The position numbers and the translations under genes are program-made. Below, one piece after another: positions 1 to 64,000 of a stretch of 64,000 bases of DNA. A model generated the notes under the pieces. That model made no database searches. It saw only the letters and a program-made list of their open reading frames with translations, and was not told the DNA's origin. The stretch's first letter is position 1. Each line of letters opens with the position of its first letter. Source of the stretch: Acholoe squamosa (lineage: Eukaryota; Annelida; Polychaeta; Phyllodocida; Polynoidae); the NCBI GenBank assembly GCA_949317995.1, contig OX439050.1, positions 18,058,061 to 18,122,060 on the forward strand, written 5' to 3'.

Positions 1-2
1 AC

Positions 3-3000
3 ACCCACCTGACCCAGCCAGAAGAAAGACTGAAGCTGTCCGCCTTACTACGTAAGCATGTGGATGTCTTTAAATCCCCAGATGAACCGTTAGGGCGCAC
101 CGATCGATGTCTGCATAACATCGACACGGGTGACGCACAACCTATCCGAGTCCCTTATAGAAGGATTCCGCTCAGCAGGAAAGCTGCGGCGGATGAACAA
201 CTTAAGGAGATGTTGGATACGGGGGTGGTTAGGCCAAGTACTAGTCCCTGGTCCAGTCTCGTCCAGATGGTGACGAAGAAGGATGGGACCATGAGATTCT
301 GCGTCGATTATCGATGTCTGAATGGAGTGACTAAGAAAAATGCCTACCCCCTCCCGCGCATCGACGAATCCTTGGATGCCCTAGGAGGAAACAAGTGGTT
401 TAGTTGTCTCCATCTCCAATCTGGATATTGGCAGATCGGGATGAATCCCGACGACGTCGAGAAAACCGCTTTTTCCTATCAGAGGGGGCTCTACGAATTC
501 GATCGAATGGCGTTTGGTTTGTGTAACGCCCCCGCCACATTCGAGCGAATGATGGAGGAGATGTTGAGAGGTTTGCTGGGTAAAAGTTGCCTGGTTTACC
601 TCGATGATATCATCGTCTTCGGCAAAACGACGGATGAAGCAATGGCGAATCTGGCAGAAGTTTTCAACAGGATTCGAGCATGGGGACTGAAGTTGAAACC
701 TAAAAAGTGTCAACTTTTTAGGACTTCAGTCGAGTACCTGGGCCGAATCGTGTCTGAACAGGGTATAGAAGCCAACCCGGGGAAAATTAGCGATGTAATG
801 ACTTGGGCTAGGCCCACTACAGTGAAGGAAATTCGATCCTTCATTGGTTTTTGTTCCTACTACCTAGAGTTCATCCCGGGGTTCGCGGAACTCGTGAGTC
901 CTTTACAGGACTTAGTGATCCAAAAACCTAAAGGTAGTAGAGGTCGTTACGAGGCATTCGCGTGGACGGAAAGAGCCGAACATGCCTTTGTCGAGTTAAA
1001 ACGAAGTTTCAGGGAGACACCTGTGCTTCGATTCCCCACATCCGACGGTCGTTTTATCTTGGACACTGACGCCAGTAATACCGCGATCGGGGCTGTTCTA
1101 TCCCAAGTGCAGGATGGAGCAGAGGTCCAGATCTCGTTTGCTAGCAACACTCTAAGTAAAACACAACGAAACTACTGCACCACCAAAAGGGAACTGCTGG
1201 CAGTTGTCGTGTACACCAGGAAGTTTAGGCACTACCTCTATGGTGGTAACTTCACTATCCGCACCGATCATTCGTCTTTGAAATGGCTCCTGAATTTCAA
1301 AGAGGCTGAAGGAATGATGGGTAGGTGGCTGGCCCACCTTTCAGAGTTCGGTCTCGAAAACTCTAAGATCGAACATCGAAGTGGGGCCAAGCATCTAAAC
1401 GCCGATGGTCTTAGTCGTATCCCTGTGCGGCTATGCCAGAGGTCGGATTGCACAGACTGTGGCAGTCATAATGCTGTTTTGGCAGCTGTAAGTAGTTTAG
1501 TAGACAGCCGGGTGGGTGTTGCATTTTGGTCTCTCGATGAACTCATTGATGCTCAGAAAGCGGACACCGACATCAAACGAGTTGCTGAATGGCTAGTTAA
1601 GGGGGCTAAACCCACTAGGCCTGATGTATCAATCGAGAGCGCCGAGGTACGGAAATTAATAGGGCAATGGCCTCTATTAACCTTCCGTGAAGGCTTGTTG
1701 TGTCGTTGGAAAGTCGAGGCGGGTCGAGCTAGACGCACGATTCAAGTAGTTGTACCACGCCAACTGAGGGGTGAGGTACTCTCCTTTTGCAATGGACACC
1801 GAACGGCGGCACATTTTGGTCGTAAACGAACGCTCGAGAAAGTGAAAAGGAGATATTACTGGCCCGGAATGGGAAAGGACATAGGTCGGTGGGTTCGGCA
1901 TTGTCCTACCTGTTGCCTGGTAAAGCCCGGCGAGGGCATGGGTAAGTCTCCTCTGCACCAAGAGTTGTTCGGGGTGAGATTCGGGAGGATAGCTATAGAT
2001 ATAATCTCGGGATTTGCACCCACGCCAAACAAGAATACTTGCATGTTAGTAATCCAGGATTACTTCACCAAGTATGTACGCGCTATTCCCCTACCAAATC
2101 ACACAGCAGAGACCTGTGCAGAGGCCTTCGTGGACGAATGGGTTTTGACTTTTGGAGTCCCGTTGCTTCTGCATTCCGACCAAGGTCGAGAATTTGAGTC
2201 TCGACTCTTCTCTGAGATGTGTGAATATTTGACGATTGTAAAACAGAGAACCAATCCGTACAGACCACAGAGCGATGGTCAGGTAGAAAGGTTCAATAGA
2301 ACATTGATTCAGAGTCTGACTATGTTGGTAGACAAACATATGGACGACTGGGATGAACAGGCTAAATATGTGGTGTCCGCATATAACAGCTCTGAACACA
2401 GTTCTACTGGATGCAGTCCAAATATGATGGTATTCGGGGAAGAAATTCTCATGCCAGCGGATGTGATTTTCGGCTCAATCGAAAACCCACTCGAAGTCCC
2501 TTGTTCCGTCACTTTCTTGGAACAACTTCGTGACCGATTGAGAGAGAGTTACAGCATGGTAAGAGAAAACCTAGGTAAATCTGCGGAACGCCAGAAGGTC
2601 GGGTATGACTATGGGCTAAAGCAGAGAAGATACTCAGTTGGGGAACAGGTGGTGAGGTACCACACCCCCCAGGCAGCTATGAAGCTTGCTCCCAACTGGG
2701 ATGGGCCGTTCGTAGTAGATTCTGTCCTCTCTGAGTCGACATTATTACTTCAATCATCCCGCGGACGGTTGCAGAAGAGCAATGTCGATAGAGTGCGCCG
2801 GTGGTTGGGCGTAGAGCTATCACAAACTGTCGAGTTGTTGCAACCACAACTTGATGATGATTCACCTTCTCGTAAGGCTACGAAAAGGGCTAAGTCTGTT
2901 TCTGGACAGGTCGAAATAGAGATCGAAAGATCGCGGCCGGAAGTTCAGTCTAAAAAACAAACTACGCAGGGTCATCGAAAACGACAGCAAAAGGCTCGAA

Positions 3001-3494
3001 AACTGAGCGAGGTGGAGGTGTTGGATGCCAGTAAACCATCAAAGCGGCGCCGTGGTCGACCGGCCCGTCGAGATAAGTTGAAAGCATCTAAACAACCTTT
3101 GAAGGGATGTCGGAAGCCCGACCCCCCCTCGAAGGTGCGAACGACTGAACAAACTTCACATCGAAACGTCTCGATTGAAGTCAAAGATCAGTCACTCCAG
3201 TCCGGACCTATGACTCGAGCGAGGCTTAAGCGCCAAGGCTCATCAAAGGAACGGTCAGCGAGTGTCGAGGATGAAAGGAAATCCAGAGCAAACACTCTGG
3301 CTCCTACATCCACACCGTCACAAGTGATGGGAGGCAGACGCCGACGGAAACGGGTTAATAGCCCGGTCGGCCCGGCCACATCAAAGGACGGTGGGCTAGG
3401 AGGGGGTGATAGTAACCCGCCCCAAGGCTCAACACTCGTTCCTATAGTAAAGGTTAGAATCAGGAAAAGTCCTAGATTAAACCCTACTCAGTAA
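3..3494 (+). CDS. Ty3/Gypsy retrotransposon Pol polyprotein, 5' partial
   Basis: Reverse transcriptase, RNase H and integrase of a Gypsy-type LTR element. The frame is already open at the left edge of the window, so the start (gag, protease) lies outside; the first in-frame start-like codon is a GTG at 60, which is probably not a real start. Residues are counted from position 60. RT has the LHLQSGYWQI block near residue 118 and the YLDD active site near 180. RNase H has DTDAS near 335. The integrase has an H2C2 zinc finger (about 580-620) and a DDE core: IDIISG near 645, HSDQGRE near 705, DGQVERFNR near 742. From about residue 910 to the stop there is a Lys/Arg-rich tail with an RGRP AT-hook core near residue 1000. 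No stop or frameshift interrupts it, so this part could be recent or still active. The family is clear; the clade is not resolved. Confidence 0.93.
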   Translation, partial: THLTQPEERLKLSALLRKHVDVFKSPDEPLGRTDRCLHNIDTGDAQPIRVPYRRIPLSRKAAADEQLKEMLDTGVVRPSTSPWSSLVQMVTKKDGTMRFCVDYRCLNGVTKKNAYPLPRIDESLDALGGNKWFSCLHLQSGYWQIGMNPDDVEKTAFSYQRGLYEFDRMAFGLCNAPATFERMMEEMLRGLLGKSCLVYLDDIIVFGKTTDEAMANLAEVFNRIRAWGLKLKPKKCQLFRTSVEYLGRIVSEQGIEANPGKISDVMTWARPTTVKEIRSFIGFCSYYLEFIPGFAELVSPLQDLVIQKPKGSRGRYEAFAWTERAEHAFVELKRSFRETPVLRFPTSDGRFILDTDASNTAIGAVLSQVQDGAEVQISFASNTLSKTQRNYCTTKRELLAVVVYTRKFRHYLYGGNFTIRTDHSSLKWLLNFKEAEGMMGRWLAHLSEFGLENSKIEHRSGAKHLNADGLSRIPVRLCQRSDCTDCGSHNAVLAAVSSLVDSRVGVAFWSLDELIDAQKADTDIKRVAEWLVKGAKPTRPDVSIESAEVRKLIGQWPLLTFREGLLCRWKVEAGRARRTIQVVVPRQLRGEVLSFCNGHRTAAHFGRKRTLEKVKRRYYWPGMGKDIGRWVRHCPTCCLVKPGEGMGKSPLHQELFGVRFGRIAIDIISGFAPTPNKNTCMLVIQDYFTKYVRAIPLPNHTAETCAEAFVDEWVLTFGVPLLLHSDQGREFESRLFSEMCEYLTIVKQRTNPYRPQSDGQVERFNRTLIQSLTMLVDKHMDDWDEQAKYVVSAYNSSEHSSTGCSPNMMVFGEEILMPADVIFGSIENPLEVPCSVTFLEQLRDRLRESYSMVRENLGKSAERQKVGYDYGLKQRRYSVGEQVVRYHTPQAAMKLAPNWDGPFVVDSVLSESTLLLQSSRGRLQKSNVDRVRRWLGVELSQTVELLQPQLDDDSPSRKATKRAKSVSGQVEIEIERSRPEVQSKKQTTQGHRKRQQKARKLSEVEVLDASKPSKRRRGRPARRDKLKASKQPLKGCRKPDPPSKVRTTEQTSHRNVSIEVKDQSLQSGPMTRARLKRQGSSKERSASVEDERKSRANTLAPTSTPSQVMGGRRRRKRVNSPVGPATSKDGGLGGGDSNPPQGSTLVPIVKVRIRKSPRLNPTQ

Positions 3495-3974
3495 TCGATG
3501 ATTCGCACAATACTAAGCAGCAGCTTTACTAACCTGTTTTTTTAATGAGGCTTTAAAATAACGGGTGCCGTTCTTGAGTAAATCTGTCTGTGGACGTGAA
3601 GCCAACGGTGAATAAAAAATTACACAACGAGAAGTCATACGATTGCCTCTTAGTTTGAGACAACCTGATGCTAGAAACATGGAAGTATGGGGCCTCCGAC
3701 TTTTATTCTGACTGTGAGGATGGGTTCCCAGCATAGGCTGGTGGATTCTGCCGGAAGGGTAGATCCATATTGGAACCATTTTTTTTAATCCCGGTAGTCT
3801 GATGAAGGGGGGGGTGCCCAAATTATCCATGTTAATAGTGTTGGAACCCATAGACCGCATAGTAAATAACGGCATATGCAAACATTGCGACTAGAGAACC
3901 AGAGCGTGACGGTGAGTGGAGAGTGAGTCGTTCTATTTTTTGAGCATTACCTTATTTGGTCATGGCGTGATGCG
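3495..3974 (+). other. sequence after Gypsy pol, possible polypurine tract and LTR start
   Basis: No gene is supported here. A purine run at about 3805-3814 followed by TGCCC at 3815 looks like a polypurine tract and LTR start for the upstream pol, but no second LTR copy is visible, so this is inference. A 122-codon reverse frame at 3513-3881 has no recognisable domain and is taken as chance. Confidence 0.35.
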
Positions 3975-4056
3975 CTATGGACCAATAGGGTTCGCCCTCC
4001 TCGGTCACGTAGGCCCTTCCTCCAATCAGAGGCGTGCGCCACAGGGATAAAAGGCT
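3975..4056 (+). promoter_or_regulatory. promoter-like block with two CCAAT boxes and a TATA-like box
   Basis: ACCAAT at 3981 and CCAAT at 4022 are followed by GATAAAAG at 4046-4053, the layout of an RNA polymerase II core promoter. It sits just before the hairpin leader and the gag-like ORF, so it is a plausible LTR promoter for that transcript. Seen: the motifs. Inferred: the use. Confidence 0.45.
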
Positions 4057-4154
4057 GCGCCGCACACCATGGAGGTCACATCTGCGGCCTTCGCGTAAGA
4101 GTCGGACGCAGATTAGCTGGACTAAGCCTAGCTTATTCCAGCTGGTACGCTCCG

Positions 4155-4400
4155 CCCCGGGGACTTCCTACCTGAGTGTAGGAGGTCTCCCCTGCCTAAG
4201 TGTGGAGGGACACGACCTGCGTGAGCGCAGGTTTGTGTTCTCTCGAGGCTCCAGTCTTCGGTCCCTCGAGCCGCCTGAGTGCGGTTCGAGGTACATCGAA
4301 GGCACCTTCGAGGCTTCGACCCGCCAGAGTGCGGATTGAACCACCTCGAAGACCCTCTTCGACGTCTCGTACCGTCTGAGTACGGTTCGAGACCCGGAGT
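4155..4400 (+). other. 5' leader with a regular array of RNA stem-loops
   Basis: At least five strong hairpins and one weaker one, mostly with a loop of the form CTGAGT: loops at 4172-4177 (stem 4167-4182), 4196-4201 (weak stem), 4222-4225 (7-bp perfect stem 4215-4232), 4275-4280 (11-bp stem 4264-4291 with one G-U), 4325-4330 (CAGAGT) and 4376-4381 (12-bp stem 4364-4393 with one mismatch). Between them lie short TCGAAG/CTTCGA hairpins (about 4295-4310, 4346-4362). The array ends about 40 bases before the ORF A start codon. It could be a packaging, dimerisation or translation-control structure; the function is unknown. Confidence 0.7.
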
Positions 4401-4441
4401 CTTCTCTCTCCCTGGTGGAACCCAGCAGTTCAGGAAGAACC

Positions 4442-5584
4442 ATGGGGTCCTCGTCCGACGAGCAGTCAGGGTACAGCTCTTCGCCGAGCCACAAGTCGCA
4501 GAAGAAGAAGAAGAAGTCCAAGAGGACCAGACCCGAGCAAGAGCTCGAGTCTACCTCGGCTAAAAGTGCAGCCCTTCTGAAGCAGATCGAGGAAGCACAG
4601 AAAGTCTTGGCCGAGTCCCAGGAGCGGGAGAAGGAGCTCCACCGGAAGGCGAAAGAGGCATCTAAGCAGCAGAAGCGCGACTTGAAAGTCGCAGCTGCCG
4701 CCGCCTCAAGGGACTCCTCCCCCGATGAGATGGAGGTCGACAAGCCGTCGACACCTGCTCCATCGAAAAGTGCTACCCCTTCAGGTTCTAAGGGCAAGAA
4801 GCCCACTGAATCGAAGGCATCCAAGGGTACCTTGAAAGACTTCAAGATCCCTAAGGTGCCCAAGAAGGAAGGTAGCAAGAAGGAATCCGCAGCCAAGAAG
4901 GCTCCAGCCCGGGAAAGGAGTAGCGAGTCTACTGCACCACCGGAACCTGGAACCGAGCCGTCGGAGGTCGATGCCGGTGCCGTGGAGAGCACTGTATCCT
5001 CACCCCCAGACACGGCCAAGGCTGTCGACGAGTGGAAGCGGCTGTCAGCGATCACTGCCAAACGACGTACTGAGTACGTCGATGACAGGCCACTGACCAA
5101 GCTTCAGGACTACCGCAAGAACGGTCAAGTGGTACTCCCTAGTCTCGTGGGGAAGGATGGTAGTGACGACGAGGAATGGTATTCGGATGATAGTCATGCC
5201 ATTGACTGGTATGTCTCGATGATCGAGAATATCACGAATGCCTCAGACTCGTCGGGGGTGTCGCTGCCCGAGCGACAGCGGATTGTATTTGCATGGCGCA
5301 TCTTCAATCCAGGGCAGCAGTGTGCTTTCGAGAACTGCACACGTAAGGGGTTCCCCCCTCGCGTATATGCGACAGACGGCAGGTATGCTCGACACTTGGT
5401 TGAAGAGCACCGGGCCATCCGTCCGCAGTTCGGTTGTGTTAAGGTGGAAAAGACCATTCCATGTTATCAGGACCCTGATGACCCGACCTCTCCTCCTTTC
5501 GTGACCTCACGAAGGGGCTTGATGGCGCGTCATCTCAAGTCGTACAGCCCCATAAGTACAATGCCGAGGGCGCTATCCAACTAG
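4442..5584 (+). CDS. gag-like retroelement ORF A with C2H2-like zinc finger
   Basis: About 380 aa. The start is the ATG at 4442, in a good Kozak context (ACCATGG); the frame is open a little further upstream only through a GTG. The N-terminal half is Ser/Lys/Glu-rich with a coiled-coil-like stretch (about residues 40-80) and then a basic Pro/Ser/Lys-rich linker. The C-terminal third holds a C-x4-C...H-x4-H zinc-finger-like motif (nucleotides about 5323-5412) and a second, incomplete Cys/His cluster. No RT, protease or integrase motif is present. I read it as a nucleic-acid-binding Gag-type protein because of its neighbours (structured leader, downstream LTR-like block) and its GC-rich codon use, which resembles the adjacent Gypsy pol. 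The exact family is not recognised. Confidence 0.55.
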   Translation: MGSSSDEQSGYSSSPSHKSQKKKKKSKRTRPEQELESTSAKSAALLKQIEEAQKVLAESQEREKELHRKAKEASKQQKRDLKVAAAAASRDSSPDEMEVDKPSTPAPSKSATPSGSKGKKPTESKASKGTLKDFKIPKVPKKEGSKKESAAKKAPARERSSESTAPPEPGTEPSEVDAGAVESTVSSPPDTAKAVDEWKRLSAITAKRRTEYVDDRPLTKLQDYRKNGQVVLPSLVGKDGSDDEEWYSDDSHAIDWYVSMIENITNASDSSGVSLPERQRIVFAWRIFNPGQQCAFENCTRKGFPPRVYATDGRYARHLVEEHRAIRPQFGCVKVEKTIPCYQDPDDPTSPPFVTSRRGLMARHLKSYSPISTMPRALSN

Positions 5585-7410
5585 TGGAAACACTGGTTGG
5601 AAAGTGTGAACGGAATGAAAAGACAGGCGCGCCGACTAGACAGTGGATGCGGATGGCCCCCACACCCCCGTCTACGAAGCGCCTGTACATCAGACCGGAA
5701 CTGATGCCCGCTTTCTACGGTGCCTACCCCGAGTTCAGGGTAGAGCAACGGAAGAAGCGGGAGGCCAGTCGTCCTCGGGACCCCGGACCGACAGCTTCTA
5801 CGAGTGGGAACAAGAGGCCCCACTCTACAGAGGCTGGGAAGTCTGCCGGTTCGACTGAACTCAAGAAGCCTAAGCCGCAGGCTGCTCCCTCGAAGCCCGA
5901 AAAGGCATCGAAAGCCGCCCCGACCCCGGCTCCTAAAAAGTCGAAGACTGCTTCGACCGGTTCGGCCAAACCAAGCACCAGCGGTGCTAAAACTGGAGGC
6001 AAGACGGTGGAATCCCGGAGTGGCCGTGACCGGCAACCCAAGGTGACCACCAACTCGTCTCCCCCTGTCAAACCCCCTGCGGCAGCGGAAGACAGCACCC
6101 CAGCTGCCACGCCGCTTGTTCACGTGGGAGGCACGACACTGACCTCAGCAGCAGGAGCTAGCTTCTCCAACGTCGTGACAGGCGCCGACACCCCGACAGC
6201 AACCTTGCGTTGGGAGTTGGCACAGCCTGCCTACGGCGATGGCGTCGAACGTGGGGTCCCGAAGACGTTCGTGGAACGTTGTAAGGGACTTCTACAGATG
6301 ACGGGCAGCCCTGCTATCGACAAATTCGGTGAGGCATTTCGTGAGGAAGCGAGTGCCTACTTGTTCGGCCTGTTTGATAGAACAAACATGGCCATCCGTA
6401 ACGAGCTCCTTCCGGCTCTTAGGGATGAGGCGCGCCAGACCGTTCAGATGGAGATGGACTCTCGTCTGACCGATGTCCGAACGCGTCTCAATAACTTTGA
6501 GTCACAGGCCCAATATGATATTACCAAGAGGGATAGTATCATAGAAGGCTGGGAGGAAATCGACCGCGAATTCTTTAGAGTCTTCGGGGGCCAACTCTCG
6601 GAATGGATGAAGGACAAGCACCATGGCGTCCGAACCCTGAAGCCCGTTCGAACTGAGCCCTCTCGCGAAGCGCAGAGGTACCTCGTCGAGGGTGGAGTGG
6701 TCCCTGACGTCAGGACGCTGGCGGCTCAGACGAATCCTTTGAGAGAATTGTCTCCAAAAATGGACAGTCTGAGCTCGGCTATGACGATGTTGGGCCGAGA
6801 GCAGGTGGTGCAGGGCAAGCCTGACACCCCGGGTAGGTCTCTCGGTGCCTCCGTCTACCCACCAGCAGCCCCGTCTTCCTCCTCGGTTCCCTTGATAACC
6901 CTCTCGGGAGCCACCGAGCCTACACCGCCACCGGTCCAGAGAGTGGTGTCACCGAGGATCCATCCGGATCTTTACGGCATCACGCCTCTGGCCACGGCGA
7001 ATGTAGCCGTCTGCCCGGACCCGTCGGCTTCCGCCCAAGCAGTAGAACCTGCCGAGGCGGAACAGTCGATGGATATAGACGGGGACGTCGATGTCGTCGG
7101 TCATTCTCCAACGGCTCCCCCTGACCAGGGAGACAAGGACGACCTTGAAGGTCGGGAGAGCGACGACGACGACGGAAGCGACTCAGCAGACTCGGCCGTT
7201 CTCCACTCAGATACTGAGGGGGACTCCCGGGATGCACCCGAGACCTCTAACGAGGCTTGGAGTACGACAATGGACCGTGTGGCCCCATTGCCGGAGTCGC
7301 CGACGTTTTCGGGCCAGCTAGCTGCCAGTGCTTCACATGAGGAGGAGCGCACTGACGGAGAGCAGGCTGAAATCGACGCCGCTACAGGGTCCATCTCGGA
7401 GGATCAGTAG
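5584..7410 (+). CDS. gag-like retroelement ORF B, function unknown
   Basis: About 608 codons open, in the -1 frame relative to ORF A. The frame is open from 5482, so it overlaps the end of ORF A by about 100 bases. The first ATG in frame is at 5647, so translation could use reinitiation after the ORF A stop at 5582-5584 or a -1 frameshift; I find no classical slippery heptamer in the overlap. The protein has a Pro/Ala/Lys/Ser-rich N-terminal third, a helical middle (nucleotides about 6240-6660, possible capsid-like or coiled-coil part) and a very acidic, Ser/Asp-rich C-terminus. No catalytic motif is seen. It probably belongs to the same retroelement as ORF A. Confidence 0.5.
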   Translation: METLVGKCERNEKTGAPTRQWMRMAPTPPSTKRLYIRPELMPAFYGAYPEFRVEQRKKREASRPRDPGPTASTSGNKRPHSTEAGKSAGSTELKKPKPQAAPSKPEKASKAAPTPAPKKSKTASTGSAKPSTSGAKTGGKTVESRSGRDRQPKVTTNSSPPVKPPAAAEDSTPAATPLVHVGGTTLTSAAGASFSNVVTGADTPTATLRWELAQPAYGDGVERGVPKTFVERCKGLLQMTGSPAIDKFGEAFREEASAYLFGLFDRTNMAIRNELLPALRDEARQTVQMEMDSRLTDVRTRLNNFESQAQYDITKRDSIIEGWEEIDREFFRVFGGQLSEWMKDKHHGVRTLKPVRTEPSREAQRYLVEGGVVPDVRTLAAQTNPLRELSPKMDSLSSAMTMLGREQVVQGKPDTPGRSLGASVYPPAAPSSSSVPLITLSGATEPTPPPVQRVVSPRIHPDLYGITPLATANVAVCPDPSASAQAVEPAEAEQSMDIDGDVDVVGHSPTAPPDQGDKDDLEGRESDDDDGSDSADSAVLHSDTEGDSRDAPETSNEAWSTTMDRVAPLPESPTFSGQLAASASHEEERTDGEQAEIDAATGSISEDQ

Positions 7411-8003
7411 TATGATACTACTGCTCCTCCTCTTCAGCTTGGATCGCTGACATCGAACAGAGTCTCGATGTCAGCACGGAACCCCCGGGAACTCGTTCCC
7501 GGACGACGGTGTACCCTCCACGAGTGGGGGTACCTTTCCAGTCCCCGGACCTTCCTGCGAAGCTGTGTGGATCCGACGCCACCCTGGCCTTAGGGCCCGG
7601 TGGTGCCACACATCCTCGGCCTCACGGTCGAAGGACCATCATAGTAGTACTGTACACTATCGATGGGCTTCCTACGCTGGAAGGAGCTTCTCAACGAGAC
7701 AGGGAGGAAACGACACGACCCCAGTTGCCATACCCGGTCGTGCCTCCCTCGGATCGACCAGGAGCAGGTCGTGAAGCAGTGTTTCGACACTGGTCTCCTA
7801 CGTTGGATGGAGCAACGCCTTATAATTAACTGTGATAATAATTTTTTTCTACAGTACAGTAGAAACTATATTTCTATATATTCCTCTACTGTTTCTGTCG
7901 ACTATGTCGACGGATCCAGTAGTTCCTATTATTATCTAATTGTTTAGACTGATCCGAGGTCTCTGAATTTTCAGAGACCTCGTTTCAGTCTAGTGGGGGG
8001 TGG
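7411..8003 (+). other. hairpin-rich 3' untranslated region of the gag-like element
   Basis: No ORF of note. Perfect stem-loops: 7449-7472 (8 bp, loop containing CAGAGT), 7485-7502 (7 bp), 7777-7792 (6 bp closing a TTCG tetraloop), a composite stem 7702-7748 (GGGAGG/CCTCCC plus CACGACC/GGTCGTG), and a 48-base hairpin 7945-7992 (8 + 13 bp arms with a two-base internal mismatch). The G-rich run at about 7993-8003 may be a polypurine tract. Confidence 0.6.
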
Positions 8004-8471
8004 TGTGGTGGTCCCGCATCGTCTTCGAGGTACCTTCGTGGTCCTCGTGGGCGCCGTCGAGAGCACCTCTATTACCCGACGCCTGGGGGCGCTGGAGTCC
8101 AGCGCCACATCACCACTTGGTCACGTGGCCCTCGACTCCAGTGTATATAAGGCCGTTGTACGGCCTTCCTCAGGGTCAGTCCAGCCCCGACTGACCATCG
8201 TGAGCGATGGTTGGCGGCTGCCCGGCTACCATATTCTAGTACTCCTCTGTGCTGCTGCACAGAGGAGGTGTATGTGGAATATCAACTGTAGACACTAGAA
8301 GGCCTAGTGTCGAACCTGTTTTAGAGTTCAAACTCTGCCACCTGTAACTGTGATCAAGAACGGCTGATGCCTATGTGTTATTAGACAATAAAGTTTTAAC
8401 TGGAACCTGAATAGTTGTTCTTCGTTGTTTATCAAAAGATTCGATTGAACATCGAGGGGTAGAACACTACA
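8004..8471 (+). repeat. putative LTR of the gag-like element (TATA box, hairpins, poly(A) signal)
   Basis: It begins TGTGG after a purine-rich run and ends CTACA, giving TG...CA ends. It holds CACGTG near 8123, TATATAA at 8144-8150 and AATAAA at 8387-8392, the U3-R-U5 order. Just after the TATA box there are perfect hairpins: 8149-8167 (8 bp), 8174-8196 (8 bp), 8194-8211 (7 bp, TGAG loop, competes with the previous one), 8242-8267 (10 bp) and 8284-8311 region (8 bp). A matching 5' copy was not found, so the LTR call is an inference. Confidence 0.45.
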
Positions 8472-8774
8472 CCTTCAATAATACATTGTCCATGTTACAG
8501 GCTTCGCCGGACCCATTTGGTTTAGCCGCCATATTGTTTTCGTCGACTGTTTTAGAACCTTTTCTATTTGTCCTTGTCTTCCTCTCCGACATCCCAATAA
8601 TGTTCCAAAAATATGGTCTATACACTTACTGGATATTCATGTATATAAATTTCTCCTTTCTGCTGTTGTAGAGGCCAAGTTATTGTCGATGGTGGTCGAT
8701 TTTATCAGCTCACCACCGCCCTGCTAACCTTCGCCAAACGCCATATTCTCCGTATTGACACCCCATAAATAAAG
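8472..8774. other. non-coding stretch, nothing recognised
   Basis: AT-rich sequence between the putative LTR and an older repeat. I see no gene or repeat in it. Confidence 0.5.
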
Positions 8775-8954
8775 CACCTACCCAAAGTAACAAACCTGAG
8801 GGTAAACAACTTTGAAATCCCAACTGTCATGGCTGAAAATGAAGTCTCTGTCCTGTGCAATTTTTGTCTATTACAACCTATATGGTGACATATTTACATC
8901 AGGTAAAGCTAAAATATGGGACAGCAGTAAGATTTGTCAATGATTCACTGAAAA
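8775..8954 (+). repeat. left part of an older dispersed repeat split by a LINE
   Basis: About 8796-8940 matches, in reverse complement, the block at about 31490-31650. The repeat continues at 13943 after the LINE. It ends in ACTGAAAA (8947-8954), which is repeated at 13943-13950 as the LINE target-site duplication. Confidence 0.75.
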
Positions 8955-9824
8955 CACCCTTCGTTCGCGAAGGATTGCCCACGGTTTGCTGAGGAGAAGA
9001 AGGTCCTGGCAGTCCGAGCTTCCAGGAAAATTTCCATTCCTGAAGCCAGGAACTTTGTCAGGGCATCGAGGACCTCTGCCTATGCTAGCGCGGCCTCCAA
9101 GGCACCTACCCAAAGTAACAAACCTGAGGAAAAAGTCAGCCAGGGGACATCCAAGGCCAACCCAAAAGGGCCGGTCGTGGAAGAGACTGGCTCAGTTAAA
9201 ACCAAAAAACCAACTGCTAAAGCTGGCAACAAGAAAAAGGAAAGAGAAGCCAGGAAGGAGGCAACGGAAGTAGCCCCTACAAGACCCGCCGGGGAACCAA
9301 CCTCCCCGGATGGAAAAGAAGCTGGCAAAAAGAAGAGAAAGAAGAAAAAGACAAAGAATACCAAAACCATGGAAGCTTCTACAGAGGCTCCAGTGCAGGA
9401 GACAGTTGAGAAACAGGCCTTAGTTGGCCCTCTCTCTGAAGAAGGTAATGTTCAGCCAGAGGCGGATCCACCCGTCCAGGAGCTCCCTTCTGGAGACCTG
9501 TCTTCCACCGAGGTGGAGCCTGCAGAATCCAGCTCTGAGGGTGAGGAAGAACCCCGTTCTCCTGACAAGGAAGCGGAATCTTCACCTTCCACTTCCACCG
9601 CGGGGGTGGTGGATACTCTGGCCTCCCAGAGAGATGCACTGGAGGATGAGATGGGGAATAACACCATGCTCTCCTCCGAAAAAGCAGACTCTGAGGTGAC
9701 TGGAGGGAAGGCTCCTCACTTCAAGATAGACTGGACCTGGGACCGTGAAAGTCCTGTGTCCTCGAGGTCTAGGAGCAAGGCAAGGGCCAAAAGCTGTGCT
9801 ATGGCCTCTGATAGACACACCTAA
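8955..9824 (+). pseudogene. 3' part of I-like LINE ORF1 (gag)
   Basis: One open frame from the LINE edge to a TAA at 9822-9824. The first residues, HPSFAKDCPRFAEEKK, look like the end of the last CCHC knuckle and the following conserved stretch of I-type Gag. The rest is Lys/Glu-rich and low in complexity. The upstream knuckles are missing because the element is truncated. ORF2 starts 8 bases after the stop. Confidence 0.7.
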
Positions 9825-9831
9825 CCCCAAT

Positions 9832-10548
9832 ATGGCGAACGTTAGGTGTAATATAATCCAATGGAACTGTAGAGGAATCAGAGCAAACAGAGCAGAACTG
9901 CCCATCTTGGTGGCAGACCTCAACCCAGTTGCTCTGAGCCTCCAAGAGTTGAAAGTGACCATACCAGGTCAAATACCTAGACTTGCAAATTACAAGAGCT
10001 ACAACAAAATCCCAGATCCTAACCAGGCATCAGGAGGAGTAGCTCTCATGATAAATAAGGCATACCCCCAAACCGAAATAAGACTAAATACGGATCTACA
10101 GGCAGTTGGAGCCCGAGTGACGATCAACACCTCTGTCACACTGTGCTCTCTCTATCTACCACCTAATGAGAGAGTCACGTACGAGCAACTAACATCGCTG
10201 GTGGAACAACTGCCTCCCCCATACATTCTGCTTGGTGACTTCAATGCTCACAGCACAATTTGGGGTTCACACCGCACAAACAGAAGAGGTCGGACTATTG
10301 AGAATCTTCTCGATAAAAAGTCACTATGTTTACTCAGCACAGGGACTCCAACCTTTCTCTGTAGATCAGGCAGAAAATCAGCCTTAGACCTTACAATCTG
10401 TCATCCAGATATCGATGGTGACTATAACTGGAGAGTGCATGCAGACCCCCTGGGAAGTGACCACTTTCCGGTGATACTCAGCACCATCAAGGCAAACTCT
10501 CATGAAGACCAACCAGAACGTTGGAAGACTTATAAGGCGGATTGGTAG
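9832..10548 (+). pseudogene. LINE ORF2 part 1: apurinic-type endonuclease
   Basis: Exonuclease-endonuclease-phosphatase domain that nicks target DNA for target-primed reverse transcription. Starts at the ATG at 9832. Motifs: QWNCRGIR near residue 10, QELK near 38, LGDFNAHS near 137, and GSDHFPV near 208 with the catalytic Asp-His pair. A TAG at 10546-10548 breaks the frame, which then stays open into the RT. Confidence 0.88.
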
Positions 10549-12647
10549 GTCCTTCTTACCCTGGGAACTGGTCAAGAAGAGAAAAACGACCCGACACAGT
10601 ACTTCACAGAAACCCTCAGGGAGGTGAGTGCTATGTGCATCCCGAAAAACTCCAAACAACCTCGTGCCAAACCTGCGTACTGGTTTAATGATGAGTGCCG
10701 CGAGTCACGAAGACTCAGAAGGAAGGCACTGAGGAAGTTTGAGAGTAACATGAACTTGGGAAATATGCTACCATATTACCAAGAACAAGCCAGAACCAAA
10801 CTGGTGTACAACAACGTGAAGCGTGAGTCATTCCGTGAGTATGTCAACACCATCGACACCTCCACCCCCCTGAAAAGGGTATATCAAAAGGTGAAGAAGC
10901 TCAATGGAAAACCGACTCCCGCAGCAACCCACATCAAGGTTGGTGATGAGACTTTGGAGACGACACAAGAGATCGTGGATTCTCTTGCTGATCACTTCAG
11001 CAAAGTCTCCTCCAGTGCCAACTACTGAGACAAATTCCGCCAACATAAAGAAAGGGAGGAGATGAACCCATTAAACCTGCACTCTGACAACATGGAAGCA
11101 TACAACAAGCTGTTCACAATGGCTGAGTTATACCATGCTCTCGAGCAGGCAAAAGACTCATCTCCAGGCCCTGATGAGATTCATTACCAGATGTTAAAGC
11201 ATCTGCCAGAGCACCAACTGAGTTTGCTCCTGGACATCTTTAACAACACCTGGACCACCGGTCAATACCCATCATCCTGGTCGGAGGCCTTAGTTGTACC
11301 GATTCCAAAACCTGGAAAGGATCCATCTATGCCCTTGAGCTACAGACCCATTGCTATGACCAGCTGTCTGGCCAAGACAATGGAAAGGATGGTCAACAAC
11401 AGACTGGTATGGTACCTGGAGTCGAATGATCTTCTAACCCAGTACCAGTCTGGATTCAGAAAAGGTCGCAGTACAACTGACCACCTAGTCCGTCTTGAGA
11501 GTTTTATCCGGAAAGGATTCGCCAACAAAGAACATGTTGTTGCTGTATTTTTTGACCTTGAAAAGGCTTATGACACAACATGGAAATTTGGCATTCTCCA
11601 AGACATGGAAAAAATGGGACTGCAAGGCAGACTGCCACAATTCGTGGAAGGCTTCCTCTCAAACAGAACATTTAATGTCCGACTTGGTGCCACACACTCC
11701 AAGAGAGTTGACCAAGAAACTGGAGTCCCCCAGGGCTGCGTCCTCTCAGTGACCCTTTTCGGCATTAAAATCAACGAAATAGCGAAAACCCTTGCCTACA
11801 ATGTTGAGTGCTGCCTCTACGTGGATGACTTTGTCATCTGCTATAGGGGCACCTCCATGGCAACAGTAGAAAGAAGATTACAGCAAACCCTTTACCACCT
11901 AGAGACTTGGAGCCTGGAAAATGGCTTCAAATTCTCTGAAACAAAAACATCCTGTGTGCACTTCGGTTGTAGACGAGGATGCAAGGAAGCTCCTGCCCTC
12001 ACACTGCACGGGAACGCACTAAAGGTAGAAAAGTAGGTCAAATTCCTTGGACTCGTGTTTGATAGCATTCTCGCTTTCAAACCCCATATTGAATACCTCC
12101 GGAAAAAATGCCAGAAGGCCATGAACCTCCTGAAGATGCTTTCCCACTCAGACTGGGGAGCGGACCGGGAGATTCTGCTGACTCTGTTTTGGATGTATAT
12201 CCAGTCTCGCCTGGACTGTGGATCGGTGGTGTATGCATCAGCTGCAAGGTCCTACTTGGATTGGCTAAAACCTATCCAAAACCAAGGCCTACGGCTCTGC
12301 ATGGGAGCATTCCGATCATCACCGGCAAGTAGTCTCTGCGTTGAGGCAGGGGTTCCACCACTGGATCTGTGACGGAGCAAGCTGTCCCTGCAATACGCCA
12401 TCAGAGTCAAGGCAAATGAGAGAAACCCCACCCACCATACCATCTTCTACGAGGACCACAGCGTCTTTCGTAGAAACAAGAACGTGGCAAAGCCTTTCTC
12501 AGTAAGGGTGAGAACCCTGATCAGAGAGGCCCGAATTCCCATCACAAAGGTCATGAAGGAAGGACCTGCCAAGTCCCCTCCGTGGGAACAGGCAGAAGCC
12601 AAGATCCTTTTTGACCTGAGCAAACACAAGAAAAGCGAAACTGAAGA
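10549..12647 (+). pseudogene. LINE ORF2 part 2: reverse transcriptase with in-frame stops
   Basis: Same reading frame as the endonuclease, interrupted by TGA at 11026-11028, TAG at 12034-12036 and TGA at 12370-12372. RT blocks are easy to read: SSPGPDEIHYQML (about 11160), PIPKPGKDPS and YRPIAMTSCLAKTMERM (about 11300-11390), FFDLEKAYDT (about 11550), GVPQGCVLS (about 11725) and the active site YVDDF (about 11817-11831). The protein family is certain; the copy cannot make a full product. Confidence 0.9.
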
Positions 12648-12649
12648 AA

Positions 12650-13483
12650 TTGGCAGAAGTCTGCCATCGCCATCAAATGTATACTGAGGTGTACACTGAT
12701 GGCTCCAAGGACGGAAACCGAGTAGGCTTTGCGGCTTGTACACCCTTTGGAGTCCGGAAAGGAGCACTACATGGAAGGAGCAGCATCTTCACTGCAGAAG
12801 GCCATGCCCTCCTAAGTGCACTGGAGTGGATGAAGGTGTCTACGCGCAATGCCTTCATCATATTCTCTGACTCGAAGTCATGCCTGCAAACTCTATGCCA
12901 GCATGACCCACGGAATCCAGTGGTGCAGCAGATGAAACAATCTATCTCGCACCTGACTCAGGCCCAGAAAGAGGTCACCCTCTGTTGGCTCCCCAGCCAC
13001 ATTGGGATAGAGGGGAACAAAGCTGCAGACCATGCAGCTAAGAAAGCCCTGAGCCGGGAACCCAGCTTGGCTCCCATCCCCTCTTCAGACCTGCTCCCTA
13101 TGGCCAAGGAGTTCATAAAGAAAGAGTGGCAGAAAAGATGGAGTTCTGACCACAACAACAAGCTCAGAGCCATCGAACCTTCGATTGGCAAAGAGCATGA
13201 CCACACTGGCCTGACCAGGAGGGAATCGACAAGACTGACCCATCTTCGGATAGGTCACTCTCTGCTGACTCACGGACACCTCATGAAGGGTGAAAACCAA
13301 CCCACGTGTCAGCAATGTCAAGTACCTCTGACTATGGAACACCTGGTGCTCTCATGTCAGGCAACAAAGAGGAGTAGGGACAAGCACCTTCATGGTTTGT
13401 CCATGAACAGTGTGTTTACCAGCACTGGTAAGAAAGAACTTCTGACCTTCCTCAGGGAAGTGAAGATGTTCGAGAAGCTCTGA
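12650..13483 (+). pseudogene. LINE ORF2 part 3: RNase H and C-terminal CCHC region
   Basis: RNase H1-type domain: YTDGSKDG near 12690, AEGHALLSALEW near 12800, FSDSKSC near 12866, and LPSHIGIEGNKAAD near 12990 supply the usual acidic residues and the His. A CxxC...H...C cluster follows near 13310-13360, as in I-clade ORF2. This frame is shifted by one base from the RT frame, and the switch lies at about 12650-12685. RNase H after RT supports an I-type rather than a CR1/L2-type element. Confidence 0.88.
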
Positions 13484-13942
13484 AGCAGGGGGGAAACACC
13501 TCCCCTCAAGTATCGGTCAGGTGGGCTGGGGGAATGATCCTCCGGCCCGGCTGGAAGAGTAATCTTGCAGCTAGGTTGGAAAGTGGCTCTTTATACTTGT
13601 CAGTCCGTGGTAAGCTGGCCCGATTGGTATAGAACCACGACTGTCCGGCCGGTGTCAGGATAATGGACCGGTCAGATGATGTGTCAACAGTCTGCGGCAC
13701 AGCGTCTGGGTGAGGCAGCACGATAAAGAGGGGCCTTGAGCCACGAGCAGTGTCTCACTGCTACGAGCCGTGTCCCACTGCTACAAGCAGACTCCCAAAC
13801 ACACGTGCACACTCACACTCACAGGCACACACACGCGCAAATTAAGTTTGAGCAAAGAATGGACTAAATGTCTGATAACCAATGAGGCAGTCCCATGAGG
13901 CCTACGGCCTTAGGACGTTAAACAAATTAATCAATCAATCAA
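13484..13942 (+). other. 3' untranslated region and tail of the I-like LINE
   Basis: No coding signal. Contains a CA-rich run near 13790-13835 and ends with GACGTTAAACAAATTAATC and (TCAA) repeats, the tail type shared by several repeats here (42424-42455, 30008-30033, 49280-49318). Confidence 0.75.
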
Positions 13943-13950
13943 ACTGAAAA

Positions 13951-14100
13951 ATACCACATTATTAGGGGTACATGCTGGAACTGCTTTTTGGAGAAGAGGA
14001 GTACAGCCTTTTCACTACACCCCAGATTTCCACCCAGTAAACCGTCCTATGCGTCAGCGACTAGTCAAGGAAGAGTCGTTGCTGTAATCAGTGTGGCTCC
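13951..14100 (+). repeat. right part of the older dispersed repeat
   Basis: Continues the repeat interrupted at 8954. It matches the reverse complement of about 31335-31480, including a TAGTCGCTGAC-type stretch. The 31-kb copy lacks the LINE and so acts as an empty site. Confidence 0.72.
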
Positions 14101-14479
14101 CAAGAATACTTGGGAGCAAAACTCTGGACCAGTCTAGTTGTAAGGGACCTGGCAAAGGGTCAAATTATATAGAGAGTTTTCAGTGAATGTGTATTCACAG
14201 CCACTGCGGCCATGGTGGAGATCCCAAGTATAAACAATATGCATTACACACTGTACATCCGGCCACTTTCACACAAGTTTTTTAATATATATAAAGCTGA
14301 CATTCATGAATCTTAGTTGTACATGATCCCCTACACCCCTGCTATTACTGGTTTAAATTATACATTGATTAATGCAAAGGATTAGGGAAAAACAAGGATT
14401 TATACAGGGTAGTAGATCGCCAGTGACAGTTAAGCAAGTCACTTATTGTTACATCTCTCACAGGCTATTCCTCCACATT

Positions 14480-14551
14480 CACATAAGTCCTGATGAAGAC
14501 CCGAGAGGGTCGAAACGTAGACCAATCAACTGCACTCTTGACTTGATGTGA
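14480..14551 (+). ncRNA. hammerhead-ribozyme-like motif, degenerate
   Basis: CTGATGA at 14490-14496, then a GACCC-GAGA-GGGTC stem-loop at 14498-14511, then GAAAC at 14512-14516. These are the conserved core and stem II of a hammerhead ribozyme. CACATAAGTC before the core can pair with GACTTGATGTG at 14540-14550, giving a stem I. Against it: one extra A before stem II, and no good stem III. Such motifs occur in Penelope-like elements and retrozymes. No RT or GIY-YIG frame is next to it. Confidence 0.4.
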
Positions 14552-15045
14552 ATTTATTACAAACCTTAGTACTAAGAAACCCGGAGAGGGTTTTGGGAAT
14601 ATTTACACTTTTTTTTCATTTTTAATATTTATATATATTGGATATTCGTGATTCTTTGTTTCGCATATTCACCTATATCTTTTCTATTTCTGGTGAAAAT
14701 GAGGTTAGGAGAAAACGAGAATTTTGCACAGGGTAGTAGTAACTTGAGTGAGGCAGGCCACACACTCACTGCTCTACCCATGCTTATCCCGCATGGCACA
14801 TTCTTCCACTTCCCTCAAAGATGTTCAACATTTATATAACTCAAACATTCATAATTTTTAGTTTCATATACTTGCCTATATCTCTACTATTGATGGTGAA
14901 AAGGATGTTTTAAGTATTGTGAGTATATCAGGATTTTGTACAGTAGATCGTCACTGCATTTTCTATGGGCAGCGTGGGTTGAGGTTACACGAGAGGATCT
15001 CTAGCACCTGTCCACAGCAAGGTGTGATGTCAGGTGAAAAAGCTC

Positions 15046-15232
15046 TATAGGCAATGAACTAGAAAATGTAACCCTTTCTGCTATTTTCTTTTCTGATATT
15101 TGGATTAGAAAATAGTGCATCAAGTATGTGAAGCAAATTTTTAATATCTTTCAGATTTTGTGATGTATTTTGCTGTGGGATGTTTATATCTTCTCTGATA
15201 AGGGGTTTAATACCTTTTTCTAGTGCATTTCC
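15046..15232 (+). repeat. dispersed repeat, copy 1
   Basis: Aligns by eye in the same orientation with 42779-42965: shared order TAGGCAATG, TGCATCAAGTATG, TTTTTAATATCTTTCA, TTTTGCTGT, then a GATAAGGGTTT-like stretch. Weaker similarity may extend upstream (14110-14170 with 42734-42778). The family is not identified. Confidence 0.65.
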
Positions 15233-16516
15233 TTGTCAAAATAACCCTTCAAGGGGTCCTAGGGGGCAGGTGCCCGCCCCTCTTCAGACTCCCTAAAAAG
15301 ACTAGTTCTGGCTATCACTGTTTTGCTGGCTGCCCCCTCCCCCCCCTAAACACTAGAACCCCTCTGCCAGGCTATGGATCCACCCTTGCTCTGGTGGTGC
15401 AAACTTGTGTACCGGTATTGTAACAGTCACTACAGGCCAAATACACATCCACCTTCAAACCGATTCCTATCTAGATCAAAGGGGATAGCATAGCAATAGA
15501 TTGGAATACACATCCAGTGGAATGGCAGTATTTTCCTAGGCAATCCACTGGTAGGCTACTGAGGCTCGGGCTAAGCCTTAGGAGTACTACCGGTATATAT
15601 TGACAGCAGTCAGGTCAGATTAGATTTAATATTGCCCTGACAGGGTCCACTAATGGTAATGCGGATCTGTTTCTTCATAGATGTTGTGAAACACAAAAGA
15701 AATGTTGTAGGAATAGACTGATACATGTAACTGGACACCTTGGAAGCAGGGACACCTTGGAAGCAGACATATCAGAAGAAAATACATTGTAACTTTTCTA
15801 AATAATTGCTTTAAGGTTGGTCGCTACTCTTTAGCTAAAGTCATCAGAAATTCTTCATTTTTGGTCTATAGGCAGCCTAAATCATATTGAATTCAATGAT
15901 GAAAAGAAAAATGGGGGGTCCCGAGCTACTTTTCAAACTACAGAATTTTGAAAAATAAAGGTATTTCATTTATTTTCTCTACAACGAGAAAAATCGTGAA
16001 AACTTTCTTGATTTTTACTTAATATCGACCATTAATCACATAAATCTTAAAACTCAGATATAGAAAGCCTTTTTATGGAAGACAATGACAAAAACATTTT
16101 ATTTAGCCTTATGGTAAGGCATTCTGGGTAAAATTGTGCTGTTTTAAGAGGAAGTGAGGTCAATTTGGCATAATATTATAATATTTTTGCCAGAAAACTA
16201 TTGAAATCATCAGAATTTTTTATACTTTCTCAGAAAATTCCTTACATAAATACCTATCTTATGAAAATAATTTTGACATGATCCCACGCATGGTTTCAAA
16301 CCCTTGAAGTAAAAAAGTACTCAAAAAACGAACAAAATCTCAAATTTGGAGCATTGCATTATGGGTAAAATGGCAACTATTATAAAATAAAATGGTTTCC
16401 TGCTACACCCTTGGATAATCTGAACATTATAATCACTTCCACAATTTCGTTTAGAACATTTGAGGGTTATAAATATAAGCCATGAAGGAAAATAGGGAAA
16501 ATCCAAATTAAATCTA
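15233..16516. other. non-coding, nothing recognised
   Basis: AT-rich sequence upstream of the TIR element at 16.6 kb. No gene or convincing repeat seen. Confidence 0.45.
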
Positions 16517-17660
16517 CCGTAAAACCCCGGTCATAAGCGGGCCCCGGTCATAAGCCAGGGGGTGAGTTCAGACCAAATTTATAAGCTGCAGGGATGAAAG
16601 AGTTTTTGTCACTCACTTAAGAATAATAAGTTTTCTTGAAAATCTTCTGAAAACAGGATAAATGAGTCACAAATTACCTCCAGAGGTTGCATACATGCAC
16701 ATAGTCAGGTCCCACAACACTGCATACAGTGGCAGCATGCCAGTTTTTAGTTCAAGTTTTTTAAGGATTCTCAAGTTTTTCTTGAAAACCTTCCCCTCTA
16801 TATTGGTGTTTGTTCCACTCTTCAGTGTAGTTTTAGCAGCAAGCTATATTTCCTATGCTAGAAGAGTGTCGGATAGTATACCTCTTTCCTGCACGTTATG
16901 CTTTCACCATGTAACTATATTGGTCATATATTCCCTGCACCCTTTGACCTATCTCTCTATACATTAATATTGTAATTGGTCCCTAGGTCATGTTGTGCAA
17001 AAGCACCACTACCAGTATATCAGGTGGTGCATATTTTGGGTATGCTATCTGAACAAGACTAGAAAACAGCTAATACAGTAGCATTCTGAAGGGATCCTAG
17101 GTCATATTCTGCAAAAGGGCCATAATGTGCAAATTTTGGGTATAGTATCTGAACAACATCTTAAAAAACAGCTTTTCTTGTTATTTGAGGACAAACTACA
17201 CCCTTATATAACCCCTACTGCTCCCCCCACCACACAAACCCTGTTACACACTTATGGATGGGACTAGAGGGAATATACAGTGCATTTAAAGTTGTTTCAT
17301 TTTTCAAGGGTTTTTGTCATTGTCGACTTTCATCCCTGAAGCTGTTTTTGGTTCATCTTAAGCTTTTGCAAAACCCCAGTTATAAGCCAGGGGGCTAGTT
17401 CGGGCCACTGAACCACTTTTGGGGCATTTTTTTGGAAATTGTGAGCATTTTACACAGACATTTCTCGCTGTTAGCTATGGTTATCTATGAGGTTTGATTG
17501 ATTTTATTATAGAACAGATCAAAAATGAACTATCAGAATAAAAAGCTGTCTTAGCTATTAATTTGTATTGATTTCTATTGAAATATGGTTCAAAAACTTT
17601 TAAATGTTTGGAAAACCCTGGTCATAAGCCGGGGGTAGACTTTGGGAGAAATTTAGAAGC
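16517..17660. repeat. TIR element (16589-17338) inside another repeat
   Basis: The outer repeat has motifs of the form AAAACCCCGGTCATAAGCC at about 16523, 17372 and 17612. Inside it, 16589-17338 (750 bp) starts CAGGGATGAAAG and ends with its reverse complement; both sides read AAGCTG, a possible 6-bp target duplication. CAG...CTG ends suggest a hAT-like non-autonomous element. There is no transposase frame. The outer motif also resembles the TACCGTAA family elsewhere in the window. Confidence 0.6.
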
Positions 17661-18244
17661 CGATTTTAGTCAAAAATAGAAAGAAAAAAACCGTCTTATG
17701 CTTAATTTTCACTGAAATGTCTTGTGTCTATTAAGGACTAATGTAAGTATAAGTCTGCCTACCAAAATTGGTGTCATTCCGACCAATATAACCTATATGC
17801 GCAGACCTGCACAATGGGTTCATTTTCAACAAGTAGCGACCAACCTTAACAATTTTAAAACAGATTTTTGGCCATTCCATGATTCATGGCGTAGGGACAG
17901 TATCACTAGTGTTGTTGTTTTTCAAATTCTATAAGAAGAAATGGATATTATCATGGTTTTATCTGCTTCTGAGGTGTCCAGAATCTCTCTGACGGAGTGA
18001 AAGCAATCACACAGCGATATGCGGTATACTCTGTAGGTATCAGACTCCTATCAGTATCATAGCACAAATGAAAACGTTTAAAGAAAAAAAGGCAGAGAGG
18101 GCACATCGGGTGTGCATGTCATATGGAATCTGTACGATTGGTATCAAGAACTGCAAATATCAACAACCTTTGACTGCTATCACACTTTCTTTTGGACATT
18201 GATGTTCACATGGAGAAACAGACTAGTTGATCACCCCCTAGATC
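17661..18244. other. non-coding, nothing recognised
   Basis: No gene, repeat or regulatory motif I can support. Confidence 0.45.
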
Positions 18245-18834
18245 CAGAGGCGTAGGAAGCAAATCTTCATTGGTGGGGGGCCCAAGGAGCCCTCCATCCC
18301 AGCCACCATGAATTATCGGATTGAGCGCACTGGTGTTGATACATGGTTGTATGGGATTTATATAAATAGACAAAGATGCTTCGCCTCGTGTGATAACCCT
18401 CAGTGGGGACCAATTCAAGTGCTCCTTTGTATTTATCTCAAGTTATTTTTGTCAGAAATGTTCAAAAATTCATTTATTTGGCATTAGTAATCATTTCAAC
18501 ATTAGTTATGTGACCATTTGCAATGATCTACCTGGCAGTGTGATATGGGAAGGGTTATCACACTGGGGTGTGTGATACAGAGGTTACAGTGGTTAAACCT
18601 TTGGGGCTGTCGTATTCAACTTGAGATAGAAAAGATTATTCCTTGATGGCTTATCTTTATCCAATCCTGCCATTTTCCTATCTTAATGACATATTTGTCC
18701 AATTTGAGTGGTGAGCTGCAGGAATCCTGTACATTTTATAACAAGCCTTGACACATTTTGGGGGGCCCAGACATATTCAGGCCCCACCTCCTCTGCCCCC
18801 CCCCCCCCTTTTCCTACGCCCCTGAGATCTATAG
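18245..18834. mobile_element. 590-bp TIR element with CAGRGGCGTAGGAA ends
   Basis: Left end CAGAGGCGTAGGAA at 18245, right end TTCCTACGCCCCTG ending at 18834; the termini are inverted copies with one mismatch. AGATC lies on both sides as a possible 5-bp duplication. No transposase, so it is a non-autonomous DNA transposon of uncertain superfamily. Confidence 0.65.
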
Positions 18835-19035
18835 TCATAAACCTGGGATCAAATTCTGCGAATTTCCTATGACTAGAACACGTGTGTATTGATTGTCATG
18901 GAAGATATATATATTATACTACATGTACTGTATAATATCCTGTATATGAATCTGATGCGCATATCTCGTTCTCATATTAGCCATCGCAGTACTAGTCATG
19001 GGTTACTTATGGTTTAATAATTATGGCACTTTCAG
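18835..19035 (+). promoter_or_regulatory. upstream region of the fumarase gene
   Basis: CACGTG lies near 18880 and TATA-rich DNA at 18906-18940. The bases just before the start codon read CACTTTCAG-ATG, which is also a good splice acceptor, so an untranslated exon may lie further upstream. The promoter cannot be placed from sequence alone. Confidence 0.35.
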
Positions 19036-19201
19036 ATGTTTGCGTGTAGGGGATGGCTAAGCAGGCAGGCGGGCCGGGCTCTGCAACATCACACACTGAG
19101 GCAAAAAGCCACTGCTGTCGCTGCTGCAGCAAAACCCTTCCACTTTCAGGACATCCTGGAGACTGATGGAAAACTGGACACGCCATGGAAAAAACTCACA
19201 G
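19036..19201 (+). CDS. fumarase exon 1 (start, targeting peptide)
   Basis: Starts MFACRGWLSRQAGRALQHH, rich in Arg and Ala with no Asp/Glu until DILETDG, where the mature enzyme seems to begin (PFHFQDILETD). It ends after phase 1 at a GT donor (CACAG-GTAAAT). An untranslated upstream exon is possible. Confidence 0.88.
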
Positions 19202-19233
19202 GTAAATTCCATTTTAATGTACACAATCTTATG

Positions 19234-19391
19234 AAGTGAGCGAGTAGATGTTTAACGCCATTTCGACAGCTTAGGTCATTTTTTTGGCAAGAACTACATT
19301 AGACTATTTCACAGAGGAATGTGCCTGCGCATATATGTGCACTGCACACATGTGAGGAAAAAGGAGATATAGAGTGAAGCCCTCTTATGAA
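19234..19391 (-). repeat. SINE-like repeat, copy 1, in fumarase intron 1
   Basis: Reverse complement of the same family as 19841-19995 and 49139-49318: AGATATAGAG, GTGCACTGCAC, AATGTGCCTG and ending (read on minus) GGCGTTAAACATCTACTC. Starts about 35 bases after exon 1. Confidence 0.75.
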
Positions 19392-19840
19392 GCATGAGCT
19401 CCAAAAAATCCTTTTGTTTCTGTACAAACCCAGTTCAAGATATTTGGACATCTTTGTTCTTATGTTTCAAAACAAATGAGCAATGTATACACCCATGAGA
19501 TTACCCCAGGTCTGCTGAATAATATTTTTTCTTCTGAGTTCGTCGACAGCAAAGTAGACATCACAGATCTGTGATTTTCTACATTTTTGGGCCGAAACGT
19601 TGACCCTCGTGATTTACTTAAATGAGAAATTCAACATTTATTTAGAAGGGGGTCTTTTACATTTTTAGGCTGATCAAGTACCAAATGAGTGATCACCATG
19701 ACATTAAACATAGTTTGCTACACAATGTCCAAAATTGAATCACACCCCTGGATAGGGCACCGTACTACCCTCCATCTAGTTGCATACTAAAAAGTTCATT
19801 CTAAGAAATAATACTTTGGTATGTGTCTATATATGATCCA

Positions 19841-19995
19841 GGGCCTCCCTACCCCACTTAAAAGGGTCTATATCTCCTCTTTCCTGTCCCCTCAGATGTG
19901 TGTGGTGCACATTTACACAGGCACTGACACATTCCTATGTGAAATTGTGCAGTTCACCTTAGCTATTAAAATGGTGTTAAACATCTATTAGGCCA
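19841..19995 (+). repeat. SINE-like repeat, copy 2, in fumarase intron 1
   Basis: Same family as 49139-49318: CACTTAAAAGGGTCTAT, CTCCTCTTTCCTGTCCCC, TGTGTGGTGCACAT, CACTGACACATTCC, and the tail GGTGTTAAACATCTATT. Confidence 0.78.
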
Positions 19996-20617
19996 AAAAA
20001 ATGTTTGTTTCAGGTAACCCGACACTACCTAGCTAAACAGGGCCGATCCTAGAACTTTTCTTCAATTCTTAAAGAACTATTTATTTTTTAGCTATTTTCT
20101 ATCCAAATTAGGCATCCCTGAGTCAGCGCGAATTGTCATGTGTCACTGTAAATGTTGTCTCCCATCTGAAGGCGAGCCCGCATACAATGGGGGTGCTTAC
20201 AGACACTGATGGCAATATCAGCTGAATAACAGTAAACACCTTGGTAATGAACATTTATATTGGCTTTAAAGAAACAAACTCCCTTACTGATACAAGATAA
20301 TTTCACTCATTTGTGGTGTCTACCAGGCCCTAATGTAACCACTTGTAATCAAAGTGACCATACATGAGTCTTCAGTAGTACCACCCTGGAGTTTATGGTG
20401 TCTCTCCTGCTGGGTTTGTGTATCAAGGCTGCCTTTGTCGGCCTCGCCTTTAGATGGGAGCCAACCTTTACCAGTTTAAAAAAAATTACAAAATGGAAAA
20501 AAGAAAAATCCGACCCACTCTATCTATAATTTTTTCAGCATGTTACCTGAAACAAATGATTTTGTTTTGGCCTTGCTCACTCTATATAATGATCTAACAA
20601 GTTGTTGTATGTTGTAG

Positions 20618-20745
20618 GAGACTTTGTGTCTACGGTGGATGTGCTCGGTAAGCGCGTGCTCCAGGTGCAGCCAGAGGCACTCACCATGCTGTCTGAACAG
20701 GCCTTCATCGACATCGCTCACCTGCTCAGACCCGCTCACCTCCAG
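20618..20745 (+). CDS. fumarase exon 2
   Basis: Acceptor TGTTGTAG, donor CCAG-GTAAAC. Encodes DFVSTVDVLGKRVLQVQPEA and AFIDIAHLLRPAHLQ, N-terminal part of the class I fold. Ends in phase 0. Confidence 0.92.
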
Positions 20746-20785
20746 GTAAACCAGCTCTGAGTGCATGCTGAAACCCCATATATTA

Positions 20786-20995
20786 CCGTAATCTCCTGCG
20801 TATAAGCACGTCTTATGTGCAAGGTTTTAGTTTTCCCTGCATTTGCAAGCGAGACACCAATCCCACTAAGTCATAATATGACATAGGGGGGTTGTTGGGG
20901 GCCCTAGCTACACATACCTTTTTGATTTTTTAAAATCCATTCAGTAATGAATTTTTCATTTTCTGACAACAATCCAAAACTCCAGGTGTGTGAAA
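20786..20995 (+). repeat. TACCGTAA-family MITE remnant in intron 2
   Basis: Begins at a TTACCGTAATCTCC end and follows the same internal sequence as the MITE at 43222-43511 (GTTTTAGTT, GGGGGCCCT, ATGAATTTTTCATTTT, AGGTGTG). The right terminus is not recognisable. Confidence 0.65.
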
Positions 20996-21103
20996 AGCTC
21001 AGGTAGAGCTTGATTTTAAACACCTTAGTACTAATATAATGTAATATATGTGATAATTGTTTTGTTTTTCGTAAATTGTAAATTCTCAATCCTATTTTTA
21101 CAG

Positions 21104-21242
21104 CAATTGTCCAAGATTCTAAAGGATCCTGACTCGTCATCAAATGACCGTTTCGTTGCACTGGAGTTGCTGAAGAACGCTAACATAGCGGCTGGTATGG
21201 TACTGCCGGGATGTCAGGACACCGGTACTGCCATCTGTATGG
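21104..21242 (+). CDS. fumarase exon 3, first Fe-S cysteine
   Basis: Acceptor TTTTTACAG, donor ATGG-GTGAGT. Contains [14 protein letters not shown]; this Cys (C135 in the spliced protein) is the first expected cluster ligand. Ends in phase 1. Confidence 0.94.
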
Positions 21243-21309
21243 GTGAGTATTCCTGGGTAGCGATATCTTTAGTGGGGACACCATTGCTTGATCTGGTACC
21301 TGGCAGGAT

Positions 21310-21535
21310 AAGCACGGCTACAAAAAACGTGTATGAGCCGCTATGGTGTATAAGCCACACCCTGAGTTCAGGGTTTTGCTATAAGCTGCAACCAGAGGTC
21401 TGAAATGGTCCCCATTCCTTCCTTAAGTCTCTAAACCAGTAAGTAAAACCTGATATAAGCCACACCCTGAGTTGTTGAAATGGTCTATAAGTCGCGGCTT
21501 ATATGTGGAGGTAATAAGAGCCAGCATGATGAGGA
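21310..21535. repeat. TACCGTAA-related repeat in intron 3
   Basis: Shows TATAAGCCACACCCTGAG twice (near 21350 and 21454) and an inverted GCGGCTTATATG near 21496, the same vocabulary as the element at 25117-25313. Ends are too eroded to fix. Confidence 0.5.
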
Positions 21536-21820
21536 CCAGTTGTAATGTAATGCACCCTAAAAATCCGCAGTGAATGGAGAGAATTTTCACAGTGGTTGTT
21601 AATGCATCCTGCTACCTTATAAATTCCTCTGGATCCTTAAAAACCATTTGTACATAAGTGGTTAAGACTGTCATGAATATTTGGGCAGTTTCTATTTTTG
21701 AAGAGTTCCCAATAAAAGGGATGAGCATTATTAGTATGAAACATTTGAACAGTTACTTTGAATCCTGTATATTATGTATTCACTGCGGATTATAAGACAT
21801 GTTTGTGTATGTACTTGTAG

Positions 21821-21921
21821 GTAAGAAGGGTCAGTACGTGTGGACCGAGGGTAGGGACGAGGAGGCCATCTCACGGGGCATCTATAATACATACACAAAT
21901 ACCAACCTCCGCTACTCACAG
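21821..21921 (+). CDS. fumarase exon 4
   Basis: Acceptor CTTGTAG, donor CACAG-GTAATG. Encodes [19 protein letters not shown] and [10 protein letters not shown], typical of class I fumarase. Phase 0 at its end. Confidence 0.93.
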
Positions 21922-22419
21922 GTAATGTACTGGGATGTATGCAATAGTGGCATTCTTCTTCTATGCACAGTGTTGTATTTCTACATAAAGTATAAGTGTT
22001 GTAGTTACGAGTGACTAGCCCATGCTGCATTTGTACAGTACACTGCCATAAAAATATCCAGACTAGGGAGACACACACAGGAAAACTCTGGGCTTTCTGT
22101 ATTGTGACTTGCAGGCCTGAAAGGTACGCACAGTTCTTTTTTGGCATTTGATATCTTTAAAGAGAATGAGTAAAGCCAAAAACTTAGAGGGCGGGGGGTC
22201 AATAAGAATACTGGTAAATTTTAGTTTCGAAGGAGAACATTTTCACCACATTGTTTATCATTTTCCTGACTTTGGTTTAAGTTTAATACATAAAATCATG
22301 GATGTTTAAAGATTTACCAATACAGCTGAGGAGTCTCAACATATGTAATGGTGATAAAAAAAAATGAGAAAAGCTTATGCCTGCACCAGAATCATCCATG
22401 TGCTTCTATCGTTTAACAG

Positions 22420-22626
22420 GTTGCACCTGTAGACATGTTCACCGAGAAGAACACAGGTACAAATCTTCCCGGTCAGATCGAGATTTACGCCACTCCTGGA
22501 GAAGAATACAACTTCATGTTCATTGCCAAAGGAGGCGGCTCAGCCAATAAAACCTTCCTCTACCAGCAAACAAAAGCCCTACTGAATCCAGAAAAACTCA
22601 TCAAATTTGTCAATGAGAAAGTACAG
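22420..22626 (+). CDS. fumarase exon 5, followed by a GC donor
   Basis: Encodes [19 protein letters not shown] to [11 protein letters not shown], 69 codons. It has [16 protein letters not shown], a conserved glycine-rich block of the family. The 5' splice site after it reads CAG-GCAAGT, so intron 5 is GC-AG. Confidence 0.93.
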
Positions 22627-22976
22627 GCAAGTATATTAGATATGATTAAAATAGAAATGCATTGTTGATTTTATGGTATATGACAATATACTCAAACCAT
22701 GGTTATTTGAATATCTATGATTGTGGACAAAACTTCTGGAAGAGGTTAATACGCTGCATTTATCAAGGGTTGAGCCTTGAAAATCGGTAGCTAGATTTAA
22801 TGCCAGCCAGTTTGAAAATTCAAAGAATTTTGATAGTTAATTTCTAAGCTTACACCAATTTGCTGCCCTTCAGAGCATATCACATATACTTGTACTCTTC
22901 TATATATTAGAAACTATACCTTTTATGTTTTATTTTAAACATATTAAGATAAAATCTCATTTTAACGTGTTTTCAG

Positions 22977-23103
22977 ACATTGGGCACAGCCGCCTGTCCA
23001 CCCTACCATTTGGCACTAGTGATAGGCGGGACGTCCGCGGAGTATAATCTAAAGACAGTGAAATTGGCCTCAACAAAATATTTAGACAACCTACATACCA
23101 CCG
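22977..23103 (+). CDS. fumarase exon 6, second Fe-S cysteine
   Basis: Acceptor TGTTTTCAG, donor CACCG-GTTAGT. Encodes [21 protein letters not shown]254 is the second expected cluster ligand. Ends in phase 1. Confidence 0.94.
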
Positions 23104-23551
23104 GTTAGTTTTCAATAAGTACTTAGATAACTTTAAAAAGAAATCGTAAAAAAAGATTTCTTGCTCTTATTATATTTTTTTTTCTTTTTCAAAACCAAGG
23201 CTAGCTTATTCCTCTTGTGTGGGAGAACACTGAAAGCCGCACATGGGTTTTGAGAATAACCAGTATAATACTGTCCTATATTAATATAACCCTAAAACCC
23301 CACCTATAACAGCACCCTGCATGTACGAACATCCTTTAAGCTATCTGTCTTTAAGTCACAGGTGTTTGTAGGGTTTTACAGCACCTGTTTTCACCCTTCT
23401 TTTTTTCATATCTATGCACTTACCCTTACACTAAAATTTAGGGTGTCATACACTGAACAGCCCATGCACTCTTAGACTAGATTAAGTGTTTTGTTTCCTT
23501 GCTTAAGTACAATAACATTATGAAATGATATGTAATTTTCTCATTGAACAG

Positions 23552-23742
23552 GTAATGAACACGGCCGTGCGTTCCGTGACCTGAAATTGGAGGAGGAGAT
23601 TCACAAGTTGACGCAGAACATCGGGATCGGAGCACAGTTTGGTGGCAAGTACTTCTGTCACGATGTGCGTGTTATCCGTCTACCACGTCATGGCGCGTCA
23701 TGCCCCGTCGGGATCGGTGTGTCCTGCTCAGCAGACCGGCAG
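23552..23742 (+). CDS. fumarase exon 7, third Fe-S cysteine
   Basis: Acceptor TTGAACAG, donor GGCAG-GTGAGT. Encodes [36 protein letters not shown] and [12 protein letters not shown]348 is the third expected cluster ligand. Phase 0 at its end. Confidence 0.94.
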
Positions 23743-24015
23743 GTGAGTTTTTGAGGATATTATATACTACATCATCATGCATCAATATACTTGAAAGTCT
23801 GAAGTAGCTACTCATGTATAGGGTACATCCCATGTATAAGGCACACACACATCCTGAGTGGAATGAATTAGGTCTATGGTGTACCCCACCTATTCTGTGC
23901 ACCGTGAGTTGGGGTTTATCCTTTAACGCTTATCCTCACATACCAGGGCCGCCTTATAGACAAATACTGTGATAATGATGGTTTAGGTGGAGATAGCTAC
24001 TCTTTACATAATGTA

Positions 24016-24248
24016 CCGTAATCTCCCGCGTAGAAGACGCACTGCGCGTATAAGACGCACCCCAAACTTAGCAAATGCATTTTCGCGTATAAGACGCACA
24101 TTTTAAGGCTCAATTTTGGGAATTCAGTTCATTTCTATAGTAAAATTACCCCTCGTATAAGACGCACCCCCAATTTCAGTACATCCTATAAGACTCCCCA
24201 GCATTTTGTTTGGCGTAGAGGATGCGTCTTATATGCGGGAGATTACGG
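24016..24248. mobile_element. TACCGTAA-family MITE in intron 7, intact ends
   Basis: 233 bp with inverted ends CCGTAATCTCCCGCGTA and its complement TGCGGGAGATTACGG, flanked by TA on both sides (24014-24015, 24249-24250). The TA duplication points to the Tc1/mariner superfamily. No ORF; GACGCACCCC motifs repeat inside. Confidence 0.82.
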
Positions 24249-24334
24249 TAAAATAGATCCAACTTCAAGAATGCTCTAAGATAAAATACCTTTGATGAAA
24301 ACATTAGTCTAAAAAACTGCAAATTCCACTTCAG

Positions 24335-24445
24335 GTTTTGGGAAAGATTAATTCAGAAGGTGTGTTCTTGGAACAACTGGAGACAGATCCATCAAAGTAC
24401 CTGCCAGAGGTAGATGACAGTCAGCTTGGTACCGGCGTCGTTAAG
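24335..24445 (+). CDS. fumarase exon 8
   Basis: Encodes VLGKINSEGVFLEQLETDPS and KYLPEVDDSQLGTGVVK, the link to the C-terminal domain. Donor TTAAG-GTAAAT; a degenerate TACCGTAA-type TIR starts only 6 bases into the intron. Confidence 0.93.
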
Positions 24446-24450
24446 GTAAA

Positions 24451-24535
24451 TACTGTAAACCCCCTGTATATTAGGACGCACCCTGACTTAGGCTAAATCT
24501 TATAGGACGCATTGTATATCTACCGTAGTATGGTT
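24451..24535. repeat. degenerate TACCGTAA-family end at the start of intron 8
   Basis: TACTGTAAACCCCCTGTATA at 24451 followed by GGACGCACCC reads as a decayed family terminus. It starts 6 bases after the exon 8 donor. Confidence 0.5.
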
Positions 24536-24592
24536 ATCATCAAAGCCAGGTTTTAAAGTCTGAGCTAGATTTGAACCCCAGTTTAATTTAGG

Positions 24593-24738
24593 TGCTGGTG
24601 AGTCTGGTTGTATATCAACCCTGTAGGCTTGGCTTGGTGCTTGAATACAGCCATGGTGAGATGCTCGCCAGGGCTGTATTCATGTGTCATGATAACCAAT
24701 AGGCATGATGCATTAATGCATCAGCGGCCCTTACAGGG
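24593..24738. mobile_element. palindromic piggyBac-like MITE, copy 1
   Basis: The right end GCATCAGCGG...CAGGG is followed by TTAA (24739-24742). GGCATGATGCATTAATGCAT near 24700 and inner arms GAATACAGCC / GGCTGTATTC match the design of the copies at 43011 and 44754. The left end is eroded. Confidence 0.6.
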
Positions 24739-24907
24739 TTAAAGGAATTCATATTTTTTTTTTCTGTATAAGGTTATGGTGACTTCCCTAAAAAAACATC
24801 ATAATTTTTAATGCTTTTTGTGTTGACTTGTCATATAAATTCAAACATTACCATCGTGAAAATCCCTTAATGTAAAGTAATTTATTTCTTTATCTTTTTT
24901 CTTACAG

Positions 24908-25114
24908 ATTGATCTGAATAAGCCCATGTCAGAACAGCTGGCCACCCTGACACAGTACCCGATCAGGACAAGGCTCAGTCTCACAGGAACTCTGGTTGTA
25001 GCACGCGACATTGCACACGCCAAACTCAAGGAGCGTATTGACAGTGGGGAGGGTCTCCCTCAGTACATGAAGGACCACCCAGTGTACTACGCAGGGCCAG
25101 CTAAGACACCTGAG
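24908..25114 (+). CDS. fumarase exon 9, before the 18.5-kb intron
   Basis: Acceptor TTCTTACAG, donor TGAG-GTTAGT. Encodes [20 protein letters not shown] to [10 protein letters not shown], 69 codons. A TIR-like end overlaps the donor, and intron 9 then runs to 43644. Confidence 0.93.
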
Positions 25115-25116
25115 GT

Positions 25117-25313
25117 TAGTAATTCACTCATATAAGCCGCATTCAGAGAAAGCTATAAGCTGCACCTGCGGCTTGAAAATAGGTCCTTTAGGACTGTTCT
25201 ATAGTGTCAAAAAACCCATGTATAAGCCGCACCCTGAGCACAGTTGGACCTCATAAGCCACACCTATACGCTGATTCTTGTAAGATGTGGCTTATACCTG
25301 AGAATTTACGGTA
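25117..25313. repeat. TIR element of TACCGTAA type at the start of intron 9
   Basis: The right end reads GAGAATTTACGGTA. The left end, GTAATTCACTCATATAAGCC, overlaps the splice donor of exon 9. Inner motifs GTATAAGCCGCACCCTGAG and GTGGCTTATACC are inverted copies. Confidence 0.6.
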
Positions 25314-26730
25314 ATTCTCTCATTTTTGATACATTTCTTTAAATGAGTTCAACAAGGTTTTGTGTGTAATAATCTGGCTATTAACACAAGGCCCTCTCAC
25401 CAAAATGGCCTACCGTAGTACCTCAACTCAGGGTGCGCCTTAAGCAGGAGGAATTATGATATGATTTGACCTCTGGTACAACATCCATGAAAGGGAGCAG
25501 AACAGGGGTGGGAGGCAATGCTCAGGCTTCTCAAATTAAAGATTGATTGATAGGAGGCAGGCAGGAGTATTTCTGAGCTTTAAGCAATTTAGTCATAGGC
25601 TACCATTAAAACTCACCCCTGCCAAACTAGTCTCACTGATGGCCATACAAGTCTATGGAAGCCCCAATGATGACAAGTCAGTATCATCACCACCTGGTGG
25701 CACAGGACAGTCCCCGACCTTAACGGTGGGATATTCTGTCAGAACTGACATTCTGAGGAGTTTTTCTCCATTGATAGCCATACATGATGAACAATTGGCA
25801 AATGACTTTGGCAATTTGAGGAAATCTGATTAAACCTGTGTCACTTGTAAATAAAAGCAAAGTCTTGTACAACTAATGGTATTATTGTGAGAGGTGGCTA
25901 AAGTTTGTGTACTATAGTCTATACTTGTCATAATGTTTACTTTATGCTCCCTATATGCAATAATGGTCATACGTATATCATGATGTATGATATATATGAA
26001 TATCACAGCTATGCATTCTTTATTTCCAAAGAGTGGTTCAACCCAATACAAAGTTTACAGTATAGAAGGTAGATGGGATTATGAATGTCAAGGTTGAACT
26101 GATAGCGTTTCTGAACTAGTGACACAACTGCAGTGGGCCAAAGGACAGCCCTGTAGGGGTGTTTCTGATTGTGTCTGTCCGAAGTGTTAACATTGCGAAC
26201 ACATGTAATTTGTGGTTATAATATATGTACATGTATTATGGATAAGCGTATTCTCACGATAGCCTGCACGTCTCCAGAAAAACCAGCCTTATAAGTTCAG
26301 AGAATACCATGCCGTTGTACCTCTAATGGTTTGTAGTGTTCTCAGCTCCACCCACCTGTTATTAAAACTGCTAGGCTGGCACCCTGTATTCTAGATAGGT
26401 TATGAGAAAGAAACTCCTGATAACTTGTATAGACATGTAAACTAGTCGTATGATATTATTCATTGAAAAAGAGATATATCAAAGTTTACTCAGATATTGA
26501 TTGATAAAGTGAGTCAATGAAGTAATATTGATGAGCTAATACCCACATGATGTAAACCTAATGTAGAGATAAGATCTGCCTTTGTGGGTCAGAAATTGCC
26601 TGTCTCTGAGTTCCTACAAGGATGGATTTTCAAGTCCCAAGGCCCTATACTTTCATATACACAATCAATATTTAGATGGTTTCTTATCATTTCAGGGACT
26701 TTGGGCCTTGGTGACTTACATCCCTGGTTC
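25314..26730. other. intron 9 DNA, nothing recognised
   Basis: Non-coding. A short TACCGTAGTACCTCAACTCA stretch near 25412 may be another TIR remnant. No gene supported. Confidence 0.45.
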
Positions 26731-28737
26731 CTAGAACGGAGTATACTGGAAGTTCTTAATGATCCCTGTGCTCTCCAGTACACATATTAACCCCGTAGAT
26801 GTGACTACCACATCAGAAGGGCATTGTAATGCATCTCCCCGGCCAACTTGTAGGTAGATCCACATACCCTGAGGAGACACGAGCTGAAGACAGTTGTTTC
26901 CGCTATCGGCAACGATTAGGTTACCATGGTGATCCAGTCCCATGCCACGTGGCCAGCTCAGTTCACCAGGCTCCGAATTACCATGGCGACCATAACTCCC
27001 TAGCTTTCGTCCCTTTTGTGAGAACTCATAAATACAGCTTTCCTTGTGTGCAGAGATGAAAATGTGGCCATTGGGTTTGACGAGCACTTTATCCCAGCGA
27101 GAGCCCTTGTTGTACGGCGTCTGGATTTCTGACAATTTGGTGTAGGTTTGGCTGCAGAATTTCATAACGAGCTTTTGGTCGTAGTCTAGAACAATAAAGT
27201 TGGTGTTATCAGATCCTAGAGTCACACAACATGGCTTAACGAGGGATTCTTTGATGATCTTCTTGTCACGGCCATGGGGACTGAATATACAGAGAGTCGG
27301 CTTTTCCCGCACAATTACTACATCTCCGTTAGGAAGCTGTATGCCTGACAATGGTTTACCCATGTGAGGAGTACAGATCTGCCCGCGGTATTTCCCATTA
27401 GTATCAAATAAAGACACTCGCTCCAGTTGTCGGTCGGTGATGATAAGGTGCTCCCGATAGTTCAGTACAAGCCGAGAGGCATCAAAGCGACATTTATACA
27501 TCGTAGAAGGACGCGTTTGGAATTTATGAACAAGAGTAAGTTTCTTGATAAAGCGTTGTTGGTTTTGTACAAGCTTTTTGTAGGAAATCTGTACTGTGCC
27601 GAGTAATTCCACGCTTGTAGAGAGTGCAGTCTGTGCCTCACCTCCTAACATATCTATAGTAACCATCTTCATGTTAAGGGACAAATTTGTCAGGTCATCA
27701 CCAGCAAGATGGTTTAACCTGAGTTCATCTTTTAGTTGTGCAGTTAGCCCTAAAAGTTGTTTAGTTTTTGTGGCAGTAAGGACAGTGTTTAAATGGTCTA
27801 CAACTGCTCTGTATGTGTCTAGTTGTTTCTGCACTGTGCTCAGTTTGGAGGTTACAAAATGGTTCTCCTGCCAAAAATTATCCCTCGCTTTCTTCACAAG
27901 CATCTGATGCCACTCGTCAATCGCGCGTAAAATTTCCTCTCGGCGTGATTGGATCTTTTTCAGAAGACAGTTCTCCTGCGATTCCAGATCCCCTGCATAA
28001 CACTCCCATTCTCCTTTCATTTTCTCATACTCGGTAAGGCGTGATTTCAGATGGTTGGATAGGCGCTGTAGAGAAGTGCGTTCTATGTGGACTGCATTCT
28101 CAATGTTGCAGGATTTGTGTAGATTATGGTTGGTCAACTTACAGGGTACACACACAGGGGCAGCACAGTCCTCACAATAAAGCTTGGCTTCTTCATATGG
28201 GTGTTGTGTACAACTTACAAGATCCTCATCCTCATCCACACACTCCGGTTCAGGCTTTGGTTCCTCGCTGATATTAATTTTGTCGACCATCTGCCCCCCA
28301 TAGTAAGCAGTCATGATATGGTTCTTTGTCAGGTTCAGTCTCTGGTGTGCCAGAACGCACTCCCCACACAGGTACTCCCGACAGTTCAGACATCTCCGCT
28401 CGGCCACCTTATCCTCACCGCGACCTTTGCAGCTATCACATAGCTGCTCACGGGGTGATTTCTGCTTCTCCTTCTCAGCCTCAACTGCATCCTGCAAACT
28501 CGCAACAAAGAAGTTGTCCCGCAGCTGCTCAAGCCCGCCATCACCGATATGAGTGACTTGACGGCAGAGTGGACAGGGGAGTTGAGAGCTTAGGTTGTTC
28601 TGTAGAACATGCTGCTGTAGACATTGTAGACAAAAGGTGTGAAGGCACGAGAGGGACTTGGGTTGTGAGAAAGCGGTCAGACAAATCTTACATGTTAGAA
28701 ACTCCTCATTAATGACCCTTGGGAAGCTCTCTGCCAT
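26731..28737 (-). CDS. TRIM-NHL protein (RING, two B-boxes, coiled coil, NHL repeats)
   Basis: Single-exon gene of 668 aa in intron 9 of the fumarase gene, opposite strand. The start chosen is MAESFPRVINEEF; the frame stays open 20 codons further up, but those residues precede the domain and look untranslated. An N-terminal C3HC4 RING (CKIC...CLHTFC...CPLC, about residues 16-59) indicates E3 ubiquitin ligase activity. A first B-box (CDSCKGRG...C...CGECVLAHQ) and a second (CTQHPYEEAKLYCEDC...H) follow, then a coiled coil to about 400, then NHL-type repeats (about 430-668) with SGIQLPNGDVVI, KVLVKPNGHIFIS and SWPRGMGLDHHGNLIVADSG. This is the TRIM2/3/56/71-like layout; orthology cannot be fixed. 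No stop or frameshift, so probably functional. Confidence 0.92.
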   Translation of the reverse strand: MAESFPRVINEEFLTCKICLTAFSQPKSLSCLHTFCLQCLQQHVLQNNLSSQLPCPLCRQVTHIGDGGLEQLRDNFFVASLQDAVEAEKEKQKSPREQLCDSCKGRGEDKVAERRCLNCREYLCGECVLAHQRLNLTKNHIMTAYYGGQMVDKINISEEPKPEPECVDEDEDLVSCTQHPYEEAKLYCEDCAAPVCVPCKLTNHNLHKSCNIENAVHIERTSLQRLSNHLKSRLTEYEKMKGEWECYAGDLESQENCLLKKIQSRREEILRAIDEWHQMLVKKARDNFWQENHFVTSKLSTVQKQLDTYRAVVDHLNTVLTATKTKQLLGLTAQLKDELRLNHLAGDDLTNLSLNMKMVTIDMLGGEAQTALSTSVELLGTVQISYKKLVQNQQRFIKKLTLVHKFQTRPSTMYKCRFDASRLVLNYREHLIITDRQLERVSLFDTNGKYRGQICTPHMGKPLSGIQLPNGDVVIVREKPTLCIFSPHGRDKKIIKESLVKPCCVTLGSDNTNFIVLDYDQKLVMKFCSQTYTKLSEIQTPYNKGSRWDKVLVKPNGHIFISAHKESCIYEFSQKGRKLGSYGRHGNSEPGELSWPRGMGLDHHGNLIVADSGNNCLQLVSPQGMWIYLQVGRGDALQCPSDVVVTSTGLICVLESTGIIKNFQYTPF

Positions 28738-29499
28738 CTTGAAATCTTGTGGTGACCCTTCTGACAGTATCAGTTGATTTTGTATTTTGTAAATCACAAA
28801 GGAATTCCTTCATTGATTTATGAATGATAAGGGTATGAGTTTGAATGCAGAATTGCTGAGTACACTTGATTTATTGAACAAAGTAGAGATATAGTTATCA
28901 CTGTGAATGTAGTTTTCTCCCATGAATTGATTGATTTTTTTCATGAAATGTTGTGATTCATACTTCCTATGATCGCTGTCCAGTAATCCTGCAATAATCA
29001 CAGTCTTCAGGAGTCTTTAAACATAGAGTTTTCTGTACACAATAGGGGTAACTGCCACCTTTAGTGCAGCCGATGGTGTTCGGTCATGAGTTACCTCATG
29101 CTGTAAGATGAATTAAGTTGTCCCTCTCTCTGAAGTCAATTACTTGATTCCCTAGTATCAATTCTTTATGCGATGCCTTAGTTGTCCATTTTATCTCATT
29201 CAGAGATACCACTTTGTCTACCTTTGCAGGAATCTCTCCTTCTCTTTAAGAGACTTCTGTATTGAATTCATTTGATTGCCTGTGCAGAGGTGTCCAAATC
29301 CCCCTTTTGTCGGATAGGGAGTGCCATCCTTGCATATTGCAATAGTAAGTTGTGAGCTATTGATTAACTGTTTGATATGTTCTAAGATTGCCGTATTGTG
29401 AGAGTACCACCATAGACAGTAGTGTCAGAATGTCTGCTCTGTAGGTACATAAAGGCTGTATGGGCCTGTACCACTACAGCCGTAAATCCCTACATCTAA
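28738..29499. other. upstream side of the TRIM gene, no feature recognised
   Basis: AT-rich DNA that should hold the TRIM promoter (minus strand). No clear TATA box or repeat; a 63-codon reverse frame is not supported as a gene. Confidence 0.4.
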
Positions 29500-29833
29500 A
29501 GCCCGCCGCAAACAGTCAGACCGGACTCAGATCGGACGCAGACTGCATTTAGGGTGGCGTCCAGGCCGTATTGTGGCCCCCCCCTACCTACCCTCCTCCT
29601 TTCACCCCCTGTCAGTCTGAGACAGATTCTGGCCTGCTTTGACCCTATATGATCACAGACCGTCTGTGCTGCGTCTGTGAATATCCAACATGTTTAATAT
29701 TGTCAGACGCATCCCAGACTCAGACGGGACTGTCCGTCTGCATCCGTTTTTGCCGCAAACATCACAGACGGGACTGGATTCCTGTCCAGTCTCCGTTGCA
29801 TCTGCGTCCGATCTGAGCTGTTTGCGGCAGGCT
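29500..29833. mobile_element. 334-bp Harbinger-like MITE with TAA duplication
   Basis: Left end AGCCCGCCGCAAACAG, right end the complement CTGTTTGCGGCAGGCT, with CTCAGATCGGACGCAGA repeated as an inverted inner block. TAA lies on each side (29497-29499, 29834-29836), the target type of PIF/Harbinger. No ORF. Confidence 0.75.
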
Positions 29834-29944
29834 TAAGTCACACCCCCAAAGTTGGAAAGACAAACATGGGGCTTGGATATTGCAGGTTTAGTACTTATAT
29901 ATATTGTGAAAGTCTGTCTTTAAGCTACAACTTTATATGCTTAA

Positions 29945-30033
29945 TCCCGAAGCTGCTGTACCTGACTTCCTGTCCGGAATCGAATGTCTGAGTTCCTTGA
30001 TGGCCCCCGGACGTAAAACTAAACAAACAAACA
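29945..30033 (+). repeat. SINE/LINE 3' end with (AAAC)n tail
   Basis: GTCTGAGTTCCTTGATGGCC, CCCGGACGTAAAACTAAAC and an (AAAC)n-type tail. It matches in reverse complement the block at 63350-63405. The tail resembles that of the I-like LINE. Confidence 0.65.
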
Positions 30034-30839
30034 AAAAAGCTGTACCTGACATTAGATACAGTACACAATATACAACATGTTTTACAGTACTGGTCTACCG
30101 CCCTGTACAGAGGTATTCACTCACCATGGAGGCAGACAGAGGGGGTGGAGCCCGGGGGAGAGGGGGTACTCAGGATATAAAGTGGTACCCACTGCAAATA
30201 GGCCCTCAGAACCGGGACTGGTGGGCTGAGGCTGAGACTCAAAAACAGGGACCAGTCCCTGTCTGCTCCTCCAAAAAGGGTGGCCAGTAAATCTCAAAGT
30301 ACCCCCCACCAACCTGTTGTTTTATGCTTCCCTTTATCAGAGAACCAATCAAAAACAAGTTTGTAATCAACACACTGTTCTAAATGCTAAGCTTTTCATA
30401 GCTTGATGTCAGACCAAGGATGTCAGACAAGACTACTGCGTATATGTAGTAAGCGGGGGGGGGGGGGGCTAAATGGGGGACCTGTCAATCTTAGTTGGAA
30501 TACAAGACCAGTGGGTTTTATTCATGTAGAGATTTTGGAGGGCCTGTAGCGTTGCAGTAGGTGGGTAGCAACATAGAGTCAGTACCCGCCCCGTGGTGTG
30601 AAGGCATCCCTGGATGATGATGTTGGCTTACATGGAGTGAGGCAATCAATACCAGGGCAGCAGCTTCCGCAACTCTGAGGCCTCCCCCTCCCTCCCCCAC
30701 CTCCCCCCAGGTGCTCACTTTAATATGCAATTCTAGCCCTCTATGGGCGTCGTAGTGAGTGCTTCCAGCTTGATCAAACCCCTAGATGGCCAATCCTAAA
30801 AGGTCAAGTAAAAGAGGTGAAAAAAATTTGCCCCCTTCA
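30034..30839. other. intron 9 DNA, nothing recognised
   Basis: Non-coding, with G runs near 30450 and CT/C-rich DNA near 30680. The short frames (29937-30290 +, 30518-30730 -) show no domain. Confidence 0.4.
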
Positions 30840-30844
30840 CTATG

Positions 30845-30975
30845 AGATGGTTTCCCGCACCCTTGAATATGGCCACCATGCCCTTAAATATGGCCCCCAT
30901 CCCTTTGAATATGGCCCCAAGCCTTTGAATATGGGCCCCACGCCCATGAATATGGCCCTTAATATGGCCATGGGG
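30845..30975. repeat. minisatellite, about 22-24 bp unit, six copies
   Basis: Repeats of CCCTTGAATATGGCCCCA with small changes, from the copy near 30858 to the one near 30965. Confidence 0.8.
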
Positions 30976-31289
30976 CCAGGGTTAAGCAAGTAAGAAAGCT
31001 GAATTAATAGAATGAAAGTGAACAAAGTAATATCTCACCTTTCTTCAAAGATTGAATTGAACCAACTCACACAAGTGAATTAAAAAAATAGAAAGAAAAA
31101 AAAACATTTACAAAATTCTTTTACAGCAAGTGGTTGATATACCATATATAGAAAGGAGTGTTTGTCCAAAGATTCAATACATCTACCTGGTAGATGTATA
31201 CTGGTGCTGTATGGATGATTGGGTTTGTTGTGAGGCAATGTCTGCTCCCCAGGGACGCAGCCCTGCTTCACAACCAACCAATGAATAAT

Positions 31290-31665
31290 GGATGCTCCCT
31301 TGTAGCTGTAACTTCCGGATTATACCCCAGCCCACACTGATAACAGCGACGAGTCTTCCTGGACTAGTCGCTGACGCCTAGGACGGTTTACTGGGTTGAA
31401 ATATGGGACGCAGTGAAAGGGCTGTGTTCATCCCCTCCAAAAAGTAGTTCCAGCATGTACCACCAATAATGTGGTATTTTTTGTTAAATCATGGGCAAAT
31501 CTTACTGCTATCCCATATTTAACCTTTACTTGACAGAAATATGTCACTATACATGTTGTAATAGACAAAAAATTCACAGGATAGGGACTTCATTTTTGGC
31601 CATGACAGTTGGGATTTCAAACAGTTGTTTACAAACCAGGTGGGCTGTCAAATTTTCCACAGGCT
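31290..31665 (-). repeat. older dispersed repeat, uninterrupted copy
   Basis: Reverse complement of the two halves at 8796-8954 and 13943-14095, without the LINE. It gives the empty-site view of that insertion. Confidence 0.75.
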
Positions 31666-31698
31666 AAATTATATTACAGAAGTTATGATAGATATTTG

Positions 31699-32160
31699 TC
31701 CCGGGGGGGGGCCACTCTCAAATTTATGGATATCACCTTGACTTTGATACCCCTTTTAGCGGGGCAGAATTTCTCAAAAGCACCCCCGTTTGGGCGGGTA
31801 TTCCTCCCAAAAATACCAAGAAATCCAACACCTTTTGCCAGTTTTGGGTGGACACCCTCTATTAACAAAATCGGTACCCCTTTAGGCATGTAACCCCTAA
31901 AAAAATTGGGGAAAAGAAGGAGGTAAACTGGGGAAAACGACCAAAATATTACCCCCATTTCGCTCAAAGTTTTGGAAATATTAGTTTGACTTTTTTGCCA
32001 AAAAAACCTACCCCTTTTTGCCCAAAATTCCCAAAACTGTACCCCTATTAAAGGATCCGGCAGGACCCGCCCCCAAACCCAAAAAAGTACCCCTTTCCCG
32101 CTAGTTTTTGTACGCACATGGTTACTATAGCTCATATAGGAAGTGGCCCCCCCCCCCCGG
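31699..32160. mobile_element. 462-bp TIR element with C/G-run ends
   Basis: Left end TCCCGGGGGGGGGCCACT; right end AGTGGCCCC followed by a C run and GGG. GATATTTG lies on both sides (31691-31698, 32161-32168), an 8-bp duplication that suggests hAT. The inside is a chain of TACCCC-type repeats and has no transposase; frames at 31609 and 31683 are by-products. Confidence 0.72.
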
Positions 32161-32369
32161 GATATTTGGTCAGAAATGGGTACAGATATATCATTTTATG
32201 AAAAGGGTGCATTCAGAAATGAGGGTCATTGATTGTTAGTAGAATTTGAAAATTTTGACAGCTCTCTGCACATGGCTCTGTTTACAAACAAAAAATGTAG
32301 TGCCAGGTGCAAGATGTAAGTGATGACTTCCCGCATTAGAAGTTGAGATTTGTAAGTGTGACCCCAGCC

Positions 32370-32584
32370 TTGGCATTTGGCCAAGTTGTATTTATGAAAA
32401 CCAACTGGAATTGCTCACTTTGTACTACTAATCAGTTTGCTGATAGCAACCAAGAAGCATATACCCGGTTACCGAGTCATGAATACAGAGCACTCTGACT
32501 AAATTGTCGACAGATAGGTCCAGGGCATCAGCTTACCCAGCTAACTGGGCCCTAGATATGTTCATTCAGAGGCCCAGCAATTGA
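32370..32584. repeat. 215-bp direct repeat, left flank of the CR1/L2-like LINE
   Basis: Near-identical to 41322-41522: three substitutions seen and one 14-bp length difference (near 32485). It ends exactly where the LINE poly(A) (poly-T on this strand) begins, so it reads as a very long target-site duplication. Confidence 0.85.
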
Positions 32585-32605
32585 TTTTTTTTTTTTTTTT
32601 TTTTT

Positions 32606-32970
32606 GGACTCGCTCATTGCATCAATGAACTGTTATGTTCATTTAAGTGAAGCTATAGAGCAGACCAAGTTTTATTAGATTTCTCAACAACAAAATAAGG
32701 AACAACAACTACAAAACACAAAACATGACAATAGTCAATTTGTACAAGATCAACAACATTGGAGAGTTCAGGAGCTGGTCGACTGATCATAGTAACATAC
32801 ACACATGCATTTTTGTTATAAGATAGTATAAGATTTAATGTACTGGTTTAGTAGCTAAGGTTTACATAACATTTGACATTCATGTTAGTGTATTAGGCAG
32901 TAACATAATGGTAATTAGGATTCAACACAATTATCTGGAAGCGGCGCGGTAACTACACCTGCTTCATATA
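32606..32970 (-). other. 3' untranslated region of the LINE
   Basis: Between the ORF2 stop and the poly(A) tail; AT-rich, no ORF. Confidence 0.6.
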
Positions 32971-33380
32971 CTAGTTGTAACTAATTTTCAATTTCTGCCT
33001 CAAATTATCTATCTTCAGTATTTCAGTTTTAAATTTGACTTTAGTGGTGGCTTTCTGGATGTTCTCAGGTAGGACATTCCAGAGTGCCACCCCTCTATAC
33101 CATGGAGATCTCTTGTAATGCCTGGAAATTTTTCTTGGTAATTCAAAAACAATTTTTTTTTGTGACCGTGTATTATGTGCATGTGGCCTTTGCTCTATAT
33201 CTTTAGATTTTTTGTACATCAGACACAATAGAAGCATATCAAACCTTTTTTCCAATAAAGTTATATCACACAGCATATGTAATTCTTTAACATTGTATTT
33301 TCTAATGTTGCATTTTAGACATATCCTTAAGGCTCTATTTTGTAAGCGTTGTAAAGCTTTCAAACCTTCCTCATTACAGC
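32971..33380 (-). pseudogene. LINE ORF2 C-terminal domain, cut off from RT by a MITE
   Basis: Encodes CNEEGLKALQRLQNRALRIC, then LLEKRFDMLLLCLMYKK and SPWYRGVALWNVLPENIQKA, the usual C-terminus of CR1/L2-like ORF2. The frame continues upstream only into the TIR of the MITE. It joins the RT frame exactly when the MITE and one TA are left out. Confidence 0.88.
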
Positions 33381-33480
33381 TACCGTAATCTCCCGCGTAT
33401 AAGACGCAGCCCGCATAAAAGGCGCACCTAGAGTTTTGGAAAATTCTCAAAAAAATGAAAAATTCATAACTTTGGTTCTA

Positions 33481-34329
33481 CCGTAATCTCCCGCGTAGAA
33501 GGCGCGTCTTCTACGCCAAACAAAATGCTGCTGGGTCTTATACGCGGGAGGGTAATTGCCTTGAGTTGGGGGTGCGCCTTATACGCGGGTTTTTCCAACA
33601 TCTCATTTGGGAAAATGCGCCGATGACAGCTTGAACTCATAGCACCAGCACCGCGGCAGACCGGGAGGTGTCAACGCGCTTGGCGGGTTTGACGCCGACC
33701 GTGTGCCGATGACAGCATAGACTCAACAGGTTGACAATGCGGTGTGGCTTGCCGGGGTGTAGGGAACACGTGGGCCGATGACAGCATCGACTCATAGCGC
33801 TAGCGCCGCGGCAGACCGGGAGGTGTCGACGCGCTCGCCGGGGATAAGGCCCACCATACGCCGATGACAGCTTGAACTCATATAGCCAGCAGCGCGGCAG
33901 ACCGGGAGGTGTCGACGGGCGCTCGGCGGGTTTGACGCCGACCGTGTGCCGCTGACAGCTTGAACTCATATAGCCAGCACCGCGGCAGACCGGGAGCTGT
34001 AGATTTGCTTGGCGGGTTTGACACCGACCGTCACACCGTGTGCCGATGACAGCTTGAACTCATAGCGGCAGCCCGGTCGCTGCAGATTTGCTCGCCGTTT
34101 TTTTACGCCGACCGTGTGCCGATGACAGCTTGAACTCATATAGGGGGGTGGGGAGGGGGGCGCCTTCTACGCGAAACAGCCCCCCTGTGAGTTGGGGGGG
34201 CGCCTTATACGCGGGTTTTTCCGGAAATCGATCCAGAAGAGGTACGTGCGCCTTCTACGTGAAAAGGCCTTCTCTGAGTTGGGGGGGCGCCTTCTACGCG
34301 AGCTGCGCCTTCTACGGGGGAGATTACGG
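33481..34329. mobile_element. inner TACCGTAA-family MITE carrying a minisatellite
   Basis: Ends CCGTAATCTCCCGCGTAGAA and GGGGGAGATTACGG, flanked by TA (33479-33480, 34330-34331). Sub-terminal GGCGCCTTCTACGCG and GCGCCTTATACGCGGG motifs recur. No transposase. Confidence 0.85.
33619..34140. repeat. minisatellite inside the inner MITE, about 86-bp unit, seven copies
   Basis: GCCGATGACAGC begins copies at 33619, 33705, 33774, 33860, 33948 (GCCGCTGACAGC), 34042 and 34128, with spacing 69-94. The unit also holds CGGCAGACCGGGAG and GGTTTGACGCCGACCGTG. GC-rich against an AT-rich background. Confidence 0.85.
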
Positions 34330-34514
34330 TACTGAATGAATTTTCAAAATTCAAAAATCTATGGGTAGCTTGGGCCACCTTGGGCCCCATTTTGTCCTAT
34401 TTTGACCAAGGGGGCATGTAAGATATCAAAAGAAAGGTCTTGGTGTCACCCTTCTGGATCAAATGAAAACTAAAACCCCCGTATAAGACGCGCCTTATAC
34501 GCGGGAGATTACGG

Positions 34515-35958
34515 TAGTTGAAATGAAGGAACAATATTCTATAATTGGTCTTATTGTACTACAATATATCTTTACACTCTGATCTTGAGTCAGAAATTTT
34601 CTTAATTTGGCAAAACGAAATAATTTATTACATACATTTCTTTTAACTATTTTAATTTGCTTGTCAAAGCTCAGTTTGCTATCAATGTGGACTTCCAAAT
34701 AAGGGAAGAAGGTCACTGTTTGAACAGTACTCTCATTGAATTCTATTTTTGGATCAGAACAGTACTTTAATTTAAATGCACTACATAACCACATAAATTT
34801 GGTCTTATTTGGATTTACTGTTAGTCTGTTTTCTAGAACCCATGCTTTGAAACGCTGAACATCATTATACATCATATTCTTAATGGTCTCCGAGTCCTTT
34901 GCAGCACAATAGATTACTATATCATCAGCATACAATTTTATCTTACAGGATTGCAACACATTAACATCATCTATATATAAAACAAACAACAGGGGGCCCA
35001 GAACTGAGCCTTGTGGTACACCATACTTTATACATTTCTTTTTAGATATTTTATTACCATAACTCGTTCTCTGTTGCCTGTTTTCTAAATAACTTTTGAA
35101 CCACATAAAATTTGTCCTACTTAGCCCAAGCTTACTAAGTTTGATCAGCAATTTTGAGTGAATTACACTATCAAAGGCTTTAGTGAAATCAATGAAAAGG
35201 GCCCCTGTTATGTACCCATTATTTCTATTCTCAAACAATTCATTTACAAGATCAAAGGTAGCATCACCTGTTCCAGTACCTTTTTTATAACCATATTGAT
35301 TGTCACAAAAGGTGTTATTTCTTTTCATACTTTCACTTAAATGATAATACATAATTTTTTCAATAATCTTTGATGGCATTGGTAGGAGGGAAATAGGCCT
35401 CCAGTTTTTGACCTGTGATAAATCTCCATCCTTAGGTAATGGTTTTACTAGGGCAGAGGCCCAGTCTCTTGGAAAAATACCTTTATCTAAACTAGTCTGA
35501 ATCAGGTGGGTAGATTGATGTATTAGGCATAGCAATGCACATTGTAATATATCACCCCTTATGCCTTCAATCCCAGATGATTTATTTTTGTCTATTTCTT
35601 TTAGGGCATAATGAACATCCCATTTATTCACCTTAATGTTTGTTTCAGTGAAGTTTCCATTTATGAGTACATTTTGATCATTATCAGGTTTACATTGATC
35701 ATCACCAACCGCTGCAATATGTAGCTCTCTTCCAATATTACAAAAGTACTCATTCACATACTCACATGCTACATCAGAAGCAATGTCAATCCCTGTCTCA
35801 TGGTGTTTCATATCGGGGTATATAATGGATTTATTATTCTTAAACATGTCATTAATATGCTTCCAGAACCTCTTAGGATTTCCATTACATTCATGTAACT
35901 CTTGCATTACTCCTCCAATTTGATTTGCTTTAATCTTTTTTCTTATTAAACGAGGCAA
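34515..35958 (-). pseudogene. LINE ORF2 reverse transcriptase, C-terminus displaced by MITE
   Basis: RT blocks: KNKSSGIEGIRGDIL, LVKPLPKDGD...NWRPISLLP, ALFIDFTKAFDSVIH, YGVPQGSVLGPLLFVLYIDD, and active site LYADDIVIY. No stop or frameshift within the block. The frame stops only on entering the MITE. Upstream it continues in weakly readable form (LRASRQEVRKVVSKAL) to about 36055. It belongs with the endonuclease at 37230-38303. Confidence 0.92.
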
Positions 35959-36059
35959 GGGCTTTTGACACCACCTTTCTGACCTCTTGTCTACTAGCCC
36001 TTAGCCGAGTTTCTTATGATTACCAAGTTTCAATTGCTATTTTGGCCTCTAGCAGATTA

Positions 36060-37229
36060 CATGCACCACCAAAAAACTAATCCATTACACAGCATATGCC
36101 CTATCACACCCTTCAAAGACCCCATGAGTCATATTTCTATTTACATGAAAATCTTTGGATAAATGATGAAAAAAACATTTCATGGGGTATGCTTTTCTTA
36201 TATTTAGATTCCAAGAATTTGCATAGACCATCAAAACCTGTCATTTAGCCCTATTTCTGTTACAACTGAACCCCCAAAAATTAGTCATTTAGTGAGACAA
36301 AAAGTAAGACAAAGCTATCCATGTAATAGAATTTACATTTAAGGTGTACTTTGATGGCTGTGACATGGTAATTACTGTTGGGTTTTTTTCCTATGGAGAA
36401 ATGCATGGGATTTAGGGCTCTTTTTACCCTAAATAAAAGGGTAATCAAACTGTCTTTAACCCGACTTATAGACAGATTTCAGATTTTTTAGAAGAGGAGG
36501 GCATAGAGTAGGTATGGGGGCAGTGCGTGCCATGGTTATCTGGGCAAATATCTTTTGATATAGTTGATTTTGAAGGCCTTCCAATTTGGTTTATTGATAG
36601 GTTTAATTCCAAGATTCTCTCATAGACAAAACATTAGTCTTGCATTGGAGTTGAATCTAGGTGAGTACATAGAGGAGCCTAGTAGGTTTCTCTATGGTAA
36701 GTATCAGCAGTGAGATAGCTGGGCCCTTTAAGAAGATTGGCTTCCAATCATTTCCCATGGGAAAGGAAGGAAATGTAACAAGTAATAACAAGGTCACATC
36801 ACCTTGGCTACACTGTCTGTGATGTTAATTGTAGGATCAACAATGACTGTCTATGGATGGATGGATGGGACTATGGGACGGGGGTCGGGACGGGGGTCGG
36901 GACGGGGGGTCGGGTCGGGACGGGGGTCGGGACGGGGGGTACTCAGGCATGCCTCAATACTCAGAGCTGTGCTGGTAGTTGTGTTGGGAGGGGGAGGAAG
37001 ACAATCAAGCAGCTAAATGTGTCCTTAATGACATAGTGGGAAAGTCATGGGCAAGTCATCAAGCCTAGGCTCTGTACCCTTGCCTCGTTTCCTTTCTGTC
37101 TCTCCAAGACATACTCTCGACTCAACTGTTTTAAAATAAACGCTCTCTTGTTTTCCTTCTGCAGTCTTTGATAGCCTGTTTCTCCGTTGTACCCTTGTTA
37201 ACACTATATAATCTTAACCATCCTTCCCT
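36060..37229. other. DNA separating the LINE endonuclease from RT, unidentified
   Basis: About 1.17 kb with no long ORF. It includes a G-rich minisatellite (GGGACGGGGGTC units, about 36868-36940). The right part (about 37120-37210) has AATAAA and could be a solo-LTR or TE end; no TSD was found. It interrupts the ORF2 frame after WIDDEVMDLV. Confidence 0.5.
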
Positions 37230-38303
37230 TTAAAATACTAAATCCATTACTTCATCATCAATCCAAGATTTATGAGTTTTCTTGATTTGACGTTCAACAT
37301 AAGGATGATATTTGTTCAGATATTGGTTTATAGGAGTTACAAGCATTTCCCATAATAAATCTGGATTATCTTTAATATCAAAATATGTTTTCCAATCACA
37401 GGCATTTAAAAAATCTTTGAAATTATCTTCTGAAAAATTTCTATAATCCCTTCCCTTATACACCGATTTTTCATATGTAAAATTGTTATGCCCTCTGCAA
37501 ACATAAACAGGCACATGATCTGAAATCAAAGCCGAAATAGTACCTGAATCTATAACATTAAGGCTATTGGTAATTACATTATAAATACAGGTTCCACTGA
37601 AGGGTCGGGTTATTTCATTTATCAGAATTTTCCAACCAATATCTTTACACAAGGATCTGAAGCTTTCACAACCCACATCAGTATCATCATACATATTTAA
37701 GTTTATGTCACCTAAGATCCATGTCTCATGTCTACCTCTATTACTGTTAAATTCAAAACCTGCAATTTTCCTTAAAAACGCAATAAAATTAGGGACATTT
37801 GTATTAGGAATTCTATATATAGAGATAAGAAATATATCTTTCTCACCAGGCACACATAACATACACGCTATACTTTCATAATCAATTGTTTGAACAGTGA
37901 ATTCAGGTATGATCTTAATGTATTGACCTAAACCAGATTTCACACTGAGACCCACACCTCCACAATTTTTACCTATTCTGTCTTGTCTATATAATAACCT
38001 ATCATCTTTATTTATCAAACCCTCAGGAGACCCTGGTTTTAGCCAGGTCTCACATAAGCAGATAATGTCACTCCTATCTAATATCTTATATACCTCACTA
38101 TACTTGTCTTCAAAGCTCCTACAATTAATAGAAGAGAAAACCAGCCCCCTCTTCTCTCCGAATTTGCTAATCAAACAGACCAAGAGTTGAATACAGTAAT
38201 AGAAAAAGAAAAATGTACACAAATGATATTTAATAACAAGACGAATAAACAATGAATTCAAATCAATATGTACATAAATAATACAGTGTATTCCTTTCCA
38301 CAA
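37230..38303 (-). pseudogene. LINE ORF2 endonuclease
   Basis: Endonuclease-exonuclease-phosphatase domain: SSINCRSFEDKYSEVYKIL, LCETWLKPG (catalytic Glu), GGVGLSVKSG, ILGDINLNMYDD and ISDHVPVYVC (Asp-His). The frame ends when the unidentified insert begins, so this copy cannot make a complete ORF2 protein. The N-terminal residues of the open frame (MWKGIHCIIYV...) are hydrophobic and unlike the family, so the real start is uncertain. Confidence 0.9.
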
Positions 38304-38948
38304 AATTAACCTCGTGGAAGAGGAGACTGGTCTGTGAGCCTACCTAATTTCAGCTATACACAGCACAGAGGAAAACCCACCCACCCTTATTATAGTTATA
38401 GGACTTTGTTTTATTATGATTGGGTATCGCAAGGGTTGATGGGATTTTTGGATAGATATAGAAGACAAATATATTTTGTTTGATAAAAGTTAAGAAAAGA
38501 AAGAATGAGGTTAAGAATGTTTCATACAGAGTATCAAGATATCATAGTACAAGATAAGTGTATTGATAATAATAAAAAGAAAACGCTGTTAGTACAATCC
38601 TGGAATCTCCAATCAATAGAATACCAACTCTGTACCACATTTGTAGTTCCATGGCTCTGTTCTATGTGACTCACTTCCTAGCTGCACAAAACTATTATAC
38701 CTATGCACTATACATGTGTGCTACTATGATCAATTACTTTCTTAAGGGTATACACTCCCCTCTGAAGATATAACAAGAAAAGAAAAAGAAAAAATGGAAA
38801 AATGGCTCTGACTCAGTATATGCACTTAATAAGGGTATCATTTCTCAAAATTAAAGATATCATTGCGTCCATTTCACGGGCAGCGCAATGCTGTACCTAT
38901 GGCGACAGCTCAATTTTTGATGCCATAAGATTAACGTTGCAACACTAC
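38304..38948 (-). other. spacer between LINE ORF1 and endonuclease
   Basis: 645 bp without an ORF, longer than usual for ORF1-ORF2 spacing in such LINEs. It may be part of the element or another insertion. Confidence 0.45.
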
Positions 38949-41129
38949 TTATAATACAATCAGTGGTCTGCTTCTCTCATAATCTCTAATGCTATCCCTG
39001 ATGCGCATAGTAATTTTTCCATGCAGATTTTGCCCTTTAATTCTTCCCTGGTCATAACAGTCTGAGTGATATACAAACCCTCCACCCCAGATCAAGTCTC
39101 TACAACCTTCCACCAGGGCAATAGACCCTGTTTCCAGTAGGCTCCTTCTAGGCCCTTCACACTGATTGAATTTAGCACTGATCAGGGTGCTCATGTAGGT
39201 TTCGGATACACTATGCCAATAGTGACCAGGTGGTGCTTTATAGAACTTGCATTTGCTTTTAATTTTTCTAGCACTTGTGGTTTTCATGATGTCATCAGCT
39301 AGCCTATGATAGCCCAATTCTTTGAGTTTACAAAAGAAATAACCCTGTTCGACACTGTTGAACTTCATTGTCTGACCTAAGACATGTGCCTCAAAAGAAC
39401 ATGGATACCAGTTACTTAGGAAGCTGTTCTTTCCTCTGTAAACTAATCCAGCCCTTGTTTTCCTTTGATGAGTTTCTGTGCTATTATCTTCATCATCTTC
39501 ATCCTCATCATCAGTGCTTATGGAACCAGGCGATTTCATTTCAGCCTCAGTGGCAGCACTAGTACCTGGTTTAGGGTCAGATTTTGCTGGTGTTGATTTG
39601 ACATTTTCATGCCCCTCTTTCACAGAATTGTCAGATTTATCTGTGCTATTATTGAGGATAGGCGTACTGTTCATATTTGAGATGTCAGATAAGGTCAGTG
39701 AGTCATTGACCTCATGTAGCCTTGAGTTTTGGAAGTAGCTTCTGTCAATAATTACTCCAGATTCAATCAGCTTTGGTCTAAAACCCATTTTTACTTCAAG
39801 CCCACATACTCTTTTATGATCACGCACTTCTTTGGGCTCATTATGCTGTATCCACACTTGGTCTTCCTTTACTGGTGTTTTCAACTTCCACTTGTTATCT
39901 AACACAACCCTTTTGATCTTTATGTTAGAAAAACTCACTTTAATTGGCGATCTCCAGCCATTTCCAGTACCTTTAATGTCTAAGATATCGTTCCAAGGGT
40001 CATAACTAACACCCATAGCGACACATAGTCCATCAAAGGTAGCATACAAGTTTTCACCAAATTGGTAGTGTATACCTTTAATAATGATGTTCCTTTCTAG
40101 AATAGGCTGTGTATGCTTTACACCACTAAGCTGTTTGACTACACCTGCACACATACTTAACACATTCCTGGTCTCCTCTTTAGTATTCAGGCCTGAAGTA
40201 GATTGACCCACTTCTGGCACACTTAATTGTTTTGCAATCATACCATCAATGATTACCTGCTGTGACTGCACTTTCTCTCTTAGTGAATCAACTTTATCTA
40301 GCCTTTCAGTAATGTAGTTGTCATCTCTTTGCACACTCTTCTGTAATCTCTTTGATACTGCACACTCTACTAGTTTATCAATGTCTAATTCATCAATTAA
40401 CTGATCCTTTAACTGATCAATGTTTATAGGCTCCTGGTTATTCAGCCTTTGATTGACGTTTTCAATTTCATCTTTAAGGCCTTTTTGTGTTTCAAAATAC
40501 TTTTGCATGTCTTTTTTCACCTCCTCCTTATAACCAGTTAATTGCCCACTCACATTTGTAGCATATTCATATCTACTCTTACACTCAGCCTTTATTGATT
40601 TCACCTCTCCCTGTAGGGTGTTAATCTGCTGTTCATGTATGTTTAAACGGTTTGTATTGCTTGCTAATAGTGCTTTGTGTTGCCTCAAGTTAGTACTCAA
40701 GTCATTGATACTATTGGTTAGATTGCTGTTCATTTCAGCAATCATTTTAGCTAGAGCACTTATGGTATTTACATTCTCTAGGCTGCTAGAGCCAACTGAG
40801 CTTTTCTCACCTCTGGTAGTTGGTGGGGGAGGTAGTTGTTCAACAACAGTAGACCTTTTTACTCCCTGGTTACCCATTAACACACCTCCATTCAGGAAAT
40901 AGTCCCATTGGACCGATGTATGAGTATCATCCAAGCTGATTTTTTTAGATAATTGTCCTTGTGTTGGACTCCCCTTACCAGAAGAATCTCTAGAGTACTT
41001 CCTCTTCCTAGCATTAGGTGTCCCTTCCATATGATGGCATCTAGTTGGTGTATCAGTTAGGTAATCCATGTTGACTTCACAAGCAGTTGGCACTACTTTC
41101 ATGTTACAGAAAACCAAGAAACTCAGCAA
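38949..41129 (-). CDS. LINE ORF1 protein with coiled coil, RNA-binding-like region and C-terminal NADAR domain
   Basis: One uninterrupted frame of 726 aa. Residues about 1-100 are Ser/Lys-rich. About 110-300 is a long coiled coil (LTNSINDLSTNLRQHKALLA and on). About 340-460 reads as an ORF1-type RNA-binding fold (ERNIIIKGIHYQFGENLYAT; IKVSFSNIKIKRVVLDNKWK). An acidic linker follows (DDEDEDDEDN). Residues about 568-715 (nucleotides 38952-39440) follow the YbiA/NADAR pattern in order: SFLSNWYPC, VEQGYFFCK (Glu at about 594), SARKIKSKC, YWHSVSETYMSTLISAKFNQ, LLETGSIALVE, LIWGGGF. NADAR proteins act on ADP-ribose or NAD-related N-glycosidic bonds; a role in a LINE is not known to me. The coiled-coil part is like other LINE ORF1 proteins. 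Confidence 0.82.
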   Translation of the reverse strand: MLSFLVFCNMKVVPTACEVNMDYLTDTPTRCHHMEGTPNARKRKYSRDSSGKGSPTQGQLSKKISLDDTHTSVQWDYFLNGGVLMGNQGVKRSTVVEQLPPPPTTRGEKSSVGSSSLENVNTISALAKMIAEMNSNLTNSINDLSTNLRQHKALLASNTNRLNIHEQQINTLQGEVKSIKAECKSRYEYATNVSGQLTGYKEEVKKDMQKYFETQKGLKDEIENVNQRLNNQEPINIDQLKDQLIDELDIDKLVECAVSKRLQKSVQRDDNYITERLDKVDSLREKVQSQQVIIDGMIAKQLSVPEVGQSTSGLNTKEETRNVLSMCAGVVKQLSGVKHTQPILERNIIIKGIHYQFGENLYATFDGLCVAMGVSYDPWNDILDIKGTGNGWRSPIKVSFSNIKIKRVVLDNKWKLKTPVKEDQVWIQHNEPKEVRDHKRVCGLEVKMGFRPKLIESGVIIDRSYFQNSRLHEVNDSLTLSDISNMNSTPILNNSTDKSDNSVKEGHENVKSTPAKSDPKPGTSAATEAEMKSPGSISTDDEDEDDEDNSTETHQRKTRAGLVYRGKNSFLSNWYPCSFEAHVLGQTMKFNSVEQGYFFCKLKELGYHRLADDIMKTTSARKIKSKCKFYKAPPGHYWHSVSETYMSTLISAKFNQCEGPRRSLLETGSIALVEGCRDLIWGGGFVYHSDCYDQGRIKGQNLHGKITMRIRDSIRDYERSRPLIVL

Positions 41130-41321
41130 AAACTATAGAATTATGACCAACCCGTAGTATAATCAATAAATCCACATGTACCAGCGGGTTCACAGATAGT
41201 TCATATCACTCTGTGACTGTTCCTATAGTAATCCTTGCCTTCAATCAGTCCAAAAATACCAAGAACCCAGCGAGCGAAATCCAGCGCGACTACTCACTCA
41301 TGGTCCCTCTCTAGATGGCAT

Positions 41322-41522
41322 TTGGCATTTGGCCAAGTTGTATTTATGAAAACCAACTGGGATTGCTCACTTTGTACTACTAATCAGTCTGCTGATAGCA
41401 ACCAAGAAGCATATACCCGGTTACCGAGCACTCTGACTATATTGTCGACAGATAGGTCCAGGGCATCAGCTTACCCAGCTAACTGGGCCCTAGATATGTT
41501 CATTCAGAGGCCCAGCAATTGA
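41322..41522. repeat. 201-bp direct repeat, right flank of the LINE
   Basis: Second copy of 32370-32584. Begins TTGGCATTTGGCCAAGTTG at the LINE 5' edge and ends GGCCCAGCAATTGA. Confidence 0.85.
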
Positions 41523-42038
41523 TGTCCACTGAAACTAAGTCCCATGAGTTTGAGGGCAGTTTGTGGCCAAATGATGCCTGTGTGCATTAATTAAAGTAGA
41601 CCCCTATCTTGTTTTGACCTTTATGAAGCTGTCCTACTTACTGTGATAATTTATAATTGTCAATATATCCTCCCTGTGTGTTGGAATTGATCACACATGT
41701 CTCAAATGTCAACAAAACATCTCATCCAACAATTTGGGCTTGAACTTCCTGTCCCTAGATGGTCCCTAGGTGGCAGGCCTTTACAGTTCATATTTTACTC
41801 ACCAGAGGGACCTTGTGTCCCTCCCACCTGTACCACCACAAAGACAACAGTCAGACCGACCAGGAGCCAGCACTTGCCACCTTGCCCAACATGTCTGACT
41901 GAGTTCTAGATATCAGGTTACAAAAAACAGAGGCATGGATATGATTTCACATTTCAAAACAATACACAACAAGTAGGTAGGTCCTAGAGTTAAGATATCA
42001 AAGACCAACCCCACATAAGACTAGAGACCAAGTTTTCA
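41523..42038. other. intron 9 DNA, nothing recognised
   Basis: Non-coding; a short frame at 41697-41909 shows no domain. Confidence 0.4.
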
Positions 42039-42455
42039 TTGGGGGCTTGGGAAACTACTCTGAAAGTTCCACCACCACAACACCAGTGCCACCACTTACC
42101 ATCGCTCCAAATTGTCATGAACAGACTAAGAATAGGCCACACCAGACTAACGCATTCACACCTGATGAAGAGAGAACCCAGACCGCTTTGCAACAGGTGT
42201 CAAAAACACCTGACGGTGGAACATTTCCTTGTGGAATGTAGCCAGTGCCCCATCAGGGCACAATACCATCAATGTACAACACTGAAAGAGTTATTTGATA
42301 CCTGCAGACCGGATACAATACTTGCATATGTCAAGAACCTGGGATACTACAGTCAAATTTAAACAGTAGAAACTTTCTTCCATAAAACCTTTAGGCACAA
42401 ATAGCCATCACCAGTAGCTGACGTGCCGTTAAACACTAACTAACTAACTAACTTA
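42039..42455 (+). pseudogene. 3' end of an I-like LINE, 5' truncated
   Basis: Encodes LRIGHTRLTHSHLMKREPRP followed by LCNRCQKHLTVEHFLVECSQ, the region after RNase H, the same family as 13240-13480. It ends in CCGTTAAACACTAAC and a (CTAA)n tail at 42424-42455. No RNase H or RT remains. Confidence 0.85.
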
Positions 42456-42778
42456 CCATCGCTCCTTAAGCGATGGTTCCGTCTAGGCATCAGCTCTGCC
42501 ATCTTTAATAGCCTCTGAAGTATACTGCTACATCATAGCTTCTTAATCCCACTAATCCTAATGCTGGTGTATTCGCGTGGTCGCACAGGAAGCGTTAGCA
42601 ACCTCTACAAGCCTCGTCTCACACACCTCTTAATCCCAGAATCTACTACTGACTAGCATCATAGAGTAAATACTATCTTATAGCTACTAAATTTAATCAC
42701 CTATCAAAGAGTTTTTATACTGTATATATACTCGGGAGCAGAACCCTGGTTGCTGTGGACCTAACAAAGGTTCAAATC

Positions 42779-42965
42779 ACATAGGCAATGTACTAGAAAA
42801 AGTAACCCTTTTGCTGTTTTCTTTTCTAATATTGGGACTAGAAAATGGTGCATCAAGTATGAGATGCAGATTTTTAATATCTTTCATGTTTTGTAGTGCA
42901 TTTTGCTGTAGGATGTTGAGATCTTTAGATAAGGGTTTTAACACCTTTTTCCTGTCTTTATTCAT
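42779..42965 (+). repeat. dispersed repeat, copy 2
   Basis: Same family as 15046-15232 (see there); the two copies share order and spacing of blocks. Confidence 0.65.
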
Positions 42966-43010
42966 GATGAAAGACCAAACAAATATATTGATGCAAAGTG
43001 CAATCCTTAA

Positions 43011-43146
43011 CCCTTTAAGTTCCGCTAATGCATTGACGCATCATTCTACTTTGTTTATAGTACATGAATGCAGCCCTGATACCTACCTCAGTGCATCATG
43101 ACAACATTATACATTAATGCACTAACAGACTTAAAGGGTTGAAGGG
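43011..43146. mobile_element. palindromic piggyBac-like MITE, copy 2
   Basis: 136 bp flanked by TTAA on both sides (43007-43010, 43147-43150). Starts CCCTTTAAG, ends in GGG, with GCATTGACGCATCATT and GTGCATCATGA inside. TTAA plus CCCT ends fit piggyBac. Confidence 0.65.
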
Positions 43147-43221
43147 TTAAAAGTGGCATCCTCTATCCCTCAACACTCCTTGAATGCATTTGGAATTATT
43201 GGCAAATAATGATTGTGCTTA

Positions 43222-43511
43222 CCGTAATCTCCCGCGTATAAGGCGCGTCTTATATGGGGGGTTTTAGTTCTCATTGCATCCACAAGGGGGACTCCAAGAC
43301 CTTTTTTTGATATATTACATGCCCCCTTAGCCATAACAGGATATATGGGGGCCCTGGGGGGTCCATGGGGACCAAGTAACACATAGGTCTTTGAATTTTG
43401 AAAATTCATTTAGTAGAACCAAAGTTATGAATTTTTCATTTTTTTGAGAATTTTCCAAAACACTAGGTGTGCCTTATACGCGGGCTGCCCCTTATACGCG
43501 GGAGATTACAG
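43222..43511. mobile_element. TACCGTAA-family MITE, intact copy in intron 9
   Basis: 290 bp with ends CCGTAATCTCCCGCGTATAA and GCGGGAGATTACAG, flanked by TA (43220-43221, 43512-43513). It serves as the uninterrupted reference for the nested copy at 33383-34514. Confidence 0.85.
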
Positions 43512-43644
43512 TACCACGCTTTCAGCCCTATTCATTCCAAATATTTTACTTCCTGAACATGCAATTTATCTACTAAGAGATTGGATGACAGTGTGGGATA
43601 GTAAAAATACAAGACTAATATTTTCAACCTATTGTATTTGGTAG

Positions 43645-43764
43645 GGCTATGCCAGTGGTTCCTTTGGCCCTACTACAGCAGGCCGTATGGACTCGTACGT
43701 AGACCTACTGCAGGCAGAGGGAGGCAGTATGGTCATGCTGGCCAAGGGCAACCGCAGCAAACAG
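43645..43764 (+). CDS. fumarase exon 10
   Basis: Acceptor TTTGGTAG, donor ACAG-GTAAAT. Encodes [20 protein letters not shown] to LAKGNRSKQ, 40 codons, joining exon 9 in phase 0 to give the family block [19 protein letters not shown]. Confidence 0.93.
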
Positions 43765-44044
43765 GTAAATCATGATTATTCTATTTTTTTCATCTTTAAC
43801 AGATATATTCTTGTCAATCCCATAACCCGGTATAAGTTTTTGTGGATACATATTTTTCTTTCATCTGGCTCTGACTTGGACTTTGTGAGGCAGTGGTGGG
43901 ATTTAAACAATTGATACACATTCAAACCAAGCTCAAACTTCCATGAATTTAAGAAACAATAAGAGAAGAAGAGGCCAGCATTGTTAAAGGCAAGTAGATA
44001 TGTCTTATAAATTGTAATGGCATGGTATCTCAATCTGATTGCAG

Positions 44045-44162
44045 GTCACTCAAGCATGTAAGAAACATGGCGGTTTCTACCTGGGGTCGATCGGCGGGCC
44101 GGCTGCAATCTTGGCACAGAACTGTATTAAGAAGGTTGAGGTACTAGAATATGAAGAGCTAG
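44045..44162 (+). CDS. fumarase exon 11
   Basis: Acceptor ATTGCAG, donor CTAG-GTAAGC. Encodes [20 protein letters not shown] to [10 protein letters not shown], conserved in the C-terminal domain. Ends in phase 1. Confidence 0.93.
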
Positions 44163-44455
44163 GTAAGCATTGATGTTTTTGTTTTTTGTACTTTAGGTGT
44201 TCATGAATACTAAAGAGGAAAAGGGCTCAGTTCTTAGAATCTTACTCATATGTCGACACTTTCATGCACAATATTACCAACCTATCACCACAAATGTGCA
44301 TTTCAGTCAGTAGGCAAGGGCAAGCAGTGTGTGGGCTTGCGTCCAGAACCATTAATATTATAGCATATGTATTTTTCAGACGCCCATCTTAGAATTTGAT
44401 ACATTGGTAATTCATACTTGACTCTCACTTTTTCTCTATGATTTCTATGTAACAG

Positions 44456-44556
44456 GGATGGAAGCTATCTGGCGGGTAGAAGTTGAGGACTTCCCAGCAT
44501 TTATCGTTGTGGACGACAAGGGCAATGACTTCTTCAAAGAATGGCAAACGGAATAA
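44456..44556 (+). CDS. fumarase exon 12 (stop)
   Basis: Acceptor ATGTAACAG. Encodes [20 protein letters not shown] and the end FFKEWQTE, stop TAA at 44554-44556. Possible poly(A) signals follow at 44714 (ATTAAA), near 45170 (AATAAA) and near 45462 (AATAAA). Confidence 0.92.
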
Positions 44557-46150
44557 TTGATTGAACCCCAATGTTTTACATGTTAGACCTATATCCTATG
44601 TTATTCAACTACGTAATCAATTGGTAAATATGGTAGGGATTATAATCTATAAATTACTAGAATAAGTGAAAAACAGTACTCGCTTGTTTTGTACATTATA
44701 TAACAGCACGTCTATTAAAGAAACAATGGATGGTTAATGTGTCACAAATTTAACCCTTTAAAGGTTGCTGGTGCATTAATGCATCATGCCCATTTATCGT
44801 CATAATGCTCCAATGAAGTGCTGGCGAGACTGCTCGGCAGCACTTCATTGGAGCATCATGCCTACCCTCCGGTATCAACCCCGTAGGGTTGGCATGATGC
44901 ACTCCTGCATCAGCGGCCTTTAAAGGGTTGAAACGTTAATTGAAACACAACGGTTCGCCTTTGTAAATATGCCTATAGTATAAATACGATGTGGAATTTC
45001 CATGTGTAAGTAGTATGTTCTTCATTCTTTTTTAGGTAACAGTAATTTTTGTTATTATTAGATTGCAAAAGATGACTTGAGCATAAAGAGATCAGTTTCA
45101 GATAGAAAGATGCCATAAACATTAGTAGTGCTTTAGCATTAAACGTGATGGTCCATTGTTGTTTTGTGAATAAACAGCATAATTATATGATTGGCAATCC
45201 ATATTCAAAGTTGGTGTATAGATATGATTGAGGTTTTCAGTACTTTGCTTCAGTATAGCAGTCTTTCAAACCTGTGATGTGCATACATTGTGTAGGATAT
45301 TCCCTTTAGAAACGATATTTTAGTACATTGACCCATGTCACAAGTTGCCATAAAAACATTCTTAGCCATTAAATCTCAAATTACTGCATATTCAACCTAT
45401 ACATCATTAATTGAAAGCTATTTATGATGTGATGTCAAAGTATCAAGGAGTGGAAAATAAATCCTAACACACATGTTTCTCATGATTTTTTCCATCGAAG
45501 TAAGCATATAAACCTAATATATAGGACCATTCTCCCCACTAACCCGTTTAACCCACAATAGGTTATAACGGCCTGCATACTAGGTGACGGTTAATTGAGA
45601 AAGTGGTCATTTATTAGCTGGGAGCTAAAGACTCCCAGCTATATACAGCGTTCCAGAACAGGGAGAAATCGTCGTACATTTGTCGACCAAAAACAGACAC
45701 AATAGCTCAGCTACTGAAATCATTGGATTGTGACCAAGACCGCTTAGGCCTTGCTAAGGTCCTTTCAGTTATTCATTTTTTTTCTGTCCCTGCATAGGTA
45801 GTATTTTAGACGTCGCCTCAGACTAAAAAGCCAATAAGAAAACGGATTTATATAAGACCTATGCAAGTCTATGTTTGTTACACCTACGTCATGGCATTAG
45901 ACCTTACAGACAAAGCTAGGGCGGATTTTAATTGGGCTGGTTCACAGCTTTAAAATCAACATGCATTAGCTCTATGGGCGTCATTAGCCCCCCTTGGCCG
46001 CCTCACGCTGTGGCATTGCTCCCTGAGTGTTTGTTCACCTCCTAAGGCGTCATTAGCCCCCCTGGGCCGCCTCACGCCGTGCCCTTACCACCACAACACT
46101 CCAGCACCAGTAGGTACCCCCCCCCCACTCACATACCTCTCCATATATCT
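44557..46150 (+). other. 3' side of the fumarase gene
   Basis: Probable 3' untranslated region with ATTAAA at 44714 and AATAAA near 45170 and 45462, interrupted by a MITE at 44754. A GCGTCATTAGCCCCCC block occurs twice, near 45976 and 46048. No other gene seen. Confidence 0.55.
44754..44937. mobile_element. palindromic piggyBac-like MITE, copy 3, in the fumarase 3' region
   Basis: 184 bp. Starts CCCTTTAAAGG after TTAA (44750-44753), ends CCTTTAAAGGG before TTGA (44938-44941). TIRs are about 39 bp (TGCATTAATGCATCATGCC type), and an inner perfect 14-bp pair CCAATGAAGTGCTG / CAGCACTTCATTGG makes the whole unit a long hairpin. Confidence 0.8.
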
Positions 46151-46545
46151 GTATATTCATTTGTAGGGCCAGACAGATACCCTTCTACCTTGCTATAGTG
46201 GTGCATTGACGCTAGGAACTCAGTAAGACTGTATATTAATTTGTAGGGTCGGACTGATACTCTTTTACCTTGCTATAGTGGTGCATTGACGCTAGGAACT
46301 CAGTAAGACTGTATATTAATTTGTAGGGCCAGACTGATACTCCTTTACCTTGCTATAGTGGTGCATTGACGCTAGGAACTCAACAAGACTGTATATTAAT
46401 TTGTAGGGCCAGACTGATACTCCATTACCTTGCTATAGTGGTGCATTGACGCTAGGAACTCAATAAGACAGTATATTAATTTGTAGGGCCAGACTGATAC
46501 CCCTCTACCTTGCTATAGTGTGGCATTGACGTTTGCAACTCAAAA
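46151..46545. repeat. tandem repeat, 80-bp unit, about five copies
   Basis: GTATATTMATTTGTAGGG begins copies at 46151, 46231, 46311, 46391 and 46471, each with TTGCTATAGTGGTGCATTGA and GCTAGGAACTCA. Period exactly 80. Confidence 0.92.
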
Positions 46546-47465
46546 TTCCTTTCATGGCTGCATTTTGGAAGCTAACTTTCTTATGCTTGACCATAGGTGA
46601 AAATAAACATCACCATGATGATCGCCAGCCCGAAATACCCTTAAATCATAGGTCACACTATGGGAAAACTCCTATATGAGGTTTTTGACTACCCCTGCAC
46701 CTCCTTTTGCCAGTCCTGCACTGGCATGTAGCCCCCCCCCCTCAAAAAACTCTTTTTTGACCTCTTCCTGCCTTAAACATAGCCTTTTTTTCGCCAGTTG
46801 AGCGCAAAACAGGTATCTTTTGGCAGAAGGTAGTGCGCGTCCACACCATGGTAAGGGCACAGGTGGACTGGCTGGGCCGAAAAGGCACCTAGTCAAAAAA
46901 ATTATTTCGCTTATTCTTTTTCGAAACCGATTTTTTAGGGGGGCATGTCCTTTAGGGGGACGAAACACCCCAGATTGATACCAAACATTCCATATCCGCG
47001 CATATTATTTGCATAATTAGCATAATTATGCAGTATCTTGGTACTGTTCAATATAATATAGATATGTTCCATTGGTCTCTTATGGAATTCATATGCTTCA
47101 AGTATAAACTACTGACTGCACCTAGTGACTAGTGGAATCTGAACAGTAGAAAAGAAAGAGACCCCTCCTCTACCTTTGTATAGCATCAAACAAGTTTTTC
47201 AATGGAGGCAGCCATTGCTTGATCACATGCTTAAACCTTTTAGATCCAAATGCTAGTTACCATTGCAGTATCACTGTTGATAAGCTTTACACATCAATAC
47301 CTGCGCAAGCCCTGTTTGCACTGAATGGATATCTTTCCATTTCTCCATTCTCTGCTGTTTGATTGAAAATGTTGACGCCATTCTGTGTTTTAATTTGTGT
47401 TTTAATCTGTGTTTTTACGGTACATATATTCAGTTTAAGGCCATAACAGGTTAGTATTAGTGCTA
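46546..47465. other. non-coding, nothing recognised
   Basis: A 98-codon reverse frame at 46672-46968 shows no domain. No repeat identified. Confidence 0.4.
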
Positions 47466-49521
47466 TGGTATGATGGTAATTACTCACTATTTGTCAGCAA
47501 TTAATCAATATATATTAGTAATTACTCACTATTTGTCAGCAATTAGTCAATATATATTAGTAATTACTCACAATTTGTCAGCAATTAGTCAATATACGTC
47601 AGTACTTAGTCACTCTATATCAGCAATTATCAATACATGTCAGTATTTACTCTTAATCTGTCAGCAATTAGTCAATATATGTCAGTACTAAGTGACTTAA
47701 TATATGCAATTAGTCAATATATGTTAGTAATTGCTCACTATTTGTCAGCAATTAGTCTATATGTTAGTAATTGCTCACTAATTGTCAGCAATCATTCAAT
47801 ATATATTAGTAATTACTCACAATTTGTCAGCAATTAGTCAATATATATATATATATCAGTATTTACTCACACTTTGTCAGCAATTAGTCAATATATGTCA
47901 GTACTTAGTCACTCTATATCAGCAATTATCAATGCATGTCAGTATCTACTCACAATCTGTCAGCAAATAGTCAATATATAACAGAGAAATAGCCATTGAT
48001 TCAATTGTGCATCCTGCCTTGACTGGTATTTGTCAAGATATGTCAGTATCTATGGACTATTTGTCAGCAATTAGTTAATATATATTAGTAATTATTCACT
48101 ATTTGTCAGCAATTAGTCAATACATGATAGTAGTTACTTACATTTTATCAGCATTTAGTCAATATATGTTATTACTCACAATTTGTCAGCAATTAGTCAA
48201 TATATGTCAGTATTTACTCACACTTTGTCAGCAATTAGTCAATATATGTCAGTACTTAGTCACTCTATATCAGCAATTATCAATACATGTCATTTACTCA
48301 CAATCTGTCAGCCAATAGTCAATGTATAACAGATAAATAGCCATTGATTCAATTGTGCATCCTGCCTTGCCTGGTATTTGTCAAGATATGTCAGTATCTA
48401 TGGACTATTTGTCAGCAATTAGTTAATATATGTTAGTAATTATTCACTATTTGTCAGCAATTAGTCAATACATGGTAGTAGTTACTTACATTTTATCAGC
48501 ATTTAGTCAATATATGTTAGTAATTGCTCACTATTTATCAGCAATTAGTCTATATGTTAGTAATTGCTCACTATTTATTAGCAATTAGTCTATATGTTAG
48601 TAATTGCTCACTATTTGTCAGCAATCATTCAATATATATTAGTAATTACTCACTATTTGTCAGCAATTAGTCAATATATATCAGTATTTACTCACCTTTT
48701 GTCAGCAATTAGTCAATATATGTCAGTACTTAGTCACTCTATATCAGCAATTATCAATGCATGTCAGTATCTACTCACAATCTGTCAGCAAATAGTCAAT
48801 ATATAACAGAGAAATAGCCATTGATTCAATTGTGCATCCTGCCTTGACTGGTATTTGTCAAGATATGTCAGTATCTATGGACTATTTGTCAGCAATTAGT
48901 TAATATATGTTAGTAATTATTCACTATTTGTCAGCAATTAGTCAATACATGATAGTAGTTACTTACATTTTATCAGCATTTAGTCAATATATGTTAGTAA
49001 TTGCTCACTATTGACTAATATCTGACAAATTGTGAGTAATTGCTGACATATATTGACTAAGTATTGTTTTTTATAATGACTAAGTTCTAGCATATATTTG
49101 CTGACAAATAGTGAGTCATTACTGACACATATTGAATCGGGCTTCCCTAGCCCACTTAAAAGGGTCTATTTCTCCTCTCTCCTATCCCCTTGGGATGTGT
49201 GTGGTGCACATATGCGCGGGCACTGACACATTCCCCTGTGAAATTGTGTAATGAAGTTCTCGACATGAATATGACCTTAGCTGTCGAAATGGCGTTAAAC
49301 ATCTAATACTCACTCACTCACATATTGACTAATTGCTTGCAAAGAGTAATTACTGACATATATTGACTAATTTCTGATAAATAGTGAGTAATTACTTACA
49401 TATATTGACTAATTACTGACAAAGTGAGTAATTACTGATGTATATTGACTAATTGCTGTTATATAGTGACTAAGTACTAACATATATTGACTAATTGCTG
49501 ACAAATAGTGAGCAATTACTA
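47466..49521. repeat. 2-kb AT-rich satellite-like array that inverts near 49010
   Basis: Variants of a roughly 45-bp unit (TTGTCAGCAATTAGTCAATA ... GTAATTACTCAC) run from 47466 to about 49010, then the complement (GTGAGTAATTACTGACATAT) runs to 49521. A longer block beginning ATTGTGCATCCTGCCTTG recurs at about 48006, 48354 and 48831, so there is higher-order structure. A SINE interrupts the inverted arm. Open frames here are only products of the repeat. Confidence 0.9.
49139..49318 (+). repeat. SINE-like repeat, copy 3, inside the array
   Basis: GCTTCCCTAGCCCACTTAAA, TGTGTGGTGCACATATGCG, and a GGCGTTAAACATCTAATACT tail with (ACTC)n. The most complete of the three copies. Confidence 0.8.
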
Positions 49522-49523
49522 AT

Positions 49524-49695
49524 CCGATCATAAGTACATAAATCTAGATGATACGACCGAGCAGCTATTACAGCAATGCTGTATTTCTATATCGAAATAT
49601 AATATCCGATCATAAGTACATAAATCTAGATGATACGACCGAGCAGCTATTACAGCAATGCTGTATTTCTATATCGATATATATTAAATGATCAT
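49524..49695. repeat. 82-bp tandem duplication plus a partial third copy
   Basis: CCGATCATAAGTACATAAAT starts at 49524 and again at 49606; a degenerate third start lies at about 49690. Units end in CTATATCG. Confidence 0.85.
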
Positions 49696-49922
49696 AAATA
49701 CATAAATCTAGATAATGATAATGAGTATAGAGTCATGGGCATCCTCGTAATTTATCAACTGGGGGGAGGGGGTAAAAACTTGACCCATCTTGAGGGGGGT
49801 GTAAAAACGTCAGCCTCTTTTTGGCAAAAAAGCCTATATGCGACTATTGATCAAAGAAGATGTTAAAACCTGTGCCTGCATAGGGGAGGGGGGGGGCACA
49901 AAAATGTTGACTGCTGTTGAGG
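49696..49922. other. G-run-rich DNA, target of the BEL element
   Basis: Contains GGGGGAGGGGG-type runs and GTAAAAAC repeats; no gene. The BEL insertion lies at its right edge. Confidence 0.45.
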
Positions 49923-49927
49923 GGGTG

Positions 49928-50723
49928 TGTAGTGTAAGATGAGAATGTCATAGTTTACAACTAAATGGGTTAGAATCAAAGTACAGTAAAGGTATGTTGA
50001 TGGTTGTATGTTTCAATGACCTAGTATCATGTGGTAGGCCTACATCAGCATTCTTGGAACATATACACTGGCTGATCTCATGCCTGCTGATGTCATACTT
50101 GTCTCATGTGTACCACTCAGTGTGCTTACTTCATCCTTTTAGCTGATATCATCAGTCACCTGTTTGTCTCCCCATCTGACATCAGTCCTACATCATACTT
50201 CTGGATGATGTGAGACTCTGATCTCAGCCTTTAGATAGCATATAAAAGCAGGTCCCTCTCTTCCCTCCTCAATCACTACATCTGATCTGTGCTGTTCACA
50301 TCAACCCTATGGACTACCTTGCTGATATACTGGACTTTGTACCTGAGGACTAAGAGGAGGCAATATTCTTTGTACAGGTTATTATACCAGATTACCCTGA
50401 AGGTTATATCCATGCTAAGGTTGGACTACTGAATGTTATTGCACACAGTTATGTTCAATGGACTCTATGCTGAAATATTATATTACCTGAGGACATTTGT
50501 GTGTTACTATGTGCTACTGTGACAACCATAGGAAATAAGCATCTACCAGTGGGATTAGATCTCCTATGGACAATTTCTGTGTGACTGCAGGGCATTTATC
50601 AACTCTGTGAGAGTACTTATGCACCTGTACCCTGCTGTTGTGTGGATTAAGGAATAAACAGTAGTAAGTTTAACTTGTCACAAGGACTTTGACTCAATTC
50701 ATTGGCTTTCATTGGCCACTACA
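49928..50723 (+). repeat. BEL/Pao 5' LTR
   Basis: 796 bp, TGTAG...TACA. The same length and apparently near-identical to 57395-58190. TATAAAA occurs at about 50251-50257 and AATAAA near 50652. Preceded by GGGTG (49923-49927). Confidence 0.93.
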
Positions 50724-50785
50724 TTGGGTACAAAGAATAGTCTTCAAGAACCAGGATATTAAGCAAGGATCCCAAGCACATCAAC

Positions 50786-51280
50786 ATGTCACAGACTGGA
50801 GCCAGGCATAGAGAACCAAGCAAGATGCTAGACCCAGATAGTGTTAGGTTGGAAAAAATGGTCACATTACGCCGTTCAAGAGGTGGCCATGCTGGTGCAT
50901 TCACCAAGAAGGTAAATGACTTAATGCATAAGATGGACTGTGGTGTTGATTTACCTGATGTTCAAGTGGCACTTGAGAAAGCTACATCTGCATTTGTGCT
51001 ATTCTCTAAAGTGCATATGGACTACATGAGTCTGGTTATGGACATTGAGCCTCATAGTGCCCTCAATGAAGACACCATATATACCAAACTTGAGGAAAGG
51101 TATAATGAGGCCAAGAGACAGTATACCTCATTTGTTGAACAACATCAACTACAAGACAGTATTACACCTCATGACAGTGTGTCCCAGGCTGGCACTGGTG
51201 CCACCTCAAGGGCTTCACGTGCATCAAGTACCCGAGTGAAGGCAGCTGCTAAACGGGCTGCCCTTGAAGTCAAAGCTTAG
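50786..51280 (+). pseudogene. BEL/Pao Gag N-terminal part, ends at an in-frame TAG
   Basis: 164 codons from the ATG at 50786 (MSQTGARHREPSKMLDPDSV). Basic and helical; typical of the start of BEL Gag. The TAG at 51278-51280 is in frame with everything downstream to 57151, so it is a stop within one long frame, not a frameshift. Confidence 0.75.
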
Positions 51281-52621
51281 GCTCTTCAGGAGATGCAGGA
51301 GCTTGAGCTTATGCAGCTACAAATGGAACAAGAAGCTGAAGAGCAGCGAGCTGAGGCACGTCGCCGAGATGAGCAGCAGCGAGCAGAGGCACGCCGCCGA
51401 GGAGAACTACAGCGAGCAGAGGCACGCCGCCGAGAGGAACAGCAACAAGCAGAGGCACGCCGCCGAGAAGAGGAGGCTGTACGTCAGCAGGAAGAGGCTG
51501 AGCGTCAGCAGGACGAGGCTGAATATCAAAGCAGGCAGAGGGAGCGGCTTCTTGAGCGCGAAAGAAAGAAGCTTGAACTACGCCGTCAGCAGCTACAGAT
51601 GAAGGCTGAAATGGATGCTGCGGCAGCAGAAGAAGAGGTTCTGACCAAGTTCACTGAGTACCCTGATTATACATATAAGGGATCAAAGGTCAGTCAAAAT
51701 GTTACTGATAAATATCTTGGTAATAGCATTGCTTCTGTGTCTAAGAAACATGTAGCTAGAGTTGATAGTGATGTAAAGTTGCAGTGTGGGGGGATATTTG
51801 ATTCTACTACTGAAAATGAAGTCTTACATCATCTGGGGGGTCCTATGGGTACTAGTACTGTCAGGAAACCTACCACCTTAAGCTCAGATAAGAATCACCC
51901 AGGAGTTGTAGAAAAGTCAATCCTCAACCCCCTTGCAGCCGAGTGGACAGGATCACCTATACCAGGAAATACTGATAGAAAGTCAGATGGGCAGTTCAGC
52001 TTTGAACAAGTAGCTAGGATCATTGAACTAGTTAAATCACCACAAGCATCAGTCAAAGATAGTGCAAAGCAGTCACCTGAGTCTGTCCCTAAGGATTTTG
52101 GTCAAAACAGCCAGGGGACTGGTTATGCAGCCCATGAGTCTCAAATGATGATACAACGCCAGATGATTGATGTCATCTGTCTCCCAAAGACAAGCCTGAT
52201 AAAGTTTGATGGTGACCCCATGAAGTATTGGACCTTTATGAATGCCTTTGATACCAGTGTGGATAAGGCCAACATTGAGGCTAGTGATAAACTAACTAGG
52301 CTGTTTGAGTATTGCACAGGAAAGGCATTAAAGGTGATACAGCCATGTGCACTAATAATCCCATCAGAAGGCTATAAGAAGGCAAGAGAACTCTTAAAGC
52401 AGAGATTTGGTAATGACTTCATGATCTCAAAGGCATGGATCTCAAAGATTACTGAAGGCCCAGCTCTGAAGCCAAATGATGGTGAAGCCCTGCAGGACTT
52501 TGCTGATGATGTTAGGGGCTGCATGGAAACACTACGAGCTATGAACAAGCTAAAGGAGGTAGACTCTCAGGATAGAATGGTAAAAGTCATGACAAGACTT
52601 CCAATGTACCTCCAAACTTGA
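51281..52621 (+). pseudogene. BEL/Pao Gag continuation, coiled coil, ends at an in-frame TGA
   Basis: Same frame. A Glu/Arg/Gln heptad-like coiled coil with repeated EARRREE units (51300-51600), then a capsid-like region of the DUF1759 type (IKFDGDPMKYWTFMNAFDTS, LFEYCTGKALKVIQPC, LLKQRFGNDFMISKAWI). Interrupted by TGA at 52619-52621, after which the frame resumes with WRKEAYRIRERFG. Confidence 0.8.
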
Positions 52622-52684
52622 TGGCGTAAGGAAGCTTATAGGATCCGAGAGAGATTTGGTGAATATCCAAACTTCCACGAATTT

Positions 52685-55600
52685 GTGCAGTTCCTTGAGA
52701 TGGCTGCTGGAGAGGCCAATGACCCAGTATTTGGACATGTAGTGTCAGCAGCCAAAGAACCTAAGGTTAAGCCTTCTGTGCCAAAGAAGAAGGGATCAAG
52801 CTACAATGTGAATGTGACAGATACTGGCACTTTAAGCCAAAATGGCAAAACAACACCTGATCCACCCCAGAAGGAGAATAAACCCAAGGAGTACAAGTGT
52901 CGGATTTGTGATGCCAATGGTCACAGAGTTAGTGGATGTGACAAATTTAAGAAGATGTCCCTGGAAAAGAGATGGGAAGTTGTGAAAGAGAAAAGACTAT
53001 GTTTCAATTGTCTTGACTTTGGTAATCACACTTCTAAGGAGTGTAAAAGACCAAAAGGCTGTCAAGAAAAGGAGTGTAAAGGGAAACACTCAACATTGCT
53101 GCATCAACCAGTAAAGGTCACCACTACTCAGTCCACAAAGGATGGAGACCAAAAGGAAGAACAGAAGTCTCAAGACAAGCAGGTAGAAGAAGCCAAAAGT
53201 TATGCATGTGGGCAATCGAATGTTGAAAGCACAAAGGTCGCCTTACCTATAGTTTCTGTGTATGTCAGAGGGAAAGGTCAGACTAATTACACACGCACAT
53301 ATGCTCTGCTTGATCCAGGAAGTAACAAGACCTTCTGTTCAAAGGACTTGGTCCAGAAACTTGACCTTAAAGGACAAACAACCTGTCTGTCCCTAGAAAC
53401 CCTTGGTGAAGGTAAAAGCACAGATGCCCTAGAAGTTTCCCTGGAAGTGACAGCCACTACAGGCCCCAAGAAGAAACGCAAAGTGGTTCAGCTGGAAAAG
53501 GTCTATGCACTGGCCAGGTTCCCTAACCTAAGGGACAACATACCATCTGCAGCAGACGTTAAGAAATGGGATCACCTTAAAGATTTGACATTGTTCCCGA
53601 AGGAGAAGTCAGATGTCACTCTACTCATTGGGCAAGATGTCCCAAGTGCTCTGATTCCACTTGAAGTTAGACAGGGAAGAGAGGGTGAACCTTATGCCAC
53701 TAGAACAAGTCTAGGATGGACACTCAATGGACCGCTACAAAGTGGGAATCCAAAAGACCCTGCTCTCTGTCATTTCATACAGGCCAATCAAGGACCAGAA
53801 GTAAGCTTAGAAGCTCAAGTGGAGCAGTTCTGGAAGCTGGACGTGGGTCAGACTTTAGCTGGTAGCCTTCCACAAATGTCACAAGATGACAAAAGAGTTC
53901 TTGATGTATGGAATGATTCTATCCGGCTCAAAGATAGACATTATGAGATGGACATACCCTTTAAGGTTACACCTCCAGAGCTACAAGATAACAAGAAAAT
54001 GGCAGAAAAACGCCTACAAAGCCTTGGAAGAAGACTATCCAAGAACCCTGAACTTCATAAACTTTATAAGGCAGGGATAGAAGACTTAGTCCAGAAAGGG
54101 TATGCTGAACCTGTTCAGGAGGATGAGAATGATCAAGGTAATGGAATCAAGTGGTACATTCCTCACCATTCTGTCACAAGCCCAAACAAGCCAGGAAAGC
54201 TTCGAATCGTCTTTGATTGTGCAGCAGAATATGATGGAACATCACTGAACAAACAAGTGCTGCAGGGCCCTGATATGACCAACAAACTTATTGGTGTGCT
54301 ACTAAGATTTAGGGCAGACCAAGTAGCAATCATGGGAGATATAGAAGCCATGTTCCATCAAGTGCGAGTATCTCCGCAGCATAGAGATGTACTAAGGTTC
54401 TTGTGGTGGAAAGATGGTAACCCTGATTTTCCCCTAGAGACTTACAGAATGGCAGTACATTTGTTTGGTGGGGTATGGAGCCCTAGCTGTGCAAGCTTCG
54501 CTCTTAAACGTACAGCTGAAGACCACAAGACAGAGTTCAGTGAAGAAACAGTGAAAACTGTAATAGAAAACTTCTATGCTGATGACTGCCTTAAATCAGT
54601 ATCGACTGTGGATCAAGCAAAGAAGCTGGTGAGTGATCTCTGTCAGCTGTTGAACCTTGGAGGTTTCAGGCTCACCAAATGGATCTCTAACAGCAAGGAG
54701 GTAATAGAATCCATTCCAACTGAAGAGAGAGCTAAAGAAGTAAAGGACCTTGACCTTGACTCAGCAGCACTTCCTGTGGAGAGAGCACTAGGTGTCCAAT
54801 GGGATACTCAAGAAGACATATTCAGCATCAAGATCAAGCAGAAGGAAGCAACCTTCACCAGGAGAGGTCTTCTCAGAGTGGTCAGTTCTGTGTATGATCC
54901 ACTGGGACTTGTAAGCCCATTCATACTTCTAGCAAAGAAGATATTCCAAGATGAGTGCAAAAGAGATAAAGGATGGGATGATAAACTGGAGCCTGACAAT
55001 GCAAGGAAATGGAAAAAGTGGTTAGAAGACTTGCAACAATTGGAAGAGTTCAAGGTGAGACGTTGCCTTGTGCCGCAAGACTTTGGCAAATGTGTAACAA
55101 TCGAACTTCACCACTTCTCTGATGCTTCAGAGGAAGCATATGGCACAGCTTCCTATCTGCGCATGGTCAATGAACAAGGAGAGCTTCACTGCTCATTTCT
55201 GTTAAGCAAATCAAGACTTGCTCCCATCAAGCACATGACTATTCCAAGACTAGAGCTATCAGCAGCTGTGGTTGCTGTCAAGATGGATAGCCTGCTCCGT
55301 AGAGAGCTACGCCTGGAAATCGGTGAATCCATCTTTTGGACTGACAGCATGATCGTCTTACAGTATATCAAGAACACTACCAAGAGGTTCCAAACTTTTG
55401 TTGCTAACAGAGTTGCAGTTATCCATGATGGATCATTGCCAAGTCAATGGAGGTATGTAGACACCAAGTCCAACCCAGCTGACGATGCTTCTCGTGGTCT
55501 CAGTGCCAAAGAAATCCTGTGTAGCAAAAGGTGGAAACAGGGGCCGGACTTCTTGTGGAAGGATGAGTCCCAGTGGCCAGATGTACCTCCAAGATCCCCT

Positions 55601-57151
55601 GACCTACTAGATGATGACCAAGAAGTCAAGAAGGAAGCCAAGGTGTGTGTCACCCTCACTGAAACAGAAGATCACTTGGAACAAATGTTCAAGAGGTATT
55701 CAAGCTGGTACCGTCTAAAAAAGGCTGTTGCTTGGCTAAGTTGCTTTGTTCAATGGCTCAAAAAGGGAAAGCCTAAACTCAAATCTGATCTCAGTGTGGA
55801 AGAGCTACAAAGGGCTGAGAAAGACATTATCAGATATGTACAAAGGACATCTTATGCAGATGAGCTCAGAAACCTAAAATCAGGCAAACAAGTCTCACAA
55901 AGGAGCTCCATCTACAAACTAGAGCCGTTCAAAGATTCTGATAACATGCTCCGAGTGCAGGGCAGGCTCCAAAGTGCACCAATAACTGACTCTGCCAAAC
56001 ATCCTCTCATTTTGCCAAAGGACCATCATATTGCTGAGCTCATTGTGAGACACACACACGAGTGGACTTCCAGGCACTCAGGACGAGAGTATGTCCTGTC
56101 CAAGGTCAGAGAGAAATACTGGATACCACAAGGACGTCCCTTGGTAAACAAAGTGCTACAGAACTGTGTAATATGCAAGAAATTGAGAGGGAAATTAGGT
56201 GTTCAGAGAATGGCAGACTTGCCTACAGACAGAGTCACACCTCACAAGCCACCCTTCACCTATACAGGAGTGGACTGTTTTGGCCCATTTTATGTCAAGA
56301 GGGGCCGGAGCCAGGAAAAGAGGTATGGTTGTCTATTCACCTGTTTGACCACAAGAGCTATACACATTGAAATCCTGAGCTCAATGGATGGGGACTCATT
56401 CATCAATTCCCTGATAAGGTTTATCGCTCGCAGAGGAGTTCCTGAAAAGATCAGATCAGACAATGGAACCAACTTTGTTGGTGGCAACAAGGAGCTGCAG
56501 GAGTCAATACAAAAGTGGAATGAAGATCACAAGACAAAGGAGAATCTTCTGATCAGAGAAATCAAGTGGGAGTTCAACCCACCAGCTGCATCCCACATGG
56601 GTGGAGTATGGGAAAGACAAATCAGGACAGTCCGCAAGGTATTGAATTCCATACTCAAAGATCAAGTCCTTGATGATGAGAGGTTAAGCACAGTATTCTG
56701 TGAAGTTGAATACATTGTCAATGGTAGACCTTTGACCCCTGTATCAGATGACCCAAAGGACTTGAAACCTCTAACCCCAAATGACTTGCTTCAACTAGGT
56801 GTAGGACTCAGAGCTTCCCCAGGAACCTTCCAAAAGGAAGACATGTATGGTCGTAGGTGGAGGCATGTACAGTACCTGGCAGACCAGTTCTGGAAACGGT
56901 GGGTAAAAGAGTATCTCCCTACACTGCAGCTTAGACAGAAATGGTTAGACACAAAGAGAAATATCCAATCTGATGATGTTGTATTGGTTATGGATGAAAA
57001 TCTACCTAGAAATAGTTGGCCACTTGCCCGTGTTGTCAAAACCTTCCCAGGTAAAGATGGTCTAGTTAGATCTGTTGAGGTCAAAACTGCTACAAATGTA
57101 CTTGTCAGACCTATTGATAAAGTTTGTTTGCTTGAGGCTGTCACATCATAA
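52685..57151 (+). CDS. BEL/Pao Gag-Pol: zinc knuckles, protease, RT, RNase H, integrase
   Basis: 1488 codons without interruption, in the same frame as the two upstream pieces; the frame itself resumes right after the TGA at 52619, so the ATG at 52685 need not be a real start. Order: CCHC-like knuckles (CRICDANGHRVSGC; CFNCLDFGNHTSKEC, about residues 70-120), aspartic protease (ALLDPGSNKTFCS, about 205), RT (IMGDIEAMFHQVRVS about 548; FYADDCLKSV about 630), RNase H (FSDASEEAYG about 810), HHCC zinc finger (about 1120-1170) and integrase core (GVDCFGPFYV, RSDNGTNFVGG, PPAASHMGGVWERQI). Protease with DPG and RT with YADD fit the BEL/Pao lineage. Stop TAA at 57149-57151. Confidence 0.93.
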   Translation: MQFLEMAAGEANDPVFGHVVSAAKEPKVKPSVPKKKGSSYNVNVTDTGTLSQNGKTTPDPPQKENKPKEYKCRICDANGHRVSGCDKFKKMSLEKRWEVVKEKRLCFNCLDFGNHTSKECKRPKGCQEKECKGKHSTLLHQPVKVTTTQSTKDGDQKEEQKSQDKQVEEAKSYACGQSNVESTKVALPIVSVYVRGKGQTNYTRTYALLDPGSNKTFCSKDLVQKLDLKGQTTCLSLETLGEGKSTDALEVSLEVTATTGPKKKRKVVQLEKVYALARFPNLRDNIPSAADVKKWDHLKDLTLFPKEKSDVTLLIGQDVPSALIPLEVRQGREGEPYATRTSLGWTLNGPLQSGNPKDPALCHFIQANQGPEVSLEAQVEQFWKLDVGQTLAGSLPQMSQDDKRVLDVWNDSIRLKDRHYEMDIPFKVTPPELQDNKKMAEKRLQSLGRRLSKNPELHKLYKAGIEDLVQKGYAEPVQEDENDQGNGIKWYIPHHSVTSPNKPGKLRIVFDCAAEYDGTSLNKQVLQGPDMTNKLIGVLLRFRADQVAIMGDIEAMFHQVRVSPQHRDVLRFLWWKDGNPDFPLETYRMAVHLFGGVWSPSCASFALKRTAEDHKTEFSEETVKTVIENFYADDCLKSVSTVDQAKKLVSDLCQLLNLGGFRLTKWISNSKEVIESIPTEERAKEVKDLDLDSAALPVERALGVQWDTQEDIFSIKIKQKEATFTRRGLLRVVSSVYDPLGLVSPFILLAKKIFQDECKRDKGWDDKLEPDNARKWKKWLEDLQQLEEFKVRRCLVPQDFGKCVTIELHHFSDASEEAYGTASYLRMVNEQGELHCSFLLSKSRLAPIKHMTIPRLELSAAVVAVKMDSLLRRELRLEIGESIFWTDSMIVLQYIKNTTKRFQTFVANRVAVIHDGSLPSQWRYVDTKSNPADDASRGLSAKEILCSKRWKQGPDFLWKDESQWPDVPPRSPDLLDDDQEVKKEAKVCVTLTETEDHLEQMFKRYSSWYRLKKAVAWLSCFVQWLKKGKPKLKSDLSVEELQRAEKDIIRYVQRTSYADELRNLKSGKQVSQRSSIYKLEPFKDSDNMLRVQGRLQSAPITDSAKHPLILPKDHHIAELIVRHTHEWTSRHSGREYVLSKVREKYWIPQGRPLVNKVLQNCVICKKLRGKLGVQRMADLPTDRVTPHKPPFTYTGVDCFGPFYVKRGRSQEKRYGCLFTCLTTRAIHIEILSSMDGDSFINSLIRFIARRGVPEKIRSDNGTNFVGGNKELQESIQKWNEDHKTKENLLIREIKWEFNPPAASHMGGVWERQIRTVRKVLNSILKDQVLDDERLSTVFCEVEYIVNGRPLTPVSDDPKDLKPLTPNDLLQLGVGLRASPGTFQKEDMYGRRWRHVQYLADQFWKRWVKEYLPTLQLRQKWLDTKRNIQSDDVVLVMDENLPRNSWPLARVVKTFPGKDGLVRSVEVKTATNVLVRPIDKVCLLEAVTS

Positions 57152-57394
57152 ATGTCAGATTGAGTTGTGTTTGTAAATAAAGATGTCAGATTTGATGTAA
57201 TATTTGAGTCAAAGATGCATATTGTACCAACATTATAAGAGGTATATGAGACATTGTCATTTCATATTGTATAAGGTTTGTACTATTATCATTTGTTTCT
57301 GTTCATGTTTGAACTGTGTTTCTTGATATTGTATGAATAAAGTAAAAGGTTTGTAAATGTTCACTTCTAAGGTTCACATTTAAGGGGCCGGGAA
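57152..57394 (+). other. BEL/Pao 3' untranslated region with polypurine tract
   Basis: Ends in AAGGGGCCGGGAA at 57382-57394, the primer site for plus-strand synthesis, directly before the LTR. Confidence 0.8.
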
Positions 57395-58190
57395 TGTAGT
57401 GTAAGATGAGAATGTCATAGTTTACAACTAAATGGGTTAGAATCAAAGTACAGTAAAGGTATGTTGATGGTTGTATGTTTCAATGACCTAGTATCATGTG
57501 GTAGGCCTACATCAGCATTCTTGGAACATATACACTGGCTGATCTCATGCCTGCTGATGTCATACTTGTCTCATGTGTACCACTCAGTGTGCTTACTTCA
57601 TCCTTTTAGCTGATATCATCAGTCACCTGTTTGTCTCCCCATCTGACATCAGTCCTACATCATACTTCTGGATGATGTGAGACTCTGATCTCAGCCTTTA
57701 GATAGCATATAAAAGCAGGTCCCTCTCTTCCCTCCTCAATCACTACATCTGATCTGTGCTGTTCACATCAACCCTATGGACTACCTTGCTGATATACTGG
57801 ACTTTGTACCTGAGGACTAAGAGGAGGCAATATTCTTTGTACAGGTTATTATACCAGATTACCCTGAAGGTTATATCCATGCTAAGGTTGGACTACTGAA
57901 TGTTATTGCACACAGTTATGTTCAATGGACTCTATGCTGAAATATTATATTACCTGAGGACATTTGTGTGTTACTATGTGCTACTGTGACAACCATAGGA
58001 AATAAGCATCTACCAGTGGGATTAGATCTCCTATGGACAATTTCTGTGTGACTGCAGGGCATTTATCAACTCTGTGAGAGTACTTATGCACCTGTACCCT
58101 GCTGTTGTGTGGATTAAGGAATAAACAGTAGTAAGTTTAACTTGTCACAAGGACTTTGACTCAATTCATTGGCTTTCATTGGCCACTACA
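57395..58190 (+). repeat. BEL/Pao 3' LTR
   Basis: 796 bp, TGTAG...TACA, followed by GGGTG, the second copy of the target duplication. Confidence 0.93.
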
Positions 58191-58195
58191 GGGTG

Positions 58196-58812
58196 TATGA
58201 AAACTCGCCACCACTCCTTGTTGATAGATAATGACCACTTCCAAATGGGCATTTTCTCTGTTGAAAAGCACGCAGATATGGGTCGATTTTGAGCAGTTAC
58301 TGTTTGGTACATATCTCCCCATGAACTCAGGGTGTGCCTTTTTCAGTTCAGTGAGACGTGTATGTCTCATTTATTGCATTAAATCACTTATAATACAAGG
58401 AGAAATGTGGATTACATTCAATACAAGTTATAACCAAAAGGTGTGTCAGCTTGTACCGCACATAATAAGAAGAACTGACCGTGTTCTATAGCTTAAGTGT
58501 CTGACATTCTCTCACATGTACGATCTTCACCATCATGCATTATACCCGTTTAGTTTAAACCATTCTTGTTTCTGACCTGAAATTGGATGGAAAATTAGTT
58601 TACAATTCAGTGTTATTCGACACATAATAAAGCAACTGATCACATTACATTGGTGGTGTACTTCCATGTATGGGCATGTCACTAATTTACACAACACTCA
58701 TTTCACTTAGCTAATTGTTCTCAACATGAAAAGTACAACCAGGCTTGGATCAAATAAAAAATCACAGTACATACAATAATCATCAGAAGGAACATATTAC
58801 ACATAAGTATAT
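58196..58812. other. non-coding, nothing recognised
   Basis: AT-rich; short frames at 58176-58491 show no domain. Confidence 0.4.
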
Positions 58813-59247
58813 CTAATAGTGTATACTGCCTTTTGGCACTGCTGAAAGTCCTTGAAACTTTACAGTACTAAATTTGAGTAAGTTTTCTTTTTTCTCACAT
58901 TCTTCTAGTTGCTCTTTGTTTTTGCTCTCTTTCAACCACTCTGGCTGAGAGTTCCACAGAGTGTAGCCTCTATACTCGGTAGAACGCTTGTAGCCTTCAG
59001 TGTTTGGCCTCTTCAGAGGGAACAAGAGTTTCTGCGAGGCCATCGTGGACATGCCACCTGCCTCCAGCGGAATCTTTTGAAACCTCTCTCGACCTTTGTG
59101 GTAGTTCTTATGCATCAAGCCGAGCATCAGTTCATCCCTCCTCCTGGAGAGTTTGCGAACATCACTCAACCTGTGCAGCTCATCAACAGAGTATGTCTTG
59201 TTCGGTCTATTGTGACGTCCTGAGCCCCTGTTTTGCAGTTGTTGCAA
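58813..59247 (-). pseudogene. C-terminal fragment of a CR1/L2-like LINE ORF2
   Basis: 144 codons: LQNRGSGRHNRPNKTYSVDE, LSRRRDELMLGLMHKNYHK and STEYRGYTLWNSQPEWLKES follow the same pattern as the LINE C-terminus at 32971-33380 (LQNRALRI..., SPWYRGVALWN...). No RT remains next to it, so it is a 5'-truncated copy. Confidence 0.7.
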
Positions 59248-59322
59248 CTTGTCTATAAGTTGAACTGAGTTTTTGTGTAATTAACAGAGTAAAACCATGA
59301 GATAAATACAGAGTTCAATTCA

Positions 59323-59424
59323 GATTTGTCATTTCAAGTTGTTTCTTCACTTGTGGGTGGCAGGCTGCCTCGTGGGATATAGCCTGTCACCCACGCATAA
59401 AGAAACAATCTGAAATGACAAATC
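59323..59424. repeat. 102-base inverted repeat (hairpin)
   Basis: Arms start GATTTGTCATTTCA and end TGAAATGACAAATC, with TTGTTTCTT, GTGGGTG and CAGGCT also paired: about 40 of 47 positions. The size fits a small palindromic MITE or a pre-miRNA-like hairpin. Confidence 0.7.
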
Positions 59425-60244
59425 ATTGTTGATCTCTGCCTATTTACTCCACTCCCTCTACTGTCCACCAAACCTAAGATGCAAGATGTGAATATCAATC
59501 AACTAACGTTTGACATAAAACAGTCATAGTCATTGATTAATGGTAATGTAGGAAAAAGGGAACGAAAAAGAGTGTCATGGAAAAACCATCAATATACACT
59601 GCTTGAACTACATTCAAGAAACGCGGCGCAAAAGAGAACACCTACAGTGGACAGCTCGGTTGGGACCTTCCCCTACATACTCTGTCACTTTGTATAATAA
59701 TATACTGTTTCCCAAAGAAATATGAGGTTTAAAATAAGCGCCAACATGTTCCCCTTCAATTCCACATAATTAGAAGAGGGGATGGTTGACATTTATTATT
59801 TTTCAGGCGGATTCTGTGAGCAATTTTAAGTTGAATTTTCTTTATTGTCTCAGTTCAAAGCATAGCGACAACTACGAAGTAACCAAGTACATATCACATT
59901 ACCATAGAACAAAGAAGTCTAAACAGAAGAGAATTGATATATTGAAAATTGGGAATACTGAGACTAAAGAAGGTAGTGGACCTCATCCCCACCACATAGG
60001 GTGTATGGGTTGATACTTCTGGTCCAACCTGACCTGTTAGTATATCTGTATAGCGTTGACACACAAATTGAGAATATATAAAAAGAAATGTACCAACATG
60101 GAAAGGAAAAATAGTTAAAGACCAAGGAATTATTTTAGAAATCAATTTAGTGTAATTTAGAATAAAGAGAGAGGGGGGGGCAAAATATAAATTGGTTAAG
60201 TAATAAATCAAAGTAAAGGAAAAAAGGTTTAATAGTTGGGGTGC
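59425..60244. other. non-coding, nothing recognised
   Basis: The right part (from about 60170) may be the 3' untranslated region of the minus-strand LINE. Short frames lack domains. Confidence 0.4.
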
Positions 60245-60739
60245 TCACCCAATTTTAGGAACAAGATCACGTAATAATTTTTTACTATTTGACTTAAAAA
60301 TTGTTTCAGAATTCCATCTTATGGTAGGGAGAGCATTCCAACTAATGGCACCAAAGTACTCAACACTTTTCATATATGAAGCAGTGTTAGGGAATAATAC
60401 CTTATATGTGGGAGCCATATGTTGTCTTGTTCTTATTTGCCTATGATCAATAAAATCATCACACCTAGATCTTGTGTACATGTAATTCAATAGATACATA
60501 TGCCTCCTATCAGATAAAAGATTACTGTTGGTGATATTATGAACATACAAGGTATCAGTAAGATGTGGCACTTTGAGACAGATTTTTAAACAACGGTTTT
60601 GAGCATATTGGAGCATTTCCAGGTATTTTTCATATGTAGTGTGGAAAATAATGTCAGCATAGTCCATATATGGTAGAATGGTAGTTTTAAAGATTCTTAG
60701 AGATAATTTAACATCAGTATACTTCCTTAAGTTACACAA
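60245..60739 (-). pseudogene. LINE ORF2 C-terminal domain
   Basis: LRIFKTTILPYMDYADIIF, MLQYAQNRCLKICLKVPH and MKSVEYFGAISWNALPTIRW are the usual post-RT motifs of CR1/L2-like elements. It is out of frame with the RT to its right. Confidence 0.85.
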
Positions 60740-61450
60740 GAGGTAAGTTTTATGAGAAATTGTTTTAACCTGATTTTTGTATGCAGACTATAACTCAGTA
60801 GGGGATCCAAGGTGATCCCAGGGTATTTATAACTTGGTACAACTTGCAGTAACATATCATTCATGGAAATATTGGCTGACAAAGTATTAAGTTTCCAGGT
60901 ACATGATGAGAAAATCATTATTTTGGTTTTAGCAATATTAACAGAAAGCTTGTTTTGCTCACACCAAGTATTATAGATCTCTAGATCTTCCTGTAAACAC
61001 ACTTTAGCAGCCTCAAAGTTATTGTGAGATGTATAGATAACAGTGTCATCAGCATATAATCTGATTTTACAATTTTTAATACATTTAATCACATCATTGA
61101 CATAAACCAAAAAAAGCAGGGGTCCCAGAATGGATCCTTGGGGGACACCGCAGACCACCTTGCACATTCTAGAAGCAATACCATTAGCATTAACAACTTG
61201 CTTTCTATCAGCCAAATAATTTTTAAACCAGTGGTATGTATCAGATCTTATACCATAATTATGTAATTTAATAAGAAGTACCGAGTGGTCTACAGTGTCA
61301 AATGCCTTCCTCAAATCTATGAAAGCAGCAACAGTGGATTTTCCAACATTAAGGTCTCTTTTGATATCATCAGTGAATTTAGATAGAGTATCAACAGTGC
61401 TATAGCCAGGGCGAAAACCACCTTGATAATTTGTTAAAGAATTTTCATCA
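60727..61450 (-). pseudogene. LINE ORF2 reverse transcriptase core
   Basis: TNYQGGFRPGYSTVDTL, AAFIDLRKAFDTVDH, GVPQGSILGPLLFLVYVNDV and active site RLYADDTVIY. The frame is open from about 61450, above the ATG at 61314. It is frameshifted from both neighbours. Confidence 0.9.
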
Positions 61451-61451
61451 T

Positions 61452-63032
61452 TTAAGAAACCATACAGTCTATTTTTTCGATTAATTTACAAGGTAATGGA
61501 ATAAGTGAGATAGGCCTGTAGTTATTGACCATCTTTAAATTGCCAGATTTAGGGATTGGGGTCACTTGGGAGATTTTCCATTTGGTGGGTACTAAGGCGG
61601 TTGCAAAGGACAAATTGAACATTCTAACCAATTTATCAGGATCATCAGAAAAAACTTTTTTTTTAATCCTAGATGATATCTGATCAATGGCAGAGGATTT
61701 AAGTGGATTAATATCACAAATAAGTTTAATAACTTCTTGGGTATTGGTTTGAAAATTCTCCATAGAGTTAGCGGTAGGGGGGTCATAACTTTTCCAAGGT
61801 GTGTGCATGTTAGTAGCTAATTTGGGTCCAATGTTAGAAAAGTAGTCATTGATAAAATCAGAGGTTTCATTTCTAGGAATGGCTATATTGTCGTTTTCAT
61901 GATCCACCAAGTTTATTTCACCAGTTCTGTTCTCGTGGCCAGGAATTAATTTATTTATAACACGCCAGAATTTCCGATGGTAATTTTTATAGTATTCTAC
62001 TTGTTCTTTATAAAATAATCTACATGCTTTATTAACCAATTTATTTGATTTATTTTGTGATTTGTCAGCAGTTTTCCAATCATTTTCAGTCCCAGATCTA
62101 CGAGCTATCTTTAGTTTTGAGTTTTTCTCTCTGATAAGCTCTATCACTTGGGGGGTAATCCATAAATCCCTTAATTTGCTAACAGTAAACTCATGTACAG
62201 GACAATAGGTATCTAGGATTGATCTCACAGCTTTTTCATATTCATCCCATACAACATCAATGTTATTAGCCTGATTAAATACAGTCCAGTCATATTCATC
62301 AAATTTGGCAAGCAACAGATCATCAGAAAGTTTCAAATATGAACGACCTTTAATCACAGTTTTGTCAGGTTTAATATACCATTTCTTTCTAACCAAATAG
62401 ATGGGAAGGTGGTCCGAGATGTATGAATCCAAAATTCCTGTTTGAATATAGTTCCTCCTCAAATTAGTAAAAACCAGATCCAGAATAGCATTTTTACGAG
62501 TAGATTGATTAACTTCTTGCATAAAGCCATGACCCTTCATTTTATTTAACAGTTGATTAACCATATCATTATCATCCCTAATATTGAAATTAAAGTCACC
62601 CATGATAATGATCTCGTAATTATTTCTGTTATTTATGTTATCGATAGTATTTAATAACGAGTCAATGAACATTTGTTTAAGGCCTTCTTCAGGTGGTCTA
62701 TATACATTAAATACAATTATAGGCTTCATATGTGCCTTTGTAACCAAGACATTTTGGATTTCAATGTGTTCTTCAGAAAGGTTCAAATTTTCAAATGCAC
62801 AATAATCATGGGGTACACTATGCCGTATGTAAAAACATAAACCTCCACCAGTTTTATATGAGGTCTCAGGGTCCTCACACTTTAACCAAGTCTCGGAAAA
62901 TAAGAATATTTCTATTTTATCATTATACAATTCTGTACATATGGTGGGGTAATTAGCCCTTAGGCTTCTAGCGTTCAAATGAACAAAATGAATACCTTTG
63001 GTACCAGCCAAACTAATTACTTCTTGGGACAT
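61452..63032 (-). pseudogene. LINE ORF2 endonuclease and start of RT
   Basis: 526 codons. Endonuclease: IHFVHLNARSLRAN, LFSETWLKCE, GGGLCFYIRHSVPHD, IIMGDFNFNIRDD, ILDSYISDHLPIYLV. RT start: VTPIPKSGNLKMVNNYRPIS and LIPLPCKLIEKI, then a frameshift. It starts MSQEVISLAG; a standard Met start is plausible. Confidence 0.9.
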
Positions 63033-63349
63033 GTTGGTGCTTAAAGTACAACCAGATATTTCGACATTCTCTCAATTTCCCTTATTACAAGCTTGGGAAT
63101 ATAATCAAAATGTTGGTCAATAGAATGTAGTTGATACAATATAAGATTGCTTAATTTAGGTACCGTAAGACGGGTATAGGCCTTATTGCCACCCAAGGTA
63201 CCGGTATGGAGTTGGGTCTTCAACTAGTTTCGGGGGGCATTGGGGTTCCAGGGAAAATTACCAAAGAAGATAAATCGAATCAAATATAAAATACATAATA
63301 GGGTTTCGATGGGACATGAAGTAATACGACATCAGAACAGGTGTATATA

Positions 63350-63410
63350 TGTTTGTTTGTTTAGTTTTACATCCGGGGGCCATAAAGGAACTCAGACATT
63401 CAAGGTTTTC
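63350..63410 (-). repeat. SINE/LINE 3' end, copy 2
   Basis: On this strand the tail is GTTTGTTTGTTTAGTTTTAC followed by CCGGGGGCCAT and GGAACTCAGACATTC, complementary to 29966-30030. Confidence 0.65.
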
Positions 63411-63626
63411 TCGGACATTAAGTCCTTTCTTTTCTGTTTGGACAGGTATTTGGGTCAGGTCGTCAGAAAGTGTAAGATTCTGCCCTTGAAGGGCCTTTAA
63501 AATTAATTTTCTAATTCCTTTATATAACCTTAACACAATTATGACGGGACATCCCCTCAGCTCAGAAAACCAAAAAATACCGATCTAGCCCATCCGGTTC
63601 CATTTTTATTGCTTGTTTTGTGGCAT

Positions 63627-63833
63627 GTAACGTCCGGTACCAAAATAATGAAATATAGAGGTAATTGAAGTTGCTCTCAGTGATATAAGAATTTCCCATT
63701 ATGCATAACAAACACATTAATTAACAAGGCCAATATGTCTATTATTGACTTCAATTACAGAATGGAACAGAATTTGAGTTATGCATGTACAGTAGACTGC
63801 CTCCTACATGATGATAAAAGTACCGGACGTTAC
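63627..63833. mobile_element. small TIR element with GTAACGTCCGGTAC ends
   Basis: GTAACGTCCGGTAC at 63627-63640 and its complement GTACCGGACGTTAC ending at 63833; about 207 bp, no ORF. The right end abuts another copy of the same terminus in inverted order. Confidence 0.65.
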
Positions 63834-63855
63834 GTAACGTCCGGTACTTTTATCA
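63812..63855. repeat. perfect 44-bp palindrome
   Basis: TGATAAAAGTACCGGACGTT at the left is mirrored exactly as AACGTCCGGTACTTTTATCA at the right, with AC-GT at the centre (63832-63835). It is made of two GTAACGTCCGGTAC termini joined head to head. Confidence 0.95.
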
Positions 63856-64000
63856 GAATTATTTCACATAAGCTGCTCTCACATGGAGACAAATGCTGCT
63901 GGACACACTATTTTTTCGCCAAAGTAGGGGATAATAAAGCCCTTCATATGGGTAATAACAAAGATTATGAAGATTAATTTTTTCCATGTTTTATAACTGA
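63856..64000. other. right edge, probably a second TIR element running out of the window
   Basis: Follows the inverted terminus at 63834. No other end is visible before the window stops. Confidence 0.4.

Follow-up and report, generated by a model that had tools for sequence, protein, structure and literature searches.

The NADAR-bearing LINE of the window

The window is a stretch of 64,000 nucleotides from the polychaete Acholoe squamosa, and its minus strand carries a LINE whose first open reading frame ends in a NADAR (YbiA-type) domain. ORF1 (38949..41132, minus strand) is open over 727 amino acids from stop to stop, with the first methionine at residue 11. Its layout, divided by eye in the N-terminal part, comprises a likely coiled coil (about residues 110–300), an RNA-binding-like part (about 330–500), an acidic linker and the NADAR domain. 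ORF2 lies on the same strand in three pieces with foreign sequence between them, so that an intact ORF1 and a broken ORF2 stand side by side, as an initial annotation of this DNA had described. The endonuclease piece (37230..38339) gave no Pfam match at 0.01 and was recognized by its blastp similarity to the N-terminal regions of other ORF2s (best E = 2.4e-37). The reverse transcriptase (RT) piece (34495..36000) matches PF00078 (E = 4.3e-36), and of 8000 candidates scored for it 4700 reached E ≤ 0.001; the C-terminal piece (32971..33477) aligns with the C-terminus of an RT-family profile at 97 bits. The interruptions are a later insertion with TACCGTAATCTCCCGCG ends, found from its repeats (33378..34494), and a second foreign stretch identified by eye (36001..37118); the limits of both are approximate. 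Repeats with inverted TACCGTAATCTCCCGCG ends are found at 43220-43513 as well as in this ORF2 insertion.

The 3′ end of the LINE is marked by a poly-A tail on the minus strand, seen as 21 T on the plus strand (32585..32605), the last base of which may belong to the adjoining duplication. A direct repeat of about 202 bp surrounds the unit and is read as a target-site duplication, with a 5′ copy of 202 bp (41322..41523) and a 3′ copy of 216 bp that directly follows the poly-A (32370..32585). The copies share 199 identities and differ by 3 mismatches and one 14-nt indel; such a length is unusual for the target-site duplication of a LINE. ORF1, the ORF2 pieces and the poly-A all lie between the two copies, and the NADAR domain was therefore part of the inserted RNA. 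The unit thus has an ORF1, an ORF2 (now interrupted) with endonuclease and RT, a poly-A tail and a target-site duplication, and the proposal that the NADAR carrier is a LINE ORF1 is borne out.

The NADAR domain occupies residues 568-716 of ORF1 (38985..39431, minus strand) as delimited by PF08719. PF08719 scores 85.1 bits against ORF1 (gathering score 35.1; E = 8.6e-24) over positions 9-163 of its 163, which confirms the C-terminal NADAR domain that had been proposed from the sequence by eye and refutes the alternative of no NADAR match. TIGR02464 (riboflavin-intermediate N-glycosidase) is also above its cut-off (77.9 vs 73.7). AlphaFold2 modelled the last 174 residues with a mean pLDDT of 89.9 and a pTM of 0.86, using a 46-row alignment that includes 44 viral-contig relatives and one metagenome protein. 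Among solved structures, the sequence match was 8bau (“NADAR domain-containing protein”; E = 0.002), which we take to be the Phytophthora nicotianae NADAR enzyme, while E. coli YbiA (2b3w) at E = 0.13 was not significant alone. The middle of ORF1 had no database match and nothing significant among solved structures, so its RNA-binding label is tentative.

Neither ORF1 nor the NADAR piece by itself retrieved a relative from viral contigs; the alignment retrieved 96, of which 80 were kept. In the protein database, none of 342 candidates for the NADAR region among ORF1-sized proteins reached E ≤ 0.001, and the NADAR piece alone gave one match (P0001) among 14 candidates. A tblastn search of phages with the NADAR piece returned 425 records, all below 60% identity. 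Rfam gave no match.

NADAR-ORF1 fusions across the host genome

Searching the host genome with the window ORF1 DNA gave at least 50 matches, 40 of the 154 candidates having been scored. Thirteen further ORF1 copies were fetched that span query positions 1-2181, NADAR included, at 95-98% identity, together with two more distant relatives at about 80%. Most copies of this family carry stops or shifts; one (L176) keeps a frame of 729 amino acids.

The Pfam NADAR profile, run on the whole 1.48-Gb genome, yielded 3224 loose candidates, the best 150 of which were scored. All 150 were above the Pfam cut-off and 143 had no internal stop, as read in a top-scoring set that is biased to intact copies; the genome therefore holds at least 150 NADAR matches. 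The two best-scoring loci are probable host NADAR genes (L174, 4755-5420, and L175, 4444-5184), with 183 and 168 Pfam bits and every tallied active-site residue kept. We read 18 further loci at 10 kb, picked for large and varied frames, and in all of these the NADAR lies in a frame of 447-828 amino acids. At 17 of the 18 chosen loci, a search with the RT profile found a downstream same-strand frame that contains an RT, L172 being the exception. The distance from ORF1 to ORF2 among NADAR LINEs ranges from 4 to 3456 bases and is similar within the pairs L166/L167, L164/L170 and L161/L162. Clustering of the NADAR rows at 60% identity gave 18 LINE-type clusters, with an RT seen in 12, and about a dozen LINE families of this genome carry the NADAR-ORF1 fusion. 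The NADAR parts of L183 and L184 do not differ, and the two may be a single locus that was assembled twice. The label “A” in the NADAR tree also covers L191, L207, L218, L241, L254, L263 and L268, beside which no RT was seen.

The fusion might have been a chance event or the capture of a host exon by a single copy, and the existence of the probable host genes L174 and L175 is in favour of this. The 13 same-family copies and the many other LINE families with the fusion speak against such an origin, and both host NADARs retain an active-site arginine missing from the LINE domains (see below) and are placed apart from the domain of the window LINE. We regard this explanation as extremely improbable. 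Single-copy capture or chance fusion was rejected on the 13 copies and the at least 150 genome matches, and the occurrence of the fusion in several elements, which the initial annotation had named as a support, has been borne out.

Active-site residues of the LINE NADARs

Residues were mapped from alignments on the Phytophthora enzyme and tallied in 114 distinct LINE rows: 14 come from the window family, and 100 are drawn from the 148 scored matches that are not host-gene candidates. The window domain belongs to the same profile family as the Phytophthora nicotianae NADAR and E. coli YbiA, and has equivalents of E43, K50, K75, W89, E125, D130 and W133. It differs from them in its fusion to ORF1 and in two replacements, Cys for G78 and Lys for R79 (Lys629, 39246..39248, minus strand); cellular and phage NADARs carry Gly-Arg here, and both positions are at least 90% conserved in the 46-row alignment; for the L1-like group described below the alignment is thin. 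In the available text of the enzyme study, E43 and E125 coordinate the distal ribose and R79 contacts the pyrophosphates (PMC11543638). A change at the E125 position of the E. coli C7 NADAR abolished efficient guanine de-ADP-ribosylation, the E43-position mutant was contrasted with it as having a smaller effect, and the K50 counterpart is counted as catalytic (PMC11543638, same portion).

The initial annotation had singled out the glutamate of VEQGYFFCK as the candidate catalytic residue. This residue, Glu595 (39348..39350, minus strand), is indeed conserved and corresponds to E43, but the YbiA-class glutamate equivalent to E125 is Glu675 (39108..39110, minus strand), which sits in ALVEGCRD, in the last core strand. 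The two glutamates are each kept in 112 of the 114 rows, the W89 equivalent in 113, and the C-terminal G, N and G in all. At the R79 position, by contrast, Arg is found in no LINE row (H 46, D 43, K 24, N 1), whereas the host L174 and L175 retain it. The K50 equivalent is R in 47 rows, D130 is kept in 102, and the equivalents of K75, D130 or W133 are altered in some LINE families. By these alignments, the catalytic glutamates are conserved in the LINE NADARs and the putative phosphate site is altered in a family-specific manner.

Selection on the NADAR domain

Comparison of the window with its ~80% relative L189 gave a pN/pS of 0.11 for NADAR, 0.22 for the RNA-binding-like part, 0.36 for the linker and 0.39 for the coiled coil; this is a single pair, and L189 is decayed (longest frame 218 amino acids). 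The 14 near copies in the window family gave a pooled pN/pS of 0.58 in NADAR vs 0.44, 0.51 and 0.64 elsewhere, with no extra constraint on NADAR, as expected if copies mostly decay after insertion. Of three near-copy pairs, L157-L160 showed a ratio in NADAR that exceeds the one outside it.

Between families, NADAR is better conserved than the remaining ORF1 in amino acid identity by 5-26 points in 5 of 6 distant pairs and by 2 points in L158-L171, at distances where pS is near saturation. L164 and L170 are 89% identical in NADAR and 63% in the remaining ORF1. Over all LINE pairs, which are non-independent and include decayed copies, the median dN/dS was 0.83 at dS below 0.02, 0.41 at 0.02-0.05, 0.13-0.19 at 0.05-0.4, 0.09-0.15 at 0.4-1.5 and 0.42 at 1.5-3, the last being near saturation. 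The low values at intermediate divergence are signs of purifying selection on the LINE NADAR, which the initial annotation had named as a support; they are seen against L189 and at dS 0.05-0.4, but not among near copies. We consider it almost certain that the NADAR of ORF1 is a genuine, element-encoded and selected domain.

Reverse transcriptase types and the origin of the domain

The NADAR LINEs carry three RT types: the window type (motif PQGS--GP), an L1-like type (RQGCCLSP; L157, L160) and a third (QGGVLSP; L156, L161, L162). Going by its motif, PQGSVLGPLLF, the window RT is presumably that of a Jockey-superfamily (CR1/L2 group) LINE, and the QGGVLSP group is presumably RTE-like. In the RT tree, L157 and L160 group with a human L1 fragment (100/99, 36% identity), unlike the window RT, which stands apart from it at 26%; this fragment is the sole labelled L1/Tx1 reference, and the tree was flagged because the long branches of the second and third types meet. 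The window-type NADAR LINEs fall in about five lineages of this tree, mixed with database RTs of undescribed ORF1. For some clusters (L164 with L170 and L159; L171 with L173) the NADAR and RT trees agree, and NADAR and RT were therefore inherited together in those clusters.

In the NADAR tree, the L1-like group has a long branch (2.4) and joins the NADARs of host, bacteria and phages (98/97), and the remaining two RT types are placed beside a short phage YbiA group (100/96); the LINE rows alone as one side have a support of 58/62. The host L174 and L175 fall outside the grouping of the window's domain. A single clade of all LINE NADARs is absent from the best tree, yet is not rejected (AU p = 0.088). 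LINEs thus likely captured NADAR at least twice, as judged from these trees.

The initial annotation knew of no described case of such a fusion, and here a brief earlier report overtakes it. The accessible part of this 2025 paper describes NADAR in the Pol of Ectocarpus Gypsy and mentions it, from a Repbase query, in several Crassostrea gigas Tx1 LINE ORF1s (PMC12477816). The oyster elements resemble the window's in having NADAR in a LINE ORF1; Tx1, however, belongs to the L1 superfamily (PMC11203168, excerpt), and the window RT is apart from L1 as represented by the human fragment. The Ectocarpus element likewise encodes a YbiA-type NADAR but is an LTR element, with NADAR in the N-terminal region of Pol (PMC12477816, same part). 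Among the papers listed in our literature searches (supplements, preprints and most subscription papers being outside their scope), none described NADAR in a further LINE type, its selection there or the pocket change. CR1/L2 elements offer a parallel, as their ORF1s have gained esterase and PHD domains and ORF1s shuffle between LINEs; those are other domains, and NADAR is not named in the available text (PMC4120745).

Possible functions of the ORF1 NADAR

Nearly as probable as not, in our view, is that NADAR acts as a tethered hydrolase that strips ADP-ribose-type or related N-glycosidic adducts in the element RNP. After a LINE family's ORF1 protein had gained the enzyme domain, ORF1p would coat the element RNA and bring NADAR to the RNP. 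There it would hydrolyse the N-glycosidic bond of a nucleotide adduct, such as ADP-ribosyl-guanine or a related one, on element RNA, cDNA or target DNA. The adduct would be a modification by host or stress enzymes that otherwise blocks reverse transcription. Since the pyrophosphate site is changed, the substrate would not be quite the one that cellular and phage NADARs use. Every E. coli and phage NADAR/YbiA protein tested acts on ADP-ribosyl-guanosine, according to the portion available of PMC11125620.

Reversal of host ADP-ribosylation, proposed in the initial annotation, fits the conserved glutamates. The loss of R79 in 114 of 114 rows and the lack of a DarT- or Scabin-like match do not favour its simplest version. 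DarT (PF14487) had no match in the host genome, in a search where one control matched, and Scabin-like proteins (PF22596) had none in a search where the controls were also unmatched; introns split genes in both. The DarTG1 antitoxins (BC4488 NADARs) share a superfamily with the window NADAR but have Asp as the defining residue where it has Glu, and their partner DarT is the one unmatched here. Clam CARP-1 is a lead for a host guanine ADP-ribosyltransferase (PMC11209040, excerpt).

The missing pyrophosphate-site Arg and the changes at K75, D130 or W133 in some families would also suit a non-catalytic reader, which would bind ADP-ribose, NAD-capped RNA or a nucleotide ligand and help to target or assemble the RNP. 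Each glutamate is kept in 112 of the 114 LINE rows, although NADAR identity between families is 38-89% in the measured pairs; this argues against the reader, which we find rather doubtful. Unlikely, too, is an N-glycosidase acting on another substrate, such as a YbiA-like ribosylamino-pyrimidine or damaged guanine, which would clean element RNA or cDNA or make abasic sites for the AP-type endonuclease. The TIGR02464 score and the altered ADP-ribose contact are consistent with it, but the E. coli YbiA segment itself retains Gly-Arg at the altered site.

Should the tethered hydrolase be a counter-defence enzyme, animals would be using a so far unrecognised nucleic-acid ADP-ribosylation, or a related base modification, against retrotransposons. 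The role of NADARs in animals is described as unclear (PMC11125620, in part). It is a speculative and improbable extension that LINE lineages within a single animal acquired NADAR repeatedly and retained it for counter-defence with a shared shift in phosphate binding. The presence of NADAR in about a dozen LINE families with long frames offers a testable link between nucleic-acid ADP-ribosylation and the control of animal retrotransposons, and the LINE NADARs are natural variants with a changed substrate pocket. NADAR is also found in RNA viruses of nematodes, arthropods, annelids and bivalves (PMC9503650, excerpt), which suggests a shared pressure.

Other features of the window

Another LINE, with an RT of the same broad type, lies at 58813-63071 on the minus strand, its ORF1 being beyond the window, and the plus strand has a LINE with RNase H at its C-terminus (8952-13483). 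The plus strand also has a retroelement with an open frame of 1509 amino acids (50741-57151), presumably BEL/Pao-like. A single open frame of 692 amino acids on the minus strand (26731-28809) has RING, B-box and NHL matches and is TRIM-like.
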